Source: Ruminiclostridium herbifermentans
Lineage (GTDB): Bacteria > Bacillota > Clostridia > Acetivibrionales > DSM-1351
Direction: 5' to 3'
Assembly: GCF_005473905.2 (NCBI RefSeq)
Contig: NZ_CP061336.1
Span: 310,001-374,000, forward strand
DNA: 64,000 nucleotides
Position numbers and translations under genes: made by a program. Below are positions 1-64,000 of the stretch, one piece after another. The stretch's first letter is position 1. Each line of letters begins with the position of its first letter. The notes under the pieces were generated by a model. The model ran no database searches. It was given only the letters and a program-made list of their open reading frames with translations, and was not told where the DNA came from.

Positions 1-398
1 GGCATGTAAGTAATTCAAAAAAAATAGCAGAGCATTTGGAGATACACCCACTGGTAGAGTATGTAAATTATCCTAGTTTAAAAGGGAATAAATATTATAA
101 TTTAGCTCAAAAATATGTTCCCATAGGAGCAGGCTCGATATTTACATTTGGGATAAAGGGTGGTTTTGAAGCGGCAAAGAGGTTTATTGACAATTTAGAA
201 TTATTCTCATTGCTGGCTAATGTTGCAGATGCAAAATCCTTGGTTATACATCCAGCAAGTACGACACACTCTCAACTGGCAGAAGAGGATATTTTAAAAG
301 CTGGTATTAAACCTAATACAATTCGTCTTTCAATAGGTATCGAGGATGTGGAGGACTTAATTTACGATATAGATCAAGCACTGGAAAAAAGCCAATAA
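1..398 (+). CDS. metY: O-acetylhomoserine sulfhydrylase, C-terminal part
   Basis: Gene is cut by the window start; the reading frame is open from base 3 to the TAA at 396-398. The product end ([18 protein letters not shown]..., later [19 protein letters not shown]) matches the C-terminal domain of PLP-dependent O-acetylhomoserine (thiol)-lyases of the Cys/Met metabolism family, which make homocysteine from O-acetylhomoserine and sulfide. The PLP lysine lies outside the window. The next gene, metA, makes the substrate O-acetylhomoserine, so the pair forms the direct sulfhydrylation route to methionine. A terminator follows at once, so metA has its own promoter. The family is certain; separation from cystathionine synthases rests on the SLVIHPAST region and the neighbour. 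Confidence 0.88.
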
Positions 399-420
399 TT
401 TATAAGATTATTACTAACTT

Positions 421-470
421 AGCTTTCCTTGATTATATAGATAACTAATATCTATAAGCAGGGAAAGCTT
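421..470 (+). terminator. Terminator of metY
   Basis: A long imperfect hairpin: AGCTTTCC with following bases at 421 onward pairs with the matching GGAAAGCT arm ending at 469, with TATAGATA/TATCTATA pairing inside. It starts 22 bases after the metY stop. The tail is AT-rich rather than a pure T run. Confidence 0.6.
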
Positions 471-575
471 ATTTAATAAATATGTTTTAAGAAGTTTACT
501 ATTCTGTATATTGTGTTGTCAGAGGCTGAATAGCAATTCATAATAATAGCTAATATTTTACCCTTAAGACAGTAG

Positions 576-605
576 TTGACTTTTATATTTTCATAAGACT
601 ATAAT
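576..605 (+). promoter_or_regulatory. Probable sigma-A promoter of metA
   Basis: TTGACT at 576-581 and TATAAT at 600-605 with an 18-base spacer. The predicted transcript starts near 612 and has a 75-base leader before metA. I see no SAM riboswitch core or T-box in that leader. Confidence 0.6.
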
Positions 606-687
606 TAATATTAAACCATTTTACATAGCAATAGACTAGTTGCCATATAAACAGGTTAATAAACTATAGCTCGTGGAGGATAAAAGC

Positions 688-1617
688 ATGCCAATTAGAA
701 TACCTGACAATTTGCCAGCAGGCGAAATTTTAAATAGTGAGAATATATTTGTCATGTATGAAGACAGAGCTTATCACCAAGATATTAGGCCCCTTAAAAT
801 CGTAATTTTAAATATAATGCCAACTAAGATAACCACAGAAACTCAGTTGCTTAGGTTGCTTGGAAACACTCCTCTTCAAATTGAGCCTATTCTATTATAT
901 CCGGCATCCCATGTACCTAAAAATACTCCTGAGGAACACTTAGAGGCATTTTATAAAACCTTTGAAGAGATTAAAGAAGAGCGATTTGATGGCTTGATTA
1001 TTACTGGGGCGCCAGTTGAACAAATGCCTTTTGAGCAGGTTAAATATTGGGAAGAATTAACTCAAATAATGGAATGGAGTTTAACCAATGTTTACTCTAC
1101 TCTTCATATTTGCTGGGGGGCTCAAGCAGGACTATATTATCACTATGGTATTCCGAAATATGATATTCCAAATAAACTATTCGGGATATTTGCTCATTCA
1201 AAAACCAAGGAGTATGTCAAGCTGCTTAGAGGCTTTGATGATGTTTTTTATGTGCCCCACTCAAGGCATACTGAGGTGAGAAAAGAGGACATTGAAAAAG
1301 TTGATGAATTGGAAATACTATCAGAATCCGAAGAAGCAGGTGTATATCTAGTAGCGTCTAAAGATGGAAGACACATATTTGCTACTGGTCATTCAGAATA
1401 TGACCCTCTCACATTGAAGACAGAGTATGAGAGAGATATTGATAAAGGGTTGGATATAGCTATTCCAAAGAATTATTTTTTGAATGATGATCCTAACAAT
1501 GAACCTATTGTTAAGTGGAGAGGGCATGGGCACCTATTATTTTTGAATTGGCTCAACTATTATGTATACCAAGAAACACCTTATGATTTAGCAAATATAA
1601 CAAAGCGAAAGAAGTAG
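688..1617 (+). CDS. metA: Homoserine O-acetyltransferase (MetA family)
   Basis: 309 residues, cytoplasmic, first committed step of methionine synthesis. ATG 688 is chosen over GTG 673 because GGAGG at 675-679 is its ribosome site and because [11 protein letters not shown] is the family's usual start. Cys142 (HICWGAQ), His235 and Glu237 ([10 protein letters not shown]) sit exactly at the catalytic positions. Residue 111 is Glu (GAPVEQ); in this family Glu111 goes with acetyl-CoA and Gly111 with succinyl-CoA, so the acetyl product is predicted although the family name is often homoserine O-succinyltransferase. That fits the metY gene just upstream, whose enzyme uses O-acetylhomoserine. Confidence 0.93.
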
Positions 1618-1628
1618 CATTTACAGAC

Positions 1629-1747
1629 CTACGAGCACCTGAGTACTGAGATACTTGTGATTGTTTTATACAATTCGCCTTCTGCAATTTCTGTTCCAGG
1701 GGGAGGACCGGTACAGGACTGGTGGCAGTTATAAAGGTGCTCATAGG
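1629..1747 (+). ncRNA. Candidate structured RNA downstream of metA
   Basis: The 186 bases between metA and the convergent DUF6062 gene fold strongly. CCTACGAGCACCT (1629-1641) pairs with AGGTGCTCATAGG (1735-1747), 12 of 13 pairs. Inside are a small ATTGT/ACAAT hairpin and a third arm closed by CTGC/GCAG that contains CTGTTCC/GGTACAG. The middle is GC-rich (GGGGGAGGACCGG) for this genome. It does not match SAM, cobalamin or T-box cores that I can recognise. It may be a terminator-like 3' element of metA or an independent RNA; strand is assumed. Confidence 0.4.
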
Positions 1748-1803
1748 TTGATAGAAAAATATCTATCTACTTTACATAATATTATTTTTTATATAAAATG
1801 TTA

Positions 1804-2580
1804 CTATTTTAATTCACAATTTCCCCTTATTTTTTGAATACTTCTTATTACGGCATCTTTTGAATTTCCCCAAGGGGCATCATTATATCTATAGTCAAAT
1901 TTCTTTGTAAACCAGTCAACTTCCTTTTCTACTCTATCAAGGTTGCTAAGCTGCATTTCCATAACATTTTTTGTAAAGATTGCAGCTTGAGATATGTTTA
2001 AATACTTTGAAACTGAACTTAAAAGCAGTTTTAAATGCTTTAAGCAAAAGCCCTTCTTGGAGTGAAAGACTTCTCTGAAATCAGGCTCTTTAAAATACAA
2101 ATAAAATATAACGTCAATATATCTGTCCATGGTATGCTCTAATTTGCTGCAGATAGCGCAACTGTTTTGTATCTTGTCTAATTCACTGACAAGTTCCGAT
2201 AAAAGCATATCTGTATTGGTTTGCTTGGAAGATAGCTTTTTTGAAATATTTTTGACTAAGCCTGCTTCTGAATCTTGTTCTAAAAGGTTTAGTTTACTTT
2301 CAAAAATCTGCTTTAGCCGTGAGTTCTTTTCTTGCAGAAAGGTATCTATCATTAGTGCTAGACCAAGTCTATTAGCCTGACTATTGTACATTGCTTCAAA
2401 ATGTGTTCTGCAAAAGCCAAGTTCATTAGTTGTTTTGCGATGATCTGGTTCCATTAAGGAGGCACCTAATGCGTATTCTATTGCCTCTTCCTCAAGCTTT
2501 TTTTCTAACATGCATAGGGGACACTCACAATCTATAGAGAAAGCATCTGTAACTGGAATAGTGTATATCTTTTCCTTCAT
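1804..2580 (-). CDS. DUF6062 family protein with paired Cys motifs
   Basis: 258 residues on the minus strand. The ATG at 2580 follows GGAGG with seven bases between; an upstream TTG extension would begin inside the tandem repeats and is rejected. The sequence holds CECPLCMLEKKLEEE near residue 20, GFCRTHFEAMYN near 55, NSCAICSKLE near 140 and GFCLKHLKLLL near 180, i.e. two repeats of a CxxC then CxxH pattern, suggesting two metal-binding or thiol half-domains. This is a clostridial family of unknown function; no signal peptide or membrane segment. Its leader is unusual: the ribosome site is the first of four copies of a 93-bp repeat. Confidence 0.75.
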   Translation of the reverse strand: MKEKIYTIPVTDAFSIDCECPLCMLEKKLEEEAIEYALGASLMEPDHRKTTNELGFCRTHFEAMYNSQANRLGLALMIDTFLQEKNSRLKQIFESKLNLLEQDSEAGLVKNISKKLSSKQTNTDMLLSELVSELDKIQNSCAICSKLEHTMDRYIDVIFYLYFKEPDFREVFHSKKGFCLKHLKLLLSSVSKYLNISQAAIFTKNVMEMQLSNLDRVEKEVDWFTKKFDYRYNDAPWGNSKDAVIRSIQKIRGNCELK

Positions 2581-2583
2581 AAT

Positions 2584-2955
2584 AACCTCCACGCCAACTA
2601 TAGGCAAATGATATTTATGTTAAATGTGTGGAGGTACGCAAAAAGTTTTTGTAAATTCTCCACATTATTTTAAGCTAACCTCCACGCCAACTATAGGCAA
2701 ATGATATTTATGTTAAATGTGTGGAGGTACGCAAAATTTTTTTGTAAATTCTCCACATTATTTTAAGCTAACCTCCACGCCAACTATAGGCAAATGATAT
2801 TTATGTTAAATGTGTGGAGGTAGGAAAAATGTTTTTGTAAATTCTCCATATTATTTTAAGCTAACCTCCACGCCAACTATAGGCAAATAAAATTTATGTT
2901 AAATATGTGGAGGTAGGAAAAATGTTTTTGTAAATTCTCCACATTATTTTAAGCT
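2584..2955. repeat. Four tandem copies of a 93-bp repeat
   Basis: Units start at 2584, 2677, 2770 and 2863, each exactly 93 bp. Each begins AACCTCCACGCCAACTATAG and ends TTATTTTAAGCT. Each carries its own inverted repeat, ACCTCCAC near the start and GTGGAGGT about 35 bases on. Copies 1-2 share GGAGGTACGCAAAA, copies 3-4 share GGAGGTAGGAAAAA, and copy 4 is the most diverged, so the array grew in steps. On the minus strand each copy presents a GTGGAGGTT ribosome-site-like sequence, but only the copy next to the DUF6062 gene has a start codon. The array is not coding. Confidence 0.95.
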
Positions 2956-3457
2956 GGACCTCAACACGGTTAAAAACCACATGTATTTAGAAGTTCGAAA
3001 AAGCACTATGTTAGCACTAACAAAATTTTCGAGTTGATAATTAATGTACGACAAAATGAATTATATCACTTAATTGAGTTTTGCAAAATAGTAATAAACC
3101 TTATAATTCCATTTTGCAAAATTATATTACTATTTAGGCTATTAAATTGGCTTAGTATATTAGTTCTCAAATTTATTAATAGTTTTATGACAAAATAACC
3201 CAAAAGGATTGTAGGTGTTTACATGGTGCACTTTCGAGTTTTTGAGTCTCAATATTCATTTCAATTTATACAGAATGGCTTTGCATAGAAGTTGTTAGAA
3301 ACTATTTCTAATATATTTATGTCTGCAAGTATAGCGGGTTCTATTGAAATGATAAATATATACATTGATTTAACACTTATAATTTGGGTATTATGAAGAT
3401 GTTGAAATTTCATAAGGGGGGGAGTTCCATGCCAAGGGGTTAATAGAGTTAAGAGCT
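2956..3457. other. Intergenic region, AT-rich, no gene seen
   Basis: About 500 bases between the repeat array and the glycosylase gene. I find no convincing gene. Around 3095-3185 it contains a stretch resembling the sequence at 8225-8310 downstream of cysS. At 3429 a strong GGGGGGAG ribosome site precedes a four-codon ORF (ATG CCA AGG GGT TAA) just before the glycosylase start, which may be a minimal leader ORF or chance. Confidence 0.4.
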
Positions 3458-4363
3458 ATGGGCATGGATAAAAATATGGAGTATAAAGGCTATTCAATCA
3501 ATTGTAAGAATGGAATTATGGCAATAGAGGGCGTTAAGGATTTTAACTTGACACATATATTTGAGTGCGGACAGTGCTTTAGATGGATTAGGCAGCAGGA
3601 TGGAAGTTATAATGGAATTGTTAAGGATAAGTTTGTAAACGTAAGCTTAAGCAATGGGATTTTATATATTAGAAATGCGGAAGAACAGAATTTTATAGAT
3701 ATCTGGTATGAATATTTTGATTTGGGAACGGATTACTCAAAAATTAAGTCTGTGCTTGAGAAGGATGAAATTATGAAGGAGGCTATCAAAACAGGCTATG
3801 GTATCAGATTGCTCAGACAGGATTTCTGGGAAATGCTTATTTCCTTTATTATATCCGCAAATAATATGATACCAAGAATAATGAAAACTGTAGATACTCT
3901 TTCTGTGTTAAAAGGCGGATGTATAGAAGCCAACTATAATGCATATAGATTTCCTGAAATTCATGACCTCGCTAATGCTACTTTAGAAGAGATTCAACAG
4001 TGCAAAGCGGGGTTTAGGTGTAAATATATTCATCAAACTTCTAAGCTTATGTATCAAGAGGCTATAACCAAAGAGATGCTTCAATCCTTAGACACTGATA
4101 TGGCTAGAAAAGAGTTGATGAAACTTCCAGGAGTAGGCCCGAAGGTTGCGGATTGCATATTACTTTTCAGTGGTATTAAATTTGATGTGTTTCCCACTGA
4201 TGTATGGGTGAAACGTGTTATGGAAGAACTTTATTTAAAGAAAGAATCTAAGCTAAACGAGATACAAAGCTTCGCTAAAAACCAGTTTGGGAATTTGACT
4301 GGCTATGCACAGCAATACTTATTTTACCATGCAAGATTAAACAGAATTGGGATGGGTAAATAG
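3458..4363 (+). CDS. DNA glycosylase/AP lyase, OGG1/AlkA type
   Basis: 301 residues. An N-terminal OGG-type domain (about 10-120; DFNLTHIFECGQCFRW) precedes a helix-hairpin-helix domain (120-301). The hairpin LMKLPGVGPKVADC places the catalytic Lys at 229, and TDVWVKR gives the conserved Asp at 248. This combination is that of bifunctional 8-oxoguanine DNA glycosylases, which remove oxidised guanine during base excision repair. Start is uncertain: ATG 3458, 3464 and 3476 are in frame and none has a strong ribosome site. Length is normal for the family. 8-oxoG is the likely substrate but AlkA-like activity cannot be excluded. Confidence 0.87.
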   Translation: MGMDKNMEYKGYSINCKNGIMAIEGVKDFNLTHIFECGQCFRWIRQQDGSYNGIVKDKFVNVSLSNGILYIRNAEEQNFIDIWYEYFDLGTDYSKIKSVLEKDEIMKEAIKTGYGIRLLRQDFWEMLISFIISANNMIPRIMKTVDTLSVLKGGCIEANYNAYRFPEIHDLANATLEEIQQCKAGFRCKYIHQTSKLMYQEAITKEMLQSLDTDMARKELMKLPGVGPKVADCILLFSGIKFDVFPTDVWVKRVMEELYLKKESKLNEIQSFAKNQFGNLTGYAQQYLFYHARLNRIGMGK

Positions 4364-4780
4364 GGCTATTTACAACTAAAAGTTTAGTTGATATTACCGA
4401 CCTTGGTGGGAACTTTTTGATTATTAATATAATATTATGTAATGTAGATTAAATAAATGGATTAGTATTAACTTTTTATTAATTTATTTAAATGAGCGAT
4501 TTATATAATACTATTTAGTTTCTAAAATATAATTTTATTAGCACTGCTTACTAAGCAGACTGCATATGCAGAGAACCATAGCTAGATATAAGTGGTTAAG
4601 CAGATAAAATCTGTGTACCTCCTTACGATAGTTTTTTTGTTGTTGTCGAAATGGAGGTGGGAGTTTAGTAAATAACAATCATTGTGAACTTAGCTTACAG
4701 TCACGACACGATGTAATTAAATTCAAAATGTTAGTAATTATCAACCCTTGCGAAATGAACTCTATAACTGCAAATGTGGT
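4364..4780. other. Intergenic region
   Basis: About 420 AT-rich bases between the glycosylase gene and the DUF3343 gene. I see no gene. There is a short ACCTCC/GGAGGT inverted repeat (4617-4622, 4653-4658) and the 10-bp palindrome TGCATATGCA at 4561-4570, both possibly chance. Confidence 0.4.
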
Positions 4781-4812
4781 CATTTAAAATGTAATTTTAC
4801 ACATTTTAAATG
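4781..4812 (+). promoter_or_regulatory. Perfect 12-bp inverted repeat before the DUF3343 gene
   Basis: CATTTAAAATGT (4781-4792) and ACATTTTAAATG (4801-4812) are exact reverse complements around an 8-base loop, ending 30 bases before the ATG at 4843. It could be an operator or a leader hairpin. There is no T run, so it is not an obvious terminator. Confidence 0.5.
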
Positions 4813-4842
4813 AAAATAAGTATAAAAAATTGGAGTGGTTTT

Positions 4843-5097
4843 ATGAAGTGTATTGCTGTATTAGATTCAGGGAACCTTGTATATAAGTTAGATGCTGAAC
4901 TAAAAAAAAGGGGCTTTCATTTTGAAGTTGTATCGACTCCATGTCATATTGCAAAAGGTGGATGTGGTTTATGCTTAAAGTTCCCAGAAGAATATCTCCA
5001 AGTAGTTATAGACGAATCGGTAGCATGCAATACACCAATTAAAGAGGTGTATAGAATCATACCAAATATTACAAAGAATAAGTATAAAAGGTTATAG
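4843..5097 (+). CDS. DUF3343 protein, putative Se/S carrier-like
   Basis: 84 residues. ATG 4843 is chosen over the upstream ATG 4810 because GGAGTGG at 4832 is the ribosome site and MKCIAVLDSGN is the family's usual start. The small alpha/beta protein has the pattern STPCHIAKGGCGLCLKF, with Cys in the loop where DUF3343 proteins (described as putative Se/S carrier proteins, next to YedF/SirA-like domains) keep them. It is monocistronic here. Its position among cysteine and methionine genes fits a sulfur role, but that is inference. Confidence 0.75.
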   Translation: MKCIAVLDSGNLVYKLDAELKKRGFHFEVVSTPCHIAKGGCGLCLKFPEEYLQVVIDESVACNTPIKEVYRIIPNITKNKYKRL

Positions 5098-5167
5098 GGA
5101 AAAATACTTAAACAAAGGAATTTGCAGATTGATGAAGATATACGTAGATAAATAAATCTTAGCTTTA

Positions 5168-5196
5168 TTTACTTTATAGTTTTAAGGTGCTATAAT
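5168..5196 (+). promoter_or_regulatory. Promoter of the candidate RNA
   Basis: TTTACT at 5168-5173 and a perfect TATAAT at 5191-5196 with a 17-base spacer. No start codon with a ribosome site follows for 700 bases; instead a structured stretch and a terminator follow, so it probably drives an RNA gene. Confidence 0.55.
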
Positions 5197-5203
5197 AAGG
5201 CTA

Positions 5204-5512
5204 TAAAGCAGGAGTTGATGGCATTTCAGCCAATTAGAGTTTTATTAATTGAGTTTTATAAAAAGAATTTATTTTTCCTGAAATGAGCGCAAGCCTTTTA
5301 TTTTGAACCTACATTTGAAATAAGGGAGTCTGCTGTTTGATATCAAATGTCAGGCCTTGGTAACTCCGACACACGGCATGAACGTTGTGCAACGGCGGAG
5401 GACGATTGCTGATATCTCCGGGACACCCACCTAGCTAGGGCTAGGTGTCAAAATACAAGGAGACGCCATTTTGGGATTAAATTAGCAAAAAAGGGCAGAG
5501 ATGCCCTTTTAT
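5204..5512 (+). ncRNA. Structured non-coding RNA, possibly raiA-like
   Basis: A promoter, a GC-rich folded stretch and a terminator with no ORF. Pairings visible: GCATTTCAG (near 5220) with CTGAAATG (near 5278), ACATTTGA with TCAAATGT (around 5311 and 5343), CTCCG with CGGAG enclosing CGTTGTGCAACG, and ACCTAG with CTAGGT. The core GGAGGACGATTGCTGATATC is far less AT-rich than the flanks, as in conserved RNAs. It ends with AAAAGGGCAGAGATGCCCTTTT at about 5489-5511, a terminator. Clostridia carry raiA RNA, 6S RNA and other RNAs of this size; I cannot assign a family from memory. It is not RNase P, tmRNA or SRP RNA as far as I can see. Confidence 0.6.
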
Positions 5513-5936
5513 TTATGAAAAAATTTTGAATAAGAATATTTTGATTTCCAGTCTTTTATTGGATTTATTTCCGCTTCACGTACATATTCATAATATTTGT
5601 TTACAGGAAAAATTAAAACTGTTAAAATTACTATTATTAATAAGTAGTTTTTTTATTTTGCAGTAGATTAATCAAAGAGTTATTTACTAAAATATTAATA
5701 CTCAAATTTCTAGCTGAAAATAGTAGAATCGTATAACTAATGGCTTTACTATAAATAATTGATGACTTAGTTCGTAAAAATCACTAATTATTTGTTAAAA
5801 AATCATTGAGGTTTGAGAGTCTATTCACTTAATGTGGGAAAGTTGAGTTTATTAGCATTACATACTATTATAAAAGAATATATTAATATTGAATTGTTGA
5901 ATTTTTGTACAAATTTACAGTCCATTTCGAAAAAAA
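5513..5936. other. AT-rich leader region of cysE
   Basis: About 420 bases with no gene. I looked for a cysteine T-box, often found ahead of clostridial cysE, and saw neither the T-box core nor an antiterminator/terminator pair. Confidence 0.4.
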
Positions 5937-5951
5937 TGATAATGATTATGT
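5937..5951 (+). promoter_or_regulatory. Fur/PerR-like operator before cysE
   Basis: TGATAATGATTATGT fits the 7-1-7 Fur box (TGATAATNATTATCA) at 13 of 15 positions. It lies 17 bases before the cysE ATG. A PerR site has a similar form, so the regulator is not decided. Confidence 0.4.
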
Positions 5952-5968
5952 TTATTGAGGGTTAGATT

Positions 5969-6697
5969 ATGAAAAGTGAACTTATAAATGATGCTAAATT
6001 AATAGCTAGCCGAGATCCGGCAGCTAAGAATGTATTAGAAGTAATTTTATTATATCCAGGCTTCCATGTGCTTATATATCATAAATTTGCACATTGGTTT
6101 TATAAAAAAAGAAGATTTTTTATTGCCAGATTAATTTCCCAGATTGGTAGATTTTTTACGGGAATAGAGATACATCCTGGTGCGACAATTGGAAAGGGTC
6201 TATTTATTGACCATGGTATGGGTATAGTCATTGGTGAATCTGCAGTAATTGGAGATAATTGTACTATATATCATGGAGTAACCTTAGGTGGTACTGGCAA
6301 AGAAAAGGGAAAGAAGCGTCACCCTACCATCGGAAATAATGTACTTATTGGTGCAGGAGCTAAGGTGCTCGGACCATGTACGATAGGAGATAATTCACTT
6401 ATAGGCGCTAATACATTTGTATCTTTTGATGTTGAGCCCTATTCTACAGTTGTAGGTACAAAGGGTAGAGTTGTTAAAAAACGTAATCAAAAAGTTGACT
6501 CACCATCTGAGGAACTTGACCAAATACATTTGCCAGATCCTATAGCGCAGGAGTTGTGCAGATTGACATCAAGACTTGAAGAACTGGAAAGACAGGTTAT
6601 TGGCAAAAGTAATGGACCATGTAAAATAAAAAAGTATTCTGATTTATATGCAAATGAAAGTAATGACGAAAATAATGGTGAAAATGATGAGGATTGA
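5969..6697 (+). CDS. cysE: Serine O-acetyltransferase
   Basis: 242 residues. Makes O-acetylserine from serine and acetyl-CoA, the first step of cysteine synthesis. A helical N-terminal part (1-60, [19 protein letters not shown]) precedes a left-handed beta-helix of hexapeptide repeats (about 65-160). The active-site signature [18 protein letters not shown] and the flexible loop [18 protein letters not shown] are intact. The last 70 residues (acidic, [10 protein letters not shown] at the end) exceed the usual tail and may affect feedback inhibition or complex formation with CysK. GAGGG at 5957 is the ribosome site. It sits directly before cysS, the common Firmicute order. Confidence 0.95.
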
Positions 6698-6824
6698 TTT
6701 TAAGTTATAATCCTCAATGATTAAGGGTTAGTACGCAAAAGTTATAAAATCTGATACTATTTTATTCAGATATTAGATAATTATTATTTTTAATATAGAA
6801 TCAAGTTTTCGAAAGGAGAAGGAA

Positions 6825-8210
6825 ATGAAAGTTTACAATACGCTTTCAAGGCAAAAAGAGGAATTTAAGCCTATTAGCGATAAAGAGGTCCGTATTTATT
6901 CATGTGGACCAACAGTTTATAATTATGCACATATTGGTAATTTGAGAACCTATATATTTATGGATATGTTAAGGCGTGTACTTGAATATAATGGGTACAC
7001 TCTTAAGCATGTAATGAATATAACTGATGTAGGCCATCTTGTTTCAGATGAGGATGACGGAGAGGACAAGATGCTTAAAGGTGCTAGAGAACAAAAAAAG
7101 ACACCTTGGCAGATAGCGGAATTCTATACAGATGCTTTTATGAAGGATATTAAGGCTCTTAATATAGAGGTTCCTGAAATTGTTCCAAAGGCCACAGAGC
7201 ATATTCCTGAAATGATTGAATTTGTTCAGGGACTGATTGAAAAAGGCTTTGGATATGAAACTAGTGATGGAATATATTTTGATATTAAAAAGTTTGACGG
7301 ATATGGAAAGTTATCTAGAGCTAATTTAGATGAACAAATAGCAGGAGCAAGAGTTGAGGTAAATCAAGAAAAGAGGCATCCTGCTGATTTTGCTATATGG
7401 AAAAAGGCACCAAAAGAACACATTATGCAGTGGCAAAGTCCGTGGGGGATGGGATATCCAGGCTGGCATATTGAGTGCTCTGCAATGGGAAGAAAATATC
7501 TTGGGGATGTATTTGACATCCACACTGGTGGTGTAGACCATATTCCAGTTCATCATGAAAATGAAATTGCTCAGTCAGAGGCTCTTCTTGGGAAGCCAGC
7601 TGTTAACTATTGGATGCATAGTGAATTCATGATGGTTAATAATGGCAAAATGTCCAAGAGCCTTGGAAACACCTATACAATTGAAAATTTAAGAGAAAAG
7701 GGATATGATCCCCTTGCATTCAGGTATATGTGCTTAAATGCACACTACAGAAATAAGTTTAATTTCACATGGGAAGTAATGCAGTCTGCGCAGGTATCCT
7801 ATGATAGATTTATAGAAGGCTGTCAGGCACATAAAGAAGGAACAGATAATGTAGACAGTGCTGTTATAATTGAATTCCTCAATGACTTTGAGGAGGCTAT
7901 AAATGATGATTTAAACATTCCAAAGGCATTAGGGGTTGCTTGGAATGTAGTAAGGTATGGAAAGAAATCTAAGCAATTATATGAACTTATTACTAAGATG
8001 AACAGAATATTTGGATTTGAATTAGATAAAAAGAAAGCTGAAGATAGCCAGCCTGAGGTTTCTCCAGAAATACAGGCCCTTATAGATGAAAGACAACAAG
8101 CTCGTAAGGATAAAAACTGGAAACGTTCAGACGAAATCAGAGATGAACTCAAGGCATTAGGCATTTTGATAGAAGATACTCCTAACGGAGCAAAAATTAA
8201 GTATATATAA
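6825..8210 (+). CDS. cysS: Cysteine--tRNA ligase
   Basis: 461 residues, class I aminoacyl-tRNA synthetase charging tRNA-Cys. Zinc-binding Cys27 (SCGPTVYNYAHIGN), the HIGH-type HIGN motif at 36-39, Cys218 (IECSA), the GGVDHIPVHHENEIAQ zinc loop and the KMSKS loop at 275-279 are all present, and the C-terminal anticodon domain is complete. Ribosome site AAAGGAGAAGG precedes ATG 6825. The 127-base gap from cysE has no visible terminator, so co-transcription with cysE is plausible. Confidence 0.98.
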   Translation: MKVYNTLSRQKEEFKPISDKEVRIYSCGPTVYNYAHIGNLRTYIFMDMLRRVLEYNGYTLKHVMNITDVGHLVSDEDDGEDKMLKGAREQKKTPWQIAEFYTDAFMKDIKALNIEVPEIVPKATEHIPEMIEFVQGLIEKGFGYETSDGIYFDIKKFDGYGKLSRANLDEQIAGARVEVNQEKRHPADFAIWKKAPKEHIMQWQSPWGMGYPGWHIECSAMGRKYLGDVFDIHTGGVDHIPVHHENEIAQSEALLGKPAVNYWMHSEFMMVNNGKMSKSLGNTYTIENLREKGYDPLAFRYMCLNAHYRNKFNFTWEVMQSAQVSYDRFIEGCQAHKEGTDNVDSAVIIEFLNDFEEAINDDLNIPKALGVAWNVVRYGKKSKQLYELITKMNRIFGFELDKKKAEDSQPEVSPEIQALIDERQQARKDKNWKRSDEIRDELKALGILIEDTPNGAKIKYI

Positions 8211-8461
8211 AATATAATCAGCTTTTGCACATAGTAATAGTTACTATTCAGCCTGTTTAATCAGCTTAGGCTATTAGTTTTCAAACTTATCAATGTTTTG
8301 TTTGTTGACAGGTAGGTACTTGTTTTTAGAGCATTTATTTAATTTTCATTTGATAAGCGCTCCTACAAGTATAATTTTAACTGTAAGAGTTGAAAATATA
8401 TTTTGAAATAATATATTCAAGTAAGATATGCTTATAACTATACAGATATTAATAAGTCTGC
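8211..8461. other. Intergenic region downstream of cysS
   Basis: No gene seen. The stretch 8225-8310 resembles 3095-3185 (both run from about TACTATT through CTTAG, TATTAGTT and CTCAAA/TTCAAA to TTGACA/ATGACA), so it may be a dispersed intergenic repeat. Confidence 0.35.
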
Positions 8462-8506
8462 AAAAGAGTTGGTGGAACAAGAGATTGCTCCTGCCAACTC
8501 TTTTTT
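8462..8506 (+). terminator. Rho-independent terminator after cysS
   Basis: AAAAGAGTTGG (8462-8472) pairs with CCAACTCTTTT (8494 onward), followed by further T residues. It ends 65 bases before the NlpC/P60 gene and separates it from cysS. Confidence 0.85.
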
Positions 8507-8570
8507 GTGGAATTTATAAATTGCACATGAAGTTCAGTTTATCCATATTATGTAAATAGGATTATAATTT

Positions 8571-9416
8571 ATGAATAGGTACTTTATGAATAAGCTTCAA
8601 GAATTTATAGCTATAATAAACTCTAAAATAGGTTCGGGATATGTGTATGGTGGACAAAATAGTACACCTCTTACCATGGAAGCCTTAAATAAGCTTGTTA
8701 AAATGTATGGCAGAGAGCATTATTATTTTAGTAATTACTCGGCAGAAAGATGGTTGGGAAAAGAATATTACGATTGTTCGGGGCTTATTGTGTATGCTTT
8801 ACAAAAAATAGGACTTGTACCCACTAATTTTGACTATACATCAAACGATATATATGTTAAGCTTTGCAAGAAGATACCAAAAAGTGAACTAAGAGCTGGA
8901 GATTTATGTTTTCAGAAAACTAATTCGGGTATAGTACATGTAGGAGTATATATGGACAATAATAGAGTGACCCATGCAAGAGGCACTTATTATGGAGTTG
9001 TAAATACTGAACTATTTAGCTCCTTTAACTTATTCGGAAGATTAAAGTTTTTTGAAAATGTAGTTCCAAATTTTAAGATTATATTTATAAATGAGGTAAA
9101 AAAGGTTGTAAATGATACTAATGTATATGAACAACCATACGATAAATCAGCTAGTATTGGAAAACTTGCAAAAGGTAAGTTGGTGACTGTTGAGGGAAAG
9201 ACTGATAACAACTGGTATTTGGTAGGTATAAACAATAAAAAAGGATATGTGCCAATTTCAACACTTATTGATTATGATGAACTACTTGAAGCTCTTGAAT
9301 TTATAAGTGCTAAATCAGGAATCAGCAAAGAATACTGGTATAATCATGCGAAAGATCTCAAATGGCTGGATGTTTGCTTTGTAAAGATAGCAAAGGGCTT
9401 TGGTGCTAATTTGTAA
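8571..9416 (+). CDS. NlpC/P60 family protein with SH3-like domain
   Basis: 281 residues. Residues 1-160 form an NlpC/P60 cysteine peptidase fold: catalytic Cys in YYDCSGLIVYAL (near 66), His in GIVHVGVYMD (near 125) and a third polar residue in THARG. Residues about 175-235 are a bacterial SH3 domain (NDTNVYEQPYDKSASIGKLAKG ... KKGYVPIS). Such enzymes cut cell-wall peptides. There is no signal peptide, so it may stay cytosolic or leave by a non-Sec route. It is monocistronic and outside the prophage. ATG 8586 is an alternative start; AGGATT before 8571 is a weak ribosome site. Confidence 0.8.
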   Translation: MNRYFMNKLQEFIAIINSKIGSGYVYGGQNSTPLTMEALNKLVKMYGREHYYFSNYSAERWLGKEYYDCSGLIVYALQKIGLVPTNFDYTSNDIYVKLCKKIPKSELRAGDLCFQKTNSGIVHVGVYMDNNRVTHARGTYYGVVNTELFSSFNLFGRLKFFENVVPNFKIIFINEVKKVVNDTNVYEQPYDKSASIGKLAKGKLVTVEGKTDNNWYLVGINNKKGYVPISTLIDYDELLEALEFISAKSGISKEYWYNHAKDLKWLDVCFVKIAKGFGANL

Positions 9417-9628
9417 AGAATAAAATAGAAAATATTCGAATTTTGTTGAAGTATACAAATTACATTTTGTGACATTTAGAAATTAAAGGTGATGCATATA
9501 TTAAATTTAATTTTGGAAAAGACTCTATTTAAAGTTATGTAACTGTGAGTATGCTATACTTAATATAATAGCTAAAGTTATAGAAATATATATGTTGATT
9601 ATTTTTAAGATAAAGTGGGGGAAAACAT

Positions 9629-10384
9629 ATGACAAAGCTTGTATCATGGAATGTTAACGGGCTAAGAGCGTGTATAGGAAAAGGGTTTCTAGATTTTTTT
9701 AATGAAGTAAATGCAGATATATTTTGTATTCAGGAAAGCAAGCTGCAGGAAGGACAATTACAGCTTGAATTAGATGGGTATGAGCAATTTTGGAATTATG
9801 CTTCAAAAAAGGGCTATTCAGGAACGGCTGTTTTTACAAAAATTAAGCCTATCTCGGCATTCTGCGGAATAGGGATTGAGGAGCACGATACTGAAGGACG
9901 CGTTATTACACTGGAATTTGAAGAATACTTTTTAGTGAATGTCTATACGCCAAATTCAAAGCGTGAACTTGAAAGGCTGGAATATAGAATGAAGTGGGAG
10001 GATGATTTCAGGTCTTATCTAAAGAAGTTAGAGGAAAAGAAGCCTGTAATTATTTGTGGGGATATGAATGTTGCACATAATGATATAGATTTAAAAAATC
10101 CCAAAACTAACAGAAATAGTGCCGGCTTTACTATTCAGGAGAGAAACAAGTTTACAGAACTTCTATCTCAAGGCTTTATAGATACCTATAGAAGCTTATA
10201 TCCTGATAAAACAGACGCATATACATGGTGGTCTTATATGTTTAATGCCAGAGCCAAAAATGCTGGTTGGAGAATTGACTATTTTTGTGTATCTGAGTGT
10301 TTAAAGGACAGAATAGAGTCGGCTGAAATATATAGCGATGTTATGGGTTCTGACCATTGCCCTGTGGGTTTAGTTTTAAAATAA
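9629..10384 (+). CDS. exoA: Exodeoxyribonuclease III
   Basis: 251 residues, AP endonuclease/3' exonuclease of the ExoIII (Xth) family, acting in base excision repair. The metal- and phosphate-binding motifs are intact: SWNVNGLRA at the start, QESKLQ (Glu near 36), NVYTPNS, CGDMNVAHNDIDL, the AWWSYMFNAR-type loop (here YTWWSYMFNARAKNAGWRID) and the catalytic SDHCPVGL at the end. Ribosome site GTGGGGGAA precedes ATG 9629. Together with the OGG-type glycosylase 5 kb upstream the region holds two steps of oxidised-base repair, though not as one operon. Confidence 0.96.
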   Translation: MTKLVSWNVNGLRACIGKGFLDFFNEVNADIFCIQESKLQEGQLQLELDGYEQFWNYASKKGYSGTAVFTKIKPISAFCGIGIEEHDTEGRVITLEFEEYFLVNVYTPNSKRELERLEYRMKWEDDFRSYLKKLEEKKPVIICGDMNVAHNDIDLKNPKTNRNSAGFTIQERNKFTELLSQGFIDTYRSLYPDKTDAYTWWSYMFNARAKNAGWRIDYFCVSECLKDRIESAEIYSDVMGSDHCPVGLVLK

Positions 10385-10391
10385 TATTATT

Positions 10392-10552
10392 TTATTCACA
10401 GGGTGGATAAGCCTATTTTTAATATATACACAGTTTAGTCCACATTATCCACAGAAATCATGTCCACAAAGGGGAAAAATTGTGGACAAATTCAGCAATT
10501 ATTAAAAAATCAATGTTCTAAAGGGATAATTTATGATTTAAGCTGTGGATAA
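10392..10552. promoter_or_regulatory. Cluster of DnaA-box sequences
   Basis: Three exact TTATNCACA boxes: 10392-10400 (+, TTATTCACA), 10445-10453 (+, TTATCCACA), 10544-10552 (-, TGTGGATAA). One-mismatch boxes lie at 10402-10410 (-) and 10481-10489 (-), with a further related TGTCCACAA at 10461. All are within 161 bases in the gap between exoA and mrnC. There is no dnaA or dnaN nearby, so a DnaA-binding/titration locus is more likely than oriC. Confidence 0.6.
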
Positions 10553-10966
10553 TTTTTATTCATTCACATAAAATAGATTAGTAAATCAACTTTTCAACAT
10601 TGAAAGCTTAACTATACAAATTTTATCAATGCATGGAAGTAAGCTTTTCTTAGTAAATAATCTATGCAATTATTTCTAAGTAACTGCGTCTCAAGCTTGT
10701 GAATAATATATGGCTAAGATGGATACATAAAAATTTGGCAATATAAAATTGTTTTATCAAATAGAAGTTTAGTGTATAATTATACTTAGTTTGCATTTTG
10801 CTACATTATCCTATTAAATTACAGTTTGAAAGCCGTTGCCTGTCCTAATTTGGTTATTTAGACTAGAGGATTGAGACATTACAGGGCTTATGGATTAATT
10901 TTGTTACAAGGCCAAATGCAGGCTTGTATTATTAAGGCAGAATGAGCAATAGAGTTGGAGAAAATA

Positions 10967-11389
10967 ATGTTTGAAGAAATTGTTAGCAATATGCGTAAGG
11001 ATTTTGATATAGCGCCAATGGAGGTATTAAAGCTTCATCCATTGGTTTTGGCATATATAGGTGATGCAGTTTATGAAGTATATATTCGCACTATGCTTGT
11101 GATAAATAAGAAGACCAACGTGAATATGCTTCATAAGATGTCAATAAAATATGTTAATGCAAAAGCACAGTCAGATATTATTCATAGAATAAAGGACAAG
11201 CTTACTCAAGATGAGCAGGATGTAGTCAGGAGAGGCAGAAATGCTAAATCAGCTACAGCTCCAAAACATGCAGAAATAACTGACTATAGACATTCTACTG
11301 GATATGAGGCATTAATAGGCTATTTATATCTTACAAATGATATGGAAAGGCTTAAGTATATATTGAGGTTGTCGGTTGAAGAAGAGTAA
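10967..11389 (+). CDS. mrnC: Mini-ribonuclease 3
   Basis: 140 residues. ATG 10967 is used because GGAG at 10957-10960 is its ribosome site; the TTG at 10955 overlaps that site. Single RNase III catalytic domain without a dsRNA-binding domain: HPLVLAYIGDAVYEVYIR holds the signature Asp, and TGYEALIGYLYL the second acidic cluster (Glu). Mini-III matures 23S rRNA ends in Firmicutes. The order cysS ... mrnC-rlmB is conserved in this phylum. Confidence 0.94.
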   Translation: MFEEIVSNMRKDFDIAPMEVLKLHPLVLAYIGDAVYEVYIRTMLVINKKTNVNMLHKMSIKYVNAKAQSDIIHRIKDKLTQDEQDVVRRGRNAKSATAPKHAEITDYRHSTGYEALIGYLYLTNDMERLKYILRLSVEEE

Positions 11390-11595
11390 ATATATATCCT
11401 TGTAAAAATAGAACTTTCAACTTTTCTACTAAAAAAGTGCAGCTGGACGAAAAACATTCATTATGTAAATAGGCTATAAAAGAGTTTATAGTTACTGTGA
11501 ATAATATGTTAACTCATGGTTCCAGCCATCAAAAATACACTAGAAGGTTTAACGGATAAAAAAAAATAATAATAGCGAAAGAGTAGGTTTACGTA

Positions 11596-12600
11596 ATGGC
11601 TGAAGGAAGAAATAGATTTGGTAATAGGACGAGCAATGAAAGTAAGAGTGGATTTAAATCTCATTCCGATAAGAGGAAGTCTTATGGGGATGGCGGGAAA
11701 AAGTCATTTAATGATAACAATAATAAAAAGGTTAATGCAGGCAAAAAGACCTTTGGCAGTAAAAGAGAGAATAAGTTTAATAAAGACATGCAGAGTTTAT
11801 ATTCTGGAGAACTGAAATATGATTATAAACCTGATTTGGCAGCGCAGGAGGAAGTTGTTGGAGAAATAGACAAGATTGAGGGAAGAAATCCAATAATGGA
11901 AGCTCTTAAAGCTAACAGGACGATAAATAAAATATTTGTGTCAAAGGGAGAACGAGAAGGCTCAATACGTCAAATAATTGCAATGGCAAGAGAAAAGAAG
12001 ATTATTATAACTGAGGTTGACCATAATGTTATTGAGAGTATGGCATCCACTAAGGCACATCAGGGGATAATAGCTTTTGTCGCTGTCAAAGAGTATGTTG
12101 AGGTTGATGACATATTGATGATAGCACAAGATAAAGGACAGCCTCCATTTATAATAATTCTTGATGAAATAGCAGACCCACACAATTTTGGTGCAATTCT
12201 TAGAACTGCTAATGCTGTAGGAGCACACGGAGTAATTATTCCAAAGAGGAGAGCAATAGGATTAACTTCAGCTGTATCAAAGGCGTCTGCTGGTGCGATA
12301 GAGTATGTTCCAGTTGCTAGAGTAACAAATATTGCACAGACAATTGAATATCTAAAGAAAAATAATGTTTGGGTTGTAGGTACAGATTCCACAGGAGAGA
12401 AAGCCTTTTACGATAGCGATTTGAAAGGAGCAATTGCTCTTGTTGTTGGAAGTGAAGGCGAGGGTATGGGCAAGCTGGTTCGTGAGAAATGCGATTTTGT
12501 AGTTAATATTCCAATGCAAGGTGAGATAAGTTCATTAAATGCGTCAGTAGCAGCTGCAATAGTTATGTATGAGATTTTAAAGCAAAGAGGTAAGAGTTAA
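11596..12600 (+). CDS. rlmB: 23S rRNA 2'-O-ribose methyltransferase, TrmH/RlmB type
   Basis: 334 residues. Residues 1-80 are a basic, Gly/Asn/Lys-rich low-complexity extension not found in short RlmB proteins. Residues 90-165 are the SpoU substrate-binding domain (EGRNPIMEALKANRTINKIFV); 175-330 are the SPOUT trefoil-knot domain with DEIADPHNFGAILRTANAVG, VVGSEGEGMGKLV and IPMQGEISSLNASVAAAI, the three SAM-binding motifs. The family methylates G2251 of 23S rRNA. The basic arm may add RNA affinity (inference). The downstream neighbour yacP is decayed. Confidence 0.92.
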   Translation: MAEGRNRFGNRTSNESKSGFKSHSDKRKSYGDGGKKSFNDNNNKKVNAGKKTFGSKRENKFNKDMQSLYSGELKYDYKPDLAAQEEVVGEIDKIEGRNPIMEALKANRTINKIFVSKGEREGSIRQIIAMAREKKIIITEVDHNVIESMASTKAHQGIIAFVAVKEYVEVDDILMIAQDKGQPPFIIILDEIADPHNFGAILRTANAVGAHGVIIPKRRAIGLTSAVSKASAGAIEYVPVARVTNIAQTIEYLKKNNVWVVGTDSTGEKAFYDSDLKGAIALVVGSEGEGMGKLVREKCDFVVNIPMQGEISSLNASVAAAIVMYEILKQRGKS

Positions 12601-12612
12601 GTTTTAAAGGAA

Positions 12613-13089
12613 TTGAAGTGCTTTGTAATTTATAGATAGTCAATGGACTGATATTTTGATTTGACAATAAGTTTTTATAAGATTATCGTTTTGAATATGC
12701 TATCAAACTATTAGGACGATAAAAAACAATTATAGTGGTATTTGATGCATATCTTTAAAAAATGAAGCAGGATATAATTCAGAAGTTGATATAAATGTAT
12801 TTTTTACAAAATAGAGAAACAGCCAATAATTTTATTTAGAGACTGTTAAATTGCAATTCCAATTTGGTAAGAGTTATTACTTCAGTTCTCTTTGAACAGA
12901 TACAGATAATAACGATGATTTCTTGTTGTATCAGAATGTATCTGAGAGAACTGAAAATTAAAATACAAGCAGAGTTTGAAGAGGGTTAAAGAACTTAATT
13001 TTAAGCCCCTTATTAAGAGTAATATTCTTATGTCAAATATGTCTTCAGATATATTTGAAAAACTGGATAAGATTCGAAAGGGTAAGTAA
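12613..13089 (+). pseudogene. Decayed yacP/rae1 (NYN-domain endoribonuclease)
   Basis: The 580-base gap between rlmB and sigH is where Firmicutes keep yacP (Rae1, a ribosome-associated endoribonuclease). In three frames with several stops it still reads pieces of that protein: LKCFVIY from a TTG at 12613 (ribosome site AAAGGA), KTIIVVFDAY near 12728-12757, RETANNFI*RLL near 12819, VRVITS..FEQ near 12868-12910, YLRELKI near 12946, and IFEKLDKIRKGK up to the TAA at 13087-13089. Order and spacing agree with an intact YacP. The gene decayed in place by substitutions and small indels. Confidence 0.7.
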
Positions 13090-13092
13090 AAC

Positions 13093-13121
13093 TTGACACA
13101 TAGGGGCTTTTTGCTTATAAT
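13093..13121 (+). promoter_or_regulatory. Consensus sigma-A promoter of sigH
   Basis: A perfect TTGACA (13093-13098) and perfect TATAAT (13116-13121), spacer 17. It is 62 bases before the sigH start. AGGGGCTT inside the spacer can pair with AAGCCCCT near 13003. Confidence 0.85.
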
Positions 13122-13183
13122 TTAAATAGGTCTATATTCTGATTTTCCACTCTTTTACATGCAAAAAACTGGGGGCAACAGTA

Positions 13184-13828
13184 TTGAAAACGAACTTAGT
13201 GGTCAATGTTTCTCAAACATATTGTGATATGGTTGACGAAGATATAATACTTGATGCAAAAGTTGGTAATGAACAAGCACTTGAGTATATTATAAACAAA
13301 TACAAGAGTTTCGTACGTGCAAAAGCAAGGACTTATTTCCTCATCGGAGCTGATCGCGAAGATATAATTCAAGAAGGCATGATTGGGTTATTTAAGGCTA
13401 TTAGGGATTATAAGGGGGACAAGCTTTCTTCATTTAGAGCATTTGCTGAGCTTTGTATAACTCGTCAGATTATCACAGCCATCAAAACAGCAACTAGACA
13501 AAAGCACATACCTTTAAATTCTTATATTTCACTTAATAAGCCTATTTTTGATGAGGAATCGGATAGAACTCTTATGGATATTATAAGCGAAGAATGTATA
13601 AGTGATCCGGAGGAATTAGTTATTAATAGAGAAGAGTTTCTTGGAATTGAGAATAAAATGAGTGAAATACTTAGTTCACTTGAATGGGAAGTTTTAACTT
13701 TGTATTTGGAAGGTAAATCCTACCAAGAGATTGCAGAAGAGTTGGATAGACATGTTAAATCAATCGATAATGCGCTACAAAGAGTAAAACGTAAATTAGA
13801 GAAATATTTAGAAGAACAAAAAAGCTAA
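13184..13828 (+). CDS. sigH: RNA polymerase sigma-H factor
   Basis: 214 residues. TTG start at 13184 behind CTGGGGGCA. Regions are complete: region 2 (EYIINKYKSFVRAKARTYFL...GADREDIIQEGMIGLFKAIRDY), 2.4 (AFAELCITRQIITAIKTATRQKH) and region 4 (LSSLEWEVLTLYLEGKSYQEIAEELDRHVKSIDNALQRVKRK). This is the Spo0H/SigH form that drives early sporulation and transition-phase genes. Its own strong promoter suggests steady expression, with control after transcription as in other clostridia (inference). Confidence 0.95.
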   Translation: MKTNLVVNVSQTYCDMVDEDIILDAKVGNEQALEYIINKYKSFVRAKARTYFLIGADREDIIQEGMIGLFKAIRDYKGDKLSSFRAFAELCITRQIITAIKTATRQKHIPLNSYISLNKPIFDEESDRTLMDIISEECISDPEELVINREEFLGIENKMSEILSSLEWEVLTLYLEGKSYQEIAEELDRHVKSIDNALQRVKRKLEKYLEEQKS

Positions 13829-13910
13829 TTTGTAATTATTGGTTTTTATTATGCTAGACTTAGTTTTACGTCCGTGCTATACTACATGAGTTGAGACAAT
13901 CGGATGCTTC

Positions 13911-13984
13911 GCGGGTGTAATTCAATGGTAGAATATCAGCTTCCCAAGCTGACTGCGTGGGTTCGATTCCCATCACCCGCTCCA
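13911..13984 (+). tRNA. tRNA-Gly (anticodon CCC)
   Basis: 74 bases including encoded CCA. Acceptor GCGGGTG pairs with CACCCGC; anticodon stem TCAGC/GCTGA holds loop TTCCCAA, giving anticodon CCC; T arm TGGGTTCGATTCCCA. It lies 3 bases before tRNA-Thr and probably shares its transcript. Confidence 0.93.
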
Positions 13985-13987
13985 CAT

Positions 13988-14063
13988 GCTCCCATAGCTC
14001 AGGCGGCAGAGCGCATCCATGGTAAGGATGAGGTCTCCAGTTCGAATCTGGATGGGAGCTCCA
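13988..14063 (+). tRNA. tRNA-Thr (anticodon GGT), prophage target
   Basis: 76 bases including encoded CCA. Acceptor GCTCCCA/TGGGAGC; anticodon stem CATCC/GGATG with loop ATGGTAA, anticodon GGT; T arm CCAGTTCGAATCTGG. The gene is intact because the left phage junction restores its 3' half. Bases 14016-14063 are the left copy of the attachment core. Confidence 0.95.
14016..14063 (+). other. attL: attL core, 48 bp
   Basis: From the anticodon stem through CCA of tRNA-Thr; identical to 54188-54235. Bases diverge immediately on both sides (CA before versus TT; CATTG after versus AAAAG). The integrase gene lies next to it, pointing toward it. Confidence 0.92.
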
Positions 14064-14072
14064 CATTGAAAG

Positions 14073-14113
14073 TCCTTTAAATACGTGATAATACAGGTAT
14101 TTGAAGGATTTTT
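14073..14113 (+). terminator. Phage-supplied terminator after tRNA-Thr
   Basis: TCCTTTAAATAC (14073-14084) pairs with GTATTTGAAGGA (14097-14108, one wobble), followed by TTTTT. It replaces the host tRNA terminator, which the insertion moved to 54235-54277. Confidence 0.85.
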
Positions 14114-14187
14114 ATTATTATTAAATTTATTTGTTTGTTTGGTTTTTTAGGGTGATTTATTGTATTTTTTTGTTTTGTAAGTGGTAC

Positions 14188-15459
14188 TTAATTGGTACTA
14201 ACTTTTTTCAATTCAATAATCTTGTTATTATTTTTCTTAATCTTTTGTTCACCTTTACGACTTTTTTCTGGTAGTGCTTCAGGTAATCCATTATTAAGAA
14301 CTTGAACAGAATCTTCTACAACATTGTCAATAAAATGTACATAAATATCGTAAGTTGTGCTCACGTCTTTATGTCCAAGCAATTTACTTATAACTTTAAT
14401 GTCTACCTTTTCTCTAAAAAGTTTTGAAGCATACGTATGGCGCATTGTGTGAAGGGTTACCCATTCACAGCCGATAGCCTTACCTGCGTATTTAAAACGC
14501 TTTCTCAAATAACTCATTGTTGGCCTCTTACCCTTTTCTGTTTGAAATAGAGGGTCATTAGGTTTTTTATTAGGCTGCTTTAGCATGTATTCATCAAGTA
14601 GTTTTATAATGTCAGCTGGAATAGGGATAGTTCTCCTACTTGATTCTGTTTTAGTTGCGTTTTGGATTTTCTTTTGCTTTTCCAGATATGTTTTAGTAAC
14701 CTTAACAGTTCTTTTCTTCGTATCTATATCGGATCTGTTTAATGCCAGAGCTTCTCCAGGGCGCAAACCTGTATTATCCATGAATAAAGCATACATAAAA
14801 TGTTTTGTCCGCCGTCCTAATTGGTAAAGAAAAGCCTTTTCTTGCTCTTCTGTGAGAGCTTTTTTTTCTGCCTCATCTTCATCAAAAAGTAAAATATCGT
14901 TTTTAGGAATAATAGTTTTTCGAGCTTCATTTTTAATAACCATTTTCAATTCTTCTGCTTTTTCCAAAGCTCCATTTATGAGACTATGTGTAGCCTTAAT
15001 AGTTTCTTGGCTAAAACCTTCATCTGATAATGAATTATAAAATTTTTGAATTAATTCTAAATTAAGAGTTTTCAATGGCATCTTAGCAATGTCATATCTC
15101 TTTAATCTTGCAATGGATGTTAAATACTTTTCTCTAGTATTGGTTCTTATAGATGGCTTTTTATGCGTTTCAAACCACTCTTGACACCACTTAATTAATG
15201 TTTTATCTGATGGCTCAACATACTCACCCTTTCCTAGAGCAGTAAGGGCTTCTCTCATTTTTTTTACTAGAAGACCTTTTTCGTTTTTCTTTCCATATAT
15301 GCTTTTGTATTCTGTTTTAGAGCGTTGCTTACCATCCTTTCCAGTATATTCTTTTGTACCAACTGGATATCTTGCCTCCCAAAGTTGTTTTGATTCTATC
15401 CAACGAATCATACCTTCATTTCTACTACGTCGCTTTCTTTTCTTATTAATATCTTCCAT
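14188..15459 (-). CDS. int: Phage integrase (tyrosine recombinase)
   Basis: 423 residues, minus strand, 125 bases from attL. N-terminal arm-binding domain (RNEGMIRWIESKQLWEARYPVG), a SAM-like core-binding domain (about 85-190), then the catalytic domain: Arg in TGLRPGEALAL, HxxR in TLHTMRHTYASKLF, His in LGHKDVSTTYDIY with the nucleophile Tyr in that motif. All catalytic residues are present. It integrates and, with an excisionase, excises the prophage at tRNA-Thr. The C-terminal 40 residues are Lys/Asn-rich. Its start faces agrB across 98 bases, so int and agrBD share a divergent control region. Confidence 0.95.
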   Translation of the reverse strand: MEDINKKRKRRSRNEGMIRWIESKQLWEARYPVGTKEYTGKDGKQRSKTEYKSIYGKKNEKGLLVKKMREALTALGKGEYVEPSDKTLIKWCQEWFETHKKPSIRTNTREKYLTSIARLKRYDIAKMPLKTLNLELIQKFYNSLSDEGFSQETIKATHSLINGALEKAEELKMVIKNEARKTIIPKNDILLFDEDEAEKKALTEEQEKAFLYQLGRRTKHFMYALFMDNTGLRPGEALALNRSDIDTKKRTVKVTKTYLEKQKKIQNATKTESSRRTIPIPADIIKLLDEYMLKQPNKKPNDPLFQTEKGKRPTMSYLRKRFKYAGKAIGCEWVTLHTMRHTYASKLFREKVDIKVISKLLGHKDVSTTYDIYVHFIDNVVEDSVQVLNNGLPEALPEKSRKGEQKIKKNNNKIIELKKVSTN

Positions 15460-15498
15460 ATTTTATTTCCTTTCATAATTATAGTATCTATTACTTTT

Positions 15499-15530
15499 CA
15501 ATTAATGTATAATTTAAATAACATTAATTG
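15499..15530 (+). promoter_or_regulatory. Inverted repeat over the agrB promoter
   Basis: CAATTAATGT (15499-15508) and ACATTAATTG (15521-15530) are exact reverse complements with a 12-base spacer. A perfect -10 box TATAAT (15508-15513) lies inside. No good -35 box is found at 17 bases (TATCTA), as in activator-dependent promoters. On the other strand a TATAAT lies at 15478-15483 for int. The site is a candidate operator controlling agrBD and perhaps int. Confidence 0.5.
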
Positions 15531-15557
15531 AACTTTATAAAATAGTATAGGTGATTT

Positions 15558-16142
15558 ATGTTAGACTTAATTACTAAGAAGATTACAAACCAGATTGTTT
15601 TGAATTTCCCTAATATAACCACAGAAAAAGCTATGGAAATTGATTACGGTCTCTATATGGCTTTTTCTGATATTTTAAAGGCGTTAACTATAATAATAGT
15701 TTCTTTACCATTTGGCTTATTTTTGGAAGTATTGACAGCAATTTTTACTTTTGGTTTACTTCGTATGTTTTTAGGTGGTATTCACTCAAAAACACAATTA
15801 GGATGTTTATCTGCATACTTTTTTATAATTTACGGCAATTGTATCTTATCAATATTAGTGACATATGACTTTTTAAATGTAGTATTATTACCAGTATCAA
15901 TAGTTATTGCTTTTTTATATTCTCCAGCAGATTTACCTAGTAAACCTATACTTTCTAAAAAACAATATAAAAAGCTAAAATTATTTGGTATGATAGAACT
16001 TATTATATTGTTTACTATATCATTTTTTGTTCCTAAGGTTTATTCTAATATAATTTGTATTAATTCTTTTGTTGTTACTATACTTATTACTCCTGCAGCA
16101 TATAAATTAACTAAAAATACATTAAGTAATTGTTTATTGTAA
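15558..16142 (+). CDS. agrB: AgrB-like peptide-processing membrane protease
   Basis: 194 residues, integral membrane protein with about five to six hydrophobic segments. The AgrB signature RMFLGGIHSKTQLGC is at about 69-83, with the catalytic His in GGIH and Cys in LGC. AgrB cleaves AgrD at its C-terminal side, forms the thiolactone ring and aids export. It is followed 11 bases later by the agrD ORF. Length and motif are normal for Firmicute AgrB. It is unusual in lying inside a prophage beside the integrase. Confidence 0.92.
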   Translation: MLDLITKKITNQIVLNFPNITTEKAMEIDYGLYMAFSDILKALTIIIVSLPFGLFLEVLTAIFTFGLLRMFLGGIHSKTQLGCLSAYFFIIYGNCILSILVTYDFLNVVLLPVSIVIAFLYSPADLPSKPILSKKQYKKLKLFGMIELIILFTISFFVPKVYSNIICINSFVVTILITPAAYKLTKNTLSNCLL

Positions 16143-16153
16143 AGGAGGGTTAT

Positions 16154-16294
16154 ATGAAAAAAAATATAAAGCTATTAGTTCTGACAGCTTTAGTAGCTTT
16201 GGGAACCTTTACCGCGTACACATCAGCGAATGCCTGTTGGCTCTTTGGATTTCACCAAAAGGAGTGCCCTAAAACATTAATTAAACGAGATTAA
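16154..16294 (+). CDS. agrD: AgrD-like autoinducing peptide precursor
   Basis: 46 residues, with a very strong AAAGGAGGG ribosome site. Order of parts: basic start MKKNIK, a hydrophobic helix (LLVLTALVALGTFTAYTSA), then NACWLFGF followed by the hydrophilic tail HQKECPKTLIKRD. Clostridial AgrD proteins have a Cys-led hydrophobic ring followed by an HQP..PK-type tail, so the mature peptide probably has a thiolactone starting at Cys28 in CWLFGF. A second Cys in the tail (KECPK) is unusual. It lies directly behind agrB and its stop codon overlaps the shared terminator. Confidence 0.88.
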   Translation: MKKNIKLLVLTALVALGTFTAYTSANACWLFGFHQKECPKTLIKRD

Positions 16295-16317
16295 AAAAGG
16301 CTATATGCCTTTTTTAA
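16291..16317. terminator. Shared bidirectional terminator of agrBD and agrAC
   Basis: TTAAAAAAGGC (16291-16301) and GCCTTTTTTAA (16307-16317) are exact reverse complements around TATAT. A-run and T-run on both sides make it work in both directions. It contains the end of the agrD stop codon (16292-16294) and overlaps the agrC stop (16301-16303), so the two operons end within 7 bases of each other. Confidence 0.85.
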
Positions 16318-17599
16318 TTTTTATTATTTGAACAAATTTAGAATCATCATTGTCAAATTGTATGATGTTAACTACATTTGAATATTTCCTGAGGATATTT
16401 TCTACAATTGCCAAACCATGACCTCTATCATTTCCTTTTGTAGAGTAGCCATCTTCTTTGATTTTACTCATAATAGGCTTAATACTACAACTATTCTTAA
16501 TTGTAAATTGTATATCAGTATCTGTTCCTAAAATAAACATTTCGATTATCTTATCATTACTATTTTGAGTAGCTTCAATTGCATTATCTAAATGTATTCC
16601 AATTATTTCACAAAGTTCTGATATCTTTATATTAGGGATTGACTCTACCACTCCAACTACTTGTAAATCAAATGTTATACCTAATTTATTAGCACTATTC
16701 ATTTTAGAGTATATAATTCCAAAAAGAGCAGCATTTTTAATATTATATATTGCTGTGGTTGTAAGCCCTTGAGCAGTACCTATAATCTCATCCAAATAGC
16801 CTGTAGCTTCAGTATACTTATTAGTATGAAGTAAAGTATTAATTACAGATAGATGATTTACTTGGTCGTGTTTAAAACGTCTTAGATCCTGTAGAGCATT
16901 ACCTAAAGATTCATTATAAAATTTTTGGTGTTGAAGGTCTATTTTTTGTTTCTCATTCTCATTTAAGGATAGAATATACCATATAGTAAACATACAAAAG
17001 ATTAATGCGATTACCAACATTATTATAAAATTTCTAATTTCAAATGAATTCTGAAAGAAATATATACCTATATAAATACAAAATATTAGAAAGACTAGGC
17101 ATACCATGTAATATATGGTTTTGTTTGAAATAGCAGTTTTTTTCTTGAATAGCAAAACAAGTGATACAAATATTCCTGCAACAGCATAAATTGCAAAATT
17201 AACAGCAATATATAAAGATATATTTGATGCTGTCTGAGTTATGGTTAATTTAAAGTTAAACAAACTAAAAATCAATATTGATATTGCGTTTCCAAAGCCA
17301 AGTCCAATACCCATAATGCAGAAAGAAAAAATGGATTCTAAATATGTAGTATTTAACGAATATTTTATAATTAAAGTACTTAACACAAATAGAAGAATAG
17401 TATCTGTTATTCTTAATATAAAATTACTGTTAATAATTTGAAATGTAGATGAAGATAATAACGTATTAGTTACAGAAAATATGGTTATAAAGAATAGTCT
17501 TCTCTTAGGAGTAACTTTCAAATCATATGCGTTATGAAGAAATAAATAAATAAGTAAAGCACTTAATGTAGTGAACACTATATTTGCAATTACAAACAT
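16301..17599 (-). CDS. agrC: AgrC-like sensor histidine kinase (GHKL)
   Basis: 432 residues. Start at 17599 (MFVIANIVF) because TTGGAGGAATTTCTT precedes it; the TTG at 17614 is part of that site. N-terminal half has about six membrane segments as in AgrC/ComD receptors. The cytoplasmic half has the H box DLRRFKHDQVNHLSVI, the N box IGIHLDNAIEATQNS and the G box DRGHGLAIVENILRKYS. It should bind the AgrD-derived peptide and phosphorylate AgrA. It overlaps the end of agrA by 10 bases, so the two are translationally coupled. Confidence 0.92.
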   Translation of the reverse strand: MFVIANIVFTTLSALLIYLFLHNAYDLKVTPKRRLFFITIFSVTNTLLSSSTFQIINSNFILRITDTILLFVLSTLIIKYSLNTTYLESIFSFCIMGIGLGFGNAISILIFSLFNFKLTITQTASNISLYIAVNFAIYAVAGIFVSLVLLFKKKTAISNKTIYYMVCLVFLIFCIYIGIYFFQNSFEIRNFIIMLVIALIFCMFTIWYILSLNENEKQKIDLQHQKFYNESLGNALQDLRRFKHDQVNHLSVINTLLHTNKYTEATGYLDEIIGTAQGLTTTAIYNIKNAALFGIIYSKMNSANKLGITFDLQVVGVVESIPNIKISELCEIIGIHLDNAIEATQNSNDKIIEMFILGTDTDIQFTIKNSCSIKPIMSKIKEDGYSTKGNDRGHGLAIVENILRKYSNVVNIIQFDNDDSKFVQIIKIKKGI

Positions 17600-18321
17600 A
17601 AGAAATTCCTCCAATTTTGTTGTGTTTTAAAATTATCATAATATTTGGGGCCAATATCGCAGTATTCCCCATTTGTTAATGTCAAAACTTTTCTTTTTTG
17701 ATCTAAACTAAATACGAATTCAACATTTACAAATGTTGAACGGTGGCATCGCTTAAAACGGGAGTCATTCATCCTGTTTACTAGTTGTTCTAATCCTTCA
17801 TATGTTGAATATATACTACTATTTGATTGTGTATAAACATTTGTTTTTGTTTGAACTCTCTCAATATGAGTTATGTCTTCAATGGGAATAAAAAATATTT
17901 CGTGGTTACATTTAATATCTATAATATTCCTCTTAGTAGTTTTATTTTCTTTTGAGAGATTTATTAAGGTTTTTTCAAGCATTGACCATCCTGGTTTTGG
18001 AATAAAGTTATATGCCTGTACTTCAAAAGCTTGCTGAATATATTCTAGGCAACCTGTCATAAAAATAATTTCGCAACTATACCCCAATTTTCTTAAATGC
18101 TTAGCTAGAGACATGCCATTTGTATTACTATTTAAATTAACATCAATAATGCATACATTAACTAACCCTTTTAATACTGTTGATATAAATTCATTTGGTG
18201 ATGATGTTACCAAGAGTATTTCACCATCAACATCATTTTTTTCAAACCAGCTTTTCGAGAATTTTTTTTCATATTCCCCAAGAACTCTTAGTTCATCATC
18301 TAATATTGCTAAATTAATCAT
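17590..18321 (-). CDS. agrA: AgrA-like response regulator (LytTR)
   Basis: 243 residues, minus strand. ATG at 18321 is chosen (MINLAILDDELRVLGE) with TTGGGGG as ribosome site. Receiver domain 1-125 with the acidic pair DD, phosphoryl Asp in CIIDVNLNSNTNGM, and the Lys in FIPKPGW. LytTR DNA-binding domain about 140-240 (IDIKCNHEIFFIPIEDITHIE ... FKRCHRSTFVNVEFVFSLDQ). AgrA regulators activate promoters with direct repeats; I could not identify such repeats before agrB. Known agr-bearing C. difficile phages were described with agrB/D/C, so a linked agrA is noteworthy (from memory). Confidence 0.92.
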   Translation of the reverse strand: MINLAILDDELRVLGEYEKKFSKSWFEKNDVDGEILLVTSSPNEFISTVLKGLVNVCIIDVNLNSNTNGMSLAKHLRKLGYSCEIIFMTGCLEYIQQAFEVQAYNFIPKPGWSMLEKTLINLSKENKTTKRNIIDIKCNHEIFFIPIEDITHIERVQTKTNVYTQSNSSIYSTYEGLEQLVNRMNDSRFKRCHRSTFVNVEFVFSLDQKRKVLTLTNGEYCDIGPKYYDNFKTQQNWRNFLCL

Positions 18322-18356
18322 TTTCAAATCCCCCAACACTAATAATTTCTAAGTAT

Positions 18357-18385
18357 ATGTTATTATTTTAAGCGATAATATGCAA
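18357..18385 (-). promoter_or_regulatory. agrAC promoter
   Basis: On the minus strand: -35 TTGCAT (18380-18385), -10 TAACAT (18357-18362), 17-base spacer. A half operator AGCGATA (18371-18377) lies in the spacer and a full operator (18394-18410) lies just upstream of the -35. The -10 is identical to that of the Cro-side promoter. Confidence 0.6.
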
Positions 18386-18393
18386 TGGTTAAA

Positions 18394-18410
18394 TATCGCT
18401 TATTACGATA
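18394..18410. promoter_or_regulatory. Repressor operator O1 at the agrAC promoter
   Basis: TATCGCTTATTACGATA matches the 17-bp palindrome TATCGC-N5-GCGATA with one mismatch. It begins 9 bases upstream of the agrAC -35 box, about 0.7 kb from the operators around the switch genes. Confidence 0.75.
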
Positions 18411-18618
18411 ATAAAGCGTGAGTATTTGAAATTTTGTCTAGATTGCTTCAAAATTCAACCAATTACATATTAAGTAAGAGTTATAATATGATTGTAACAA
18501 AATGATGATATATGGCACATATTGATATTAATTGGATTTAAATGTAATTATTTTACTATGGAATATAATACAATTAATAGTATAATGGAAATAAAAAAAG
18601 ACAATAAAGGATGGACTT

Positions 18619-18738
18619 ATGTTACATACTATTAGACTTGGTATAAATAATATACCTTTTATATCAATTAAAGGTATATTATTTATAAACTTAGATTATC
18701 CATGGAGCGATGATATATTTTCATTATTTATCATATGA
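18619..18738 (+). CDS. Small ORF (39 aa) with an internal hairpin
   Basis: ATG 18619 follows AAAGGATGG with a good spacing. The predicted product starts MLHTIRLGINNIPF and ends DIFSLFII; it has no recognisable family. It ends inside the 3' end of the convergent repressor gene (15-base overlap). Within it, 18642-18659 and 18670-18687 form an exact 18-bp inverted repeat. Several TATAAT-like boxes (for example in GAATATAATAC near 18562) lie upstream. It may be a genuine small peptide gene or only the sequence around the hairpin. Confidence 0.35.
   Translation: MLHTIRLGINNIPFISIKGILFINLDYPWSDDIFSLFII
18642..18687 (+). repeat. Perfect 18-bp inverted repeat, 10-base loop
   Basis: TATAAATAATATACCTTT (18642-18659) and AAAGGTATATTATTTATA (18670-18687). 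There is no T run after it on either strand. It may act as an RNA hairpin controlling the small ORF, or as a terminator-like barrier between the repressor gene and the agr leader. Confidence 0.8.
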
Positions 18739-19074
18739 AGAAAATGCATCAAGTATTTTTTTAACCACCTCAGGTGGTATGTTTTTATCTTTAAATTCTT
18801 TGGCTAGTGCTATATATTCAATGCCGATTTCTTGTAACTCAGATGAAATATCAGTAGTTATACTATAATTCATATCTTCATATTCTTCTTTAAAGAGGAA
18901 CGACAATGTTATTCCTAAAGCAGAGCAAATACTTTCAATAGTAGATATTCCACATGATTTGCCATTTTCTATTTCACTGAGAAAGTTTTGAGATATATTA
19001 GCCCTCTTAGATACTTCTTTCTGAGAAAGCTGCTTTTCTTTTCTTATTTTTTTAATCTGTTCACCAATTTTCAT
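18724..19074 (-). CDS. XRE-family phage repressor (CI-like)
   Basis: 116 residues, minus strand. HTH domain 1-65: IGEQIKKIRKEKQLSQKEVSKRANISQNFLSEIENGKSCG. The C-terminal 50 residues are helical and acidic, probably for dimerisation; there is no LexA/CI-type Ser-Lys protease domain, so induction does not use self-cleavage. It is divergent from the Cro-like gene with operators O2-O4 between them, the classic lysogeny switch. O2 lies 17 bases upstream of its start. It is the natural candidate for binding O1 at agrAC. Confidence 0.87.
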   Translation of the reverse strand: MKIGEQIKKIRKEKQLSQKEVSKRANISQNFLSEIENGKSCGISTIESICSALGITLSFLFKEEYEDMNYSITTDISSELQEIGIEYIALAKEFKDKNIPPEVVKKILDAFSSYDK

Positions 19075-19090
19075 AGCGTATAACCTCTAG

Positions 19091-19107
19091 TATCGCTAAA
19101 AGCGATA
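19091..19107. promoter_or_regulatory. Operator O2
   Basis: TATCGCTAAAAGCGATA, a perfect 17-bp palindrome (7-bp arms), just upstream of the repressor start codon. Confidence 0.85.
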
Positions 19108-19183
19108 AAATAAATTTGAAATAATTAGTATGATAAAGAAAAAGTTACTAAAATAAAGGATTATCAGTACATTTATTTGCCAA

Positions 19184-19200
19184 TATTGCATATAGCGATA
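19184..19200. promoter_or_regulatory. Operator O3
   Basis: TATTGCATATAGCGATA; one mismatch from TATCGC-N5-GCGATA. It lies upstream of the -35 box of the Cro-side promoter. Confidence 0.8.
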
Positions 19201-19208
19201 CTTATTGT

Positions 19209-19237
19209 TTGAAAATAATCGCATATTGCGATAACAT
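19209..19237 (+). promoter_or_regulatory. Cro-side early promoter with operator O4
   Basis: TTGAAA (19209-19214), 17-base spacer, TAACAT (19232-19237). Operator O4, AATCGCATATTGCGATA (19217-19233), fills the spacer, so bound repressor would block polymerase directly. Confidence 0.75.
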
Positions 19238-19267
19238 TAAATCATCAAACGTAAAGGAGACGATTTA

Positions 19268-19489
19268 ATGTTAAAACTAAACTTAAAACAAATCCGCAAA
19301 AGAAAAAGACTAACTCAATCACAATTTGCAGAAATGTTAGGAATTTCACAAAATTATCTCTGCGAACTGGAAAACGGAAAGAGTTTCCCAAGCGGAGATA
19401 AGCTAGAACAACTATCACTAAAATTAAACATCCCTGTATCCAAATTAATAAAAAACAATTTAGATGAATCTAATGAAATTATAGCATAA
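19268..19489 (+). CDS. Cro-like XRE regulator
   Basis: 73 residues, a single HTH domain: LKQIRKRKRLTQSQFAEMLGISQNYLCELENGKSFPSGDKLEQLSLKL. Ribosome site AAAGGAGA precedes ATG 19268. First gene of the rightward early operon; divergent from the repressor. A fifth operator follows it at 19490. Confidence 0.87.
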   Translation: MLKLNLKQIRKRKRLTQSQFAEMLGISQNYLCELENGKSFPSGDKLEQLSLKLNIPVSKLIKNNLDESNEIIA

Positions 19490-19506
19490 TATCGTCAAAA
19501 CCGATA
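19490..19506. promoter_or_regulatory. Operator O5
   Basis: TATCGTCAAAACCGATA, about two mismatches from consensus, directly after the Cro-like gene. It could support looping or control of the following gene. Confidence 0.55.
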
Positions 19507-19584
19507 TATCTTTATCAAAATTCCAGATTTGATTATTAAAAATATAAAAAAGTAAGTTTTGTTTATCAAAAGGAGGGATAGTAA

Positions 19585-19770
19585 TTGAAAAATGATGAAC
19601 TACCAATGTTACTGACACCTAAAGATGTAAAGGAATATCTTGATATATCCCATGATCAAGTTTATAGGCTATTTAGAAGTAAAAAGTTTCCTGCAGAACG
19701 GTCAGGTAAAGGGAAATACATAATCCCAAAGCCAAGATTTCTAAAATGGCTTGGAGTTGAAAATAATTAA
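19585..19770 (+). CDS. Helix-turn-helix (excisionase/MerR-like) protein
   Basis: 61 residues, TTG start behind AGGAGGG. The pattern MLLTPKDVKEYLDISHDQVYRLFRSKKFPAERSGKGKYIIPKPRFLKWL is the winged-helix fold of the helix_turn_helix_17/excisionase family. It could be the Xis that assists integrase, or an early regulator; its location in the early operon rather than beside int leaves this open. Confidence 0.72.
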   Translation: MKNDELPMLLTPKDVKEYLDISHDQVYRLFRSKKFPAERSGKGKYIIPKPRFLKWLGVENN

Positions 19771-19798
19771 AAAATTAAAATTTAAGGAGGATTTATTT

Positions 19799-20050
19799 AT
19801 GACTAGAAAAGCAACAGGAGTAGTTAGAAAAGTAGATGACTTAGGAAGAGTAGTATTGCCAATTGAGCTTCGTAGAACGTTTGGAATTGAGGAGAAGGAC
19901 GCTTTAGAAATTTATGTTGATGAAGAAACAATTATTTTGAAGAAATACGAGCCTGCATGTATCTTCTGCAATGAAGCAAAAAACGTTGAAGCATACAAGG
20001 GAAAGAATATCTGCTGTAACTGCATAAGTGAATTAAAGAGGGGAAGTTAA
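19799..20050 (+). CDS. AbrB-like transcription regulator with Cys knuckle
   Basis: 83 residues; ATG 19799 behind AAGGAGG. The N-terminal 50 residues (GVVRKVDDLGRVVLPIELRRTFGIEEKDALEIYVDEETIILKKY) are a swapped-hairpin AbrB domain, very near to host AbrB. The C-terminal CIFCNEAKNVEAYKGKNICCNCISEL adds two CxxC pairs, as in clostridial AbrB proteins. AbrB-type factors control transition-state genes; a phage copy could alter host sporulation (inference). Confidence 0.85.
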   Translation: MTRKATGVVRKVDDLGRVVLPIELRRTFGIEEKDALEIYVDEETIILKKYEPACIFCNEAKNVEAYKGKNICCNCISELKRGS

Positions 20051-20054
20051 CAGA

Positions 20055-20252
20055 ATGGACAAGCAAACAGCACTAAAAAATCTCGCTGAAAAACTTATCG
20101 AATACAAAGAAACTAAAAGTGATGGCGGGAAGAGCCTAAGCTACGGAATTTATCTAGGTATGCTACTTGCATACAGCCAGTGTGGTGTGATTAGTCACGA
20201 AGAATTCGAAATTTATAGTAAGAAAATAGCTAATACAATTTATCAAAATTAA
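20055..20252 (+). CDS. Small hypothetical phage protein
   Basis: 65 residues, helical (KNLAEKLIEYKETKSDGGKSLSYGIYLGMLLAYSQCG). It follows the AbrB-like gene after 4 bases, within the early operon. No family recognised. Confidence 0.6.
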   Translation: MDKQTALKNLAEKLIEYKETKSDGGKSLSYGIYLGMLLAYSQCGVISHEEFEIYSKKIANTIYQN

Positions 20253-20285
20253 ATCTGCAAATATACAAAAGCGGGAGGGAGGACA

Positions 20286-20621
20286 ATGGAAGAAAACTGG
20301 TGCTGTCTAGCAATTAGTATTTTAACGGACTGTACGCCGGAGCAAGCTGTAGTGATTTTTGAATTTGGAAATAATCGCAAAAAGAAGCCTGCAATAAAAT
20401 TAAGCAAAGAAGATTTTGAAGGGATAAGAGAACATAAAAACAACGGATTATCGTGGAAGTACATAGGTGAGTTATTTGGGCTGAGTGAAAGCGGAGTGCT
20501 TAAAAGATTTAAGAAATACGAAGCGGATTGCGAAAGGCAAAGGCAGCAAGCTAATAAAAAAATTAGTGCTGTAGCAGAAAGGGATGATTCATATGCCAGA
20601 ACTACGCCAAAAAGAAATTAA
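20286..20621 (+). CDS. Phage protein with C-terminal HTH
   Basis: 111 residues; ribosome site GGGAGGGAGG. Residues about 40-78 (KLSKEDFEGIREHKNNGLSWKYIGELFGLSESGVLKRFKKY) look like a homeodomain-like HTH. The last part is basic. Probably an early regulator; function unknown. Confidence 0.62.
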   Translation: MEENWCCLAISILTDCTPEQAVVIFEFGNNRKKKPAIKLSKEDFEGIREHKNNGLSWKYIGELFGLSESGVLKRFKKYEADCERQRQQANKKISAVAERDDSYARTTPKRN

Positions 20622-20784
20622 ATATCGGAATTGTAGTTATTTCTATAGTGCATATTTAGAGCATGGTATTTTGGTTAACAGCGGGTATAATTGCAGGCAT
20701 CCTGAGCAGGAGGAAATAGTCACAGAAGAGGGACAAAAGATAGGTAGTTGTTATGATTGGAGCTGCCCTTTGTGTATTAAGTAG
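20593..20784 (+). CDS. Cys-rich small phage protein
   Basis: 63 residues, overlapping the previous gene by 29 bases; ATG 20593 is preceded by AGAAAGGG. Cys at YRNCSYF, NCRHPEQ, SCYDW and SCPLCIK suggest a metal site. Such small Cys-rich proteins are common in clostridial phage early regions. Function unknown. Confidence 0.62.
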   Translation: MPELRQKEIKYRNCSYFYSAYLEHGILVNSGYNCRHPEQEEIVTEEGQKIGSCYDWSCPLCIK

Positions 20785-20840
20785 GAGAGGAAATTCAAAA
20801 TCTTGAATTGCTAGGCAACTATGAGGAAGGAGTAAAAAGT

Positions 20841-22187
20841 ATGTTACAAAACATTGATATAAATAAGCTGAGAAATCACCCAAAAAATCCACGAAAAGAA
20901 CTTGGGGATTTGACGGAGCTTGCAGAAAGTATTAAAACTAGGGGAGTTTTACAAAACTTGACGGTAGTGCCTTGGTTCTGCTTTGATACAGGTGTCGGAG
21001 CAGATGACCCAAAGGTACAAGAGGAAATGGGGTATTTCGTTGTAATTGGGAATAGACGTCTTGCAGCTGCAAAACTTGCAGGGCTAACAGAATTACCTTG
21101 TATAGTATCAGATATGGATTACAAGACACAGTTAGCAACAATGCTGCTTGAAAATATGCAACGTAGCGATTTAAATATATACGAGCAGGCGCAAGGTTTT
21201 CAAATGATGCTCGACCTTGGAGAGTCAATAAACAACATATCAGAAAAGACCGGATTCTCAGAATCAACAGTAAGGCGAAGAGTAAAGTTACTAGAACTTG
21301 ATAGCGATAAATTAAAAAAATCAGTAGAGCGTGGTGCTTCACTTCTAGACTACATGGAACTAGATAAGATTCATGATATATCACTAAGAAACAGTGTATT
21401 AGACAAAATAGGTACACCTAATTTTAAATGGGAGCTGCAGAGTGCTATCGAAAAAGAAAAAAAGGAAAAACAGAGGACATTTATTATTTCTGAGCTTCAG
21501 AAATTTGCAAAAAAGACAGAAGATACAGCAGATCTTATCACTATAAAAAACTACTTCCCATCTGAATACGATCAGAAAATTGAAGTACCCGACGATGCTC
21601 AAGACACAGAATACTTCTACTATGAAACTGGTTGGGGAGCAATTCAACTATGCAGAAGACAAGATGAAATTAATGAGAGAGACAATGAAGATGACGAAGC
21701 GCAAAGAATGCGACAAGACAGAGAAAAAAAGCTAGTTGAATTAAGAGAACTGACACATCAAGCTTATAATCTAAGACTTAGCTTTGCAAAACAAATAACT
21801 AGCACTAAGGCTAAAAAAAATATTAGAACAATAGTTGAGTACTTACTACGTAAAGGAACAGCCGAATATTTTGATTTTGGCATTGATCTTAATTCTATAA
21901 AAGAATATTTCAATATAGAGGTTGATGGAGATGATGAAGAGGAATTAAAATATGACGACATAGCAGATGATATTGCAAAACAGCCGGAACTTAGTTTATT
22001 TGCGATGGTATATCTATCACTTGAATCAACTCAAAACCGCTATTATAACTGGAATGGAGAATATGAAAATGATGAAGATTCAAACTTAGTCTATGATTTT
22101 TTAACAAAGCTAGGATATGAAATGTCAGAAGAGGAAAAAGCACTTCGAGACGGAACGCATAAACTATTTTCAAATAGCGAGTGTTGA
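20841..22187 (+). CDS. ParB/Srx-fold phage protein
   Basis: 448 residues, ATG 20841 behind GGAAGGAG. Residues 1-105 are a ParB nuclease-like domain (NPRKELGDLTELAESIKTRG...VIGNRRLAAAKLAG), 115-185 a ParB-type HTH (YEQAQGFQMMLDLGESINNISEKTGFSESTVRRRVKLLELD). The remainder is long, acidic and unique. No ParA partner is encoded nearby, so plasmid-like partition is unlikely. ParB-fold CTPase/nuclease-like proteins occur in phage early regions and beside PAPS-reductase-family genes (IbrB/IbrA pairs); the PAPS-family gene at 26302 is 4 kb downstream. Confidence 0.8.
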   Translation: MLQNIDINKLRNHPKNPRKELGDLTELAESIKTRGVLQNLTVVPWFCFDTGVGADDPKVQEEMGYFVVIGNRRLAAAKLAGLTELPCIVSDMDYKTQLATMLLENMQRSDLNIYEQAQGFQMMLDLGESINNISEKTGFSESTVRRRVKLLELDSDKLKKSVERGASLLDYMELDKIHDISLRNSVLDKIGTPNFKWELQSAIEKEKKEKQRTFIISELQKFAKKTEDTADLITIKNYFPSEYDQKIEVPDDAQDTEYFYYETGWGAIQLCRRQDEINERDNEDDEAQRMRQDREKKLVELRELTHQAYNLRLSFAKQITSTKAKKNIRTIVEYLLRKGTAEYFDFGIDLNSIKEYFNIEVDGDDEEELKYDDIADDIAKQPELSLFAMVYLSLESTQNRYYNWNGEYENDEDSNLVYDFLTKLGYEMSEEEKALRDGTHKLFSNSEC

Positions 22188-22197
22188 GGGAATAGCA

Positions 22198-23136
22198 ATG
22201 GGATGCAAAAAAAACTGGACTCAGAGTGAAATAGAACTGCTTCGTGACTTATGGGGTTCAAAAACAATTCCTCAGATAGCTAAAATCATGGGTAGAAGTC
22301 AAAACGCCATAACAGTAAAATCCAAAAGGATTGGGCTTGGTGCTTTCAAAGATCATAGTGAATATATACCGGCGCTCCAAGTATCAAAACTTTTAGGAAT
22401 AGACATACACACTATCACAGACTACTGGATTCCCAGACTAGGTCTTCCATTCAAACATATAGCTCCAAGAGGTAAAAAAGAGTTTACTTACATCAGAATA
22501 TCGTCACTCATTACCTGGCTTAAAAATAATCCTGATAGATGGGATAGCCGTAGAGTAGAATTATATGCTTTTGGAAGTGAGCCAGAATGGCTAAAACAAA
22601 AGAGAAAAAATGATTCTGCTAATAAGCCTAAAGGTTGCATTAAGTGGACACCGCAAGAAGATGCAAAGCTTATTTATCTATATCGACAAGGAGAAAAGAT
22701 AAAGGATATTGCTGATAAATTAGGTAGGTCACTTTCAGGAGTAGAACACAGAGTAGCTCGGCTGGATGTTTGGGGTTCGGGTGCTTACATTGGCAACAAT
22801 CGTCAAAATGAACGGAAAAAGAATAGAAGAGCTTTTGAACACAAAGCACTTGAAGCTAGGTTAATTGCAACATTGAAGACAAGATTTAATCAGCTTAACT
22901 GGGATGGATTTTGGCAGAAAGATATATGTATGAAATGGAATCCAGTCAAGGGCTGTACTTCTGGAGAAATAAACTGTGACGAATGTAGCAGCTTTATAAG
23001 AATGAAGCCACAATACTGTAAGCGTTGCGGAGGTACATTTTATAGCAGACAGATTCAAGACATTTGCGATTTATGCAAAAAAGCTAGGAAGAAACAATAT
23101 CAGAAAAAATGGGCTGTATTAAACAAGAGGACATAA
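22198..23136 (+). CDS. Phage DNA-binding protein with two SANT/Myb-like repeats
   Basis: 312 residues; ATG 22198 behind TTGAGGG. Two Myb/GcrA-like segments: WTQSEIELLRDLWGSKTIPQIAKIMGRSQNAITVKSKRIGL (about 7-47) and WTPQEDAKLIYLYRQGEKIKDIADKLGRSLSGVEHRVARL (about 150-190). The C-terminus has Cys clusters (CSSF, CKRCGGTFYSR, CDLCKKARKK) typical of a zinc ribbon. Likely an early or middle gene regulator; not identified. Confidence 0.65.
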   Translation: MGCKKNWTQSEIELLRDLWGSKTIPQIAKIMGRSQNAITVKSKRIGLGAFKDHSEYIPALQVSKLLGIDIHTITDYWIPRLGLPFKHIAPRGKKEFTYIRISSLITWLKNNPDRWDSRRVELYAFGSEPEWLKQKRKNDSANKPKGCIKWTPQEDAKLIYLYRQGEKIKDIADKLGRSLSGVEHRVARLDVWGSGAYIGNNRQNERKKNRRAFEHKALEARLIATLKTRFNQLNWDGFWQKDICMKWNPVKGCTSGEINCDECSSFIRMKPQYCKRCGGTFYSRQIQDICDLCKKARKKQYQKKWAVLNKRT

Positions 23137-23162
23137 AACAAAATTATGAAAGGAGAAAAGCT

Positions 23163-23585
23163 ATGAAGAAAGTTATATCTTTTGGCAGTTGCCGATTCTG
23201 CGGACAAAACAGCCTGCATGATAAGGAAGATTTTGAAACAATAGAACAGGCTAATGAATGTGCAACGCTTCATTGTAATTGTGCTGAAGCTACAAAGTAT
23301 CAGTTTCAAAAGAAAGCGGAAGAGAATAGGCGACAAGCAATAAAGCGAGCAGAGGAGCAAATAGAAAATTTATTTGGTGGTGGCTCAGCTTCATATGGAT
23401 TGCTACCAGTAGAGAACATTATAAAAGAGCTTATTTTAAACTCAGCAATAATGATTTATGACGGCTTATTAAAAGATGTATCAGTTAATATTACTTCTTG
23501 TCTAAAAGTGAAAATTTCTAAATCAACAAAAGGGAAGTTAACTTTTATGAGGTCAGATGCAGCGGTATTTAAACAGGAGGTATAG
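23163..23585 (+). CDS. Cys-rich hypothetical phage protein
   Basis: 140 residues; ATG 23163 behind GAAAGGAGAAAAG. Starts with SFGSCRFCGQNS and has CATLHCNCAEA, giving a probable zinc site, then a Glu/Arg-rich coiled-coil (EENRRQAIKRAEEQIENL) and a small C-terminal domain. Known only as a phage family. Confidence 0.6.
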   Translation: MKKVISFGSCRFCGQNSLHDKEDFETIEQANECATLHCNCAEATKYQFQKKAEENRRQAIKRAEEQIENLFGGGSASYGLLPVENIIKELILNSAIMIYDGLLKDVSVNITSCLKVKISKSTKGKLTFMRSDAAVFKQEV

Positions 23586-23587
23586 CA

Positions 23588-23827
23588 ATGAGATTATTAA
23601 ATAAGGTTATGCCTTTGTTTAATACAGGTACTGATTTATCCTCTATGCTAGATCATACGTATATAGCCTATTTTGCAATATGTAATGATTGCGGGAAGAC
23701 GTGGAATATAAGCAGGTATAAAAAAGTTACAAAGAGAGGCTATATTTGCCCATATTGTACAAGTGAAAGACAAAGGGAGAGGAAAAACCGCTATGTTAAA
23801 AGGTCGGTAGGTGAGCTACATAAATGA
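23588..23827 (+). CDS. Small zinc-ribbon phage protein
   Basis: 79 residues with ICNDCGKTWNISRYKKVTKRGYICPYC, two CxxC knuckles. Ribosome site ACAGGAGG. Two bases after the previous gene. Function unknown. Confidence 0.6.
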   Translation: MRLLNKVMPLFNTGTDLSSMLDHTYIAYFAICNDCGKTWNISRYKKVTKRGYICPYCTSERQRERKNRYVKRSVGELHK

Positions 23828-23845
23828 TAAAGAAAACAGAAAAAA

Positions 23846-23881
23846 ACGCCTTGTATGCTATTCCAGTAGTACACAAGGCGT
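23846..23881 (+). repeat. Hairpin upstream of the Rep-like gene, possible origin
   Basis: ACGCCTTGT (23846-23854) and ACAAGGCGT (23873-23881), 9 exact pairs with an 18-base loop and no T run. It is in the only sizeable gap of the early operon (23828-24074), just before an HUH Rep-like gene. An HUH nicking origin often has such a stem-loop. GGCGTTTACGGGCTCG near 23963 is another GC-rich stretch. Confidence 0.45.
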
Positions 23882-24074
23882 AACCTTAAATTTGACTAAT
23901 TGCCAAACAAATACAATAACAGTATAGCATACTTAACGGCATAAGTCAAAGTCAACGCTGATAGGCGTTTACGGGCTCGTAATAGGTATTAACTTAACAA
24001 CCATAAACAAGAAATTACCATTATTAGTTAATTAATATGACACAAAAATTATTAACATAAAGGGGGTTAAATAT

Positions 24075-24986
24075 GTGCCGTATAGTAACAGCTATACCCT
24101 AGAAAATTATGAGGTCATATATGACATTCAATATGAAGATAGCATAGAGGAAAAAATAGAAGCTCTGAGAGATAAAAATATTAAGAAATATAGAGTAAAA
24201 ACAATAAAGAGCGGTCAAATGCTGGAATGTGAAATATATCCTATATGGAAAACAGGTAATAAAGATATCAGGATGAAGAAAAAAAAGCCTAGTAGAGAAG
24301 TGCAAAAAAATTTGAATGACAAAAACACAAAGAAAAAAATTATAAGGTTAATAAATACAAATTTCACTAATGAGGATATATGGGCTACATTTACATACGA
24401 TAGTAAACATTTACCGGGCAGTCCGGAGCAGGCCAAAAAGGATATGCAAAATTACATTAGACGTTTAAACAGATATGTAAGAAAAAATAAACTTCCTGCT
24501 CTTAAATACATTTATGTAACCGAGTATGAAGAGGATGAGAAGAAAGGTAAAAAAAGGGTACACCATCACATAGTAATGAATTTCCGAGATAGAGATGCAG
24601 CGGAAAAAATTTGGGATAAGGGAGGTAGGACACACAGTAGACGATTGCAGACTGATGATTATGGTCTGGAAGGACTAGCCAGATACATAACAAAAGATTC
24701 TAAAAATTCAAAGAGATATACAACAAGCAGAAATTTAGAAAAACCTAAAATTACTATAGCAGATAGCAAAATGACAAAAAGGAAAGCGGAGAGGATAGCC
24801 AGAGATCAGAATTTAGCAAGTGACATATTCGAAAAGTTATATGAGGGATACATATTTAATGACATTGATATAAAGTATAGCAAATTTGTGAGTGGGGCTT
24901 ATCTGTATGTAAGGATGCGGCAGAGGGATAAGCCTCATATGAGGGAAAAGAATCGGAAAAGCAAAGGAGGTTTAGAGATTGCCTAA
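24075..24986 (+). CDS. HUH-endonuclease-like replication protein
   Basis: 303 residues, GTG start behind AGGGGGT. Residues about 110-215 carry rolling-circle Rep motifs: WATFTYDSKHLP (motif 1), KRVHHHIVMNF (the His-hydrophobe-His motif 2) and LEGLARYITKDSKNSKRY with the candidate nucleophile Tyr. The C-terminus is basic. It probably nicks DNA to start phage replication. No helicase gene follows, so it may recruit a host helicase. An overlapping ATG (24073) opens a 9-codon ORF in another frame and is rejected. Confidence 0.72.
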   Translation: MPYSNSYTLENYEVIYDIQYEDSIEEKIEALRDKNIKKYRVKTIKSGQMLECEIYPIWKTGNKDIRMKKKKPSREVQKNLNDKNTKKKIIRLINTNFTNEDIWATFTYDSKHLPGSPEQAKKDMQNYIRRLNRYVRKNKLPALKYIYVTEYEEDEKKGKKRVHHHIVMNFRDRDAAEKIWDKGGRTHSRRLQTDDYGLEGLARYITKDSKNSKRYTTSRNLEKPKITIADSKMTKRKAERIARDQNLASDIFEKLYEGYIFNDIDIKYSKFVSGAYLYVRMRQRDKPHMREKNRKSKGGLEIA

Positions 24987-25374
24987 AAGCAAAATTCCAA
25001 CAGCAAGTGAGAGCGTAGAGCAAATATATTTGTTTAGATGGGCTACATTATCATCTGGTGCTATGCCAGAGCTTGATCTAATGTACCATATACCTAATGG
25101 TGGAAAGAGGGATATTGCTACAGCGAAGAGACTCAAAGCGGAAGGAGTAAAAGCAGGTGTACCGGATATATGCTTACCAGTACCTAGGGGTGTATATCAT
25201 GGACTATATATAGAACTAAAGGCAGGCGAGAATAAAACGACACGAAAACAAAACGAATGGTTAGAGGCATTAGATAATAACGGATATTTTACAGCAGTAT
25301 GTTACGGCTGGGAGGAAGCCTCAAAGGTTATTACAAATTACTTGAAAAATGGAGGTAGCAGAGAAAATGTTTAA
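24979..25374 (+). CDS. VRR-NUC domain nuclease
   Basis: 131 residues, TTG start behind GGAGG, overlapping the Rep-like gene by 8 bases. VRR-NUC motifs: SVEQIYLFRWA, MYHIPNGGKRD, GVKAGVPDICLPVP (Asp) and YIELKAGENKTTRKQ (Glu-x-Lys). These PD-(D/E)xK nucleases are frequent in phage replication modules, where they may resolve branched DNA. Confidence 0.85.
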   Translation: MPKSKIPTASESVEQIYLFRWATLSSGAMPELDLMYHIPNGGKRDIATAKRLKAEGVKAGVPDICLPVPRGVYHGLYIELKAGENKTTRKQNEWLEALDNNGYFTAVCYGWEEASKVITNYLKNGGSRENV

Positions 25375-26206
25375 TAAAAAGTTAGTTTATGTATGTTCTC
25401 CAGTTAAGGGAGATATAGAAGAAAATATAACAAGAGCAAAAGAGTATTGCAAGACTGTTTTAATAATGGGGTATATTCCAATAGCTCCACACGTTACATT
25501 CAACGGGATACTTAACGATAAAGTACAGCAGGAGAGGGAAACAGCATTAGCTTTAGGGCTTGAGCTTGTGAAACATTGTGATGAAGTATGGGTATTTGGA
25601 AATGTCATAAGCGAAGGAATGCAGGGAGAGATAGAATTAGCAAAACAAATAGGTATACCAGTAAAGTCAGTTTTACATACTGATGGAACGGAGGAGGTAG
25701 AGCAGGCGGTAAAGAAAGCGGAACATGCAACAGTAAGAGCACTGCAAGCAACAGTTGAAGCAGAAAGAGCTGCAGAAACAGCAATGTTAAGTAAAGAAGT
25801 GTCCGAAACGGACACCATAAAGCCAGAACATAAAATAACCCATAAACTAAAAATTTTTGAGGAAGTACAGGGTTTATCGAATGGTACAAAAGTATGGATT
25901 GACAGCGTTTATCCGATAGAAAATACCTTCTTAGGGATAAAGAAAGACAATGTAATTACTGATATTAAGGGTAAAACAGTATGGGCGTTAGCAACTGATT
26001 TTAGAGTATTATGCAAGGCTTATAAATGGAAAGATAAGAATAAAATGAGTAGTCTTTTAAGGCTTTTGTATAACATACAGATTTTGCAAGAGACTGGAAT
26101 GCTCGAAGAAGAGTTTAATATATTTGATCAAGAAAACCCAGACATAAAGACTATTGATGAGCTAAATGAAACAATAGAAACTGAAATATCATATTGGGAA
26201 GAATAG
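25367..26206 (+). CDS. DUF4406 (nucleoside deoxyribosyltransferase-like) protein
   Basis: 279 residues; ATG 25367 behind GGAGGTAG. Residues 1-105 match DUF4406 (YVCSPVKGDIEENITRAKEYC ... APHVTFNGIL ... CDEVWVFGNVISEGMQGEIELAKQ), a fold like nucleoside 2-deoxyribosyltransferase. A linker of Ala/Glu coiled coil (about 110-150) leads to an unrelated C-terminal domain of 120 residues. It may act in nucleotide metabolism; the activity is not certain. Confidence 0.7.
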   Translation: MFNKKLVYVCSPVKGDIEENITRAKEYCKTVLIMGYIPIAPHVTFNGILNDKVQQERETALALGLELVKHCDEVWVFGNVISEGMQGEIELAKQIGIPVKSVLHTDGTEEVEQAVKKAEHATVRALQATVEAERAAETAMLSKEVSETDTIKPEHKITHKLKIFEEVQGLSNGTKVWIDSVYPIENTFLGIKKDNVITDIKGKTVWALATDFRVLCKAYKWKDKNKMSSLLRLLYNIQILQETGMLEEEFNIFDQENPDIKTIDELNETIETEISYWEE

Positions 26207-26279
26207 TTTCACCATTTAAATAAATGTGAACTAAAAAATAAATTTTAAACGTCATAGGTAAGCTTTTAAAGGCGCGCCG

Positions 26280-26297
26280 CCTCTCTGACGAGAGAGG
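26280..26297 (+). repeat. Small GC-rich hairpin before the PAPS-family gene
   Basis: CCTCTCT and AGAGAGG around GACG, next to GGCGCGCCGCC (from 26271). This GC-rich patch is unlike the AT-rich surroundings and lies 4 bases before the ATG, where it could also hide the ribosome site GAGAGAGGA. Confidence 0.45.
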
Positions 26298-26301
26298 ACT
26301 T

Positions 26302-27417
26302 ATGACTATGAAAACAAACAAGAAGATTGAATACAAAAGCAAAGTATACACCGACAGACCTACATATGCAGATTTTGAATCACCGCGCAAATTTGAGGCA
26401 ATTAAAAGCATCATAGCAAAAAGGCTGATAGAGCATCCGAATGCAATATGTTCTTATTCAGGAGGCAGCGATAGTGACATCATGCTTCACTTGATTGAGA
26501 CAGTACGTCAAACATTTAATCTTCCACCTGTCCAATACTGCTTTTTTAACACAGGGCTTGAAATGGAGGCAATTAAGCGCCATGTTCGTAACATGGAAAA
26601 GCTTTACGGTATAACAATCACCGAACACAGACCTAAAAAAAATATCGTTCTGGCTACAAGGGAACATGGGCTACCGTTCGTTTCAAAGATTATGTCGGCT
26701 GGGTTGGAGGGGGTGCAAAAGAAAAACATTCCGTTGACAATAGCTGATGAATACGCAAATGCAGAAGATAAAGCAGCTAAGCGGGCAGAACTAAAAGCAA
26801 GATACCCTGGGTGTGAAACAACAATTAACTTTTTGTGCGGATGTAATTCCGCAGGAGAGCCACGACCTGACATCCAACTTGTCATAAACTCCTCAAAATA
26901 TATGCTTGACTTTATTAAAGAAAATCCAATCCCTTTTAAAGTAAGCAACAAGTGCTGTGACTACTGCAAAAAACATGTAGCCCACGCAGTGCAAAAGGAC
27001 TTTGACATGGTAATCACAGGTGAGAGCAGAGATGAAGGAGGCATGAGGTCTGTTCCACGCAAAGACAATACATCTATGTGCTTCTCAGAAACGGCAGGAG
27101 GTCAATATAGATTAAGACCCTTATACTATGTGTCGGACGCAGACAAGCAGTGGTACAAGGACTTTCACAAAATTAAATATTCAGATGCATATGAGGTGTA
27201 TGGGCTGAAACGAACAGGTTGTTGTGGTTGTTCTATTTCTGCTAAGGCGATAGAGGACTTAGAAAAAATACGTCCTTTTGAACCAAATCTAGTAAAGGCT
27301 GCATGGAAAGTTTTTGGAGACAGCTACAGGTATCGTCAGCAGTATAACGATTATAAGAAAAAAAGGAACACCGAAGAGAAAAATCTTATTTTGTCAGAGC
27401 AAATGAATCTGATTTAA
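26302..27417 (+). CDS. PAPS reductase-family (PP-loop) protein
   Basis: 371 residues. The PP-loop CSYSGGSDSDIMLHLIE (about 50-66) is the ATP-pyrophosphatase motif of adenine-nucleotide alpha hydrolases. Cys clusters CGCNS, KCCDYCKKH and RTGCCGCSI could bind Fe-S or zinc, as in DndC and IbrA. Real sulfate reduction is unlikely in a phage; DNA or RNA modification or regulation are the usual guesses. Codon use is less AT-rich than its neighbours and the flanks are GC-rich, so it may be a separately acquired gene. Confidence 0.8.
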   Translation: MTMKTNKKIEYKSKVYTDRPTYADFESPRKFEAIKSIIAKRLIEHPNAICSYSGGSDSDIMLHLIETVRQTFNLPPVQYCFFNTGLEMEAIKRHVRNMEKLYGITITEHRPKKNIVLATREHGLPFVSKIMSAGLEGVQKKNIPLTIADEYANAEDKAAKRAELKARYPGCETTINFLCGCNSAGEPRPDIQLVINSSKYMLDFIKENPIPFKVSNKCCDYCKKHVAHAVQKDFDMVITGESRDEGGMRSVPRKDNTSMCFSETAGGQYRLRPLYYVSDADKQWYKDFHKIKYSDAYEVYGLKRTGCCGCSISAKAIEDLEKIRPFEPNLVKAAWKVFGDSYRYRQQYNDYKKKRNTEEKNLILSEQMNLI

Positions 27418-27424
27418 TTCGCAA

Positions 27425-27664
27425 TAAAAATAAAAAGCACCCTCAGCGAGAACACCATGCAAGATCTAGCTTAATAATACCAAAATTTAGAGACAAACCC
27501 TTAAAACTAAATGATTTAAAGAAATTACCAACTTTATTTAGCATCATATGGCATACCCCCTTTATAATATTTCCTTGCATGGATTTATCTTCTCTACCCC
27601 TCTCGGAGAGTGGTGAGGATAAACAACAGGGGGTGCTGTTAGTCCTCGCTCAAGGTACTTTTAT
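27425..27664 (-). ncRNA. Leftward structured transcript carrying a 34-aa ORF
   Basis: The predicted RNA runs from about 27664 (start fixed by the promoter at 27671-27699) to the T-rich end near 27425. Its 5' part folds: GAGGA/TCCTC and AACAG/CTGTT form one hairpin (forward 27612-27647), ACCCCTCT/AGAGTGGT another (about 27596-27616, partly alternative). CCATGCAAG in the leader pairs exactly with CTTGCATGG at the end of the ORF, and the loop CACCCC can pair with GGGTG near the 3' end. Such 5'-3' contacts resemble those of type I toxin mRNAs. Identity unknown. Confidence 0.5.
27443..27547 (-). CDS. 34-residue cationic peptide ORF
   Basis: ATG at 27547 with AGGGGG (27556-27561) eight bases upstream. 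Product begins MMLNKVGNFFKSFSFK and ends LDLAWCSR; it is basic and amphipathic with one Cys. It is opposite to the rightward phage genes, with its own consensus promoter. It does not look like an AgrD peptide. A short toxin or signalling peptide is possible; the main doubt is whether it is translated. Confidence 0.45.
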   Translation of the reverse strand: MMLNKVGNFFKSFSFKGLSLNFGIIKLDLAWCSR

Positions 27665-27670
27665 TTATCT

Positions 27671-27699
27671 ATTGTACTACATAGAAAACTATTTGTCAA
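27671..27699 (-). promoter_or_regulatory. Strong leftward promoter
   Basis: Minus strand TTGACA (27694-27699), 17-base spacer, TACAAT (27671-27676). This is among the best promoters in the prophage and points away from the late genes. Confidence 0.7.
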
Positions 27700-27783
27700 A
27701 AGTTGGTATAACTTGAGAAAGGCAAAAAATGAAAATATTTAAATAGCAACCTTTAAAGCGTGAAGAAAGGAGGCGTTGCAACT

Positions 27784-27858
27784 ATGAGCATGACTAGTGA
27801 AGAATTAACACGATTTACAAATAAAAAAATAGATTTGGTCGGCTCGTCCAAAGTTTGA
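27784..27858 (+). pseudogene. Truncated duplicate of the late-regulator gene start
   Basis: ATG 27784 behind AAAGGAGG opens MSMTSEELTRFTNKK..., 25 codons ending in TGA. The first 12 residues and their DNA match the gene starting at 28700 (MSMTKEELTRFT), after which similarity stops. This marks a duplication or recombination joint; the 840 bases between the two starts look inserted. The truncated ORF has a good ribosome site and may be translated. Confidence 0.65.
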
Positions 27859-27883
27859 GTTAGAATACAAATCTAACTCAAAC
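27853..27883. repeat. Perfect 11-bp inverted repeat
   Basis: GTTTGAGTTAG (27853-27863) and CTAACTCAAAC (27873-27883) with a 9-base loop, overlapping the stop codon of the truncated ORF. Terminator-like, without a T run. Confidence 0.6.
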
Positions 27884-27908
27884 CTAAGATTGAACTAAGT
27901 TACTGTAA

Positions 27909-28124
27909 TTAGCTATTATTAATATTCTGCAAATTATCATTGATGCATTCTAACAAATCATAAGTTTTTCTTTGAATGATTAATAAATCTTTAGTGTTAA
28001 ATATAGAACAATGACCAGAAAATGCAGACTCTTTATGGAATAAAGCACATTCCATTACACAGTAATCATGTCTAAAAGGACAATATAAATCGATTTTAGT
28101 TAAATTTTGTAAATCTATCGCCAT
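27909..28124 (-). CDS. Small Cys/His-rich protein, leftward
   Basis: 71 residues. ATG at 28124 is preferred because GGAGG lies 8 bases upstream; the longer reading frame adds a hydrophobic stretch without support. Motif YCPFRHDYCVMECALFH ... HCSIF suggests a metal site. It is on the opposite strand to the neighbouring phage genes, within the segment that seems inserted between the duplicated gene starts. Not identified. Confidence 0.55.
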   Translation of the reverse strand: MAIDLQNLTKIDLYCPFRHDYCVMECALFHKESAFSGHCSIFNTKDLLIIQRKTYDLLECINDNLQNINNS

Positions 28125-28348
28125 AAACATCACCTCCATCTTGAAGAAAATTATACCATAAAAATGAAAGAAGGTATATAAATGGATAATGTTTTTTAAA
28201 CGCAATAATCAAAGATAGAAAACCAAGGTTAAGAATTGTTGAATGTTTTTTACAAAACGTGAAATATCTATATACTTTTGCAGAAGGTAAAAGTATAATA
28301 AAACAAAGTTTACAGAAAAATTCATATAAATGAGGAAGGATGATGATA

Positions 28349-28681
28349 ATGAAAGAAAAGCACATTAAGCACAAAATATTATGTGAGGAATTAAACGAGA
28401 TTTATAAATCTAAAAATGTAGCTTATGGGGATTCATTTTGAAAAACTTTTAATGAACTTGGACTGATTTCTGCAGTTACAAGAATGTCAGACAAATGGAA
28501 TAGAATTAAAGCACTTGCAACAGGAGCAGAAAATAAAGTCAAAGATGAGAGCCTAAGAGATACACTTAAAGACATGGCTAATTACTGCTTAATGACCTTG
28601 ATAGAAATTGAAATACAAGAATATGCTTCACTTTCAGAACAGCATAAAAAACAAATATTTCACAGGTGCATGTCAAAATAG
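28349..28681 (+). pseudogene. DUF1599-like gene interrupted by an in-frame TGA
   Basis: From ATG 28349 (behind GAGGAAGG) the frame reads MKEKHIKHKILCEELNEIYK then KNVAYGDSF, TGA at 28439-28441, then KTFNELGLISAVTRMSDKWN and on to 28681. Intact relatives of this phage family (DUF1599, linked to nucleotide modification) read YGDSFxKTFxELG, usually with Ser, so the TGA probably replaces a TCA codon. Downstream an ATG at 28484 could restart the last 65 residues. Either a recent nonsense mutation or, less likely, read-through. Confidence 0.72.
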
Positions 28682-28699
28682 GAATGGAGGTTTGAACTT

Positions 28700-29137
28700 A
28701 TGAGTATGACTAAAGAAGAATTAACACGATTTACAAAAATCGAGAGTGAGATAGAGCAAATAAAGAATGAAATTAAGAAATTAGAGCCGGAATATACAAA
28801 AGATTCTGTAACAGGCTCACAACCAACATATCCATACATTGCACATCAAATAAAAATTGAGGGATATGATTATAATAGCTATTTTCGAAAAATTAGAAGG
28901 ATAGAAAATAGGCTTAATACAAAGCTCAATGAGCTTTTAGATACTAAAGATAAAATTACTGAGTACATATACAATGATATTACTGATAGTGAATTAAGGC
29001 AGATACTTATATATAAATATATAAATGGAAAAAAGACTAGAGAGATTGCAGAAGAAATGGGATGGACAAGCAGAACAATTGAAAGAAGGCTTAAGAAGTG
29101 GAGTGACAGTTTGTCGGTGAATGTCGCGAAAAAGTAA
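28700..29137 (+). CDS. Late transcription regulator, sigma-70 region 4-like
   Basis: 145 residues, ribosome site ATGGAGG. An N-terminal coiled coil (FTKIESEIEQIKNEIKKLE) is followed by an HTH (ELRQILIYKYINGKKTREIAEEMGWTSRTIERRLKKWSDSL) like sigma region 4. This architecture matches ArpU/RinA/DUF1492-type activators that turn on late genes and lies, as usual, just before the packaging genes. Confidence 0.8.
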   Translation: MSMTKEELTRFTKIESEIEQIKNEIKKLEPEYTKDSVTGSQPTYPYIAHQIKIEGYDYNSYFRKIRRIENRLNTKLNELLDTKDKITEYIYNDITDSELRQILIYKYINGKKTREIAEEMGWTSRTIERRLKKWSDSLSVNVAKK

Positions 29138-29183
29138 AGTATAATAGTATAATAGAAAAATATCTTTTAATTTTGAACACACG

Positions 29184-29219
29184 AAACGAGACAGGGAGAA
29201 AGACACCTGCCTCGTTTTT
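29184..29219 (+). terminator. Terminator after the late regulator
   Basis: AAACGAGACAGG (29184-29195) pairs with CCTGCCTCGTTT (29206-29217, one mismatch) followed by TTT. Confidence 0.8.
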
Positions 29220-29245
29220 ATTTATGCAAAAAGGAGCTGATATTT

Positions 29246-29422
29246 ATACAAACAATTAGGTGGATACATTCTGTGGACTGTAGGAGCTGCATTTTTGATT
29301 TTAAATCAGCTCCAGAAAAAAAGCGAAAATTATTAATTTCAGAGAGAGAAAGCTGTAAAAAGTGTAATAATTGTGAAAGGTTATCTGAAGCAAAGAAGGT
29401 GGAATCTGATGAGAACAGTTGA
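29246..29422 (+). CDS. Cys-rich small ORF without a normal start codon
   Basis: An open frame reads IQTIRWIHSVDCRSCIFDF ... RESCKKCNNCERLSEAKK to the TGA at 29420-29422. CRSC and CKKCNNC are a plausible metal site and the composition is protein-like. There is no ATG, GTG or TTG; AAGGAG at 29231-29236 is well placed for ATA at 29246 (or ATA 29240). It is either a gene that has lost its start codon or one using ATA. It overlaps the start of the recombinase gene by 14 bases. Confidence 0.4.
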   Translation: MQTIRWIHSVDCRSCIFDFKSAPEKKRKLLISERESCKKCNNCERLSEAKKVESDENS

Positions 29423-29978
29423 GCCTATTAGAGATATAGAACTTATACGTCAGATTGCAAATGATCTTAAAGAAAAAAATATTAGGGATTACATAATGTT
29501 TTTATTTGGGATATATAGTGGACTACGAATATCTGATATATTGAAACTTAGAGTAAAAGATGTTAGAAATAAAGAATATATTACACTTTATGAGCAAAAA
29601 ACAGGCAAAGAAAAAAGATTCCTAATTCATCCAGATATTAAGCCAGAAATAAAAAAATATACTGAAAATATGAAAGATTATGAATATTTATTTGCTTCTC
29701 GTCAAGGAACAAACAAACCGATTAGCAGAGCTAGAGCATATGATATACTAAAAGAAGTTGCTAAACAATATAACATTGATTCTCTTGGAACTCATTCCAT
29801 GAGAAAAACATTTGGATTTCTTTTATATCAGCAAACAAAAGACATTGTAATTGTCAAAGAGTTATTTAATCATTCTGATATAGGGACAACATTAAGATAT
29901 ATTGGGGTAATTCAGGAAACTAAAGACCAAGCGGTTAAAAAATTGAGAATACTAAATTTGACAAAGGGGAAAAAGTGA
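29409..29978 (+). CDS. Second tyrosine recombinase
   Basis: 189 residues; ATG 29409 with AAGGTGG. Catalytic domain only: Arg in YSGLRISDILKL, HxxR in LGTHSMRKTFGFLLY, His in LFNHSDIGTTLRYIG with the nucleophile Tyr. It lacks the arm-binding domain of the main integrase. Small recombinases of this type sit next to the late regulator in many Firmicute phages; their role may be in genome resolution rather than integration (inference). Confidence 0.85.
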   Translation: MRTVEPIRDIELIRQIANDLKEKNIRDYIMFLFGIYSGLRISDILKLRVKDVRNKEYITLYEQKTGKEKRFLIHPDIKPEIKKYTENMKDYEYLFASRQGTNKPISRARAYDILKEVAKQYNIDSLGTHSMRKTFGFLLYQQTKDIVIVKELFNHSDIGTTLRYIGVIQETKDQAVKKLRILNLTKGKK

Positions 29979-29979
29979 T

Positions 29980-30336
29980 ATGTATTCTAAAGCATTAACA
30001 CTTAATGAATTAAACACTCAAATTGAAGATTTAACTTTAGTAAGAGATGTTGTTATCAAATGTATAAAAGAAAAGCCTGTAACTGCTGAAGGTATTATTG
30101 TTCAAAAATTTATAGAAATTCAAAGTATAACTGAAGTAGCATCTTTTGCAAATGAAAAAGGGTTTAGAATAAAGTCAGCTTCAGGTGAAAGAAAATACAC
30201 TTCAAATGATATCAGAGATATTATTGAAAATAAAAACAATGCTGGTTATATTTTTAAAGTTGCAAAGATATTTTTTGATTTTAATAAAAGCAAATATAAG
30301 ATTAAAGGTCTTATTAGCAGACTAAAAAAAGTATAG
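29980..30336 (+). CDS. Hypothetical protein linked to the second recombinase
   Basis: 118 residues, starting one base after the recombinase stop, ribosome site in AAAGGGG. Mostly helical with a basic tail (DFNKSKYKIKGLISRLKKV). No family recognised. Confidence 0.6.
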   Translation: MYSKALTLNELNTQIEDLTLVRDVVIKCIKEKPVTAEGIIVQKFIEIQSITEVASFANEKGFRIKSASGERKYTSNDIRDIIENKNNAGYIFKVAKIFFDFNKSKYKIKGLISRLKKV

Positions 30337-30347
30337 ATTCTAACTTA

Positions 30348-30403
30348 AATATATACTGACGTTGACATATCAGAGAAATGTCCAACTGATGTATATATTT
30401 TTT
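30348..30403 (+). terminator. Strong terminator closing the early/middle operon
   Basis: AATATATAC (30348-30356) pairs with GTATATATT (30391-30399); inside, GTTGACAT pairs with ATGTCCAAC with one bulge. A run of T follows. Confidence 0.85.
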
Positions 30404-30700
30404 TGTGCATTATTAGAAGAAACTTTTTAAAATGACATTGACACAATCATACATATAACAATGTGTCAAATGTAGAGGTGTTTATGTCAAAAGTTGAGGG
30501 GTAAAAACATACTTCTAGCAAGAAGGTAACATTTAAAATCTTGAAACCCTATTGAAATTGGGATTTGTTATAAAAGTTAATGGATTTTTAAGAGATATTT
30601 TATTGGAATTTACTGATATTATATTTGTAATAAATTATATTATTATCAGTTGTGGATGTCGCCAATATATATTGACGACTAAAGGAATGTTTAGGTTTAG
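30404..30700. other. AT-rich gap before the packaging genes
   Basis: No convincing rightward gene. A TTG-started ORF at 30552-30767 has no ribosome site and covers the antisense strand of the small membrane peptide. An imperfect inverted repeat, ACATTGACACA and TGTGTCAAATGT, lies at about 30432-30474. Confidence 0.4.
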
Positions 30701-30790
30701 CTACTTACGTAATAAAATGATCTCAAACATAATAATTACTGAGATTAGTAATAGTATTATGACATAAAGAAATAATTTGTCTCTTTTCAT
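30701..30790 (-). CDS. 29-residue membrane peptide, type I toxin-like
   Basis: ATG at 30790 with a very strong CAGGAGGTG eight bases upstream. MKRDKLF, then a hydrophobic helix (LYVIILLLISVIIMFEIILL) and a basic end RK. Size, charge pattern and hydrophobic core resemble prophage type I toxins such as the TxpA/BsrG group, though I see no sequence homology I can name. It has its own leftward promoter. Confidence 0.6.
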   Translation of the reverse strand: MKRDKLFLYVIILLLISVIIMFEIILLRK

Positions 30791-30874
30791 TATTGTTCAC
30801 CTCCTGTATGGCGGTAAACAAATATAGCTATATAAGTTTACATACGTATCAAACAATTTTACATTGTTTAATAC

Positions 30875-30903
30875 ATAATATCACATTGAAAAGAATAATG
30901 CAA
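30875..30903 (-). promoter_or_regulatory. Promoter of the small membrane peptide
   Basis: Minus strand TTGCAT (30898-30903), 17-base spacer, TATTAT (30875-30880). Just downstream, 30846-30857 and 30863-30874 form a 12-pair hairpin (one wobble) in the leader. Confidence 0.5.
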
Positions 30904-30990
30904 GCTGAAATGCAGTGATATCAATTGATACAGGATTTTTTATTTTCGCTAAAAGTGTTAAAATATTATATTATTAATAAATTATTATTT

Positions 30991-31048
30991 GGGTCCTTCC
31001 TATGGGGGTGGGGAGGTGCGGGTCTAGCGAACCCCGGAATATCACCCA
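30991..31048 (+). other. GC-rich segment before terS, candidate cos site
   Basis: GGGTCCTTCC then GGGGGTGGGGAGGTGCGGGT then CTAGCGAACCCCGG: about 50 bases of high GC in an AT-rich region, 40 bases before the small terminase gene. The terminase is of lambda Nu1/A type, which packages from cos sites placed just upstream of the terminase genes. GGGT/ACCC forms a small hairpin inside. The exact cut cannot be read from sequence. Confidence 0.4.
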
Positions 31049-31088
31049 GTATAAAAACTTTTTTCAGGGTAACAAGTAGGAGAAAAGC

Positions 31089-31634
31089 ATGAAAAATTTA
31101 AACGATTCTTACAAAGAAATTGATGGACAGATTTGTGTTTGTACTCAGGAGATTTGTGAAAAACTGGGTATTGCCAGAAAGACATTAACTGAGTGGGAAT
31201 CAAAAGGTTGTCCAAAATCAGCTAGAGGCTGGTGGCCATTATGGGAAATTCTTAAATGGAGGGGATTGATAGGCAATGGAATTAAAGATGAAGAAGATGT
31301 TGCTGGAATGTCAATCGCAACCAAAAAGTTAAAGTATGAAATGGACCTCAAAAGAGAACAGGCAGAAAAAGCAGAGTTTGCTAATGCTGTTATTAGAGGA
31401 GAGTATATAAGAAAAGAAGATGTGACCGCTGAATTACAGCGGTTTTTTGTTATTCTAAAAAGGTCTATGTTTGGATTTAGTAGAAAAATTGCAAATGAAT
31501 TATCAGGTATTGTTGATTCGATTGAAGCCAGGAGGATAGAAAAAATGATTACGGAGTTGACATCAGATGCACTTGAACAATTATCAATTGATGGAGTATA
31601 CACGGCCACGAAGAAAAAGAAAGAAAAAACATGA
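31089..31634 (+). CDS. terS: Terminase small subunit, Nu1-like
   Basis: 181 residues, ribosome site TAGGAG. The N-terminal winged HTH (VCTQEICEKLGIARKTLTEWESKGCPKSARGWWPLWEILKW) matches Nu1/phage DNA packaging proteins, which recognise cos. The middle (KKLKYEMDLKREQAEKAEFANAVIRGEYIRKEDV) is the coiled region typical of this family. It overlaps the next gene. Confidence 0.88.
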   Translation: MKNLNDSYKEIDGQICVCTQEICEKLGIARKTLTEWESKGCPKSARGWWPLWEILKWRGLIGNGIKDEEDVAGMSIATKKLKYEMDLKREQAEKAEFANAVIRGEYIRKEDVTAELQRFFVILKRSMFGFSRKIANELSGIVDSIEARRIEKMITELTSDALEQLSIDGVYTATKKKKEKT

Positions 31635-33447
31635 GTGGTCAGAATGGCTTGATAAAGCTTTAAAAATATTAAAACCTCCTGAAAGATTGACTGTTTCACA
31701 GTGGGCTGATAAGCATAGAATACTAGATGCCAAAACATCAGCAGAACCTGGTAAATGGGATACATCAAAAACACCATATTTGCAAGGAGTAATGGATGCG
31801 TTCAATAATCCAGATATAGAAGAAATTATTTTTGTTAAGCCTACACAGGTAGGAGGAACAGAAGGCCTAAACAATATTATTGGATATATAATAGCTCAGG
31901 ATCCAAGCCCAACATTGATTGTGTATCCAACTTTAGATCTTGCAGAATATACAAGTAAAAATCGAATACAGCCAATGGTTAACTTATGTCCAGAAATTAA
32001 AAACAGGTATCAAGAACAAGAAAGTAAAATGCTTGAACTGCAATTTGATGGAATGTATGTTGTTCTGTCAGGTGCAAATAGCCCAGCTTCTCTTGCATCA
32101 AGACCAATACGATATTTACTGATGGATGAAGTTGATAAGTTTCCAGCGAGTGCAGGAAAAGAGGCAGAACCTAGAAGTTTGGCAAGGGAGAGAACAAAAA
32201 CTTTTGCTCATAATAAAAAGATATTTCAAACTTCAACCCCAACAAAAAAGTTTGGAGCTATATGGCAGGAGTGGGAGAATGCTGATAGTCAATTTAAATT
32301 TTACGTCCCATGCCCTTATTGTGGACACTATCAAATATTTAGATTTAAACAAATAAAATGGGAAAAGTCAGCTTCACCAGAAGAGTCGGCAGCTTCTGCA
32401 TATTATGAATGTGAGAAATGTAGAGGAGTGATTACTGATGCACATAAACAAGCGATGGTAAGAGCTGGTGAATGGAGAACAGAAAAGAGTAATGGTACAA
32501 AAAAAACAGCTTTTCATATAAATGCGATTTATTCACGCTGGGTTAGGTTTGGAGATGTTGTATATACATTCTTGACTTCTAAAGATACTCCAGAACTATT
32601 GATGAACTTCGTAAATTCATGGCTTGCAGAACCTTGGGAAAACACAGAGGTAAAAATGAATTCTGATATAGTTTTGAAAAGACAATCAGGAGTACCTGAA
32701 AACGAAGTACCTTTAGGAACTATTCTATTAACAGGTGGGGTTGATGTTCAGAAGGATTATTTCTATTTTACTATTAGAGCTTGGGGAGAGCGATTGACAA
32801 GCTGGAATATTGCACATGGACGAGCTGAAACATGGGATGATATAGAAACTATAATGAATTCTGTATTTTACGATACCAATGGAAATACTTATCAAGTCAA
32901 TTTATGTGGAATAGACTCAGGTGCAAGGACTGATGAGGTTTATGAATTCTGTGCAGTCAATCAAGAATGGGCTGTGCCGATGAAGGGTTCATCTACACCG
33001 CTGGTATCCAGATATAAGATAAGTACCATTGATAAGTCTGACAGCAAAGCTTTTGGAATGCGTTTGTATATAGTAGATGGTGGACAATATAAAGATATGA
33101 TAGCCGGAAGACTTAAAAGGGAAAACGGATACGGAAGCTGGATGGTATATGAAGGGTGTGATATTGATTATGCTGAGCAAATATGCTCAGAGGAAAAAAC
33201 AATTGAAAAAAAAGGTGGAAGAGATGTAGAGGTTTGGAGACCTAAAGGTTCACATACTGCAAATCACTACTTAGATTGTGAAGTTTATGCAGGATGTGCA
33301 GCTGATTTACTCCATATTAGATATCTACAGGAACAACAATTTGAAACAGAAACACAACAAGTTAAATCAAACCCACAGGAGGATTCCGGTGGGTTTATTA
33401 AATCTAATAGTAGCTGGATAAATGACAAAGGCGGGTGGATAAAGTGA
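31567..33447 (+). CDS. terL: Terminase large subunit, GpA type
   Basis: 626 residues, ATG 31567 behind CGGAGT (ATG 31591 is the alternative). ATPase part: VKPTQVGGTEGLNN (Walker A-like, near 82), RYLLMDEVDKFP (Walker B), STPTKKFGAIWQEW. Zinc ribbon CPYCGHYQIFRF ... CEKCRGVI. Nuclease part: GVDVQKDYFYF and GIDSGARTDEVYEFC, then SHTANHYLDCEVYAG. Packages the genome into proheads. Confidence 0.94.
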   Translation: MHLNNYQLMEYTRPRRKRKKKHEWSEWLDKALKILKPPERLTVSQWADKHRILDAKTSAEPGKWDTSKTPYLQGVMDAFNNPDIEEIIFVKPTQVGGTEGLNNIIGYIIAQDPSPTLIVYPTLDLAEYTSKNRIQPMVNLCPEIKNRYQEQESKMLELQFDGMYVVLSGANSPASLASRPIRYLLMDEVDKFPASAGKEAEPRSLARERTKTFAHNKKIFQTSTPTKKFGAIWQEWENADSQFKFYVPCPYCGHYQIFRFKQIKWEKSASPEESAASAYYECEKCRGVITDAHKQAMVRAGEWRTEKSNGTKKTAFHINAIYSRWVRFGDVVYTFLTSKDTPELLMNFVNSWLAEPWENTEVKMNSDIVLKRQSGVPENEVPLGTILLTGGVDVQKDYFYFTIRAWGERLTSWNIAHGRAETWDDIETIMNSVFYDTNGNTYQVNLCGIDSGARTDEVYEFCAVNQEWAVPMKGSSTPLVSRYKISTIDKSDSKAFGMRLYIVDGGQYKDMIAGRLKRENGYGSWMVYEGCDIDYAEQICSEEKTIEKKGGRDVEVWRPKGSHTANHYLDCEVYAGCAADLLHIRYLQEQQFETETQQVKSNPQEDSGGFIKSNSSWINDKGGWIK

Positions 33448-33644
33448 CAGTAGATGAACAGCTTAATCAAATTAATACTGCAATAGCAGCAATAGAAAAT
33501 GGAGCTCAGGAATATAGAATTGGATCTAAACAAATAAGACGCGCGGATTTAAATACTCTATATCAAGAAAGAAGAAAGTTGACACAACAGCTTTATGAGC
33601 AAAATGAAAATAGTACATATGTTGCAGTATTCGATAGAAGATAA
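33444..33644 (+). CDS. gpW/DUF6148-like head-tail joining protein
   Basis: 66 residues; GTG 33444 overlaps the terL stop (GTGA). The pattern AIENGAQEYRIGSKQIRRADLNTLYQERRKL is typical of the small protein placed between terminase and portal in lambda-like phages (gpW position). It plugs the portal channel after packaging. Confidence 0.72.
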   Translation: MTVDEQLNQINTAIAAIENGAQEYRIGSKQIRRADLNTLYQERRKLTQQLYEQNENSTYVAVFDRR

Positions 33645-33673
33645 TAAACACTTTCTGAAAGGGGGTGAGAAGA

Positions 33674-35503
33674 TTGAATTTTATTGATAAAACAATAGCT
33701 GCTTTTAGTCCTTCTTGGGCATATAAAAGAGGCGAATGGAGAGAAGCACTTAAACATAGATTTTATGATTCGGGTAGTAATGACAGATTAAATCATGGAT
33801 GGACTGCTGTAAATACTATGGCTGAGCAGACAGACCAAGGCAGTAGAGATATAATCCGGGCAAGAGCTAGAGATTTAGAGCGAAACTCTGATATTTCTGA
33901 AAGCATAATCGGAGCATTTGAGAGAAATGTTATTGGAACTGGAATGCAAGTTCAAGCTAAAGTCCTTAAACCAGATGGCAGTGATAATGATGAACTGAAT
34001 ACGCAAATTGAGGAATTGTGGAAAGAATGGTGCAAAGCGAGAAACTGTGATGTGACAGGAACTCAAACTTTTTTAGAGATGCAACAAATGGCCATTAGAA
34101 GGCTTATTGTTGATGGTGCTGTTATTTTTATAAAGGCTTATACATCTGATGGTATAGTTCCATTCAGTTTACAGGCACGAGAAATTGATGAACTTGATAC
34201 ATCAATGTCAAATGCTTCGGGCGTAGGTGGTAATAAAATAATTAGTGGAATTGAACTAAACAGATATAATAAGCCAGTTGCATACTGGTTTAAAAAATAT
34301 ACTCCTGAAGGTTTTTGGAACGGAGAGACAGAGCGGATTGAGGCTAAAAATGTTATTTATGCATGGAAAAAAACAAGACCTTCACAAATAAGAGAAATAT
34401 CATCAATGTCTAAAACTATTCGTAGGGTTAGGGATGTTAATGAATTTGTGGAAGCAATTTCAGTAAAGGAACGTATACTTGCCTGTTTATCAGTGTTTAT
34501 AACTAAAGTATCGCCAGGAACGGGAATTGGAAGAGGGACAAACAGTATTGACTCTAAAAGCGGATATAAATCAAAAACAATATCACCTGGTATGATTCAA
34601 GAATTACAGCCTGGTGAAACTGTATCTGCAGTTAATCCTTCAGGACAATCAAGTAATGCTAAAGATTTTATTTCTACACAGCAAAGGCTTGCAGGTTCAG
34701 GACAGGGTTTATCATATGAAGCAGTTTCAAGAGATATGTCACAGGTGAATTATAGCAGTGCAAGACAAGGACTACTTGAAGACCAACGCTCATATGCAAT
34801 GTGGCAGCAATTTATTATAGACCATATATGTGACGAGGTTTATACTGAATTTCTTATTTCAGCAGTACTCTCTAAACAGTTAGATATTAAAGATTTTTGG
34901 CAGAACAAGAAAAAATATATGCGTCATGAGTGGGTATCTCCGGGATGGAGCTGGATAGATCCTCTAAAAGAGGTTAAAGCAAATGAAACGGCACTTAATA
35001 CAGGACAAGATACTCTTGCACGCATATGTGCTGAGAGAGGACAGGATTGGAGAGACGTTCTGAAACAAAGAGCTGCAGAAGAGGCATATAAAAAAGAACT
35101 GGCACTAAAACAATCAAATGCAGACAATAATTCAGAGAGTGAAAAAGAAAAAGAGAATAAAATAGAGAAAAATTTAGCTAAAGAAGATGACAATAAAAGC
35201 AATTCTCAGAGCAAAATTGAGAGCGAAAAGACAGAAGAAGCTAACGAAGACAAGCCCAAGGAAACTACTGAGAAAGAAGAGATTATTCTTAATGGAGCCC
35301 AAATTAGTAGCTTACTTGAAATTGTACAAGCTGTAAATAATAACACATTAACTTATGATTCTGCAGTTGCTTTAATTGTTTATTCATTTCCGTTTACAGA
35401 AGAACAAGCAAAAGAAATTCTAGGAATCAAAAAAGATGGAGGTGGTAACAGTGCCAAAAACGAAGAAACCGAAACCGGGGCTTCAAATGAAGAGGACAGT
35501 TGA
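33674..35503 (+). CDS. Portal protein, lambda gpB type
   Basis: 609 residues, TTG start with AAAGGGGG as ribosome site. Lambda-type portal family: RLNHGWTAVNTMAEQTDQGSRDIIRARARDLERNSDISESIIGAFERNVIGTGMQ is the family's N-terminal signature, and YEAVSRDMSQVNYSSARQGLLEDQR is the clip/crown region. A Glu/Lys-rich tail of about 60 residues (around 480-540) is longer than usual. Overlaps the next gene by 53 bases. Confidence 0.93.
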   Translation: MNFIDKTIAAFSPSWAYKRGEWREALKHRFYDSGSNDRLNHGWTAVNTMAEQTDQGSRDIIRARARDLERNSDISESIIGAFERNVIGTGMQVQAKVLKPDGSDNDELNTQIEELWKEWCKARNCDVTGTQTFLEMQQMAIRRLIVDGAVIFIKAYTSDGIVPFSLQAREIDELDTSMSNASGVGGNKIISGIELNRYNKPVAYWFKKYTPEGFWNGETERIEAKNVIYAWKKTRPSQIREISSMSKTIRRVRDVNEFVEAISVKERILACLSVFITKVSPGTGIGRGTNSIDSKSGYKSKTISPGMIQELQPGETVSAVNPSGQSSNAKDFISTQQRLAGSGQGLSYEAVSRDMSQVNYSSARQGLLEDQRSYAMWQQFIIDHICDEVYTEFLISAVLSKQLDIKDFWQNKKKYMRHEWVSPGWSWIDPLKEVKANETALNTGQDTLARICAERGQDWRDVLKQRAAEEAYKKELALKQSNADNNSESEKEKENKIEKNLAKEDDNKSNSQSKIESEKTEEANEDKPKETTEKEEIILNGAQISSLLEIVQAVNNNTLTYDSAVALIVYSFPFTEEQAKEILGIKKDGGGNSAKNEETETGASNEEDS

Positions 35504-37412
35504 TATAGCCATTAGAGAAATAAAAGATGAAGAAAGGCGCGTAAGAATATCTTTTTCAAGCGAACAGCCAGTACGTAGATGGTTTGGTCAAGAAATACTT
35601 TGTCATGATGCTGGTAGTATTGATATGACTAGAATCAATACAATCGGAGTAGCTTTATGGAATCATAACAAGGACGTTGTAATAGGTAGAATTGAAAATG
35701 CAGTATGTAACGATGCTGAAAAGAAAACTTATGCAGATATTATTTTCGATACTGATGAGGAATCAGAAAGAATCTATCAGAAAGTAAAAAGCGGAACGCT
35801 TAAAGGTGTCTCAGTAGGCTACTCTGTTGATGTATGGGAAGAGGTTGCACCTAATAAATTATCAAGTAATGGAAGGTTTGTTGGTCCATGCGAAGTGGCT
35901 ACTAGATGGTCACCTTATGAAATATCAATTGTATCAGTACCTGCGGATGATTCTGTAGGTGTAGGAAGAGATTTTTTTGAATCTGAATCGGCTTATGGCC
36001 GTAATGATAATACCAATATGGAGGATGATGAGAACATGAGAAGAAAAAGAAATTCACCAATGTTTGCACCAGATGAAGGGGGTGGCGCAGGAACACATGA
36101 ACAAAGTGCTACTAGAGAACAACCGCAAGGAAGTGAAGACTTGCAAAGAGCTATTCAAATGGAAAGGCAAAGAGTTTCTGACATAACAGCACTTTGCAGG
36201 GAGTTTGAAGTTTCACCAGATGAATATGTTCGAGAAGGTTTTTCAATGGATCAAGTTAGAGCTAAAGTACTTGAATCGTTAAAAGAACAAAGGACTCCTA
36301 AAAATGCTTCAAGAGAAATTAATATTGAAGTAACAAAAGAAGAGGCTGATAAAGTAAGAGAAGCTGCATCTGATGGTCTTATATTAAGAGCAGGAATGTC
36401 AGTTGAAAAGCCAGCAGAAGGTGCAAGGGATTTTAGAGGAATGACATTAAGGGATATTGCAATAGACTGTTTGCAAAGAAGTGGAGTAGTTAATGCACAC
36501 CGTTGGGACAGCGAACGATTATTTAGAGAAGCTCTTAGTCCGGATGGACAATTTGCTTCTATAATGTCAAACACTGTTAACAAAAGTATGGCAACTGCAT
36601 ATAAAGCTCAAAATACTACATATCAGGTATGGACAAAGAAGGGTAGCAATCCCGATTTTAAAGCAGCAACAGTATATCAGATTTCAGAAGCTGGAGATCT
36701 TGAAAAAATGACTCAATCGGGTGAGTTTAAAATGGATGAAATGTCTGATAATGGTGTTACAAAAGCACTTGCTACATTTGGTAAGAAATTTGGTATCAGC
36801 AGACAGGCATTTATAAATGATGATATCGGAGTACTCACCAAAATACCTGAAGCATATGTAAGAGCAGCAGGAAGAGGAATAAATACTTTAGTTTACAAAA
36901 TGATTGGTAGTAATCCAACTATCTATGATGGAGTAACATTGTTCCATGCTAATCATAAAAATATTGGAACACCTGGGACTATTGGAACAGCTACAGTGGG
37001 TGAAGCAAGAAAGCTTATGAGAAAGCAAAAAAATATAAGAGGAAAAGAAACATTAAACATTGCACCTAAATTCCTTATTACACCTGCAGAAAAAGAGACA
37101 GAGGCAGCACAGTTCTTAAATTCCATTGCTGATCCTAGCGGTAATAACTCAGGAGTTGCAAATGTATTTAGAAATTCACTAAATCTTGTTGTTGATGCTG
37201 AACTTGATACATATAGCATATCAGCTTATTATTTCGCAGCAGATCCAGGAGATATTGATACAATTGAAGTAACATATTTGAATGGTGATGATATGCCAAA
37301 ACTTGAAAGCAGAATTGGATTTGACTTCCTCGGTATGGAATGGAGAATTTACATAGATTATGGTGTAAATATACTTGATTACAGAGGACTCTCTAAGAAT
37401 GCCGGGCAGTAA
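35451..37412 (+). CDS. Prohead protease fused to major capsid protein
   Basis: 653 residues from GTG 35451 (GGAGGTGG upstream). Residues about 10-185 are an HK97-type (S78-like) prohead protease (LWNHNKDVVIGRIENAV ... VKSGTLKGVSVGYSV ... EISIVSVPADDSVGVGRD). Residues 200-330 are charged and helical like a scaffold (RQRVSDITALCREFEVSPDEY). Residues 340-653 are a Mu gpT-like major capsid domain (FHANHKNIGTPGT ... RIGFDFLGMEWRIYIDYGV). One frame makes protease, scaffold and coat, presumably cut after assembly. Confidence 0.88.
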   Translation: MPKTKKPKPGLQMKRTVDIAIREIKDEERRVRISFSSEQPVRRWFGQEILCHDAGSIDMTRINTIGVALWNHNKDVVIGRIENAVCNDAEKKTYADIIFDTDEESERIYQKVKSGTLKGVSVGYSVDVWEEVAPNKLSSNGRFVGPCEVATRWSPYEISIVSVPADDSVGVGRDFFESESAYGRNDNTNMEDDENMRRKRNSPMFAPDEGGGAGTHEQSATREQPQGSEDLQRAIQMERQRVSDITALCREFEVSPDEYVREGFSMDQVRAKVLESLKEQRTPKNASREINIEVTKEEADKVREAASDGLILRAGMSVEKPAEGARDFRGMTLRDIAIDCLQRSGVVNAHRWDSERLFREALSPDGQFASIMSNTVNKSMATAYKAQNTTYQVWTKKGSNPDFKAATVYQISEAGDLEKMTQSGEFKMDEMSDNGVTKALATFGKKFGISRQAFINDDIGVLTKIPEAYVRAAGRGINTLVYKMIGSNPTIYDGVTLFHANHKNIGTPGTIGTATVGEARKLMRKQKNIRGKETLNIAPKFLITPAEKETEAAQFLNSIADPSGNNSGVANVFRNSLNLVVDAELDTYSISAYYFAADPGDIDTIEVTYLNGDDMPKLESRIGFDFLGMEWRIYIDYGVNILDYRGLSKNAGQ

Positions 37413-37452
37413 GAAATTACTAATATATAAAATATGATTGGGGGTTAAGTAG

Positions 37453-37785
37453 ATGGCCAAAGGAACATTTATTCAAAAAGGTGAAAGAATTGATTATACC
37501 AATAGTACTTCAGGTGCTATTGGATACAAGGATATTATACCTTTAGTTACTAGAATAGGAATTGCTCAAGAGGATATAGCAATTGGAGCAACTGGAACGG
37601 TGGCAGTGACGGGTGTTATTGAATTGCCTGCAGATAATACAGCTGCTTTTGCAGTAGGAGAACAGCTATATTGGGATAGTACAAATAATAAGCTTACAAA
37701 AACAGCTAATAGTAATATTCCTGCCGGGTGGTGTACAGAACCAAAAGCAACTTCAAGCGTAACGGCAAAATTAAAAATAGGATAG
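37453..37785 (+). CDS. DUF2190 head decoration-like protein
   Basis: 110 residues: FIQKGERIDYTNSTSGAIGYKDIIPLVTRIGIAQEDIAIGATGTVAVTGVIELPA. DUF2190 proteins lie next to capsid genes and resemble capsid-stabilising proteins. Ribosome site GGGGGT. Confidence 0.82.
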   Translation: MAKGTFIQKGERIDYTNSTSGAIGYKDIIPLVTRIGIAQEDIAIGATGTVAVTGVIELPADNTAAFAVGEQLYWDSTNNKLTKTANSNIPAGWCTEPKATSSVTAKLKIG

Positions 37786-37795
37786 AGGTGTAAAA

Positions 37796-38065
37796 ATGAT
37801 TAAACTTCTTAATCCAATAAACCTAAAAGGCGATATTTTAGAAGCAGGAGCAGTTTTGAATTTAGGTGATTTAGAAGAAAAAATTATTCAAAATGGTAAT
37901 GCTGAAAAGTATATTCCCGAATCAAATGCTGAGAATAGTTTGAATGATTTATCAGAATTGACAAAAGCACAGTTGATTGAATATGCAGAAAGTAAAGGCA
38001 TAGAAGGCATAACTGATAAGTTGTCAAAAAATGAAATCATTTCAAGGATTGAAGAACATGAGTAA
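37796..38065 (+). CDS. Head protein with C-terminal HeH/SAP-like motif
   Basis: 89 residues. A beta-rich N-terminal half (LLNPINLKGDILEAGAVLNLGDLEEKII) and a C-terminal LTKAQLIEYAESKGIEGITDKLSKNEIISRIE, a helix-extended-helix (HeH/LEM-like) motif used in phage DNA-contacting proteins. Position fits a head completion protein. Confidence 0.68.
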   Translation: MIKLLNPINLKGDILEAGAVLNLGDLEEKIIQNGNAEKYIPESNAENSLNDLSELTKAQLIEYAESKGIEGITDKLSKNEIISRIEEHE

Positions 38066-38402
38066 CTTTAAGGATTTGTTGCAGCAGGATCTAAATACCT
38101 TTTTTAATGTTGATGAATTTGCCGATTTAGTTGAAATCAATGGAATATCAGTAGTTGTGGTAAATGATGAATATGAACTTGAATTGATTAAGAATAAGGA
38201 TACTTCGGGACTAATTACCGGGGATATCCTTATTTTTATAACTGATTCTGAGTATCAAAAGATACCAAAAGTAAGCTACCCTCCAGAAGTAGGGGATGTG
38301 CTAATGTATAACGGAAAGCCTGCAACAATTACAAAAGTTTCTACAGAGGATGGTGTAAATAAAATAATTCTGCAGTTTACTGGGGGAAGACAATGGAGAT
38401 AA
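38058..38402 (+). CDS. Putative head-tail connector protein
   Basis: 114 residues, ATG 38058, overlapping the previous gene by 8 bases. FFNVDEFADLVEINGISVVVVNDEYEL ... PPEVGDVLMYNGKPATITKV is like the FII-type head-tail attachment proteins of lambda-like phages. The family is inferred from position and the GD..MYNGKPATI pattern. Confidence 0.6.
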   Translation: MSNFKDLLQQDLNTFFNVDEFADLVEINGISVVVVNDEYELELIKNKDTSGLITGDILIFITDSEYQKIPKVSYPPEVGDVLMYNGKPATITKVSTEDGVNKIILQFTGGRQWR

Positions 38403-39025
38403 AACTTGATACTTCTAATCTGAAAAATGTAGCAAGGGCAATGAGGGATTTCCCTGAATTAGCTAAGAAATCATTACCGCCTGCAATAAATAGAACCCTA
38501 TCTGCTGTAAATACAAAGATTCAAAAAGGAATTACTAAAATATATAAGATTAAAAAAAGTGATTTAAGCGGAGGGAAAAAATATAAGAGTGAAAGTAGTA
38601 ACAATCTAATCAATATAAAAAAAGCCTCCGTAAAAAATCCTTCCGGCCAGATTGAAGTAAGAGGTAGGACATTGAACCTTGCTAGATTTCTACAGACACC
38701 TAAAGGTCCAGTATCAACTAAAGGTATGAAAAAGGCAGCTATTAGGAGAAGGAAACCTGCAAAAGTACAAGTTAAAAAGGGAAAATCAAAATATATTGCT
38801 AAAACATTCGTTCAGAAGTCTAGAGGTGCGGTAGGTATTTTTACGAGAGATCATAATGGAAAACTAAAAATGCTTCATACACTTTCCGTTGCACAAATGG
38901 CAAGTAATAAAGAAGTACTCAAATCCGCAGAGCAAACCGCTGTAGAAACTTTAGAAAAAAGAATAGAACATGAACTGGAATATAGACTGGATAAGTTGGC
39001 AGGTGAAGTGAATGGTAACTCTTGA
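38393..39025 (+). CDS. Minor tail protein Z-like
   Basis: 210 residues. VARAMRDFPELAKKSLPPAINRTLSAVNTKIQKGI followed by a basic core resembles prophage minor tail protein Z (gpZ), which works at the head-tail joint. Overlaps both neighbours. Confidence 0.7.
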   Translation: MEIKLDTSNLKNVARAMRDFPELAKKSLPPAINRTLSAVNTKIQKGITKIYKIKKSDLSGGKKYKSESSNNLINIKKASVKNPSGQIEVRGRTLNLARFLQTPKGPVSTKGMKKAAIRRRKPAKVQVKKGKSKYIAKTFVQKSRGAVGIFTRDHNGKLKMLHTLSVAQMASNKEVLKSAEQTAVETLEKRIEHELEYRLDKLAGEVNGNS

Positions 39026-39503
39026 TTTTTTAAAAGGCTTAAAGGAATTTCTACAAACGGAGGTAGCAAATAAGATTCAATTGCAGAAAGAAGAAACAAA
39101 TCCTATTGAATACGTAAATCCATATGTGGAGATTTGCTACCTTCCCCATAAGAATTTTGCTCCATATGATTTCCAGGTACCACTTTTATTAATAACTCTT
39201 GATGATGGCTCAGATGGAGCTGATAAACATGAATTAAGCATAAGGTTGATACTTGCTACATACGGTGGTGGTTTCTATGAGGATACAAAAATTCCAGATG
39301 CAAAGGGATATATAGATCTCATCAATTTTATTGAATTTACCCGGCAGGCTCTGATAAACAAGTCAGTAATAAATGAACTAGGAACAGTTCAAAGACCTGT
39401 CAACTACGGAATTTATGATACAGAACTAATATATCCGTATTGGTATGGATATATAACATTTACAGCAAGTATTCAGTCAACTGAGTGCTTGCTGAATTTT
39501 TAA
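39012..39503 (+). CDS. Tail terminator/completion-like protein
   Basis: 163 residues. VNPYVEICYLPHKNFAPYDFQVPLLLITLDDGSDGADKHELSIRLILATYG looks like the alpha/beta tail-terminator fold. It lies between the gpZ-like and sheath genes, where the tail completion protein is expected. Assignment is mainly positional. Confidence 0.6.
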   Translation: MVTLDFLKGLKEFLQTEVANKIQLQKEETNPIEYVNPYVEICYLPHKNFAPYDFQVPLLLITLDDGSDGADKHELSIRLILATYGGGFYEDTKIPDAKGYIDLINFIEFTRQALINKSVINELGTVQRPVNYGIYDTELIYPYWYGYITFTASIQSTECLLNF

Positions 39504-39522
39504 AGAATGGAGGTAAAAAACC

Positions 39523-40995
39523 ATGGTATATAAACATGGCGTGTATGGTGAACAGATTCCGTTTACAGGAACTTTGTCAACTAAAACATTAGGAACAATA
39601 CCTGTATATATTGGAACGGCACCTATACAGCAAATTAATACTTTAGGCTCCCCAGACTTTGATTATTCAGAGTTAATTAATACTCCTATCCTTATATCAA
39701 GTCTAGCTGATGCAAAGGCAAAGATAGGATATTCGGATAGTTGGGATAAATACACATTGGGAGAGGTAATAAAGGCTCATTTTGATAATGGAGTATCCAG
39801 TATAGGCCCTATTGTTGTAGTTAACATGGCAAGTCCAGATTTAAAAGAAGCGACTGATACAACGCAATCAATTACACTTTCAGGAGTGAGTGGTAACAAA
39901 GTCGGATATATAAAGGATTGTTTGGCTTCGATTGAAGATGTAGCAATTACGGCTGAAACAGAACTAGCTGAAGGTGACTACAAGCTTGAGTATGACGGTG
40001 AATGGATAAAGGTAGTAATTACAAAGCAGGGTTTTACAGAAGCAACGGCTGAAGCAATATATAAAAGAATTGATGTATCAGATACAGCACTGACAGTGTC
40101 AGTATTTGAAAAGGCGTTATCAGCCATCGACTTATCTGAGAGCTTACTTGGAGTGATTCCTAATATAATTGTAGCCCCAGGATATTCAGAAAAACCAGCT
40201 TATCATGAAAAGATGATTTCAAAGGCTTTGTCAAAGATATCTCAAAAGTGGTTTGCTATATGTGTATCTGATATATCCTCAGATATAGACGGAAATAGTG
40301 TGTCTAAAGCTATTTCTCTGAAAACAACAAATGATTATACTAGCAAGTTAGATAAAGTTTGCTGGCCAATGATTAAGTACGGAGGATACCTTTACCATCT
40401 GTCAACTATAGCAGCTTTGACAATGCAGCAACAGGATACAATAGCTGATGGAGTACCATATATAAGTCCGTCAAACAAGTCTATAAATGCAACTTCAACT
40501 GTACTCAAAGATGGAAAAGCAATTACCTTTGACGAATTAACTGCCAACAGTCTAAATAAAGTAGGTATTACAACAGTAAACATGGTAAGAGGTTCATTGA
40601 GATTATGGGGCTCTCATATGGCTAATTACAATCATGGAACTATTGATGATATACTTCCAGAAGATAGATCAGATTCAAGTGTCAGAATGATGCATTATTT
40701 ACTTAATACGCTACAGTATGATTACCTTGACAGCATAGACAAGCCGTTAAGCAGGAGAGATATTGATAGTATAAAGGCTTCAATTCAGCAGTGGCTTAAC
40801 GGACTTGTGAATGAAGGAAAGCTGCTATATGGAACAATTAATTTCGTAGAAGTTAGTAACAGTACTGAAGATATGGTGAATGGTGATTTTACATTTGATG
40901 TTGCTACTACAACTACTCCGATTGCAAAAGCATTAACCTTTAGAGTGCAGTATAGTACTGAAGGGCTAGCAGCTTTGACAGGGGGTGAAGAATAA
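39523..40995 (+). CDS. Contractile tail sheath protein
   Basis: 490 residues, ribosome site GAATGGAGG. The N-terminal YKHGVYGEQIPFTG and C-terminal NGLVNEGKLLYGTINFVEVSNSTEDMVNGDFTFDVATTTTPIAKALTFRVQYS are the P2 FI/sheath core. Its presence shows a contractile tail (myovirus form). Confidence 0.93.
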   Translation: MVYKHGVYGEQIPFTGTLSTKTLGTIPVYIGTAPIQQINTLGSPDFDYSELINTPILISSLADAKAKIGYSDSWDKYTLGEVIKAHFDNGVSSIGPIVVVNMASPDLKEATDTTQSITLSGVSGNKVGYIKDCLASIEDVAITAETELAEGDYKLEYDGEWIKVVITKQGFTEATAEAIYKRIDVSDTALTVSVFEKALSAIDLSESLLGVIPNIIVAPGYSEKPAYHEKMISKALSKISQKWFAICVSDISSDIDGNSVSKAISLKTTNDYTSKLDKVCWPMIKYGGYLYHLSTIAALTMQQQDTIADGVPYISPSNKSINATSTVLKDGKAITFDELTANSLNKVGITTVNMVRGSLRLWGSHMANYNHGTIDDILPEDRSDSSVRMMHYLLNTLQYDYLDSIDKPLSRRDIDSIKASIQQWLNGLVNEGKLLYGTINFVEVSNSTEDMVNGDFTFDVATTTTPIAKALTFRVQYSTEGLAALTGGEE

Positions 40996-41516
40996 TGATT
41001 TTAGGAAATAAAACAATACAATATGCGATATATGACAGGAGCTCTGGCAGACCAGAATATATCTGTGATACTTCTAGTTACAAAAGACCATCAATTGAAA
41101 ATCTTACAGACACAATAAAAGGTGCCGGAATATTGGGTGAAATTGATATGCCTTCATTGGGTCAAGTAGGTTCGATGGAACTTGAGATAACTTTTAAAAG
41201 GTCAAATGCTAAGGCAATTGAATTGTTCGGTCAAAAATCTCAGCACATTGAAACTAGATGGGTTACTGATGCTATTAATAGTTCAAATGGCTCTATAAAA
41301 ACTGATGCTAATAAGGAAATCATCAAGTGTATACCTAAGAAATTGGATTTGGGAAGTATTGAAGCAAATGCCACCAATGAAGTAACAGGCACATACGAGA
41401 TTATTTACTATCAATACATTGTCAACGGAGAATCACTAATAGAAATAGACAAACTAAATAACGTATTTAAAATACGTGGAATTGACTACGCAGAAACAAT
41501 TAGAAAGGCTCTTTAA
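40995..41516 (+). CDS. Tail tube protein
   Basis: 173 residues, overlapping the sheath stop by one base. LTDTIKGAGILGEIDMPSLGQVGSMELEITFKR is typical of the P2 FII/Mu tube family; sheath-tube adjacency agrees. It forms the inner tube pushed into the cell. Confidence 0.9.
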   Translation: MILGNKTIQYAIYDRSSGRPEYICDTSSYKRPSIENLTDTIKGAGILGEIDMPSLGQVGSMELEITFKRSNAKAIELFGQKSQHIETRWVTDAINSSNGSIKTDANKEIIKCIPKKLDLGSIEANATNEVTGTYEIIYYQYIVNGESLIEIDKLNNVFKIRGIDYAETIRKAL

Positions 41517-41550
41517 GAGTCATTCTTTTATTATGAGGAGGAATTACATT

Positions 41551-41838
41551 ATGGGTATTTTAAAGTTAAATACGCCAGTGAAAATAAACGGTGAGGAAAA
41601 ACAAGAAATAGAGTATGATTTGGATGCTCTTACTGGAGCGGACATACAGAATGCAGTAAGAGAACTGGCAAAAAAACAGATAGTAGTTAGTACCATGGAA
41701 CTTGATCCAAATTACCATGCTGCATTATTTGCAGCTGCAGCTGGTATCTCTTTTGATGATATGGCTAATCTCAAGAGCAAAGATTATCAAAAGGCGGTGC
41801 TCATATCACGTGATTTTTTTCTCGAATCGGAGGAGTAA
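41551..41838 (+). CDS. Tail assembly chaperone, short form (gpE-like)
   Basis: 95 residues; ATG 41551 behind GAGGAGG. TPVKINGEEKQEIEYDLDALTGADIQNAVRELAKKQ is the tail-assembly chaperone family found before the tape measure gene. The last codons run over a T TTT TTT slippery site (41814-41820), which gives the longer form described next. Confidence 0.85.
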   Translation: MGILKLNTPVKINGEEKQEIEYDLDALTGADIQNAVRELAKKQIVVSTMELDPNYHAALFAAAAGISFDDMANLKSKDYQKAVLISRDFFLESEE

Positions 41839-41999
41839 TAAGCCCGGATTTTGTACGGCAAATAAAAACCGTCATAACCGCAGAAACATCAACAAGTTTC
41901 TTAGAATGCGATAAGATACCAGTCCTTGAACTTTGTGCCTTCTATGATGACTTAGAGTATTACCTAAAGAAAAAATATGCGACACAGGAGGAGAAATAA
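41551..41999 (+). CDS. Tail assembly chaperone, -1 frameshift form
   Basis: Zero frame reads TCA CGT GAT TTT TTT CTC; slipping -1 on T TTT TTT (41814-41820) continues in the frame TCT CGA ATC GGA GGA, reading SRIGGVISPDFVRQIKTVIT ... YATQEEK and stopping at TAA 41997-41999. The downstream frame has no start of its own, is open across the joint, and ends overlapping the tape-measure ATG (TAATG). This is the conserved G-GT/E-E+E' arrangement, in which a small share of ribosomes makes the fusion that loads the tape measure protein. Confidence 0.82.
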
Positions 42000-43903
42000 T
42001 GGCAAAGCAATTGAAAACTGATATTGTTATCGGTGGAAAGACTTCTCCTACACTAAATAAAGCATTTGAAACGGCTCAGAAAAAAGCAGAAACAACCTCA
42101 AAAGTAATGAATAAAATTGGTGGGGCTCTAAAAACTGCTGCAAAAGTTACTGCTGCCACTACACTAGCAATAGGGATTGCAGTTGGGGGTATTGGAGCAA
42201 AAGGACTTGAAACTGCCTCAGATCTTACGGAAGTGCAAAATGTTGTAGATACTACCTTCAAGGCAAGTTCAAAACAAATAGATGCTTGGTCAGAAAAAGC
42301 ACTTGAAGCTTACGGTCTTTCTACGCTTCAGGCTAAACAGTATACAGGTACCCTTGGAGCCTTGATGAAAAGTTCAGGAATTGCATCGGAAAAATTAGTT
42401 CAAATGTCAACTGATTTGGCAGGACTGGCCGGAGACTTTGCATCCTTTTATAATCTGGCTCAAGACGATGCATTTGAGAAAATACGAGCTGGAATATCGG
42501 GAGAAACTGAGCCATTAAAAGCACTTGGTATAAACATGTCTGTGGCCAATATGGAAGCCTTTGCACTTTCAAAGGGCATAAAAGCTTCATGGAATTCAAT
42601 GGACCAAGCAGCTCAGACACAATTACGGTATCTGTATCTAATGCAGCAATCTAAAGATGCACAGGGAGATTTCAATAAAACATTGGAAACTTCATATGCA
42701 AACCAGAAGAGAGTTGCAACTACTAGATTCAATGAGACTTTAGGCAAATTGGCAACAGGATTATTACCGGTTGCTACAAAAGCATTGGAAAAGGTAAATA
42801 CCGCACTCGCAAGCTTCACCAGCGATCCTGAAAAAATAGAAATGATATCAAATGCAATTGGGAATGTCGGCACATCTATAATGAACGGGGTTGTAGCATT
42901 TATCCCATATTTGAAATGGATAGTATTTACTGGAATACCGGGAACAATAGGATTACTTGACAGGTTATTGCCATTAATAGCCGGAGTAGGTGCAGCATTT
43001 CTAGCGTGGAAGGTAGTTAGTACAGTACAAAATGTAATCGGCTCAATTGAAAAAGCTAGACTTGCACTTACCTTATTTTCAATGGGCCAGACAAGTGCTG
43101 CTGTTCAGCAAGCAGTATTAAATGGTACATTTACGGCGTGGGAAACAATAGTTGGACTACTTACAGGGAAAATAAAACTTGCGACAGTAGCTCAGAAGTT
43201 GTGGAATTTGGCAATGTCGTTGAATCCTGTAGGATTGATTGTAGCAGGAATAGCAGCACTTATTGCTATATTTGCAGTTCTATGGGTTAAGTGTGAAGGC
43301 TTCAGAAACTTTTGGATTGGACTGTGGAACGGTATAGTTTCAGGAGTAAAGATTGCCATAGATTGGATAAAAAGCAACTGGCCACTAGTTATAGGCTTTA
43401 TATTAAACCCATTTGGAGCTATATTTGCAACTCTATATAAGTATAATGAAGGCTTTAGAAATTGGGTAAATGGTGTTGTTCAAATAATAAAGTCACCTAT
43501 AAATACATTAATAGGGTTCATAAACAACAGCTTTATAGCGGGGCTGAATAAGCTTAAAATTCCTGACTGGGTTCCTAAATTCGGTGGTAAAGGCATTAAT
43601 ATTCCTATGATACCAATGCTGGCCAAAGGTGCTACAGTTAATAATCCAACACTTGCAATGATAGGTGAGGCAGGGCCAGAAACAGTCGTGCCACACAATA
43701 ACAAACCACGAAGCAGAGCATTGCTTGCAGAAGCAGCTGCAGGAGTGGGTGTAACAGGTGGAGGAGATATATACGTAACATTTGCACCAGTTATTCATGG
43801 AGGAAATGATATAAAACAGCAGATATCTGAGGCGGAGGACGAATTCGAGCGCAGGATGGATGCATACTTTGCACGTAAGAGGAGATTTGCTTATGGCTTA
43901 TAG
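41999..43903 (+). CDS. Tail tape measure protein
   Basis: 634 residues, ribosome site CAGGAGGAG. Long helical N-terminal part (KTSPTLNKAFETAQKKAETTSKVMNKIGGAL), hydrophobic segments (about 40-60, 310-345, 400-430, 465-485) and the tape-measure signature LAKGATVNNPTLAMIGEAGPETVVPHNN near the end. At roughly 1.5 angstrom per residue the tail would be near 95 nm (estimate). Confidence 0.92.
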   Translation: MAKQLKTDIVIGGKTSPTLNKAFETAQKKAETTSKVMNKIGGALKTAAKVTAATTLAIGIAVGGIGAKGLETASDLTEVQNVVDTTFKASSKQIDAWSEKALEAYGLSTLQAKQYTGTLGALMKSSGIASEKLVQMSTDLAGLAGDFASFYNLAQDDAFEKIRAGISGETEPLKALGINMSVANMEAFALSKGIKASWNSMDQAAQTQLRYLYLMQQSKDAQGDFNKTLETSYANQKRVATTRFNETLGKLATGLLPVATKALEKVNTALASFTSDPEKIEMISNAIGNVGTSIMNGVVAFIPYLKWIVFTGIPGTIGLLDRLLPLIAGVGAAFLAWKVVSTVQNVIGSIEKARLALTLFSMGQTSAAVQQAVLNGTFTAWETIVGLLTGKIKLATVAQKLWNLAMSLNPVGLIVAGIAALIAIFAVLWVKCEGFRNFWIGLWNGIVSGVKIAIDWIKSNWPLVIGFILNPFGAIFATLYKYNEGFRNWVNGVVQIIKSPINTLIGFINNSFIAGLNKLKIPDWVPKFGGKGINIPMIPMLAKGATVNNPTLAMIGEAGPETVVPHNNKPRSRALLAEAAAGVGVTGGGDIYVTFAPVIHGGNDIKQQISEAEDEFERRMDAYFARKRRFAYGL

Positions 43904-44120
43904 TTTATATAAAACAAAATATATAACCTCTCAGGGTGAAACATGGGACACCATATCCGAGGATTTTTACGGAACACCCTATAAGGTTTCCAACCTTATA
44001 GATTGCAATCCCCAATATGCTAACATATTAATATTTGATGATGGTGTGGAGTTAAGTATACCTATACTTGACTCCCAAAGCCCTGATACACTGCCACCAT
44101 GGAAAAGAGGTACGTCATGA
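43893..44120 (+). CDS. Tail protein X (LysM-like)
   Basis: 75 residues; ATG 43893 behind AAGAGGAG, overlapping the tape measure gene by 11 bases. KYITSQGETWDTISEDFYGTPYKVSNLIDCNPQYANILIFDDGVELSIP is a LysM-like gpX of P2, part of the baseplate hub. Confidence 0.88.
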   Translation: MAYSLYKTKYITSQGETWDTISEDFYGTPYKVSNLIDCNPQYANILIFDDGVELSIPILDSQSPDTLPPWKRGTS

Positions 44121-45028
44121 CACAGTTGATATACGAGGGGAAGGACATAACTAAGGATATCAGTATAAAATCATGTGTTTTACATGATTATGCAGGCGGG
44201 GGAGCAGACGATGTAAGAATCACATTTCCTGATAGTGACAAGCTATGGGGAAAATGGAACCCAGAACGTGGAGATATTTTGGAAGTAAAGACAGGGAATT
44301 ATAGTACAGGACTTATGTATGTTGATGGAGTAAGTCAATGTGCTGGAACTTTCACACTAAATGCAATTTCTACGCCATTGTCTGCAAAGAAGCCTAAAAA
44401 TAGAATATGGAGAAATATAAAGTTTACTCAGATAATATCAGATATTGCAGATGCAAATGGACTTACCTATGAAGTATATGGAATTACAGACTATGCATAT
44501 ACAGTAATATCTCAGATGAATCAATCTGACCTAGATTTTCTGAATATGATTTGTATACGTGAAGGCTACAGCTGTAAGATATCAGACGGAAAAATAATAA
44601 TATTCAGTGAAGAGTACATGGAAAGAAAAACAGCAAAGCCCATAATTACTCCAAATGATGTGTTTCAAAACTATGAATTCACTAAATCAGATAACTTGTT
44701 TAGCAGTTTTACAGTCAGATATGCTGCTCCGTTTGGAAATCTTATAACTTATACTGCTCGAAGTATTTATGCAGGTGGTAGCGGACTCGAGATAGAGTAT
44801 TTGAATTCAATTGCTGAGGCTGAAAGATGGGCGAATGGATACCTAAGAAATATAAATAAATATGCTGTAACTACATATTTACCAATGAAATTTATAACTG
44901 ATATTTCTGCAGGGAGTTTGATAAACATAAAAGAATTTGGAACATTTGACGGCAAGTATTATGTGTATAAGGTATCACTTGATACAGTAAATAATAAGTC
45001 ATATGTATACGCAAGGCAGGTGGACTAG
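44117..45028 (+). CDS. Baseplate hub protein, gpD family
   Basis: 303 residues; ATG 44117 with AAGAGG. FLNMICIREGYSCKISDGKIIIF and the preceding KFTQIISDIADANGLTYEVYG match P2 late-control/hub gpD (gp27-like). It joins tube to spike. Confidence 0.86.
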   Translation: MTQLIYEGKDITKDISIKSCVLHDYAGGGADDVRITFPDSDKLWGKWNPERGDILEVKTGNYSTGLMYVDGVSQCAGTFTLNAISTPLSAKKPKNRIWRNIKFTQIISDIADANGLTYEVYGITDYAYTVISQMNQSDLDFLNMICIREGYSCKISDGKIIIFSEEYMERKTAKPIITPNDVFQNYEFTKSDNLFSSFTVRYAAPFGNLITYTARSIYAGGSGLEIEYLNSIAEAERWANGYLRNINKYAVTTYLPMKFITDISAGSLINIKEFGTFDGKYYVYKVSLDTVNNKSYVYARQVD

Positions 45029-45526
45029 ATGTCATTAGCTACATTTGGAACTAAAGCATTCACAGTATCCAATAAAAAAATATATACATTAGATGAACTT
45101 GCATTTTCGCAGTCTCTTAACACTGAAACGCAGGAGGTAGAGGGAGGAAAACCTAGTACATATATAAAAGGGGTTAACCTTATAACACTAAGTTTCAGCA
45201 TAAACCTTGATGCCCGTTTTGTGGATGTGAAAGCTGAAATAGACTGGTGGAATAAAAAGATGTTATCACAAGTTCCGGAGATATTCACCATAGGCGGTAA
45301 AGTAATATCTAAAAATAGATTTTTACTGAAATCAGTGAGCACATCAGACACGATAATAGGGAAAAACGGAAGATTCTTAAAAGCTAAACTTGACCTACAA
45401 TTTGAGGAATTTGCTTCGAAAGGCTACAAAAAAGATGCCACAAGCAAAAAAAAGGGAAAAAAAGATAAAGGAATGAGTGCTGCTGATATAAAAGCATTAG
45501 AGGAGGCAATGAAAAATGTTAATTAA
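45029..45526 (+). CDS. gpU-like tail protein
   Basis: 165 residues, directly after the gpD gene. ITLSFSINLDARFVDVKAEIDWWNKKMLSQVPEIFTIGGKVISKNRFLLKSVS fits the P2 gpU pattern, although in P2 the order differs. The Lys-rich tail (SKKKGKKDKG) is unusual. Confidence 0.65.
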   Translation: MSLATFGTKAFTVSNKKIYTLDELAFSQSLNTETQEVEGGKPSTYIKGVNLITLSFSINLDARFVDVKAEIDWWNKKMLSQVPEIFTIGGKVISKNRFLLKSVSTSDTIIGKNGRFLKAKLDLQFEEFASKGYKKDATSKKKGKKDKGMSAADIKALEEAMKNVN

Positions 45527-45812
45527 AGTAGATTCAGCCTCGTCTATAAACTGGCAAGCAAAAGGATATGAGAAGATAGCGGACAATGTTGCCAATATTC
45601 TAAAAACGAAAATGTCAGAAGTTCCATATATGAGAGACATGGGTATAGATTCAGACTATATGGATATGCCAATTACAGAAGTAAAGGGTCAGATAATAAG
45701 TAATGCAATTGAAGTAATATCTTATGAACCTAGAGTAACTGTCAAAGAAATAGAAATAGAAGGGGTAACTGCAATTGGAGATATCCTTATCAAGGTGGTG
45801 ATAGAAGTTTGA
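45516..45812 (+). CDS. Baseplate wedge protein W (gp25-like)
   Basis: 98 residues. NVANILKTKMSEVPYMRDMGIDSDYMDMPITEVKGQIISNAIEVISYEPRV is the gp25/gpW lysozyme-like baseplate family. Overlaps both neighbours. Confidence 0.88.
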   Translation: MLIKVDSASSINWQAKGYEKIADNVANILKTKMSEVPYMRDMGIDSDYMDMPITEVKGQIISNAIEVISYEPRVTVKEIEIEGVTAIGDILIKVVIEV

Positions 45813-46915
45813 GTGAAATAAATTTTGTAAATATAGATGCAGAGCAAATAACTTCTGAACTCATAAATGATTTTGAGAACTATACCGGAGAAATACTGTA
45901 TGCAGGAGATGCCAGAAGATTGTTTCTACAGGGATTTGCATATGTATTTGTAAATCTATTAAATAGCATAAACACTACAGGCAGAAGCAATCTCTTAAGA
46001 TATGCATATGGTGATACTTTGGATGCACTTGGAGAGTTGTATGGAACACCACGAATGGAGGCACAAAAAGCAAAAGTAACAATTAGGTTTACTCTGTCAC
46101 AGGCCCAGCCCGGAGTAGTAACAATACCAGCAGGTACAAGGGTAACACCAGACGGAAATATATTTTTTGCAACGGATACAGTACTTACCATAGCAGGAGG
46201 AAGCACCTATGGAGAAGTAACTGCAACGGCAACTAGTCCTGGTATAGAATATAATGGATTTGCAGCTGGCCAGATAAACAAACTTGTGGATTGCAATCCA
46301 TATGTTTCATCTGTAGTAAATATAGATATGAGTTCTGGGGGAACGGATATAGAAAGAGATGATGCATACAGAGAAAGACTAAGGGCAGCACCATACAGTT
46401 ATTCAACAGCAGGACCTACACAAGCTTACGAATATTGGGCAAGAAATGCAAGCCCAGATGTAGGGGATGTATTAGTTACTTCTCCAAGTGCAGGCAATAT
46501 AACTATATATGTATTAAAGCAAGATGGTGCCATTCCTGAATTAGAAGATACCATTATTGCTGCAGTAAATAATGAGGTAAATGATAAATCCCGTAGACCA
46601 ATGACAGATTACGTGACTGTTGTACCTGCTACACCAGTAAATACAACAATTGAAGTTGAATATTATATCAGTCCGGACAATGCGTTTAATGCAGCATCTA
46701 TTCAATCAGCTGTAGCATCTTCAGTAAATAAATACAGGGTATGGCAGACAGGAAAAATCGGTAGGGCAATAAATCCGGATGAACTTAGAAAGCACATGCT
46801 TAATGCTGGGGCTTCAAGAGTTGATATAACTTCGCCAACAAGAGTCACAATGTCGGTAGGAGAAGTTGCTCAGATAACATCAGCATCAGTAACATATAAA
46901 GGAATAGGTGAGTAA
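45809..46915 (+). CDS. Baseplate J protein
   Basis: 368 residues, TTG start overlapping the W stop. TGRSNLLRYAYGDTLDALGELYGTPRMEAQKAKVTIRFTLSQAQPGVVTIPAGTRVTPDGNIFFATD is the Baseplate_J signature; GGTDIERDDAYRERLRAAPYSYSTAGPTQAYEYWA is its second conserved block. Confidence 0.93.
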   Translation: MSEINFVNIDAEQITSELINDFENYTGEILYAGDARRLFLQGFAYVFVNLLNSINTTGRSNLLRYAYGDTLDALGELYGTPRMEAQKAKVTIRFTLSQAQPGVVTIPAGTRVTPDGNIFFATDTVLTIAGGSTYGEVTATATSPGIEYNGFAAGQINKLVDCNPYVSSVVNIDMSSGGTDIERDDAYRERLRAAPYSYSTAGPTQAYEYWARNASPDVGDVLVTSPSAGNITIYVLKQDGAIPELEDTIIAAVNNEVNDKSRRPMTDYVTVVPATPVNTTIEVEYYISPDNAFNAASIQSAVASSVNKYRVWQTGKIGRAINPDELRKHMLNAGASRVDITSPTRVTMSVGEVAQITSASVTYKGIGE

Positions 46916-46918
46916 CAA

Positions 46919-47113
46919 ATGCTTGTTAAAGGAAAGATATCATCAATTAATGCCTCTGCAAATACAGCAGAGGTTATTTTATTGGAATATGATAATGTAG
47001 TTACTGCACCAGTGCCCTTTTATCATAAAGGAGCCGCAGATATAGCAACAGTAGGACAGTTTGTAGTACTGGCATTATTCAATAACGACTTCAACGATTC
47101 AGTAATACTATAG
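46919..47113 (+). CDS. Small baseplate protein (possible short gpV-like)
   Basis: 64 residues, beta-rich: KISSINASANTAEVILLEYDNVVTAPVPF ... VGQFVVLALFNNDFNDSVIL. It resembles the OB-fold start of spike/gpV proteins without a spike domain. It lies between J and I, a position used for such proteins in clostridial myophages. Assignment is tentative. Confidence 0.55.
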   Translation: MLVKGKISSINASANTAEVILLEYDNVVTAPVPFYHKGAADIATVGQFVVLALFNNDFNDSVIL

Positions 47114-47125
47114 GGGGAAGATAAG

Positions 47126-47689
47126 GTGAAATTAGATAACGGACTCAATCTTATGGAATTCCTGCCTGTATTCATGCGTGAAGATATAACCGCACAGGGT
47201 TTTGCATACGCAATTCAGAACCAGCTTAACAAGGTGATTGTAAATATTGCTAAGGCTCAGATATATGCAAATATAGATAAGCTTAGTAATAATGTGCTTG
47301 ATGAACTAGCATGGCAATTTAATATACCTGAGTATGCTTCGAACCTAGATATTACAGCTAAAAGACTCTTAGTTAAAAACTGCTTCAGAACACATAAACA
47401 AAGAGGTACAGCTGAAGCGGTAGCAAGAGTTATATCAGATATATTTGGAGACGGATATGTAGAAGAGTGGTTTGAATATGGTGGTGAAGAGTACCATTTT
47501 AGAGTTATTACGAGCAACCATAGTGTTACAGGAGAACAGGCAGAGATGTTTGTTGATGCTGTTAACAAGGTAAAAAGAGCAAGCACAGTAATGGACACTG
47601 TAATAGTGGATATGTCTGCACAAATGACAGTGTATTATGCCTGTGCGGTTCAAATCGCAGATTTCTATACAGTAGAACAGGTGGTGTGA
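47126..47689 (+). CDS. Tail protein I
   Basis: 187 residues. LPVFMREDITAQGFAYAIQNQLNKVI and FNIPEYASNLDITAKRLLVKNCFRTHKQRGTAEAVARVISDIFGDGYVEEW are the P2 gpI motifs. It links the baseplate wedge to the fibre. Confidence 0.9.
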   Translation: MKLDNGLNLMEFLPVFMREDITAQGFAYAIQNQLNKVIVNIAKAQIYANIDKLSNNVLDELAWQFNIPEYASNLDITAKRLLVKNCFRTHKQRGTAEAVARVISDIFGDGYVEEWFEYGGEEYHFRVITSNHSVTGEQAEMFVDAVNKVKRASTVMDTVIVDMSAQMTVYYACAVQIADFYTVEQVV

Positions 47690-47692
47690 TAA

Positions 47693-49150
47693 ATGAGTTT
47701 CAATACAATACAAATAACGGCAAGGGGGAGAGCACTTCTTGCTAGAGCACAAACAGGTATTAGTATAAGATTTACCCGTATCAAAATGGGTGATGGATTA
47801 ATTGGCAGCCATATTATTGATGAAATGAAAGATGTAATAAGTGAGAAGGCGAACTTAAGCATAACGGGGCTCAAAGTATTTGCAGGTGGCAGGGCGAAAG
47901 TAACAGCAGCATATACAAATCAAGGGTTAACAGAAGGATTCTACTGGAGGGAACTTGCGGTATTTGCAGAAGATCCTGACAATAGTTCTGCAGAAATAAT
48001 GTACTGCTATGGAAATGCAGGAGCACTAGCAGACTTCATTCCTGCAGAGGGCTCTCAGATATTAGAAAAGGTAATAAGTGTGCTGACCATAATAGGCAAT
48101 GCCTCAAGTGTTACAGCTGTAATAGATTCAAGTAATGTATATGTTACTACTCAGGAATTTGATGAACTGGTTACAACTGTGGCTGCAGTACAAGCAACAG
48201 CAGATAATGCGGTGAGTGCTTCAATAGCTGCTCAAAATATAGCAAACACAAATACTGAAAATCTTAAATCTTATTTATCAAATTATGTGAGACAACCAGC
48301 TAACGGCGGAATTACAGGAGGCACTGCTACAGCATATACATGTACAAGCGATCCGCCTCCTGTTTCATTAGTAGACAAAATAGGAGTTGTTATTACAGTA
48401 CACACTGACAGCGGAGCAAACCCTACATTAAATTGGAATAGTATAGGACCAAAACCTATAAAAAAACCAAATGGAAATGCAGCAGTATTAAAAAGTGGGG
48501 GCATATATACTCTCAGATATAACGAAGAAACTGGAAATTTTATATTACAGGGTAGTGATTCATCCGGCAATGCTACTCCTGCAGATTTACTTGCCGGAAA
48601 AACAGCGAGTACAGATACTGGAGATATAACAGGAATAATACCAAGTAAAGGAGCTGTTACATATAGCCCTAGCACAGCGGTACAGACTATAGCAGCAGGG
48701 CAATATTTAAACGGAGTGCAAACTATACAGCCTGTTACTGGAACAGCTAAAGCGGATAATGTGGATGCTGGATATACCTTTAGTAGTGGAAACGGTATTA
48801 ATCTTACAGGAACTAGCACAAAAAGAAAGTGGGCTCACGGTTTTTCAGATGTTGACGTTACTGTAGTTTCTATAACGGGTTTAGGTTTTAGGCCATCATG
48901 CATTATAATACGCTGTCTAGTAACGGTTAGTTCTAATGCCTATGAGATAGTAGCAGAGTATTGTAATGGGATTTTTCAGAATGTTGCAACATATTCAAGA
49001 ATCAACACAGCTACGTATTCTCCAGCAGGGGATTACAGTGCATATAGTACTAGAATACCTATATGGACCGTGACGAATGACGGTTTCACTTTTTCCGTAA
49101 AAAACAATTCGTACACTTTTTTTGAGTATGAATATTGGGCATTTGAATGA
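47693..49150 (+). CDS. Tail fibre protein
   Basis: 485 residues. The N-terminal 150 residues (FTRIKMGDGLIGSHIIDEMKDVISEKANLSITGLKVFAGGRAKVTAAYTNQGLTEGFYWRELAVFAEDPD) are the phage tail-collar/gpH baseplate-anchoring domain. A coiled coil (EFDELVTTVAAVQATADNAVSASIAAQNIAN) leads to Gly/Thr-rich beta repeats and a receptor-binding tip. It decides host range, and the tip is probably the fastest-evolving part. Confidence 0.86.
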   Translation: MSFNTIQITARGRALLARAQTGISIRFTRIKMGDGLIGSHIIDEMKDVISEKANLSITGLKVFAGGRAKVTAAYTNQGLTEGFYWRELAVFAEDPDNSSAEIMYCYGNAGALADFIPAEGSQILEKVISVLTIIGNASSVTAVIDSSNVYVTTQEFDELVTTVAAVQATADNAVSASIAAQNIANTNTENLKSYLSNYVRQPANGGITGGTATAYTCTSDPPPVSLVDKIGVVITVHTDSGANPTLNWNSIGPKPIKKPNGNAAVLKSGGIYTLRYNEETGNFILQGSDSSGNATPADLLAGKTASTDTGDITGIIPSKGAVTYSPSTAVQTIAAGQYLNGVQTIQPVTGTAKADNVDAGYTFSSGNGINLTGTSTKRKWAHGFSDVDVTVVSITGLGFRPSCIIIRCLVTVSSNAYEIVAEYCNGIFQNVATYSRINTATYSPAGDYSAYSTRIPIWTVTNDGFTFSVKNNSYTFFEYEYWAFE

Positions 49151-49170
49151 TTAGAGAGGAGAATAAAAAA

Positions 49171-49446
49171 ATGATTACAAGAATTATATATGATACTAAT
49201 GGTACAATACTTAGTCAGCAACAAGGAAGCAATTTATATTCTCCAGTAGGTATACCATACTTAGATATAGAAATTCCGATAGGAAAGCATGCAGTTAGTA
49301 TTGATGTAAGTGTAACACCTAATGTAGCTGTGCTTGAGGATTTACCAAAATCAGAACTGCAAGCATTAAAAGAAGAAAACACAGAAATAAAATTAGCATT
49401 AGCTGAATTAGCAGAGATGGTGGTAGGAGGTTCATCAAATGGCTAA
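49171..49446 (+). CDS. Fibre-associated or tail-assembly protein
   Basis: 91 residues; ATG 49171 behind GAGGAGAAT. IIYDTNGTILSQQQGSNLYSPVGIPYLDIEIPIG is followed by a helix (KSELQALKEENTEIKLALAELAEMV). Its place after the fibre fits a fibre assembly partner. Function inferred. Confidence 0.6.
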   Translation: MITRIIYDTNGTILSQQQGSNLYSPVGIPYLDIEIPIGKHAVSIDVSVTPNVAVLEDLPKSELQALKEENTEIKLALAELAEMVVGGSSNG

Positions 49447-49561
49447 GATTTATTATGATTTAATAAAAAGCGGTTTAAAAACTATAAATGATGTGCCTGA
49501 AAGATGGAGGGCAAGCGTACAGGCATTACTAGATGCAGACTTAATAGGACAGGATTATTAA
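49439..49561 (+). CDS. XkdX family small protein
   Basis: 40 residues, overlapping the previous stop by 8 bases. YYDLIKSGLKTINDVPERWRASVQALLDADLIG has the XkdX layout (short protein with W near the middle, between fibre and holin genes). Too short for ordinary ORF scans. Confidence 0.78.
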   Translation: MAKIYYDLIKSGLKTINDVPERWRASVQALLDADLIGQDY

Positions 49562-49627
49562 ACATATTTACATTAATATAAATATATGGTAATATATGGG
49601 TATAAGAAATTTAGTGAGGTGATAAAT

Positions 49628-49939
49628 ATGTTCATTAAGAAAATACGTACTGCTCTAATTGCTAGTATTTTAGGTTTATCCTTAATACTTGGACAAGGAA
49701 TAGCATGTGCTCAAACATGGGTTCTAACAGTTAACACAGATGGCTCTAATTTAAATGTACGTAGTGGTCCAGGAACAAATTACTCAATAATAGGAAAGTT
49801 TGCAAATGGAACTGATGTAACTTGGGAAGATGATGATGGTAAATCATCTGGTGACTGGGCATATGTAACTGGAGTATCAACTAATGGTAAAACTATATCA
49901 GGTTATTGTTATCAATGGTACTTAATACATGAGAATTAA
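49628..49939 (+). CDS. Secreted SH3-domain protein
   Basis: 103 residues; ATG 49628 behind GAGGTG. A signal peptide (FIKKIRTALIASILGLSLILGQGIACA, cut near residue 28-30) then one SH3b domain (LNVRSGPGTNYSIIGKFANGTDVTWED). It sits between tail and lysis genes with a terminator after it. A secreted wall-binding domain from a prophage could block superinfection or be a lysogenic conversion factor (inference). Confidence 0.78.
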   Translation: MFIKKIRTALIASILGLSLILGQGIACAQTWVLTVNTDGSNLNVRSGPGTNYSIIGKFANGTDVTWEDDDGKSSGDWAYVTGVSTNGKTISGYCYQWYLIHEN

Positions 49940-49976
49940 TAAATATGTAAAAAGTGAAAGTTAATAATGTTACAAG

Positions 49977-50008
49977 AAGGATTACTCAGCGATGGGTAGT
50001 CCTTTTTA
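49977..50008 (+). terminator. Terminator after the SH3 protein gene
   Basis: AAGGATTAC pairs with GTAGTCCTT (one wobble) followed by TTTATT. Confidence 0.75.
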
Positions 50009-50040
50009 TTTATAAAAATATAGAAAGGATGGGATAAAAG

Positions 50041-50355
50041 ATGGAAATAAACGCTGCTGCAGCTATTGGGATTCTTGGAACTATTAGCAGCATTATTTTT
50101 GCTTATATTGGATATAGAAACGGATTAAAAAAAGAAAGTTCAGATTCTGGAAGGAGCTCTGGTGCGCTCATGTCAGATGTAGGATATATAAAAGCTGGTG
50201 TTGACGACCTGAAGCGTAAACAAGAAACAACCGAAGAACGTCACTTTAAACTAGTTGAACGCGTAAAGGGTGTCGAGGAATCAGCGAAGCAAGCTCACCA
50301 TAGAATTGATGAACTAAGAGAGGAGGTGGGGAAAGATGCCGGAAGTAAAGTTTAA
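50041..50355 (+). CDS. Holin-like/XhlA-type membrane protein
   Basis: 104 residues. One N-terminal membrane helix (AAAIGILGTISSIIFAYIGY), then a charged coiled coil (VDDLKRKQETTEERHFKLVERVKGVEESAKQAHHRIDELREEV). This layout is that of XhlA-like hemolysin/holin proteins next to endolysins. Overlaps the endolysin gene by 20 bases. Confidence 0.7.
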   Translation: MEINAAAAIGILGTISSIIFAYIGYRNGLKKESSDSGRSSGALMSDVGYIKAGVDDLKRKQETTEERHFKLVERVKGVEESAKQAHHRIDELREEVGKDAGSKV

Positions 50356-51037
50356 ATACCAAGATGAAGCTTTTGTATATCCAAAACTTATTGACGCAAT
50401 AAACAAACTATGTGAATACAAAGGTAAAAGCTGTACATGCACTAGTGGTTACAGAAGTTTAGAAAAACAAAAGATTATTAATGCTCAAGTATTAGCTCAA
50501 CATAAAAATCAAGGAGCTTATCAATTACCTAATGGAGCTGTTTATACCCCAGATGGTAAGTGTTGGGCTTCTGCTTATGGTAAATCCAACCATTGCTATT
50601 GTATCGCTATGGATATAGGCGATTCATGGTTTGAGAATTTAGCAAATACACAACTAAAACAGTTTGGCTTAGTTAAAACAATGACACATGAGCCTTGGCA
50701 TGTAACGCTTATTGAGCTGGTGGGTATAAGCGAAAACAAGAAAAAATTTATTAGAGATACAGTTTTGAAGGGGGTAAGCAAGGACATGAATGTAAAGGAA
50801 TTTCAAGTATTTGCTGGTCTAGAATGTGATGGAATTGCTGGTTCTAAAACTAAGGCTAAAGCTAAAGAGGTTCTACAGTGTTGCCAAAAGATTTTAGGTT
50901 TAAATTATCAGACAGCGGAAGAGGTTATAAAAGATTGCATGACAAAGCCAGAAAATTGGTTGGATAAACTAAAAACCATACCATATTTTAGTGATTTTAT
51001 CATGAATATTGTAAGAAAAATGGGAGGTAAAAAATAA
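50336..51037 (+). CDS. Endolysin, M15-type peptidase
   Basis: 233 residues. Zinc-peptidase motifs of family M15: TSGYRSLEKQ, SNHCYCIAMDIG (SxH and Asp) and HEPWHVTLIE (Glu and HxxH end). The last about 80 residues (MNVKEFQVFAGLECDGIAGSKTKAKAKEVL) form a peptidoglycan-binding-like domain. It cuts cell-wall peptides to free the phage. Confidence 0.85.
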   Translation: MPEVKFKYQDEAFVYPKLIDAINKLCEYKGKSCTCTSGYRSLEKQKIINAQVLAQHKNQGAYQLPNGAVYTPDGKCWASAYGKSNHCYCIAMDIGDSWFENLANTQLKQFGLVKTMTHEPWHVTLIELVGISENKKKFIRDTVLKGVSKDMNVKEFQVFAGLECDGIAGSKTKAKAKEVLQCCQKILGLNYQTAEEVIKDCMTKPENWLDKLKTIPYFSDFIMNIVRKMGGKK

Positions 51038-51387
51038 TGTTAGAGTTTATAGTAAGTAACTTTTCAACTATACTGCTTGGTTTGGCAGTATTTTTTTATG
51101 TGTTTTATCTTGTTTTAAATAAACGTTGGGAGAAACTTAGAAAACTAGCATATAAGTTTATACTGCAAGCAGAAAAAGAGATTACCGGCACAAAAAAAGG
51201 GCAGGAGAGGTTTGAATTTGTTATTAAGGAATTATATTTGCTAATGCCTAAATGGTTACAAATATTTATAACTGAGGAAACCTTAAAGGAAAAGCTGCAG
51301 GAATGGTACAACGACGTTAAAGATTATCTGGATGATGGAAAGATAAACAATTCTATAGTTTTCAAAAAAGCAGATGAAGCAAAATAA
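51037..51387 (+). CDS. Phage holin, LLH-type
   Basis: 116 residues, overlapping the endolysin stop by one base. An N-terminal membrane helix (ILLGLAVFFYVFYLVL) and a helical LAYKFILQAEKEITGTKKGQERFEFVIKELYLLMPKWLQ segment match the holin LLH family. It would open the membrane for the endolysin. Confidence 0.8.
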   Translation: MLEFIVSNFSTILLGLAVFFYVFYLVLNKRWEKLRKLAYKFILQAEKEITGTKKGQERFEFVIKELYLLMPKWLQIFITEETLKEKLQEWYNDVKDYLDDGKINNSIVFKKADEAK

Positions 51388-51397
51388 TAAATGATAT

Positions 51398-51427
51398 GCC
51401 CTTAGGATTAAACTCATAAGGGCTTTA
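51398..51427 (+). terminator. Terminator after the lysis genes
   Basis: GCCCTTA (51398-51404) pairs with TAAGGGC (51417-51423) followed by TTT. Confidence 0.7.
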
Positions 51428-51486
51428 CTATTTCAAATTTACAGCAAAAGTCGAGGCTAAATATATTACAATTTTGGAGGATTTAT

Positions 51487-52242
51487 ATGAATAGTTTTAT
51501 TGGTTGGATTGGTGGAAAAAAGCTTTTAAGAAAAGAAATAGTAAGCAGATTCCCAGAGAAATTTGATAGGTATGTAGAAGTATTTGGAGGAGCTGGCTGG
51601 GTCTTGTTTCAAAGTGAGAAGCATGCAGATATGGAAGTATACAATGACTACAATAGTGATTTGGTAAATTTATACCGATGTATAAAATATCATTGCCAGG
51701 AACTGCAGAGAGAACTCTCATATATGCTAAATTCAAGAGAGCTCTTTGATGATTTTAAAGCTCAGTATAATGCAAGAGGAATGACAGATATACAAAGAGC
51801 AGCAAGATTCTTTATGATAATAAAATCAAGCTATGGTTGTAATGCTCGTACATATGGTTGTGTCAAAAGGGATATATCAGTAACAGTTCAATATCTGTCT
51901 GCTATCCAGGAGAGGCTTTCAAAAGTAACTATTGAAAATAAGGATTTTGAAAATTTGGTTAAGGTTTACGACAAGCCAGATGCGCTTTTTTATTTAGATC
52001 CACCTTATTATGGAACAGAGAAATATTATCAGTCTCAGTTTACGCAAGATGATCATGAACGCCTTTACGCTGTGCTGAAGGACATTAAAGGGAAATTTAT
52101 ACTGTCCTATAATGATTGTGAGTATGTCTGGAACCATTATGAGAATTTCCATATTGAAGCGATTGAAAGAAATAATAATCTTACAGCCAGATATTCTGAC
52201 AAGGATAAAAGGTATGGTGAAGTTATAATTAGTAACTATTAA
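51487..52242 (+). CDS. dam: DNA adenine methylase (D12 class)
   Basis: 251 residues, ribosome site TTGGAGG. FIGWIGGKKLLRKEIVSRFPE (SAM motif), YVEVFGGAGWVLF and the catalytic FYLDPPYYGTEKYY (DPPY) mark a Dam-type N6-adenine methylase. It has its own terminator and no partner nuclease, so it is probably an accessory gene protecting phage DNA or altering expression. Confidence 0.93.
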   Translation: MNSFIGWIGGKKLLRKEIVSRFPEKFDRYVEVFGGAGWVLFQSEKHADMEVYNDYNSDLVNLYRCIKYHCQELQRELSYMLNSRELFDDFKAQYNARGMTDIQRAARFFMIIKSSYGCNARTYGCVKRDISVTVQYLSAIQERLSKVTIENKDFENLVKVYDKPDALFYLDPPYYGTEKYYQSQFTQDDHERLYAVLKDIKGKFILSYNDCEYVWNHYENFHIEAIERNNNLTARYSDKDKRYGEVIISNY

Positions 52243-52247
52243 AGTTA

Positions 52248-52289
52248 ATGCCCTCAAGACCTACACAAGGGGATAAATCTTGAGGGCAT
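52248..52289. terminator. Bidirectional terminator between dam and the leftward operon
   Basis: ATGCCCTCAAGA (52248-52259) and TCTTGAGGGCAT (52278-52289) are exact reverse complements. Confidence 0.85.
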
Positions 52290-52292
52290 TAT

Positions 52293-52739
52293 TCAGTATT
52301 TTTTAAGTGTTTTAATTACATAATAAACACCTTGTATAAAAAATATTGAACTTACAAATGATTCTGCAACAACAATTTTTTGAAAAATTATTATATGGTC
52401 GGTTATAAACTTAATAGTAAAAAACAAATACATAAAATTAAATATTAAAGCTGAAATACTTAATATAAGCGCTATTATTATAGCTGCAAAATACTTATCT
52501 ATATAGTGGTATTTCTTTAATCTTGCAATTCTTTCATTAGATAATGCGCTAATTAATATGCTTAATGCTGTAAATAGAAAACCCGCTATTACTGCGTTAT
52601 AATTTGTTAAATCAATTACCTTATTTTGATCAATTTTAAAACAATTGTTTTTAAATAAAATAATAGTAATAAAAACTGATACCACAAAGAGTAAGATATT
52701 GCTCCAATAGAAACGCAGAACATTGGATTTAATTACCAC
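52293..52739 (-). CDS. Four-helix membrane protein (accessory operon, gene 2)
   Basis: 148 residues from GTG 52739, chosen for AGGTGA just upstream; GTG 52748 overlaps the stop of gene 1 and is the alternative. Four hydrophobic segments (about 12-32, 52-72, 85-108, 115-140; VIAGFLFTALSILISALSNERIARL, YFAAIIIALILSISALIFNFMYLFF). It is translationally linked to the 332-residue partner. Small membrane proteins paired with a cytosolic partner at the right end of a prophage often serve superinfection exclusion or abortive infection; here this is only inference. Confidence 0.68.
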   Translation of the reverse strand: MVIKSNVLRFYWSNILLFVVSVFITIILFKNNCFKIDQNKVIDLTNYNAVIAGFLFTALSILISALSNERIARLKKYHYIDKYFAAIIIALILSISALIFNFMYLFFTIKFITDHIIIFQKIVVAESFVSSIFFIQGVYYVIKTLKKY

Positions 52740-52744
52740 AAAAA

Positions 52745-53743
52745 TCACCTCACATATTGTAATAAGTCGCTCCTTAAATCTAAATACTTTTCATGCATTT
52801 TCGCCTTTACTATATCTTCCCAGCCTGATTCTGTTCCAAAATCAAATGAGGTTTTAGATATAAATAGATTATCCAAAAAGTCATATTCTATCATTTTCTC
52901 GTTATCATTTCTTGCCATTGCGCTAATTGAAGCATTAGTTCCGTTCCGATTATTCGTAAAAGTTCTAACCCTTTCTGATATGTTTGCCAAAATATTTCTA
53001 TTATTCAATATATTTTTCCCTTTAGATCCCTTGAGAGTGATTGTAAAATTTAAAGTCTTAAGATTATTAAATGAATCAAAGTCATCTTCATGATTAACAC
53101 CAAAAATATTTTGAGCCAAAGTATCATCTGTAGGAAGAGAAACACTATAGTTTATGGAATTAATTATGCGCTTATTCATTAAAAGTGCAAGACCATTTGG
53201 AGTAATAATAGGCTCAACTTTAATTTTATAATCTGGTGAAGTCATTAATGATGATAATAAAGCTAATTTTCTTATGTCAGGAGCTGCTTGAGCCTTTAAA
53301 AAAGCTATAGTAACTACTGGATTGCCATTGTTTTCTTCATAAAATGTATAAAAATATGTAAAACATTCAAAAAACTCATCAATAGATTTTTCAATATCAT
53401 TCGGTTTTAAGGTATTAACATTTCTTCGTTGAAAATTTATGATATCCTTCTTTCTACCCAATTTCCCGAAAATAATAGTTGTGTTCTCATTTAATGCAAG
53501 ACTTCCTATAGTGGGAAGTAAATTTATGTGGTTACCACTTGCTATTACTTCTAGCGAAAATTCGTCTCTAAATGTCATGGTATGATATTGGTTTAAGTTA
53601 GTGTTTAAAAGTCTTATAAACTCTTCTTTAAATGTAAGTGCTGGTAATGCATGTTCAACAAAAGAACCATCAGGATTAAGCTGCGTTGTTACTCTTGAAA
53701 ATTGAAGCTGATAAAAATATATGGTTCCATCTTTCTTTGCCAT
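52745..53743 (-). CDS. Unknown cytosolic protein (accessory operon, gene 1)
   Basis: 332 residues; ATG at 53743 behind AGGAGG. It begins KKDGTIYFYQLQFSRVTTQ, is alpha/beta throughout, and contains NLKTLNFTITLKGSKGKNILNN near the C-terminal third. No signal or membrane segment. I recognise no family. It is leftward, at the phage right end, upstream of a four-helix membrane protein. That two-gene form is shared by several phage-defence systems, so it is a candidate, not an assignment. Confidence 0.65.
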   Translation of the reverse strand: MAKKDGTIYFYQLQFSRVTTQLNPDGSFVEHALPALTFKEEFIRLLNTNLNQYHTMTFRDEFSLEVIASGNHINLLPTIGSLALNENTTIIFGKLGRKKDIINFQRRNVNTLKPNDIEKSIDEFFECFTYFYTFYEENNGNPVVTIAFLKAQAAPDIRKLALLSSLMTSPDYKIKVEPIITPNGLALLMNKRIINSINYSVSLPTDDTLAQNIFGVNHEDDFDSFNNLKTLNFTITLKGSKGKNILNNRNILANISERVRTFTNNRNGTNASISAMARNDNEKMIEYDFLDNLFISKTSFDFGTESGWEDIVKAKMHEKYLDLRSDLLQYVR

Positions 53744-53929
53744 AGTATTCCTCCTAAATTTACATAATAGTTTATTATATAACAATAATTACATTTTATA
53801 GTAGTAATCATAATAATGCAATAAATTAGAAGCAAATACTTAACTAAAAAACAGAACATATGTTCTAATGTTATTATACTATTAATGTATAATGTTTACA
53901 ATAGCTACTAATAAATTTATATAAACAAT
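53744..53929. promoter_or_regulatory. Control region with a LexA-type SOS box
   Basis: GAACATATGTTC at 53854-53865 fits the Gram-positive LexA/DinR box core (GAAC-N4-GTTC). A -10-like TATAAT lies at 53889-53894 for the plus strand, and another on the minus strand near 53770-53776 for the leftward operon. The box is about 110 bases upstream of the leftward gene and about 20 bases upstream of the plus -10, so it better fits a plus-strand promoter. Confidence 0.45.
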
Positions 53930-53973
53930 GACAAAAAGAGCGAAGCCTATGCCTATGCTTCGCTCTTTTTGTC
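53930..53973. terminator. Perfect bidirectional terminator
   Basis: GACAAAAAGAGCGAAGC (53930-53946) and GCTTCGCTCTTTTTGTC (53957-53973) are exact reverse complements, 17 pairs with a 10-base loop. Confidence 0.85.
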
Positions 53974-54187
53974 ATCCATCAAAATTCCCTAGAATTTCAC
54001 TTCCGTCTTTTCAAATATGGGATAACAATATTATACCATAATATTTACAAATTTAGAATATAATATTTGTTTTTAATAATGTTATGAAAATTATTTTATT
54101 AAAAAATTAAGTGGTACTTAATTGGTACACAGAAAAAATAAACCATACAATCCTTATAGATACTAGGCTGTATGGTTTATATCCTTT

Positions 54188-54235
54188 TCCATGGTAAGGA
54201 TGAGGTCTCCAGTTCGAATCTGGATGGGAGCTCCA
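54188..54235 (+). other. attR: attR core, 48 bp
   Basis: Identical to the tRNA-Thr 3' part at 14016-14063; it begins TCCATGGTAAGGATGAGG and ends GGGAGCTCCA. It is the original chromosomal 3' end of the tRNA gene, followed by that gene's terminator. Confidence 0.93.
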
Positions 54236-54277
54236 AAAAGAAATAGGATATCGGTTTTCGATATCCTATTTCTTTTT
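54235..54277 (+). terminator. Original terminator of the tRNA genes
   Basis: AAAAAGAAATAGGATATCG and its exact reverse complement (54259-54277) around GTTTT, ending in TTTTT. Before integration it followed tRNA-Thr directly; it now follows only attR. Confidence 0.88.
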
Positions 54278-54322
54278 GGCTTTTGAAGCAAATAGAACGG
54301 AGACCAAACATATATGAAAGTG

Positions 54323-54340
54323 GCGCTCTGCCGCCTGAGC
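54323..54340 (-). repeat. Inverted 18-base fragment of tRNA-Thr
   Basis: GCGCTCTGCCGCCTGAGC is the exact reverse complement of 13997-14014, the D arm of the tRNA-Thr gene. It stands alone, 88 bases after attR. A D-arm match to another tRNA cannot be ruled out. Confidence 0.75.
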
Positions 54341-55128
54341 ATGCGAAGCAAAAAGCGAGCAAAGCTGAAGATAATATTTTAAACATCTAAATTATGAGCA
54401 AAAAAGACAAGTAGTTGCAAGAACTCTTCCAGAGATTATACATTCACTTAATAGTGCAAATATCAACTATAATGTTGAAAAATTCATGTCAACATATTAT
54501 GCACTAGAAAAATTCGACTATTTGATTGGAATGTGCTGTTAACAGTGATAGTAGCTATTAAGCTTTTAACGTTGAATACATGTTAAAAACTAAAATAATT
54601 CTGTGTAATTAAGTAATGTTATTTATATATAAACAACAGTAAAGTCCTTTATTTATAATAGTTTTATTATGAACAGTTTTGATAATCCGACAAATCGTAC
54701 GCTAAGTTACCGCATCTAATCTCTAGTTCACTACATACTTCTTTGCGTGACTACAACTTCATTTATATAACCCTTCTTCTATATTAATACATTACTAATA
54801 TGGTAGTACCAATATAAAACATTGACGATTAGGATATTTCCGTTCTGATAACTAAATAAAAATAGCTGCATCTGAACAAGATTTTCTATAATCAGAATGT
54901 AGCAATCTTATAATTTATCTGTGAAACAGGTTCTGTATAATGTTAGAAAAGGCTAATCCAGATTTTTATCTATTGATGGAAAGTCTAAAGACTAGAAAAT
55001 GCTGATATCCCATATCGCTTTTAAATGTAACATAAAATTAATACAAAAAATATTGTAAATATTCATAAGATATTATAGAATGCTAATATATTACAATTTA
55101 TAAATAATATTACAAAGGAGAGAAAATA
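54341..55128. other. Host gap with a gene remnant
   Basis: About 790 bases with no intact gene. An open stretch without a start codon from 54375 to the TAA at 54540-54542 reads HLNYEQKRQVVARTLPEI... to ...FDYLIGMCC and looks like the tail of a lost gene, family unknown. The rest is AT-rich. A promoter for the secreted protein gene probably lies near 55040-55080. Confidence 0.4.
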
Positions 55129-56208
55129 ATGGAAAGGAATAAGGTACTTAAGCTGCTAATAACTGGATGTATTTTTGTGACTATAGCTTCACTATCATTT
55201 AGTTCCGTATTTGGAGCAACGATAGTTAGAGACCGTTTTTATTCTATTTACAGCCCTTCAAAATTTAACGACCCATACTACCAGTACAACCCAAGCACAA
55301 ATGAGGTGACTCTGTCTAGTTGGGATTACTTACAATATAAGCAAAATTGTTATGGGTATGCTTTACAAGTGTACCGTGGGGAAAAGGTAAGTAATTTTTA
55401 CAAACAACAGCCTGGGGAGTTCAGAAAAGCCTCTGATGCTAGCTCAGTAAAAACACTTGCTATTTCAAACAATCCAACCCTTTTAATGACTAATGTTGTT
55501 TCAAATATGAAATTAGATGCAAAAAAACTAGGTTATACTTTGACGGAATACACTACATCATCAAGCAGCGTAGCTCAAATTTCTGGAGGTAAAAGGCTAA
55601 TAGCTGTAGTCACTGGAAACACAGATTATCATTTTTACATACAGCACTCTAATGGAACATGGTCACATAAACCTGGAATAGGTAAGGTAACAAACTTATC
55701 TTTTAGTGATTCAGTAACTTTAACTAATTCTAATATTAAACAAAAAGCTAATCAGGGTGCATATGCTGGAGGCAGTTTGAAATTCTTTACTATTACTAAG
55801 GATGCTGTTGCTGATTATCCACATACTGGGGCTCCAACATCCTCATCGAGTGAGTCAATGATGCTTGATACTGATGTGGCAGGGGAGGAAAGAATAACAG
55901 CAACAACTCTGACATCTTCGACTTATTCAGTATGCAATGGTGTGTTTGACGGAAGAAATGATATTGATACTTTTGCCTTTACTGCTCCTTCTGCTGGAAC
56001 ATACAATATTACAACAACGTCTACCACAGACATAGATGGGTATGTGTATTCGTCTGATGATTCTTCAACTACTCCACTTGCCTCTGATGCGGCGGCTGGA
56101 CAAATAAATATGACTGTAAGTTTAACACAAGGACAAACAGTTTATATTAAAATTTTTGATTACAATAACACAATAACATCTTATACTTTGTATGTTAGAA
56201 AAAATTAA
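55129..56208 (+). CDS. Secreted protein with C-terminal PPC-like domain
   Basis: 359 residues, ribosome site AAAGGAGAG. Signal peptide (LLITGCIFVTIASLSFSSVFGA, cut near 30). The middle (QNCYGYALQVYRGEKVSNFYKQQPGEF ... DYHFYIQHSNGTWSHKPG) holds a Cys and His placed like a cysteine-peptidase-type fold, but the family is not clear. Residues about 250-359 (DTDVAGEERITATTLTSSTYSVCNGVFDGRNDIDTFAFTAPSAGTYNITTTS) match a bacterial pre-peptidase C-terminal (PPC)-type beta domain. Exported; role unknown. Confidence 0.72.
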   Translation: MERNKVLKLLITGCIFVTIASLSFSSVFGATIVRDRFYSIYSPSKFNDPYYQYNPSTNEVTLSSWDYLQYKQNCYGYALQVYRGEKVSNFYKQQPGEFRKASDASSVKTLAISNNPTLLMTNVVSNMKLDAKKLGYTLTEYTTSSSSVAQISGGKRLIAVVTGNTDYHFYIQHSNGTWSHKPGIGKVTNLSFSDSVTLTNSNIKQKANQGAYAGGSLKFFTITKDAVADYPHTGAPTSSSSESMMLDTDVAGEERITATTLTSSTYSVCNGVFDGRNDIDTFAFTAPSAGTYNITTTSTTDIDGYVYSSDDSSTTPLASDAAAGQINMTVSLTQGQTVYIKIFDYNNTITSYTLYVRKN

Positions 56209-56228
56209 TTAGAGAGGTGGAATGAGAT

Positions 56229-56852
56229 ATGAAATTGAAGACAGGTGTCTTAACCACAGTATTAGCTATTACGGTGATTGGGGCTTTAACTGTTGGTGCT
56301 ATTGGTGCTAACAATTTGTTTCAGATTTCCCAAGAAGAAAGTGAAGCAAATCTTAAAGCAGGTATACAGGCTAATTTAATTTCCGAAAAGGAAAAAGAAA
56401 TGGATGAAAAGATAAAGAAAGAAATGTATGAAAATAATGAAAAAGTCGTTAAGTCTGATGTTAAATTGGCTCCTCAAACTCCTATAGAATTGTCCGCAGA
56501 AAAGAAAGTAGAGCTAGATAAGTGGACGAAAAAAGGACAAACGCACGTAGGTGTTTTTAAGAGGAAGGTGCAGCAAATTTCCGGTAAAATTCCAAGCGGC
56601 GCAAAAAGAGTTAGTCTAGCTGAAGCAAAGGAAATTATCGAAAATAATGATTTTGAAACAGCACTTAAGAAACTTGAAGAGATAAATATAACACCTGACT
56701 TTGAAGGTGGAAGTGGCTTATCTTTGGTAGAATATTGGTTAGATGATAACGGTACTGAAAGAATTCTTGCTGTAAAAGAAGAAAAGACCATTTTTTATAA
56801 GAAAATGGTTGATGATTTAAATGCAGAGAAAGTGGAGATTTTAAAGAAATAA
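56229..56852 (+). CDS. Exported or membrane-anchored hypothetical protein
   Basis: 207 residues, ribosome site AGAGGTGG, 20 bases after the previous gene, so likely in one operon with it. N-terminal hydrophobic segment (GVLTTVLAITVIGALTVGAIGA), then a Glu/Lys-rich helical stalk (ISEKEKEMDEKIKKEMYENNEKVV) and a C-terminal domain (RVSLAEAKEIIENNDFETALKKLEEINITPDFEGGSGLSLVEYWLDDNG). Could be a partner or inhibitor of the secreted protein; this is guesswork from the pairing. Confidence 0.62.
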   Translation: MKLKTGVLTTVLAITVIGALTVGAIGANNLFQISQEESEANLKAGIQANLISEKEKEMDEKIKKEMYENNEKVVKSDVKLAPQTPIELSAEKKVELDKWTKKGQTHVGVFKRKVQQISGKIPSGAKRVSLAEAKEIIENNDFETALKKLEEINITPDFEGGSGLSLVEYWLDDNGTERILAVKEEKTIFYKKMVDDLNAEKVEILKK

Positions 56853-57107
56853 TTATCATAACGTTAGTCTATGTACAGGTAAAAATTCTCTTGAGCGATA
56901 TTTTTTATTTGTTGAATAATGAGTATTTATCAAAAAAGACTCTTTCTAACTTAAGTTCAATAGGGATGGAAAAAAGTACACGTCACGAATAGACCGATAG
57001 TATAAGCTGTCGGTCTATTTTATATAAAAGAGATATTAAACTGAATATAGGACACTTACCTTGGAGTTGCATACTGAGAATGGGTTTCTAGTACTGAGGT
57101 TATATGT

Positions 57108-57365
57108 CTAATCATACTCTTTTTCTACTTTTAAAATCTGTCCTGTTAACGCGTTAACATTTACTTCGTATATACCATGAGTTGTACGAATATAAATTTC
57201 GTAAACTAATAATCCATCATCATAATCTAATTCGACCTTTAGGACTTGACCAGGAACTTGACTTAAAGCGATCTGAATAGCTGATTCAGCATTAATTCTG
57301 TAACTTCTCCAATAATTATCCCATAAAGTAGGATAGTAACTATTTCTATAACCATAGTTATGCAC
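57108..57365 (-). CDS. PepSY domain protein
   Basis: 85 residues, minus strand; GTG at 57365 is preferred since AAAGGTGG lies 8 bases upstream. SYRINAESAIQIALSQVPGQVLKVELDYDDGLLVYEIYIRTTHGIYEVNVNALTGQILKVE is a complete PepSY domain, commonly an inhibitor of extracellular peptidases. No signal peptide is seen, so location is uncertain. Confidence 0.78.
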   Translation of the reverse strand: MHNYGYRNSYYPTLWDNYWRSYRINAESAIQIALSQVPGQVLKVELDYDDGLLVYEIYIRTTHGIYEVNVNALTGQILKVEKEYD

Positions 57366-57415
57366 AAACAAAACCACCTTTTAATACTGGTTAACTAATA
57401 CTATAGTATGTACAA

Positions 57416-58058
57416 ATGGCAAAATGGTTACTATATACTTTAACAAAGGGATATGGCAGTATTAAAGATAACCATATAACTAGAGTCTATGTTTCCCCAG
57501 AGTTTCAAGGGAAAGGCTATGGAAGTTACATAATGGATTGTATGGAAAAGGAAATAAGCAAAAAGTATGATAGAGTTATACTGGATGCATCATTACCTGG
57601 ATGTTCGTTATATTCTCGCAAGAGGCTATAAAACTATTGAACATCATAAACTAAGTGTTGAAAATGGTGTGTTTCTAGTATATGAAGTAATGGAAAAAGA
57701 GTTACAACAAACAGCTTTTAAATATGATGGTAAAAAATTTGCTATTAAGAATAATACAGATAATGGAGAAGTCAGTGTTGACACAATTTTTGTCTATCAT
57801 CAAAATGAAAGTATAATTTGGGCCGAGTATAGTGGCGGGGATATTATAAAAGGAAATCTTTTAGGGAATGTAAATACGGATTTTACATTGGACTTTTTCT
57901 ATCATCATATTAATATTGATGGGAAAATAAGAATTATTGGGAAATGCCATAGTGTTCCCGTAATAACAAGTGACAATAAATTAGAACTACATGAAGATTG
58001 TCAATGGTTAAATGGTGATAAGACTAGAGGTAAATCTATTCTTTATAAAATTCTCTAA
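57416..58058 (+). pseudogene. Frameshifted GNAT acetyltransferase fusion
   Basis: Frame 1 from ATG 57416 reads RVYVSPEFQGKGYGSYIMDCMEKEI (the acetyl-CoA loop) and stops after LYSRKRL at 57631. Frame 3 continues from near 57600 as ARGYKTIEHHKLSVENG, then a domain KYDGKKFAIKNNTDNGEVSVDTIFVYHQ ... GKCHSVP ... CQWLNGDKTRG known after some GNAT proteins. One base is lost or gained at about 57595-57625. The N-terminal part of the GNAT fold is also missing. Decayed gene, though the C-terminal domain is open. Confidence 0.65.
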
Positions 58059-58468
58059 AATTAATGCATTAAGATTATAATCACGGGAAACTAATTGGTA
58101 AGTTTAAACACTAATTAATAAGTTACCTGAGTAGATAAGAAAATATATACAACAAGACAAGTATCTTTACAAAGAAAAAGAGTATCGCTTACACGACGCT
58201 CTTTTTCTTTGAAGTTTTCGAAGTCTAAAATATATAGGCTGAATTCATCCTATAAATAGGACAAATTTTATAACGCATATTTAAACATTCCGAAAATATA
58301 TGTAATAAAAAAGTATATCTCAAGAATATGTTGGGGATCAAAGTAGCTTTCACCCCATAAAGGTTATGAAACACTACTTTGATACATTTTTGTGTTTTTG
58401 TTACTGACATTCTTTTGATATGAAACATACTCTCTTGTAAAGTTTATACTAAAACAATTAGGAAATAA
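58059..58468. other. Host gap before the kinase gene
   Basis: About 400 bases without a gene. It holds the terminator at 58171-58210 and otherwise AT-rich sequence; a leftward ORF here lacks support. Confidence 0.4.
58171..58210. terminator. Bidirectional terminator
   Basis: AAAGAAAAAGAG (58171-58182) pairs exactly with CTCTTTTTCTTT (58199-58210). Confidence 0.8.
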
Positions 58469-58510
58469 AGGTGAAATAAGTCACTGTATATATAGTGACC
58501 TATATCACCT
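58469..58510. promoter_or_regulatory. Large inverted repeat upstream of the kinase promoter
   Basis: AGGTGAAATAAGTCACT (58469-58485) and AGTGACCTATATCACCT (58494-58510) match as arms at 15 of 17 positions. It ends 19 bases before the -35 box, a position used by activators. Confidence 0.6.
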
Positions 58511-58529
58511 TTAGGATATTTTGCAGATA

Positions 58530-58558
58530 TTGTTAACAGTGCATAATCGTGCTATAAT
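58530..58558 (+). promoter_or_regulatory. Promoter of the kinase operon
   Basis: TTGTTA (58530-58535), 17-base spacer, perfect TATAAT (58553-58558), 85 bases before the kinase ATG. Confidence 0.65.
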
Positions 58559-58643
58559 ACAATTATAGTAAGCAATATTTGTATGATATTATTTATTTCT
58601 ATCTTAAAGGTAGCATACCCAAACTTAGAAATCTTGACTTGAA

Positions 58644-61600
58644 ATGGGGTATAGTGTGTTTGATATTGGAAGTACAGTAGATGATAGATTTAAGGTTTTG
58701 GAAATAATCGGAGAAGGAGTAACCAGTTATGTTCTGAAGGTTTATGACTTTCATTTGAACAGGGAATTTGCTTTAAAGGTATTAAAGCCTCAGATTACAT
58801 CTAACTACATAGAACATATTATACGATTTAAAAAGGAAGCTGCTATTATCAATAGTTTTGATCACCCCAATATCGTAAAAACCTATGGTATTGGAGAATT
58901 TAACGGATTTCCTTATGTAATTATGGAATTACTTAATGGAAATAATCTATCTTCTAAATTAATTGACAACAAACCCATAAAAATAAATGAGGCTTTAGAA
59001 ATAGCTCTATATATCGCAAAGGCACTTGAATATGTACATGGTAAGGGAATTATCCATAGAGATATTAAGCCAGCTAATATATTTATTACTGAGAACGAAG
59101 CAGATTACTCCAAAAGTGTTAAGGTTCTTGATTTTGGCGTATCTATTTTAATGGATTCAACAGAACTGAAAACCCCATTAGCCATAGCAGGCACATGGGC
59201 ATATATGTCACCTGAGGCTATTGGAATTGTAAATAAAGTGTTAGACGAGAGAAGTGATATATATTCTTTTGGAATATTAGTTTATCATATGTTTACAGGT
59301 AAAGCTCCTATTTCTGGAGATGATATAAATACAATTATTCACATGCATGCGGCCTTTAATCCACCGAATCCAAGTGAAGTTAATCCGGAGATTGATAGTA
59401 CCCTAGAAAAGATTATTTTAAGGCTTATAGCTAAGGATCCAGAACAACGATATTCAACGATATCAGGCTTTATTTATGATTTAAACAGATACATAAATGG
59501 TGGAAGAAATTTCAATATTGGTTGTAAAGATAAGAAGAAAAGAGTTAGCTCTTATATCAGTATGATAGAACGTGAGCGGGAAACTCAGATGCTTATAGAG
59601 GCGATAACAAATGCTTCTAATAGAAAGGGAAGTACAGTATTAATTGCAGGTGAATCAGGTGTTGGAAAAAGTAGATTAGTGAGAGAAATAAGAAGCTATG
59701 TTTATAAAAATAATGGGCTGTTTCTAAAGGGAAGATGTATAAATAATGAAAACAAAAATCCTTATCAGCCCTTTAAAGATATAATAGATGATTATATAAA
59801 CAAATATATTGATTATGATACTGATGTTCAGTTTGCGGAGACAAAACGGTTAAGAAATGTTTTAGGAACTTTGGGTGGATGCATAACCACATTAAATCCT
59901 CGCGCTGTAAGAATATTAGGTGAAACTGACCATTTATCTTCTTTAGAACCAGCTCGAGAACTCAAAAGGTTTTTGATAACAGTAACTGACTTTTTTTTGA
60001 ATTTAGTTCCTGAAAATAGATTTTGCGTGATTTTAATTGATGACCTTCAGTGGGCCGATTCAGGTTCACTAAATATTTTGGAGGAAATTGTAAAGAGAGT
60101 TTTTAAGTCAAATCTTTTGATTGTTGGTACTTTTAGAGATGATGAGGTGGCGGAAAATAGCGGAATCAAAAAAATATACATGAAAAATGCTACGTCACAA
60201 GCCATTCAGCTTATAAAGCTGTATCCTCTAAGCCACGAGGGGATAGGAAAGCTAGTTGAGTTAGGTATTGGAAAATATATAGATGATTTGCCTGGTTTTT
60301 CAAAATACGTATATATAAAATCTGGAGGAAATCCTTTATATGCAACTAATTTGATTAGAACTCTGGAAGAAAATTCGATATTAGTTTTTGAAGAAGATAG
60401 ATGGATATTAAATTGGGAAGCGCTTAATGATTTTGATTTACCTGAAAATATTGTAGGTATTGTACTTAAAAGATTGGCAAAAATATCATCTAATCAGCGC
60501 AGCATTCTAGAAAAAGCGGCTATTATAGGAAGAAATTTTGATGCTGGCATTTTAGAGATGCTTTCTGGTATAGGATGGACAGAACTTGTTAATATTTTAG
60601 ACAAAATTAGTGAAATACAAATTATAGAACCTTTAGCCCCAAAAGGCATGTACAAATTTACTCATGATCGCATAAGAGATGCAGTTCTAGAAAAAATGCA
60701 TGTTGAGGAGAGGAGAAAACTACATTATAATCTGGCGGAAATCTTGGAGAATTTAAGTGAGGGTGATAAAGAGCGCTACTTCTTTGACATTGTACATCAC
60801 TATATAAAGAGTTGTGATAGAAAAAAGGCTCTAAAATATGTTATTCCTGCTGCTTATAAATCAAAAGAATCATTTGCAACTGAGGATGCATTACGATACT
60901 TTAAATTAGCTGAGGAATATATGGAACAAGATAAACAACTCAGCCCAAAAGACTTCATATACATATATAATGATATGGTAGAGGCATATATTATTGTTGG
61001 TGACAGTGATAAGGCTGTACATATTGCAAAGAAAATACTGCCATTTTATGAAAATGTACTTGATAGAGCAAAAATTTTAAGTAAGATTGGTTCTGCTTAT
61101 TTGAAAAAAGGCAATTTTAAAGAGGGACAAACCTATCTTATTGAGGCACTCAATCTTCTTGGAGAAGAAATACCTAATGATAAGATAAATCTGAGATTTG
61201 CGCTTGTAAAGGAATATTTAAAGTTAGTTTTATACAATATATTTTTTGTAAGTACTATATTTAATAGAAGTGAAAAGGATTTTAGCGAAGAAGAAAAAGA
61301 AAAACTTATTATATTTTACCCCTTGTGCTGGTCATATGCTGTTAGTAATCCTAGTAAAATAAGGCTTATTTCAATAAAGGGTAAGAATATAGTTAGAAGG
61401 AGATTGGCTGGAAACAGAGAAATTTGTGTACTCTATACGGGCTATGCCATGCAAAATGCCATAAATGGAAACTATAAAAGAGCAATGAAATTTCATGAAA
61501 TTGCTTTGCAGATGAAAAAGGAACTTGGTGATAAATATGGTATTGCTCATAGTTTGCAGCTTATTGCATATGTACACTTGTGGCAAGGCAACTATCAACG

Positions 61601-63767
61601 TTCTATGGACTCGGTGATGGAGTCTACGGAGTTATTTAAACAAGTTGGTGATGTATGGGAATATTCTGCAAACTTAGGCATTCTTGGCTCTATATATCAT
61701 TATACTGGCAACTATGCAAAAGCTTGTGAAAGATATAATCAGTATATTGAAATGTCTAATAATATTGAAAATTATTATGGTATTTGCTTTGGGAAAGCAA
61801 GGCTTGCATGGTGCTATATAGAAAAGGGAGAGTATGAAAAGGCCATGGTAGTTGCTAATCAGTCAATTGAGATTGGAGAGAATGAGAAACTATGGTATCC
61901 TTACTGTTTAGCGATATATTGTGTAGGAGTTATACATTGTGAAAAGAAAGAATATCAAAAGGCTGTAGAGTATTTTGAAAGAGCAGTTGAGATTGACAAA
62001 AAGTATAGTCTGAATAAGGAAAGTATAGGAAATGCTTATGTAATGCTAGCCCAGACATACTTGGCGTTATTGAAATCAACGCATACATTGCGAAAGGATT
62101 TTAATAATAAAGAATTAAGCAAAGTTTTAAAAGCATGTATTGTTGCTATGAATATTACTCGCATATGGCCTAATATTTATGGTGCTTCATTAAGAGTCAT
62201 GGCAGGATACTATGCTTTAAGAAAGAAGAATAGGATTTCTGAAAAGTTATATAAAAAAAGTATTAGACACTATAAAGCAATGAATAGGAGATATGAACTA
62301 GGATACAGTTTGTTTGAATACGCAGGTTTTCTTAAAAACATTAAAAGGGAAAATGACTATCATAGAAATATCAAAAAAGCCTATGATATATTTGCTGAAA
62401 TAGGGGCTAAAGAGTACATAAAAAAATGCGACGAAGCAATAGGATGCAATTTAGAAAAATTCTATGGACATAATGAAGACAAAAATATAGATTTGCTGAT
62501 TGCAAGCAATAAATTTGATGCTATTGTTAGGACAGGCCGTGTTATAAGTTCAATATTAGATATTGACATACTGCTTGAAAAAATAATGGATAATGCTATC
62601 GAGTTATTAGGAGCACAGAGGGGTATTGTGCTGCTCTATCCAGAGAAAGGCGAAAAAAAGCTTGAAGTAAATGTTGTACGAAATATTAATGGTTATGAAA
62701 TAACAAATTCATCATATGAGTTAAGTAAAAAAATTATTTCACAGGTTGAAAAGGAGTTAAAACCTATTATCATTTATGATGCATTGGCGGATAGTCAACT
62801 AAATATGCAGCACAGTGTTATTTCTCAGGAAATTAGATCTGTTATTTGTGCTCCAATTATAAATAAAAAAGAACTTTTAGGAGTAATTTATCTCGATAAT
62901 AAGCTAATGTCAGGATTATTTGATGAGGAAGACAAAAAGGCTTTAGAGTTGATTTGCAGTCAGGCAGGAGTATCAATTGAAAATGCGCGCCTTTATAAAC
63001 GCTTGAAAAAATATTCCGAGGAGATTGAGAAGTGGAGTTTTACCCTTGAACAAAAAGTCTGTGAAAGGACGGAGCAGTTAAATAAAAAGAACGAAGAACT
63101 TGAATATATGATCAAGCAATTAAGAGAGTATACAAAAGTAGTTGAGGAATTGGCTGCCGAAAAAGAAAGGAATAGGATGGCCAGGGACCTTCATGATACA
63201 CTAGGTTATGCTATGACCTTAATAATAACACAACTTGAGGTTTGCAGCAGGACATGCCTTGAAGACCCTAAAAAGGCAGTGGAAAAAATAGATGCTGTAA
63301 ATCATACTGCAAAGGCAGGACTAAGAGAATTAAGAAGATCGATTAAGGGTTTTGGACCTAAAGATCTTGAAGAAAATAATTTAATTAATTCTCTACGAAA
63401 ACTAGTTATAGATTATAGTTATTTAGGAATAGAAATAGACCTGAATATTGACGACGATAGAACTAGATTTTTATCTGAATATAACGAGATTATATATAGA
63501 ATTTGTCAAGAGGCTATTACAAATGCTGTACGTCACGGAAAAGCGAAAAAGGTAATAATATCACTTGTTATTGAAAAGGATTCTATTAGACTTTTTATAA
63601 TAGACAATGGCATTGGCAGTAGTCATATAAAAAAAGGCATGGGGTTAATTGGAATGGAACAAAGGGTTAAAGCGGTTAATGGAAAACTTATTTATGGTTC
63701 TAGCGGTGAAGGTGGATTTAATTTGAATGTTTATATTCCTTTAGAAGAGGAGGTTCATTGCGATTGA
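58644..63767 (+). CDS. Ser/Thr kinase-ATPase-TPR-GAF-histidine kinase hybrid
   Basis: 1707 residues. In order: Ser/Thr kinase (10-285; IIGEGVTSYV loop, ALKVLK Lys, IIHRDIKPANIF, VLDFGVS, GTWAYMSPEA), AAA/STAND-type ATPase (about 300-650; AGESGVGKSRLVREI Walker A, VILIDDLQWADS Walker B), TPR repeats (about 720-1250), GAF domain (about 1310-1450), a short coiled coil, then a NarL-type histidine kinase (RMARDLHDTLGYAMTL H box near 1515, EAITNAVRHGKAKK N box, DNGIGSS and KGMGLIGMEQRV). Both kinases look intact. ATG 58644 has a weak ribosome site; GTG 58656 is possible. The response regulator follows with overlap. Confidence 0.92.
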   Translation: MGYSVFDIGSTVDDRFKVLEIIGEGVTSYVLKVYDFHLNREFALKVLKPQITSNYIEHIIRFKKEAAIINSFDHPNIVKTYGIGEFNGFPYVIMELLNGNNLSSKLIDNKPIKINEALEIALYIAKALEYVHGKGIIHRDIKPANIFITENEADYSKSVKVLDFGVSILMDSTELKTPLAIAGTWAYMSPEAIGIVNKVLDERSDIYSFGILVYHMFTGKAPISGDDINTIIHMHAAFNPPNPSEVNPEIDSTLEKIILRLIAKDPEQRYSTISGFIYDLNRYINGGRNFNIGCKDKKKRVSSYISMIERERETQMLIEAITNASNRKGSTVLIAGESGVGKSRLVREIRSYVYKNNGLFLKGRCINNENKNPYQPFKDIIDDYINKYIDYDTDVQFAETKRLRNVLGTLGGCITTLNPRAVRILGETDHLSSLEPARELKRFLITVTDFFLNLVPENRFCVILIDDLQWADSGSLNILEEIVKRVFKSNLLIVGTFRDDEVAENSGIKKIYMKNATSQAIQLIKLYPLSHEGIGKLVELGIGKYIDDLPGFSKYVYIKSGGNPLYATNLIRTLEENSILVFEEDRWILNWEALNDFDLPENIVGIVLKRLAKISSNQRSILEKAAIIGRNFDAGILEMLSGIGWTELVNILDKISEIQIIEPLAPKGMYKFTHDRIRDAVLEKMHVEERRKLHYNLAEILENLSEGDKERYFFDIVHHYIKSCDRKKALKYVIPAAYKSKESFATEDALRYFKLAEEYMEQDKQLSPKDFIYIYNDMVEAYIIVGDSDKAVHIAKKILPFYENVLDRAKILSKIGSAYLKKGNFKEGQTYLIEALNLLGEEIPNDKINLRFALVKEYLKLVLYNIFFVSTIFNRSEKDFSEEEKEKLIIFYPLCWSYAVSNPSKIRLISIKGKNIVRRRLAGNREICVLYTGYAMQNAINGNYKRAMKFHEIALQMKKELGDKYGIAHSLQLIAYVHLWQGNYQRSMDSVMESTELFKQVGDVWEYSANLGILGSIYHYTGNYAKACERYNQYIEMSNNIENYYGICFGKARLAWCYIEKGEYEKAMVVANQSIEIGENEKLWYPYCLAIYCVGVIHCEKKEYQKAVEYFERAVEIDKKYSLNKESIGNAYVMLAQTYLALLKSTHTLRKDFNNKELSKVLKACIVAMNITRIWPNIYGASLRVMAGYYALRKKNRISEKLYKKSIRHYKAMNRRYELGYSLFEYAGFLKNIKRENDYHRNIKKAYDIFAEIGAKEYIKKCDEAIGCNLEKFYGHNEDKNIDLLIASNKFDAIVRTGRVISSILDIDILLEKIMDNAIELLGAQRGIVLLYPEKGEKKLEVNVVRNINGYEITNSSYELSKKIISQVEKELKPIIIYDALADSQLNMQHSVISQEIRSVICAPIINKKELLGVIYLDNKLMSGLFDEEDKKALELICSQAGVSIENARLYKRLKKYSEEIEKWSFTLEQKVCERTEQLNKKNEELEYMIKQLREYTKVVEELAAEKERNRMARDLHDTLGYAMTLIITQLEVCSRTCLEDPKKAVEKIDAVNHTAKAGLRELRRSIKGFGPKDLEENNLINSLRKLVIDYSYLGIEIDLNIDDDRTRFLSEYNEIIYRICQEAITNAVRHGKAKKVIISLVIEKDSIRLFIIDNGIGSSHIKKGMGLIGMEQRVKAVNGKLIYGSSGEGGFNLNVYIPLEEEVHCD

Positions 63768-64000
63768 TAAAAGTGCTGATTACAGAGGATAAGCGGTTAA
63801 TAGGCGAAGGGTTTAAATTTATTATTGAGAGTGATGAAGAGATTAATGTTGTTGGACTAGCTTTGAATGGTTATGAGGCACTTGAGATGTGTAAAATACA
63901 CAAACCAGATCTTGTGCTTATGGACTTGAAAATGCCTTGTTGCGACGGAATTGAAGGAACGAAATTGATAAAGTCTTTTTCAGCTAACATAAAGGTTCTT
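63764..64000 (+). CDS. NarL-family response regulator, 5' part
   Basis: Cut by the window end; 79 codons visible. TTG start overlaps the kinase stop (TTGA), ribosome site AGAGGAGG. Receiver domain: KVLITEDKRLIGEGFKFII with the acidic pair ED, and LVLMDLKMPCCDGIEGTKLIK with the phosphoryl Asp near residue 54. The expected C-terminal LuxR HTH lies outside. It is the direct partner of the hybrid kinase. Confidence 0.88.
   Translation, partial: MIKVLITEDKRLIGEGFKFIIESDEEINVVGLALNGYEALEMCKIHKPDLVLMDLKMPCCDGIEGTKLIKSFSANIKVL

Follow-up and report, generated by a model that had tools for sequence, protein, structure and literature searches.

A complete agr cassette in the lysogeny control region of a Ruminiclostridium prophage, with a predicted phage repressor operator at agrA

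A prophage of Ruminiclostridium herbifermentans carries all four genes of an agr quorum-sensing system, and its agrA–agrC operon carries a predicted CI/Cro-type operator of the phage's own repressor. We put at about even the chance that the prophage encodes an agr circuit of its own, self-contained and integrated into lysogeny control as a transcription-factor/small-ORF module. The window, which is the whole stretch of DNA analysed, spans 64,000 nucleotides of contig NZ_CP061336.1 (positions 310,001 to 374,000), and coordinates below count from its first letter. The prophage, its integrase and the agr genes are as follows.

14016–54235: complete prophage, ~40.2 kb, bounded by exact 48-bp repeats of a tRNA-Thr 3' end; structural genes by PHROGs
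14188–15459, minus strand: tyrosine integrase, int (PF00589, 99 bits; phrog_1, 4e-69)
15460–15557: divergent int/agrB gap with an inverted repeat, TTCAATTAATGT-N12-ACATTAATTGAA, a candidate regulator site that is not significant
15558–16142, plus strand: agrB, the peptidase predicted to make the peptide (PF04647, 117 bits, cut-off 23)
16154–16294, plus strand: agrD, 46-aa precursor with a predicted ring around CWLFG(F) (TIGR04223, 24.2 bits, cut-off 19; 14-sequence alignment)
16287–16321: hairpin resembling a terminator, where the ends of agrD and agrC converge
16301–17599, minus strand: agrC, sensor kinase (PF14501 and PF14689 above cut-off; RBS GGAGGAATTTCTT)
17590–18321, minus strand: agrA, receiver-LytTR response regulator (PF00072 and PF04397 above cut-off)

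A sequence-only reading of this DNA had placed a complete agr set inside a prophage, between the integrase and the lysogeny switch. Both points hold. The four genes are intact, and the exact att repeats (14016–14063 and 54188–54235) enclose terminase, portal, head, tail-sheath and tape-measure genes (PHROGs). The set is flanked by int on one side and a cI-like gene (18724–19074, minus strand) on the other. The claim that the circuit is self-contained, has a LytTR regulator of its own and adjoins the switch is likewise borne out by family matches and gene positions. AgrC scored 53 bits against PF14501 (curated cut-off 22) and 31.8 against PF14689 (28.1); AgrA scored 62.8 against LytTR (22.6) and 38 against the receiver family (30.2). 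Matches below cut-off were those of AgrC to PF02518 and of AgrB, AgrC (84 of 500 bits) and AgrA (52.8 of 400 bits) to their NCBIfam equivalogs.

The signature residues, said by the same reading to be intact in all four proteins, proved invariant in alignments of 8–14 sequences. These are the GG.H motif (H76) and Cys83 of AgrB (n=9), H249, N344 and the RG.G box of AgrC (n=8), D60 and K109 of AgrA (n=8), and C28-W29 and C38-P39 of AgrD (n=14). The defining parts of an agr system were all found: the AgrB His/Cys pair, the AgrD Cys core with its C-terminal recognition stretch, a membrane kinase in AgrC and a LytTR regulator in AgrA. The AgrD product is predicted to be a secreted cyclic thiolactone peptide, with ring limits that we take by analogy. 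AgrC probably starts at the ATG at 17599, which follows the RBS and overlaps the end of agrA; the ORF list had TTG 17614.

Beyond agrA lie a small gene, orfX, and two repressor genes.

18619–18738, plus strand: orfX, small protein of 39 aa; runs divergently from agrA and converges on cI, which it overlaps; 46% identical to its R. papyrosolvens copy
18724–19074, minus strand: cI-like repressor, 116 aa; HTH_3 and a conserved tail, no peptidase domain matched
19268–19489, plus strand: cro-like repressor, 73 aa (PF01381); 53% identical to its R. papyrosolvens counterpart

The same order (int-agrBD|agrCA-orfX-cI-cro-HTH-AbrB) was found in a second prophage, in R. papyrosolvens C7 (locus L047), whose integrase is unrelated (23%). 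The agr proteins of the two prophages are 50–56% identical, with all four frames intact. Their AgrC proteins form a clade of their own (support 100/100) in a tree of 25 rows, from which L078 (a near-copy of L054), the broken L048, L086, L090 and L092, and the AgrC fragment of the second L054 copy were omitted.

OrfX was absent from the ORF list. It is 39–40 aa long in both prophages, is the sole frame without stops in both, and differs by 11/11/24 at the three codon positions. It overlaps the cI end in each, and the divergent gaps to agrA measure 297 and 311 nt. No orfX promoter stands out (31 promoter-like sites in the region versus 30.7 in shuffles). OrfX-like repeats occur near tail-bearing XRE genes in six further places at five loci, at distances ranging from a 4-nt overlap to 1150 nt, and the repressors near these relatives share the C-terminal tail of cI. 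Five of the six places were reached through the repressor search; the remaining one, L123, was found through the orfX family alone, in a search that scored at most 20 candidates per genome and whose negatives are not exhaustive. OrfX points to a family of small proteins that accompanies XRE repressors outside phages. A search of the prophage yielded no ImmA-type protease; the one PF06114 match in G000 lies outside it. Since CI also has no recognised self-cleavage domain, another inducer is probably needed.

The predicted link between agr and the repressor genes comes from an operator word, TATCGC-N5-GCGATA in the R. herbifermentans prophage, which marks the following sites.

18361–18377: weak operator-like site, three mismatches, no R. 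papyrosolvens counterpart, chance possible
18394–18410: operator TATCGCTTATTACGATA in the agrA promoter region, one mismatch to the word; perfect counterpart in R. papyrosolvens
19091–19107: perfectly palindromic operator immediately upstream of cI
19184–19200: operator, upstream site of the cro promoter
19217–19233: operator between the -35 and -10 elements of the cro promoter (TTGAAA-17-TAACAT)
19490–19506: operator-like site after cro, two mismatches; R. papyrosolvens counterpart present

With at most one mismatch, the word occurs at six places in the 4.8-Mb genome. Four of these fall in 18394–19233 (0.84 kb), one of them at agrA. The R. papyrosolvens word, TATTAC-N5-GTAATA, has three perfect places in 4.4 Mb, two of them in the agr-cI-cro region and one of these at agrA. 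Neither word is enriched genome-wide (80 versus 84 for the reversed control at ≤2 mismatches in R. herbifermentans; 61 versus 56 at ≤1 mismatch in R. papyrosolvens), so clustering alone supports them as operators. Operator starts relative to cro were -874/-177/-84/-51/+222 in R. herbifermentans and -894/-175/-82/-49/+230 in R. papyrosolvens. Spacings of 93, 33 and 8 nt are preserved despite the different words. Tested against the other phage's word, the two agrA gaps give no match (3 and 4 mismatches); the observed agrA-gap matches were attained in 11 and 6 of 20000 first-order Markov resamples. The site at 18361–18377 was dropped as a second conserved operator for want of a counterpart. The agrA promoter match in R. 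herbifermentans is poor (TTGCAT-17-TAACAT, 7/12, by eye). As the agrA operator lies upstream of the proposed -35, repression and activation are both possible.

The int–repressor interval often houses accessory genes, and lambda-like phages commonly have an operator at a leftward early promoter. The agr genes might accordingly be passengers at a hot spot, with no signalling role and an agrA operator inherited from an ancestral leftward promoter. We regard this as very unlikely, because the four frames have stayed intact at the divergence seen between the prophages, and the operator word at agrA has changed together with that of the cI/cro sites, which argues that the link between agr and the repressor has been selected.

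The sequence-only reading had also tied the cassette to the switch, and here the result is mixed. In favour are the predicted operator at agrA and the small ORF overlapping cI; the searches for AgrA sites gave nothing significant. For LytTR-like direct repeats (20–24 nt spacing) in four gaps, the best score was reached by 320 to 499 of 500 shuffles. CAATTAAT half-sites, present twice in each of two gaps, were equalled in 535 of 5000 shuffles. A TCGACAA core was rejected as an AgrA site: it coincides with the -35 of the agrB or agrD promoter in L047, L040, L079, L080 and other loci and is absent from the R. herbifermentans agrB promoter. The agrA/orfX gap, where a transcription factor would activate the small-ORF promoter, held no significant AgrA-like repeat.

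In the mechanism we propose, lysogens would export the cyclic peptide derived from AgrD. CI or Cro would set the AgrC/AgrA level; if the effect is repression, reception would peak at low CI, in new infections and at the onset of induction. In response to peptide, AgrC would phosphorylate AgrA, which may act at the agrA/orfX divergent region. OrfX would modulate CI, most simply as an antirepressor. Such logic would be that of the VqmA-phage/Qtip small-ORF module with a self-made signal, as in arbitrium. An autonomous phage-to-phage system of this kind, in which lysogens broadcast, the phage repressor gates reception, the response regulator drives orfX and orfX alters CI, is a tentative reading that we place somewhat short of even. 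As to the sign of the response, exit would be slightly favoured over lysogeny because of the small-ORF precedent.

The same circuit could run with the opposite sign, which we consider unlikely. The lysogens' peptide would tell an incoming phage, which lacks CI and has agrAC derepressed, that its hosts are lysogenic; AgrA would then favour lysogeny through int or by turning orfX off, as in arbitrium. The distribution of operators fits this, as a CI operator is predicted at agrAC and none at agrBD (the best match in the int/agrB gap has 6 mismatches), so that lysogens would talk and new infections listen. The 98-bp divergent gap common to agrB and int is also consistent with it. No AgrA site was found for action on int, however, and the small-ORF precedents are described as working toward lysis (PMC10432266).

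Lysogenic conversion, with the cassette acting on host genes and the repressor operator merely timing its expression, is improbable too, if a shade less so. The phiCDHM1 authors are on record as proposing host-directed roles, as well as coordinated induction (PMC3901668). Two related prophages, in G004 and G009 (L040 and L053), carry agr with agrA at the lysis end, away from cI, and the R. herbifermentans genome also holds an agrBD-agrC locus without agrA. Yet the phage brings an AgrA with it, and in both prophages the cassette sits within the control region, with orfX set against cI. AgrC, moreover, represents a separate lineage and not a recent acquisition from the host. The circuit acting on the phage's own switch is the reading we prefer.

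The expectation that agr homologues would be phage-linked mostly stood within the genus but not outside it. Among 11 genus AgrA loci, five lie in prophages, four are recombinase- or phage-remnant-linked and two are neither (context by eye); the 10 loci found outside the genus look chromosomal. The int-cI position is held by 2/11 genus loci. No convincing repressor operator common to agrA and the cI region was seen in L040, L053, L054, L055 or L078. The AgrA tree took in all 21 AgrA places. Of 51 AgrB places, 16 were retrieved with wide flanks, own copy aside, and genes in retrieved loci other than agr, cI, cro, AbrB and int were named by eye from translations. One candidate search scored at most 7 per genome, so its negatives are not exhaustive.

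Viral contigs gave no match to AgrA alone, AgrB alone, the AgrB alignment or orfX. The AgrA alignment found one, which is the L080 prophage (100% over 17.3 kb). Genome contigs gave none with AgrC alone and 11 loci, mostly known already, with the AgrB alignment. In INPHARED, no AgrB match was found at E 1e-5, in a search also blind to AgrB as distant as that of phiCDHM1, and 14016–26000 had no near DNA match. AgrC matched 14 records and AgrA 22, all below 60% identity. Six records have adjacent AgrC and AgrA matches (MT835918, MT837329, OR846968, OR846588, OR847058 and OR848662); phage-labelled scaffolds with AgrC-AgrA-like pairs therefore exist, which counts against novelty. Three of these six and one AgrA-only record are all UNVERIFIED and unannotated. 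LIBA6276 has a response regulator and no annotated kinase among 21 features.

The phage agr systems of PMC3901668, PMC11945551, PMC10778935 and PMC7790227 are described without AgrA, and these accounts leave the purpose of the signal open. Here the receiver is present, in an operon with a predicted repressor operator, and it becomes possible to test whether agr peptides guide the choice of phages between dormancy and lysis. If the proposed circuit is true, temperate phages would have a third chemically distinct means of counting lysogens, beside arbitrium and eavesdropping on host signals, and orfX would be a new family of repressor-partner small protein.

The closest chromosomal likeness is to agrAC|agrDB loci by murG in the same bacterial order, which have the same four genes and convergent layout (AgrA 37–46% identical, five loci); no phage genes, integrase or repressor were noticed alongside these by eye. 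The phiCDHM1-type agr3 of C. difficile phages shares phage-borne, clostridial-type agrD, agrB and agrC. In phiCDHM1 the system is described as lacking AgrA and placed after the lysis genes (PMC3901668), whereas the present cassette includes agrA, occupies the interval from int to cI and has a predicted repressor operator at agrA; the G004 and G009 prophages combine the phiCDHM1-like position with an agrA. VqmA-phage/Qtip modules, as in VP882, likewise pair a regulator gene with a divergently transcribed small ORF near the repressor. They are reported from linear plasmid-like phages, with one-component regulators that respond to host signals or unknown cues (PMC10432266), whereas in the present prophage the phage itself supplies signal, kinase and regulator, and the action of orfX is inferred. 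The arbitrium system of SPbeta (AimR-AimP-AimX) shares a phage-made peptide and a small gene beside the decision circuit. An AimR-type receptor with a linear peptide is not in the cassette, whose genes are AgrB, AgrD, AgrC and AgrA by Pfam/NCBIfam. The arbitrium hexapeptide is described as secreted, taken up and bound by AimR (PMC6458997), whereas the predicted cyclic peptide here would be sensed outside the cell by a kinase.

The sequence-only reading had placed an intact agr cassette at 15558-18321, and all four genes were confirmed there by Pfam and NCBIfam matches and by alignment of conserved residues. AgrB, AgrD, AgrC (PF14501 and PF14689) and both AgrA domains exceeded curated cut-offs. 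The agrC start is probably the ATG at 17599, within the end of agrA, so agrA and agrC look like a single operon with predicted translational coupling. A terminator-like hairpin lies where the agrD and agrC ends converge. The cassette sits within a prophage whose end repeats enclose genes for terminase, portal, head, sheath and tape measure.

14016-54235: prophage, each end marked by the same 48-bp stretch from the 3' end of tRNA-Thr

A 21-bp integrase-arm-like repeat occurs at 14178 and 54108. Two minus-strand genes near the right attachment site (52293-53785) gave no PHROG match and are candidate cargo. The genome has six AgrB genes; apart from the cassette's own AgrA it has no close one, the next best reaching 28-30% over parts. 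The predicted AgrD ring, CWLFG, is common to the window and L047, the agr locus of a second prophage in R. papyrosolvens C7; it is absent from the other 10 precursors compared, including a resident AgrD at 3.14 Mb (predicted ring CWIWA). In some agrBD-agrC loci with no agrA match, one of them near 3.14 Mb in this same genome, an XRE gene lies directly upstream of agrC, as if replacing agrA (L042 7682-8071, L050 2871-3293).

A putative operator word for the CI/Cro repressors was derived from the cI-cro gap and then sought in the agrA-cI gap, giving the following predicted sites.

18394-18410: operator with the word listed at 19091, upstream of agrA (72 nt to the start)
19091: operator word TATCGC-N5-GCGATA, upstream of cI
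19184: same word, upstream of cro
19217: same word, upstream of cro
19490: operator-like site with two mismatches, after cro

Of 20000 first-order Markov resamples of the 402-nt agrA-cI gap, 11 contained a match of this quality. With at most one mismatch the word occurs at six places in the whole genome, four of them in this cI/cro/agrA cluster. At up to two mismatches it is not enriched genome-wide (80 places, and 84 with the reversed control), which leaves the strong sites and the way they cluster as the evidence. The window agrA promoter is weak (7/12, by eye). The int/agrB gaps held no operator (best, six mismatches in the window and four in L047), and signal production thus appears separate from CI control.

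The second prophage repeats this design with a different word. Its contig (G006:C71), which seems to hold only a portion of the prophage, reads int-agrB-agrD|agrC-agrA-cI-cro-HTH-AbrB. Identities to the window are 55% for AgrA, 56% for both AgrC and AgrD, 50% for AgrB, 44% for CI, 59% for Cro and 70% for AbrB, and only 23% for the integrase. The L047 cI-cro operators read TATTAC-N5-GTAATA. Upstream of agrA this word occurs without mismatch, a match equalled in 6 of 20000 resamples. Perfect copies occur at three places in that genome, two of them at the L047 control region; allowing one mismatch gives 61, no excess over the 56 of the reversed control, with 5 of the 61 within 1.14 kb at L047. 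Each agrA gap lacks the other phage's word (3 and 4 mismatches). Relative to cro, the operators start at -874, -177, -84, -51 and +222 (window) and at -894, -175, -82, -49 and +230 (L047). The spacing from the upstream cro operator to the cro -35 is 8 nt in each prophage, and the agrA operator stands at that same distance from the proposed -35 of agrA. The L047 agrA promoter has a good score (TTGAAA-17-TATGAT, 10/12). The DNA-reading helices, assigned by eye on alignments, are alike in CI and Cro within a phage and unlike between phages (SQNFLSE/SQNYLCE versus SQSYVSG/SQCYVTL). In our interpretation selection ties agrAC to the repressor, with CI predicted to act as repressor or activator of agrAC.

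Both prophages also carry orfX, a frame of 39-40 codons with a ribosome-binding site, on the opposite strand in the interval from the agrA promoter to the cI stop. It is the sole frame there without stops in both, is 46% identical, and differs at 11, 11 and 24 sites by codon position. A hairpin covers part of orfX, so some of its DNA conservation could have another cause. In the window this is an AT-rich hairpin with 21-nt arms and no T-run (18642-18687); the corresponding hairpin in L047 is smaller and terminator-like. Neither orfX gave a Pfam match at E 1, and the window copy gave none in PHROGs. Across 58 genomes of the order, a two-sequence profile matched only the two prophages and, marginally, G047 (E 0.0099).

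Searching separately with the CI pair turned up six places in three genomes beyond the two prophages, the G047 place being on the same contig as the marginal orfX match. The genes at these places appear to be chromosomal XRE genes, some of which adjoin exopolysaccharide genes (by eye), and they share the CI C-terminal tail. Repeats of the form I.LGVPYIKSI.I.G.EYIN.DY lie within 1.2 kb of five of the six, all convergent, in an unnamed orfX-like small-protein family; none was found close to the sixth, in G045.

L117 3998-4192: orfX-like gene
L118 6218-6370: orfX-like gene
L118 12572-12817: orfX-like gene
L119 9196-9369: orfX-like gene
L120 1166-1438: orfX-like gene

The L119 gene overlaps its XRE gene by 4 nt. 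The intervals are 26 nt in L120, 1150 nt in L117 and, at the first and second L118 places, 112 and 642 nt. In L117 and at the 642-nt L118 place there is also a free tail protein lacking an HTH, located between the two genes or abutting the orfX-like one. A family profile run on 391 genomes (up to 20 candidates scored in each) gave one further clear match, G164 (E 3.5e-7), 295 nt from an apparently tail-bearing, XRE-like gene and in divergent rather than convergent orientation. Outside the training loci the rest of the matches (E 3e-4 to 0.01) resemble noise; the surroundings of three were read. SinR and SinI offer an analogy; the SinR match covers the HTH only, and the tail gave no Pfam match to SinI.

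From the anatomy, the operators and their conservation, we infer a model in which the peptide would be exported, AgrC would relay to AgrA, and CI would gate signal reception. AgrA would act on the agrA/orfX gap, and orfX, going by its genetic linkage to tail-bearing repressors, may act on CI. CI matched no peptidase domain, and the one PF06114 protease gene detected in the genome lies outside the prophage, so lambda-type SOS cleavage is unlikely and an antirepressor would fit. PMC10432266 gives precedents in which a regulator activates a small ORF divergent from it whose product disables cI, including cases under quorum-sensing control. The response could equally have an arbitrium-like sign. 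The sequence-only reading had proposed a lysogen-density sensor analogous to arbitrium. No AgrA site was identified in the agr control-region gaps, the main gap of the model. A ACAATCGACAA word, like one at the L047 agrB promoter, lies at L077 12086 in the cI control region of the G004 prophage whose agr genes are at the opposite end; it may be an AgrA site or chance.

AgrA homologues (E <= 1e-35) occur at 21 places in 18 of the 58 genomes, and at E <= 1e-45 seven of 391 genomes of the class match (up to seven candidates scored in each), none outside the order. Inside the genus AgrA lies at 11 places in 8 of 11 genomes, and on our reading of neighbourhoods 9 of these places are linked to phage or recombinase genes, mostly in line with the expected phage linkage. 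Outside the genus the 10 loci look chromosomal, five adjoining murG (by eye). Five of the 11 are in prophages: the window, L047, L040 (G004) and L053 (G009), both with agr at the lysis end, and L080 (G006), also in IMG/VR. Four adjoin recombinases or phage remnants (L054, L078, L055, L079), and in L051 and L052 no phage gene was noticed in 20 kb. All four agr genes occur together at six of the 11 places and in four of the five prophage copies, the exception being L080 (AgrB not matched); agrB was not found beside agrD in L054, L078, L079 or L080. L055, presumably from R. cellulolyticum, has a stop in agrA and a shortened agrB; this decayed copy (7630-10257) lies between a serine recombinase and a Cas9-like gene (by eye). 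In the tree of all 21 AgrA places the genus forms one clade (100/99), with eight mobile copies in one group (94/92) and L055 joining those from R. cellobioparum (96/89). The AgrC tree sets the window and L047 apart as a pair (100/100), outside all its other genus copies; its 25 rows omit L078 (a near-copy of L054), the broken L048, L086, L090 and L092, and the AgrC fragment of a second L054 copy.

The anatomical case for a phage agr circuit in the window is strong, and its function is predicted. Titles and abstract openings, in a search outside most subscription journals and all preprints, gave no phage agr with AgrA and no repressor operator at agr. PHROGs holds AgrB-like phrog_10353 and AgrA-like phrog_8810, both without assigned function, and six unverified phage-labelled records have AgrC- and AgrA-like matches side by side; parts of such systems thus sit unrecognised in phage databases. 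PMC10778935, PMC7790227 and PMC11945551 state that AgrA is absent from the phage-borne agr they describe. PMC3901668 reports putative cassettes containing AgrB in three Paenibacillus phages and, in phiCDHM1, agrD, agrB and agrC without agrA, after the lysis genes; the window cassette differs from the latter in including agrA.
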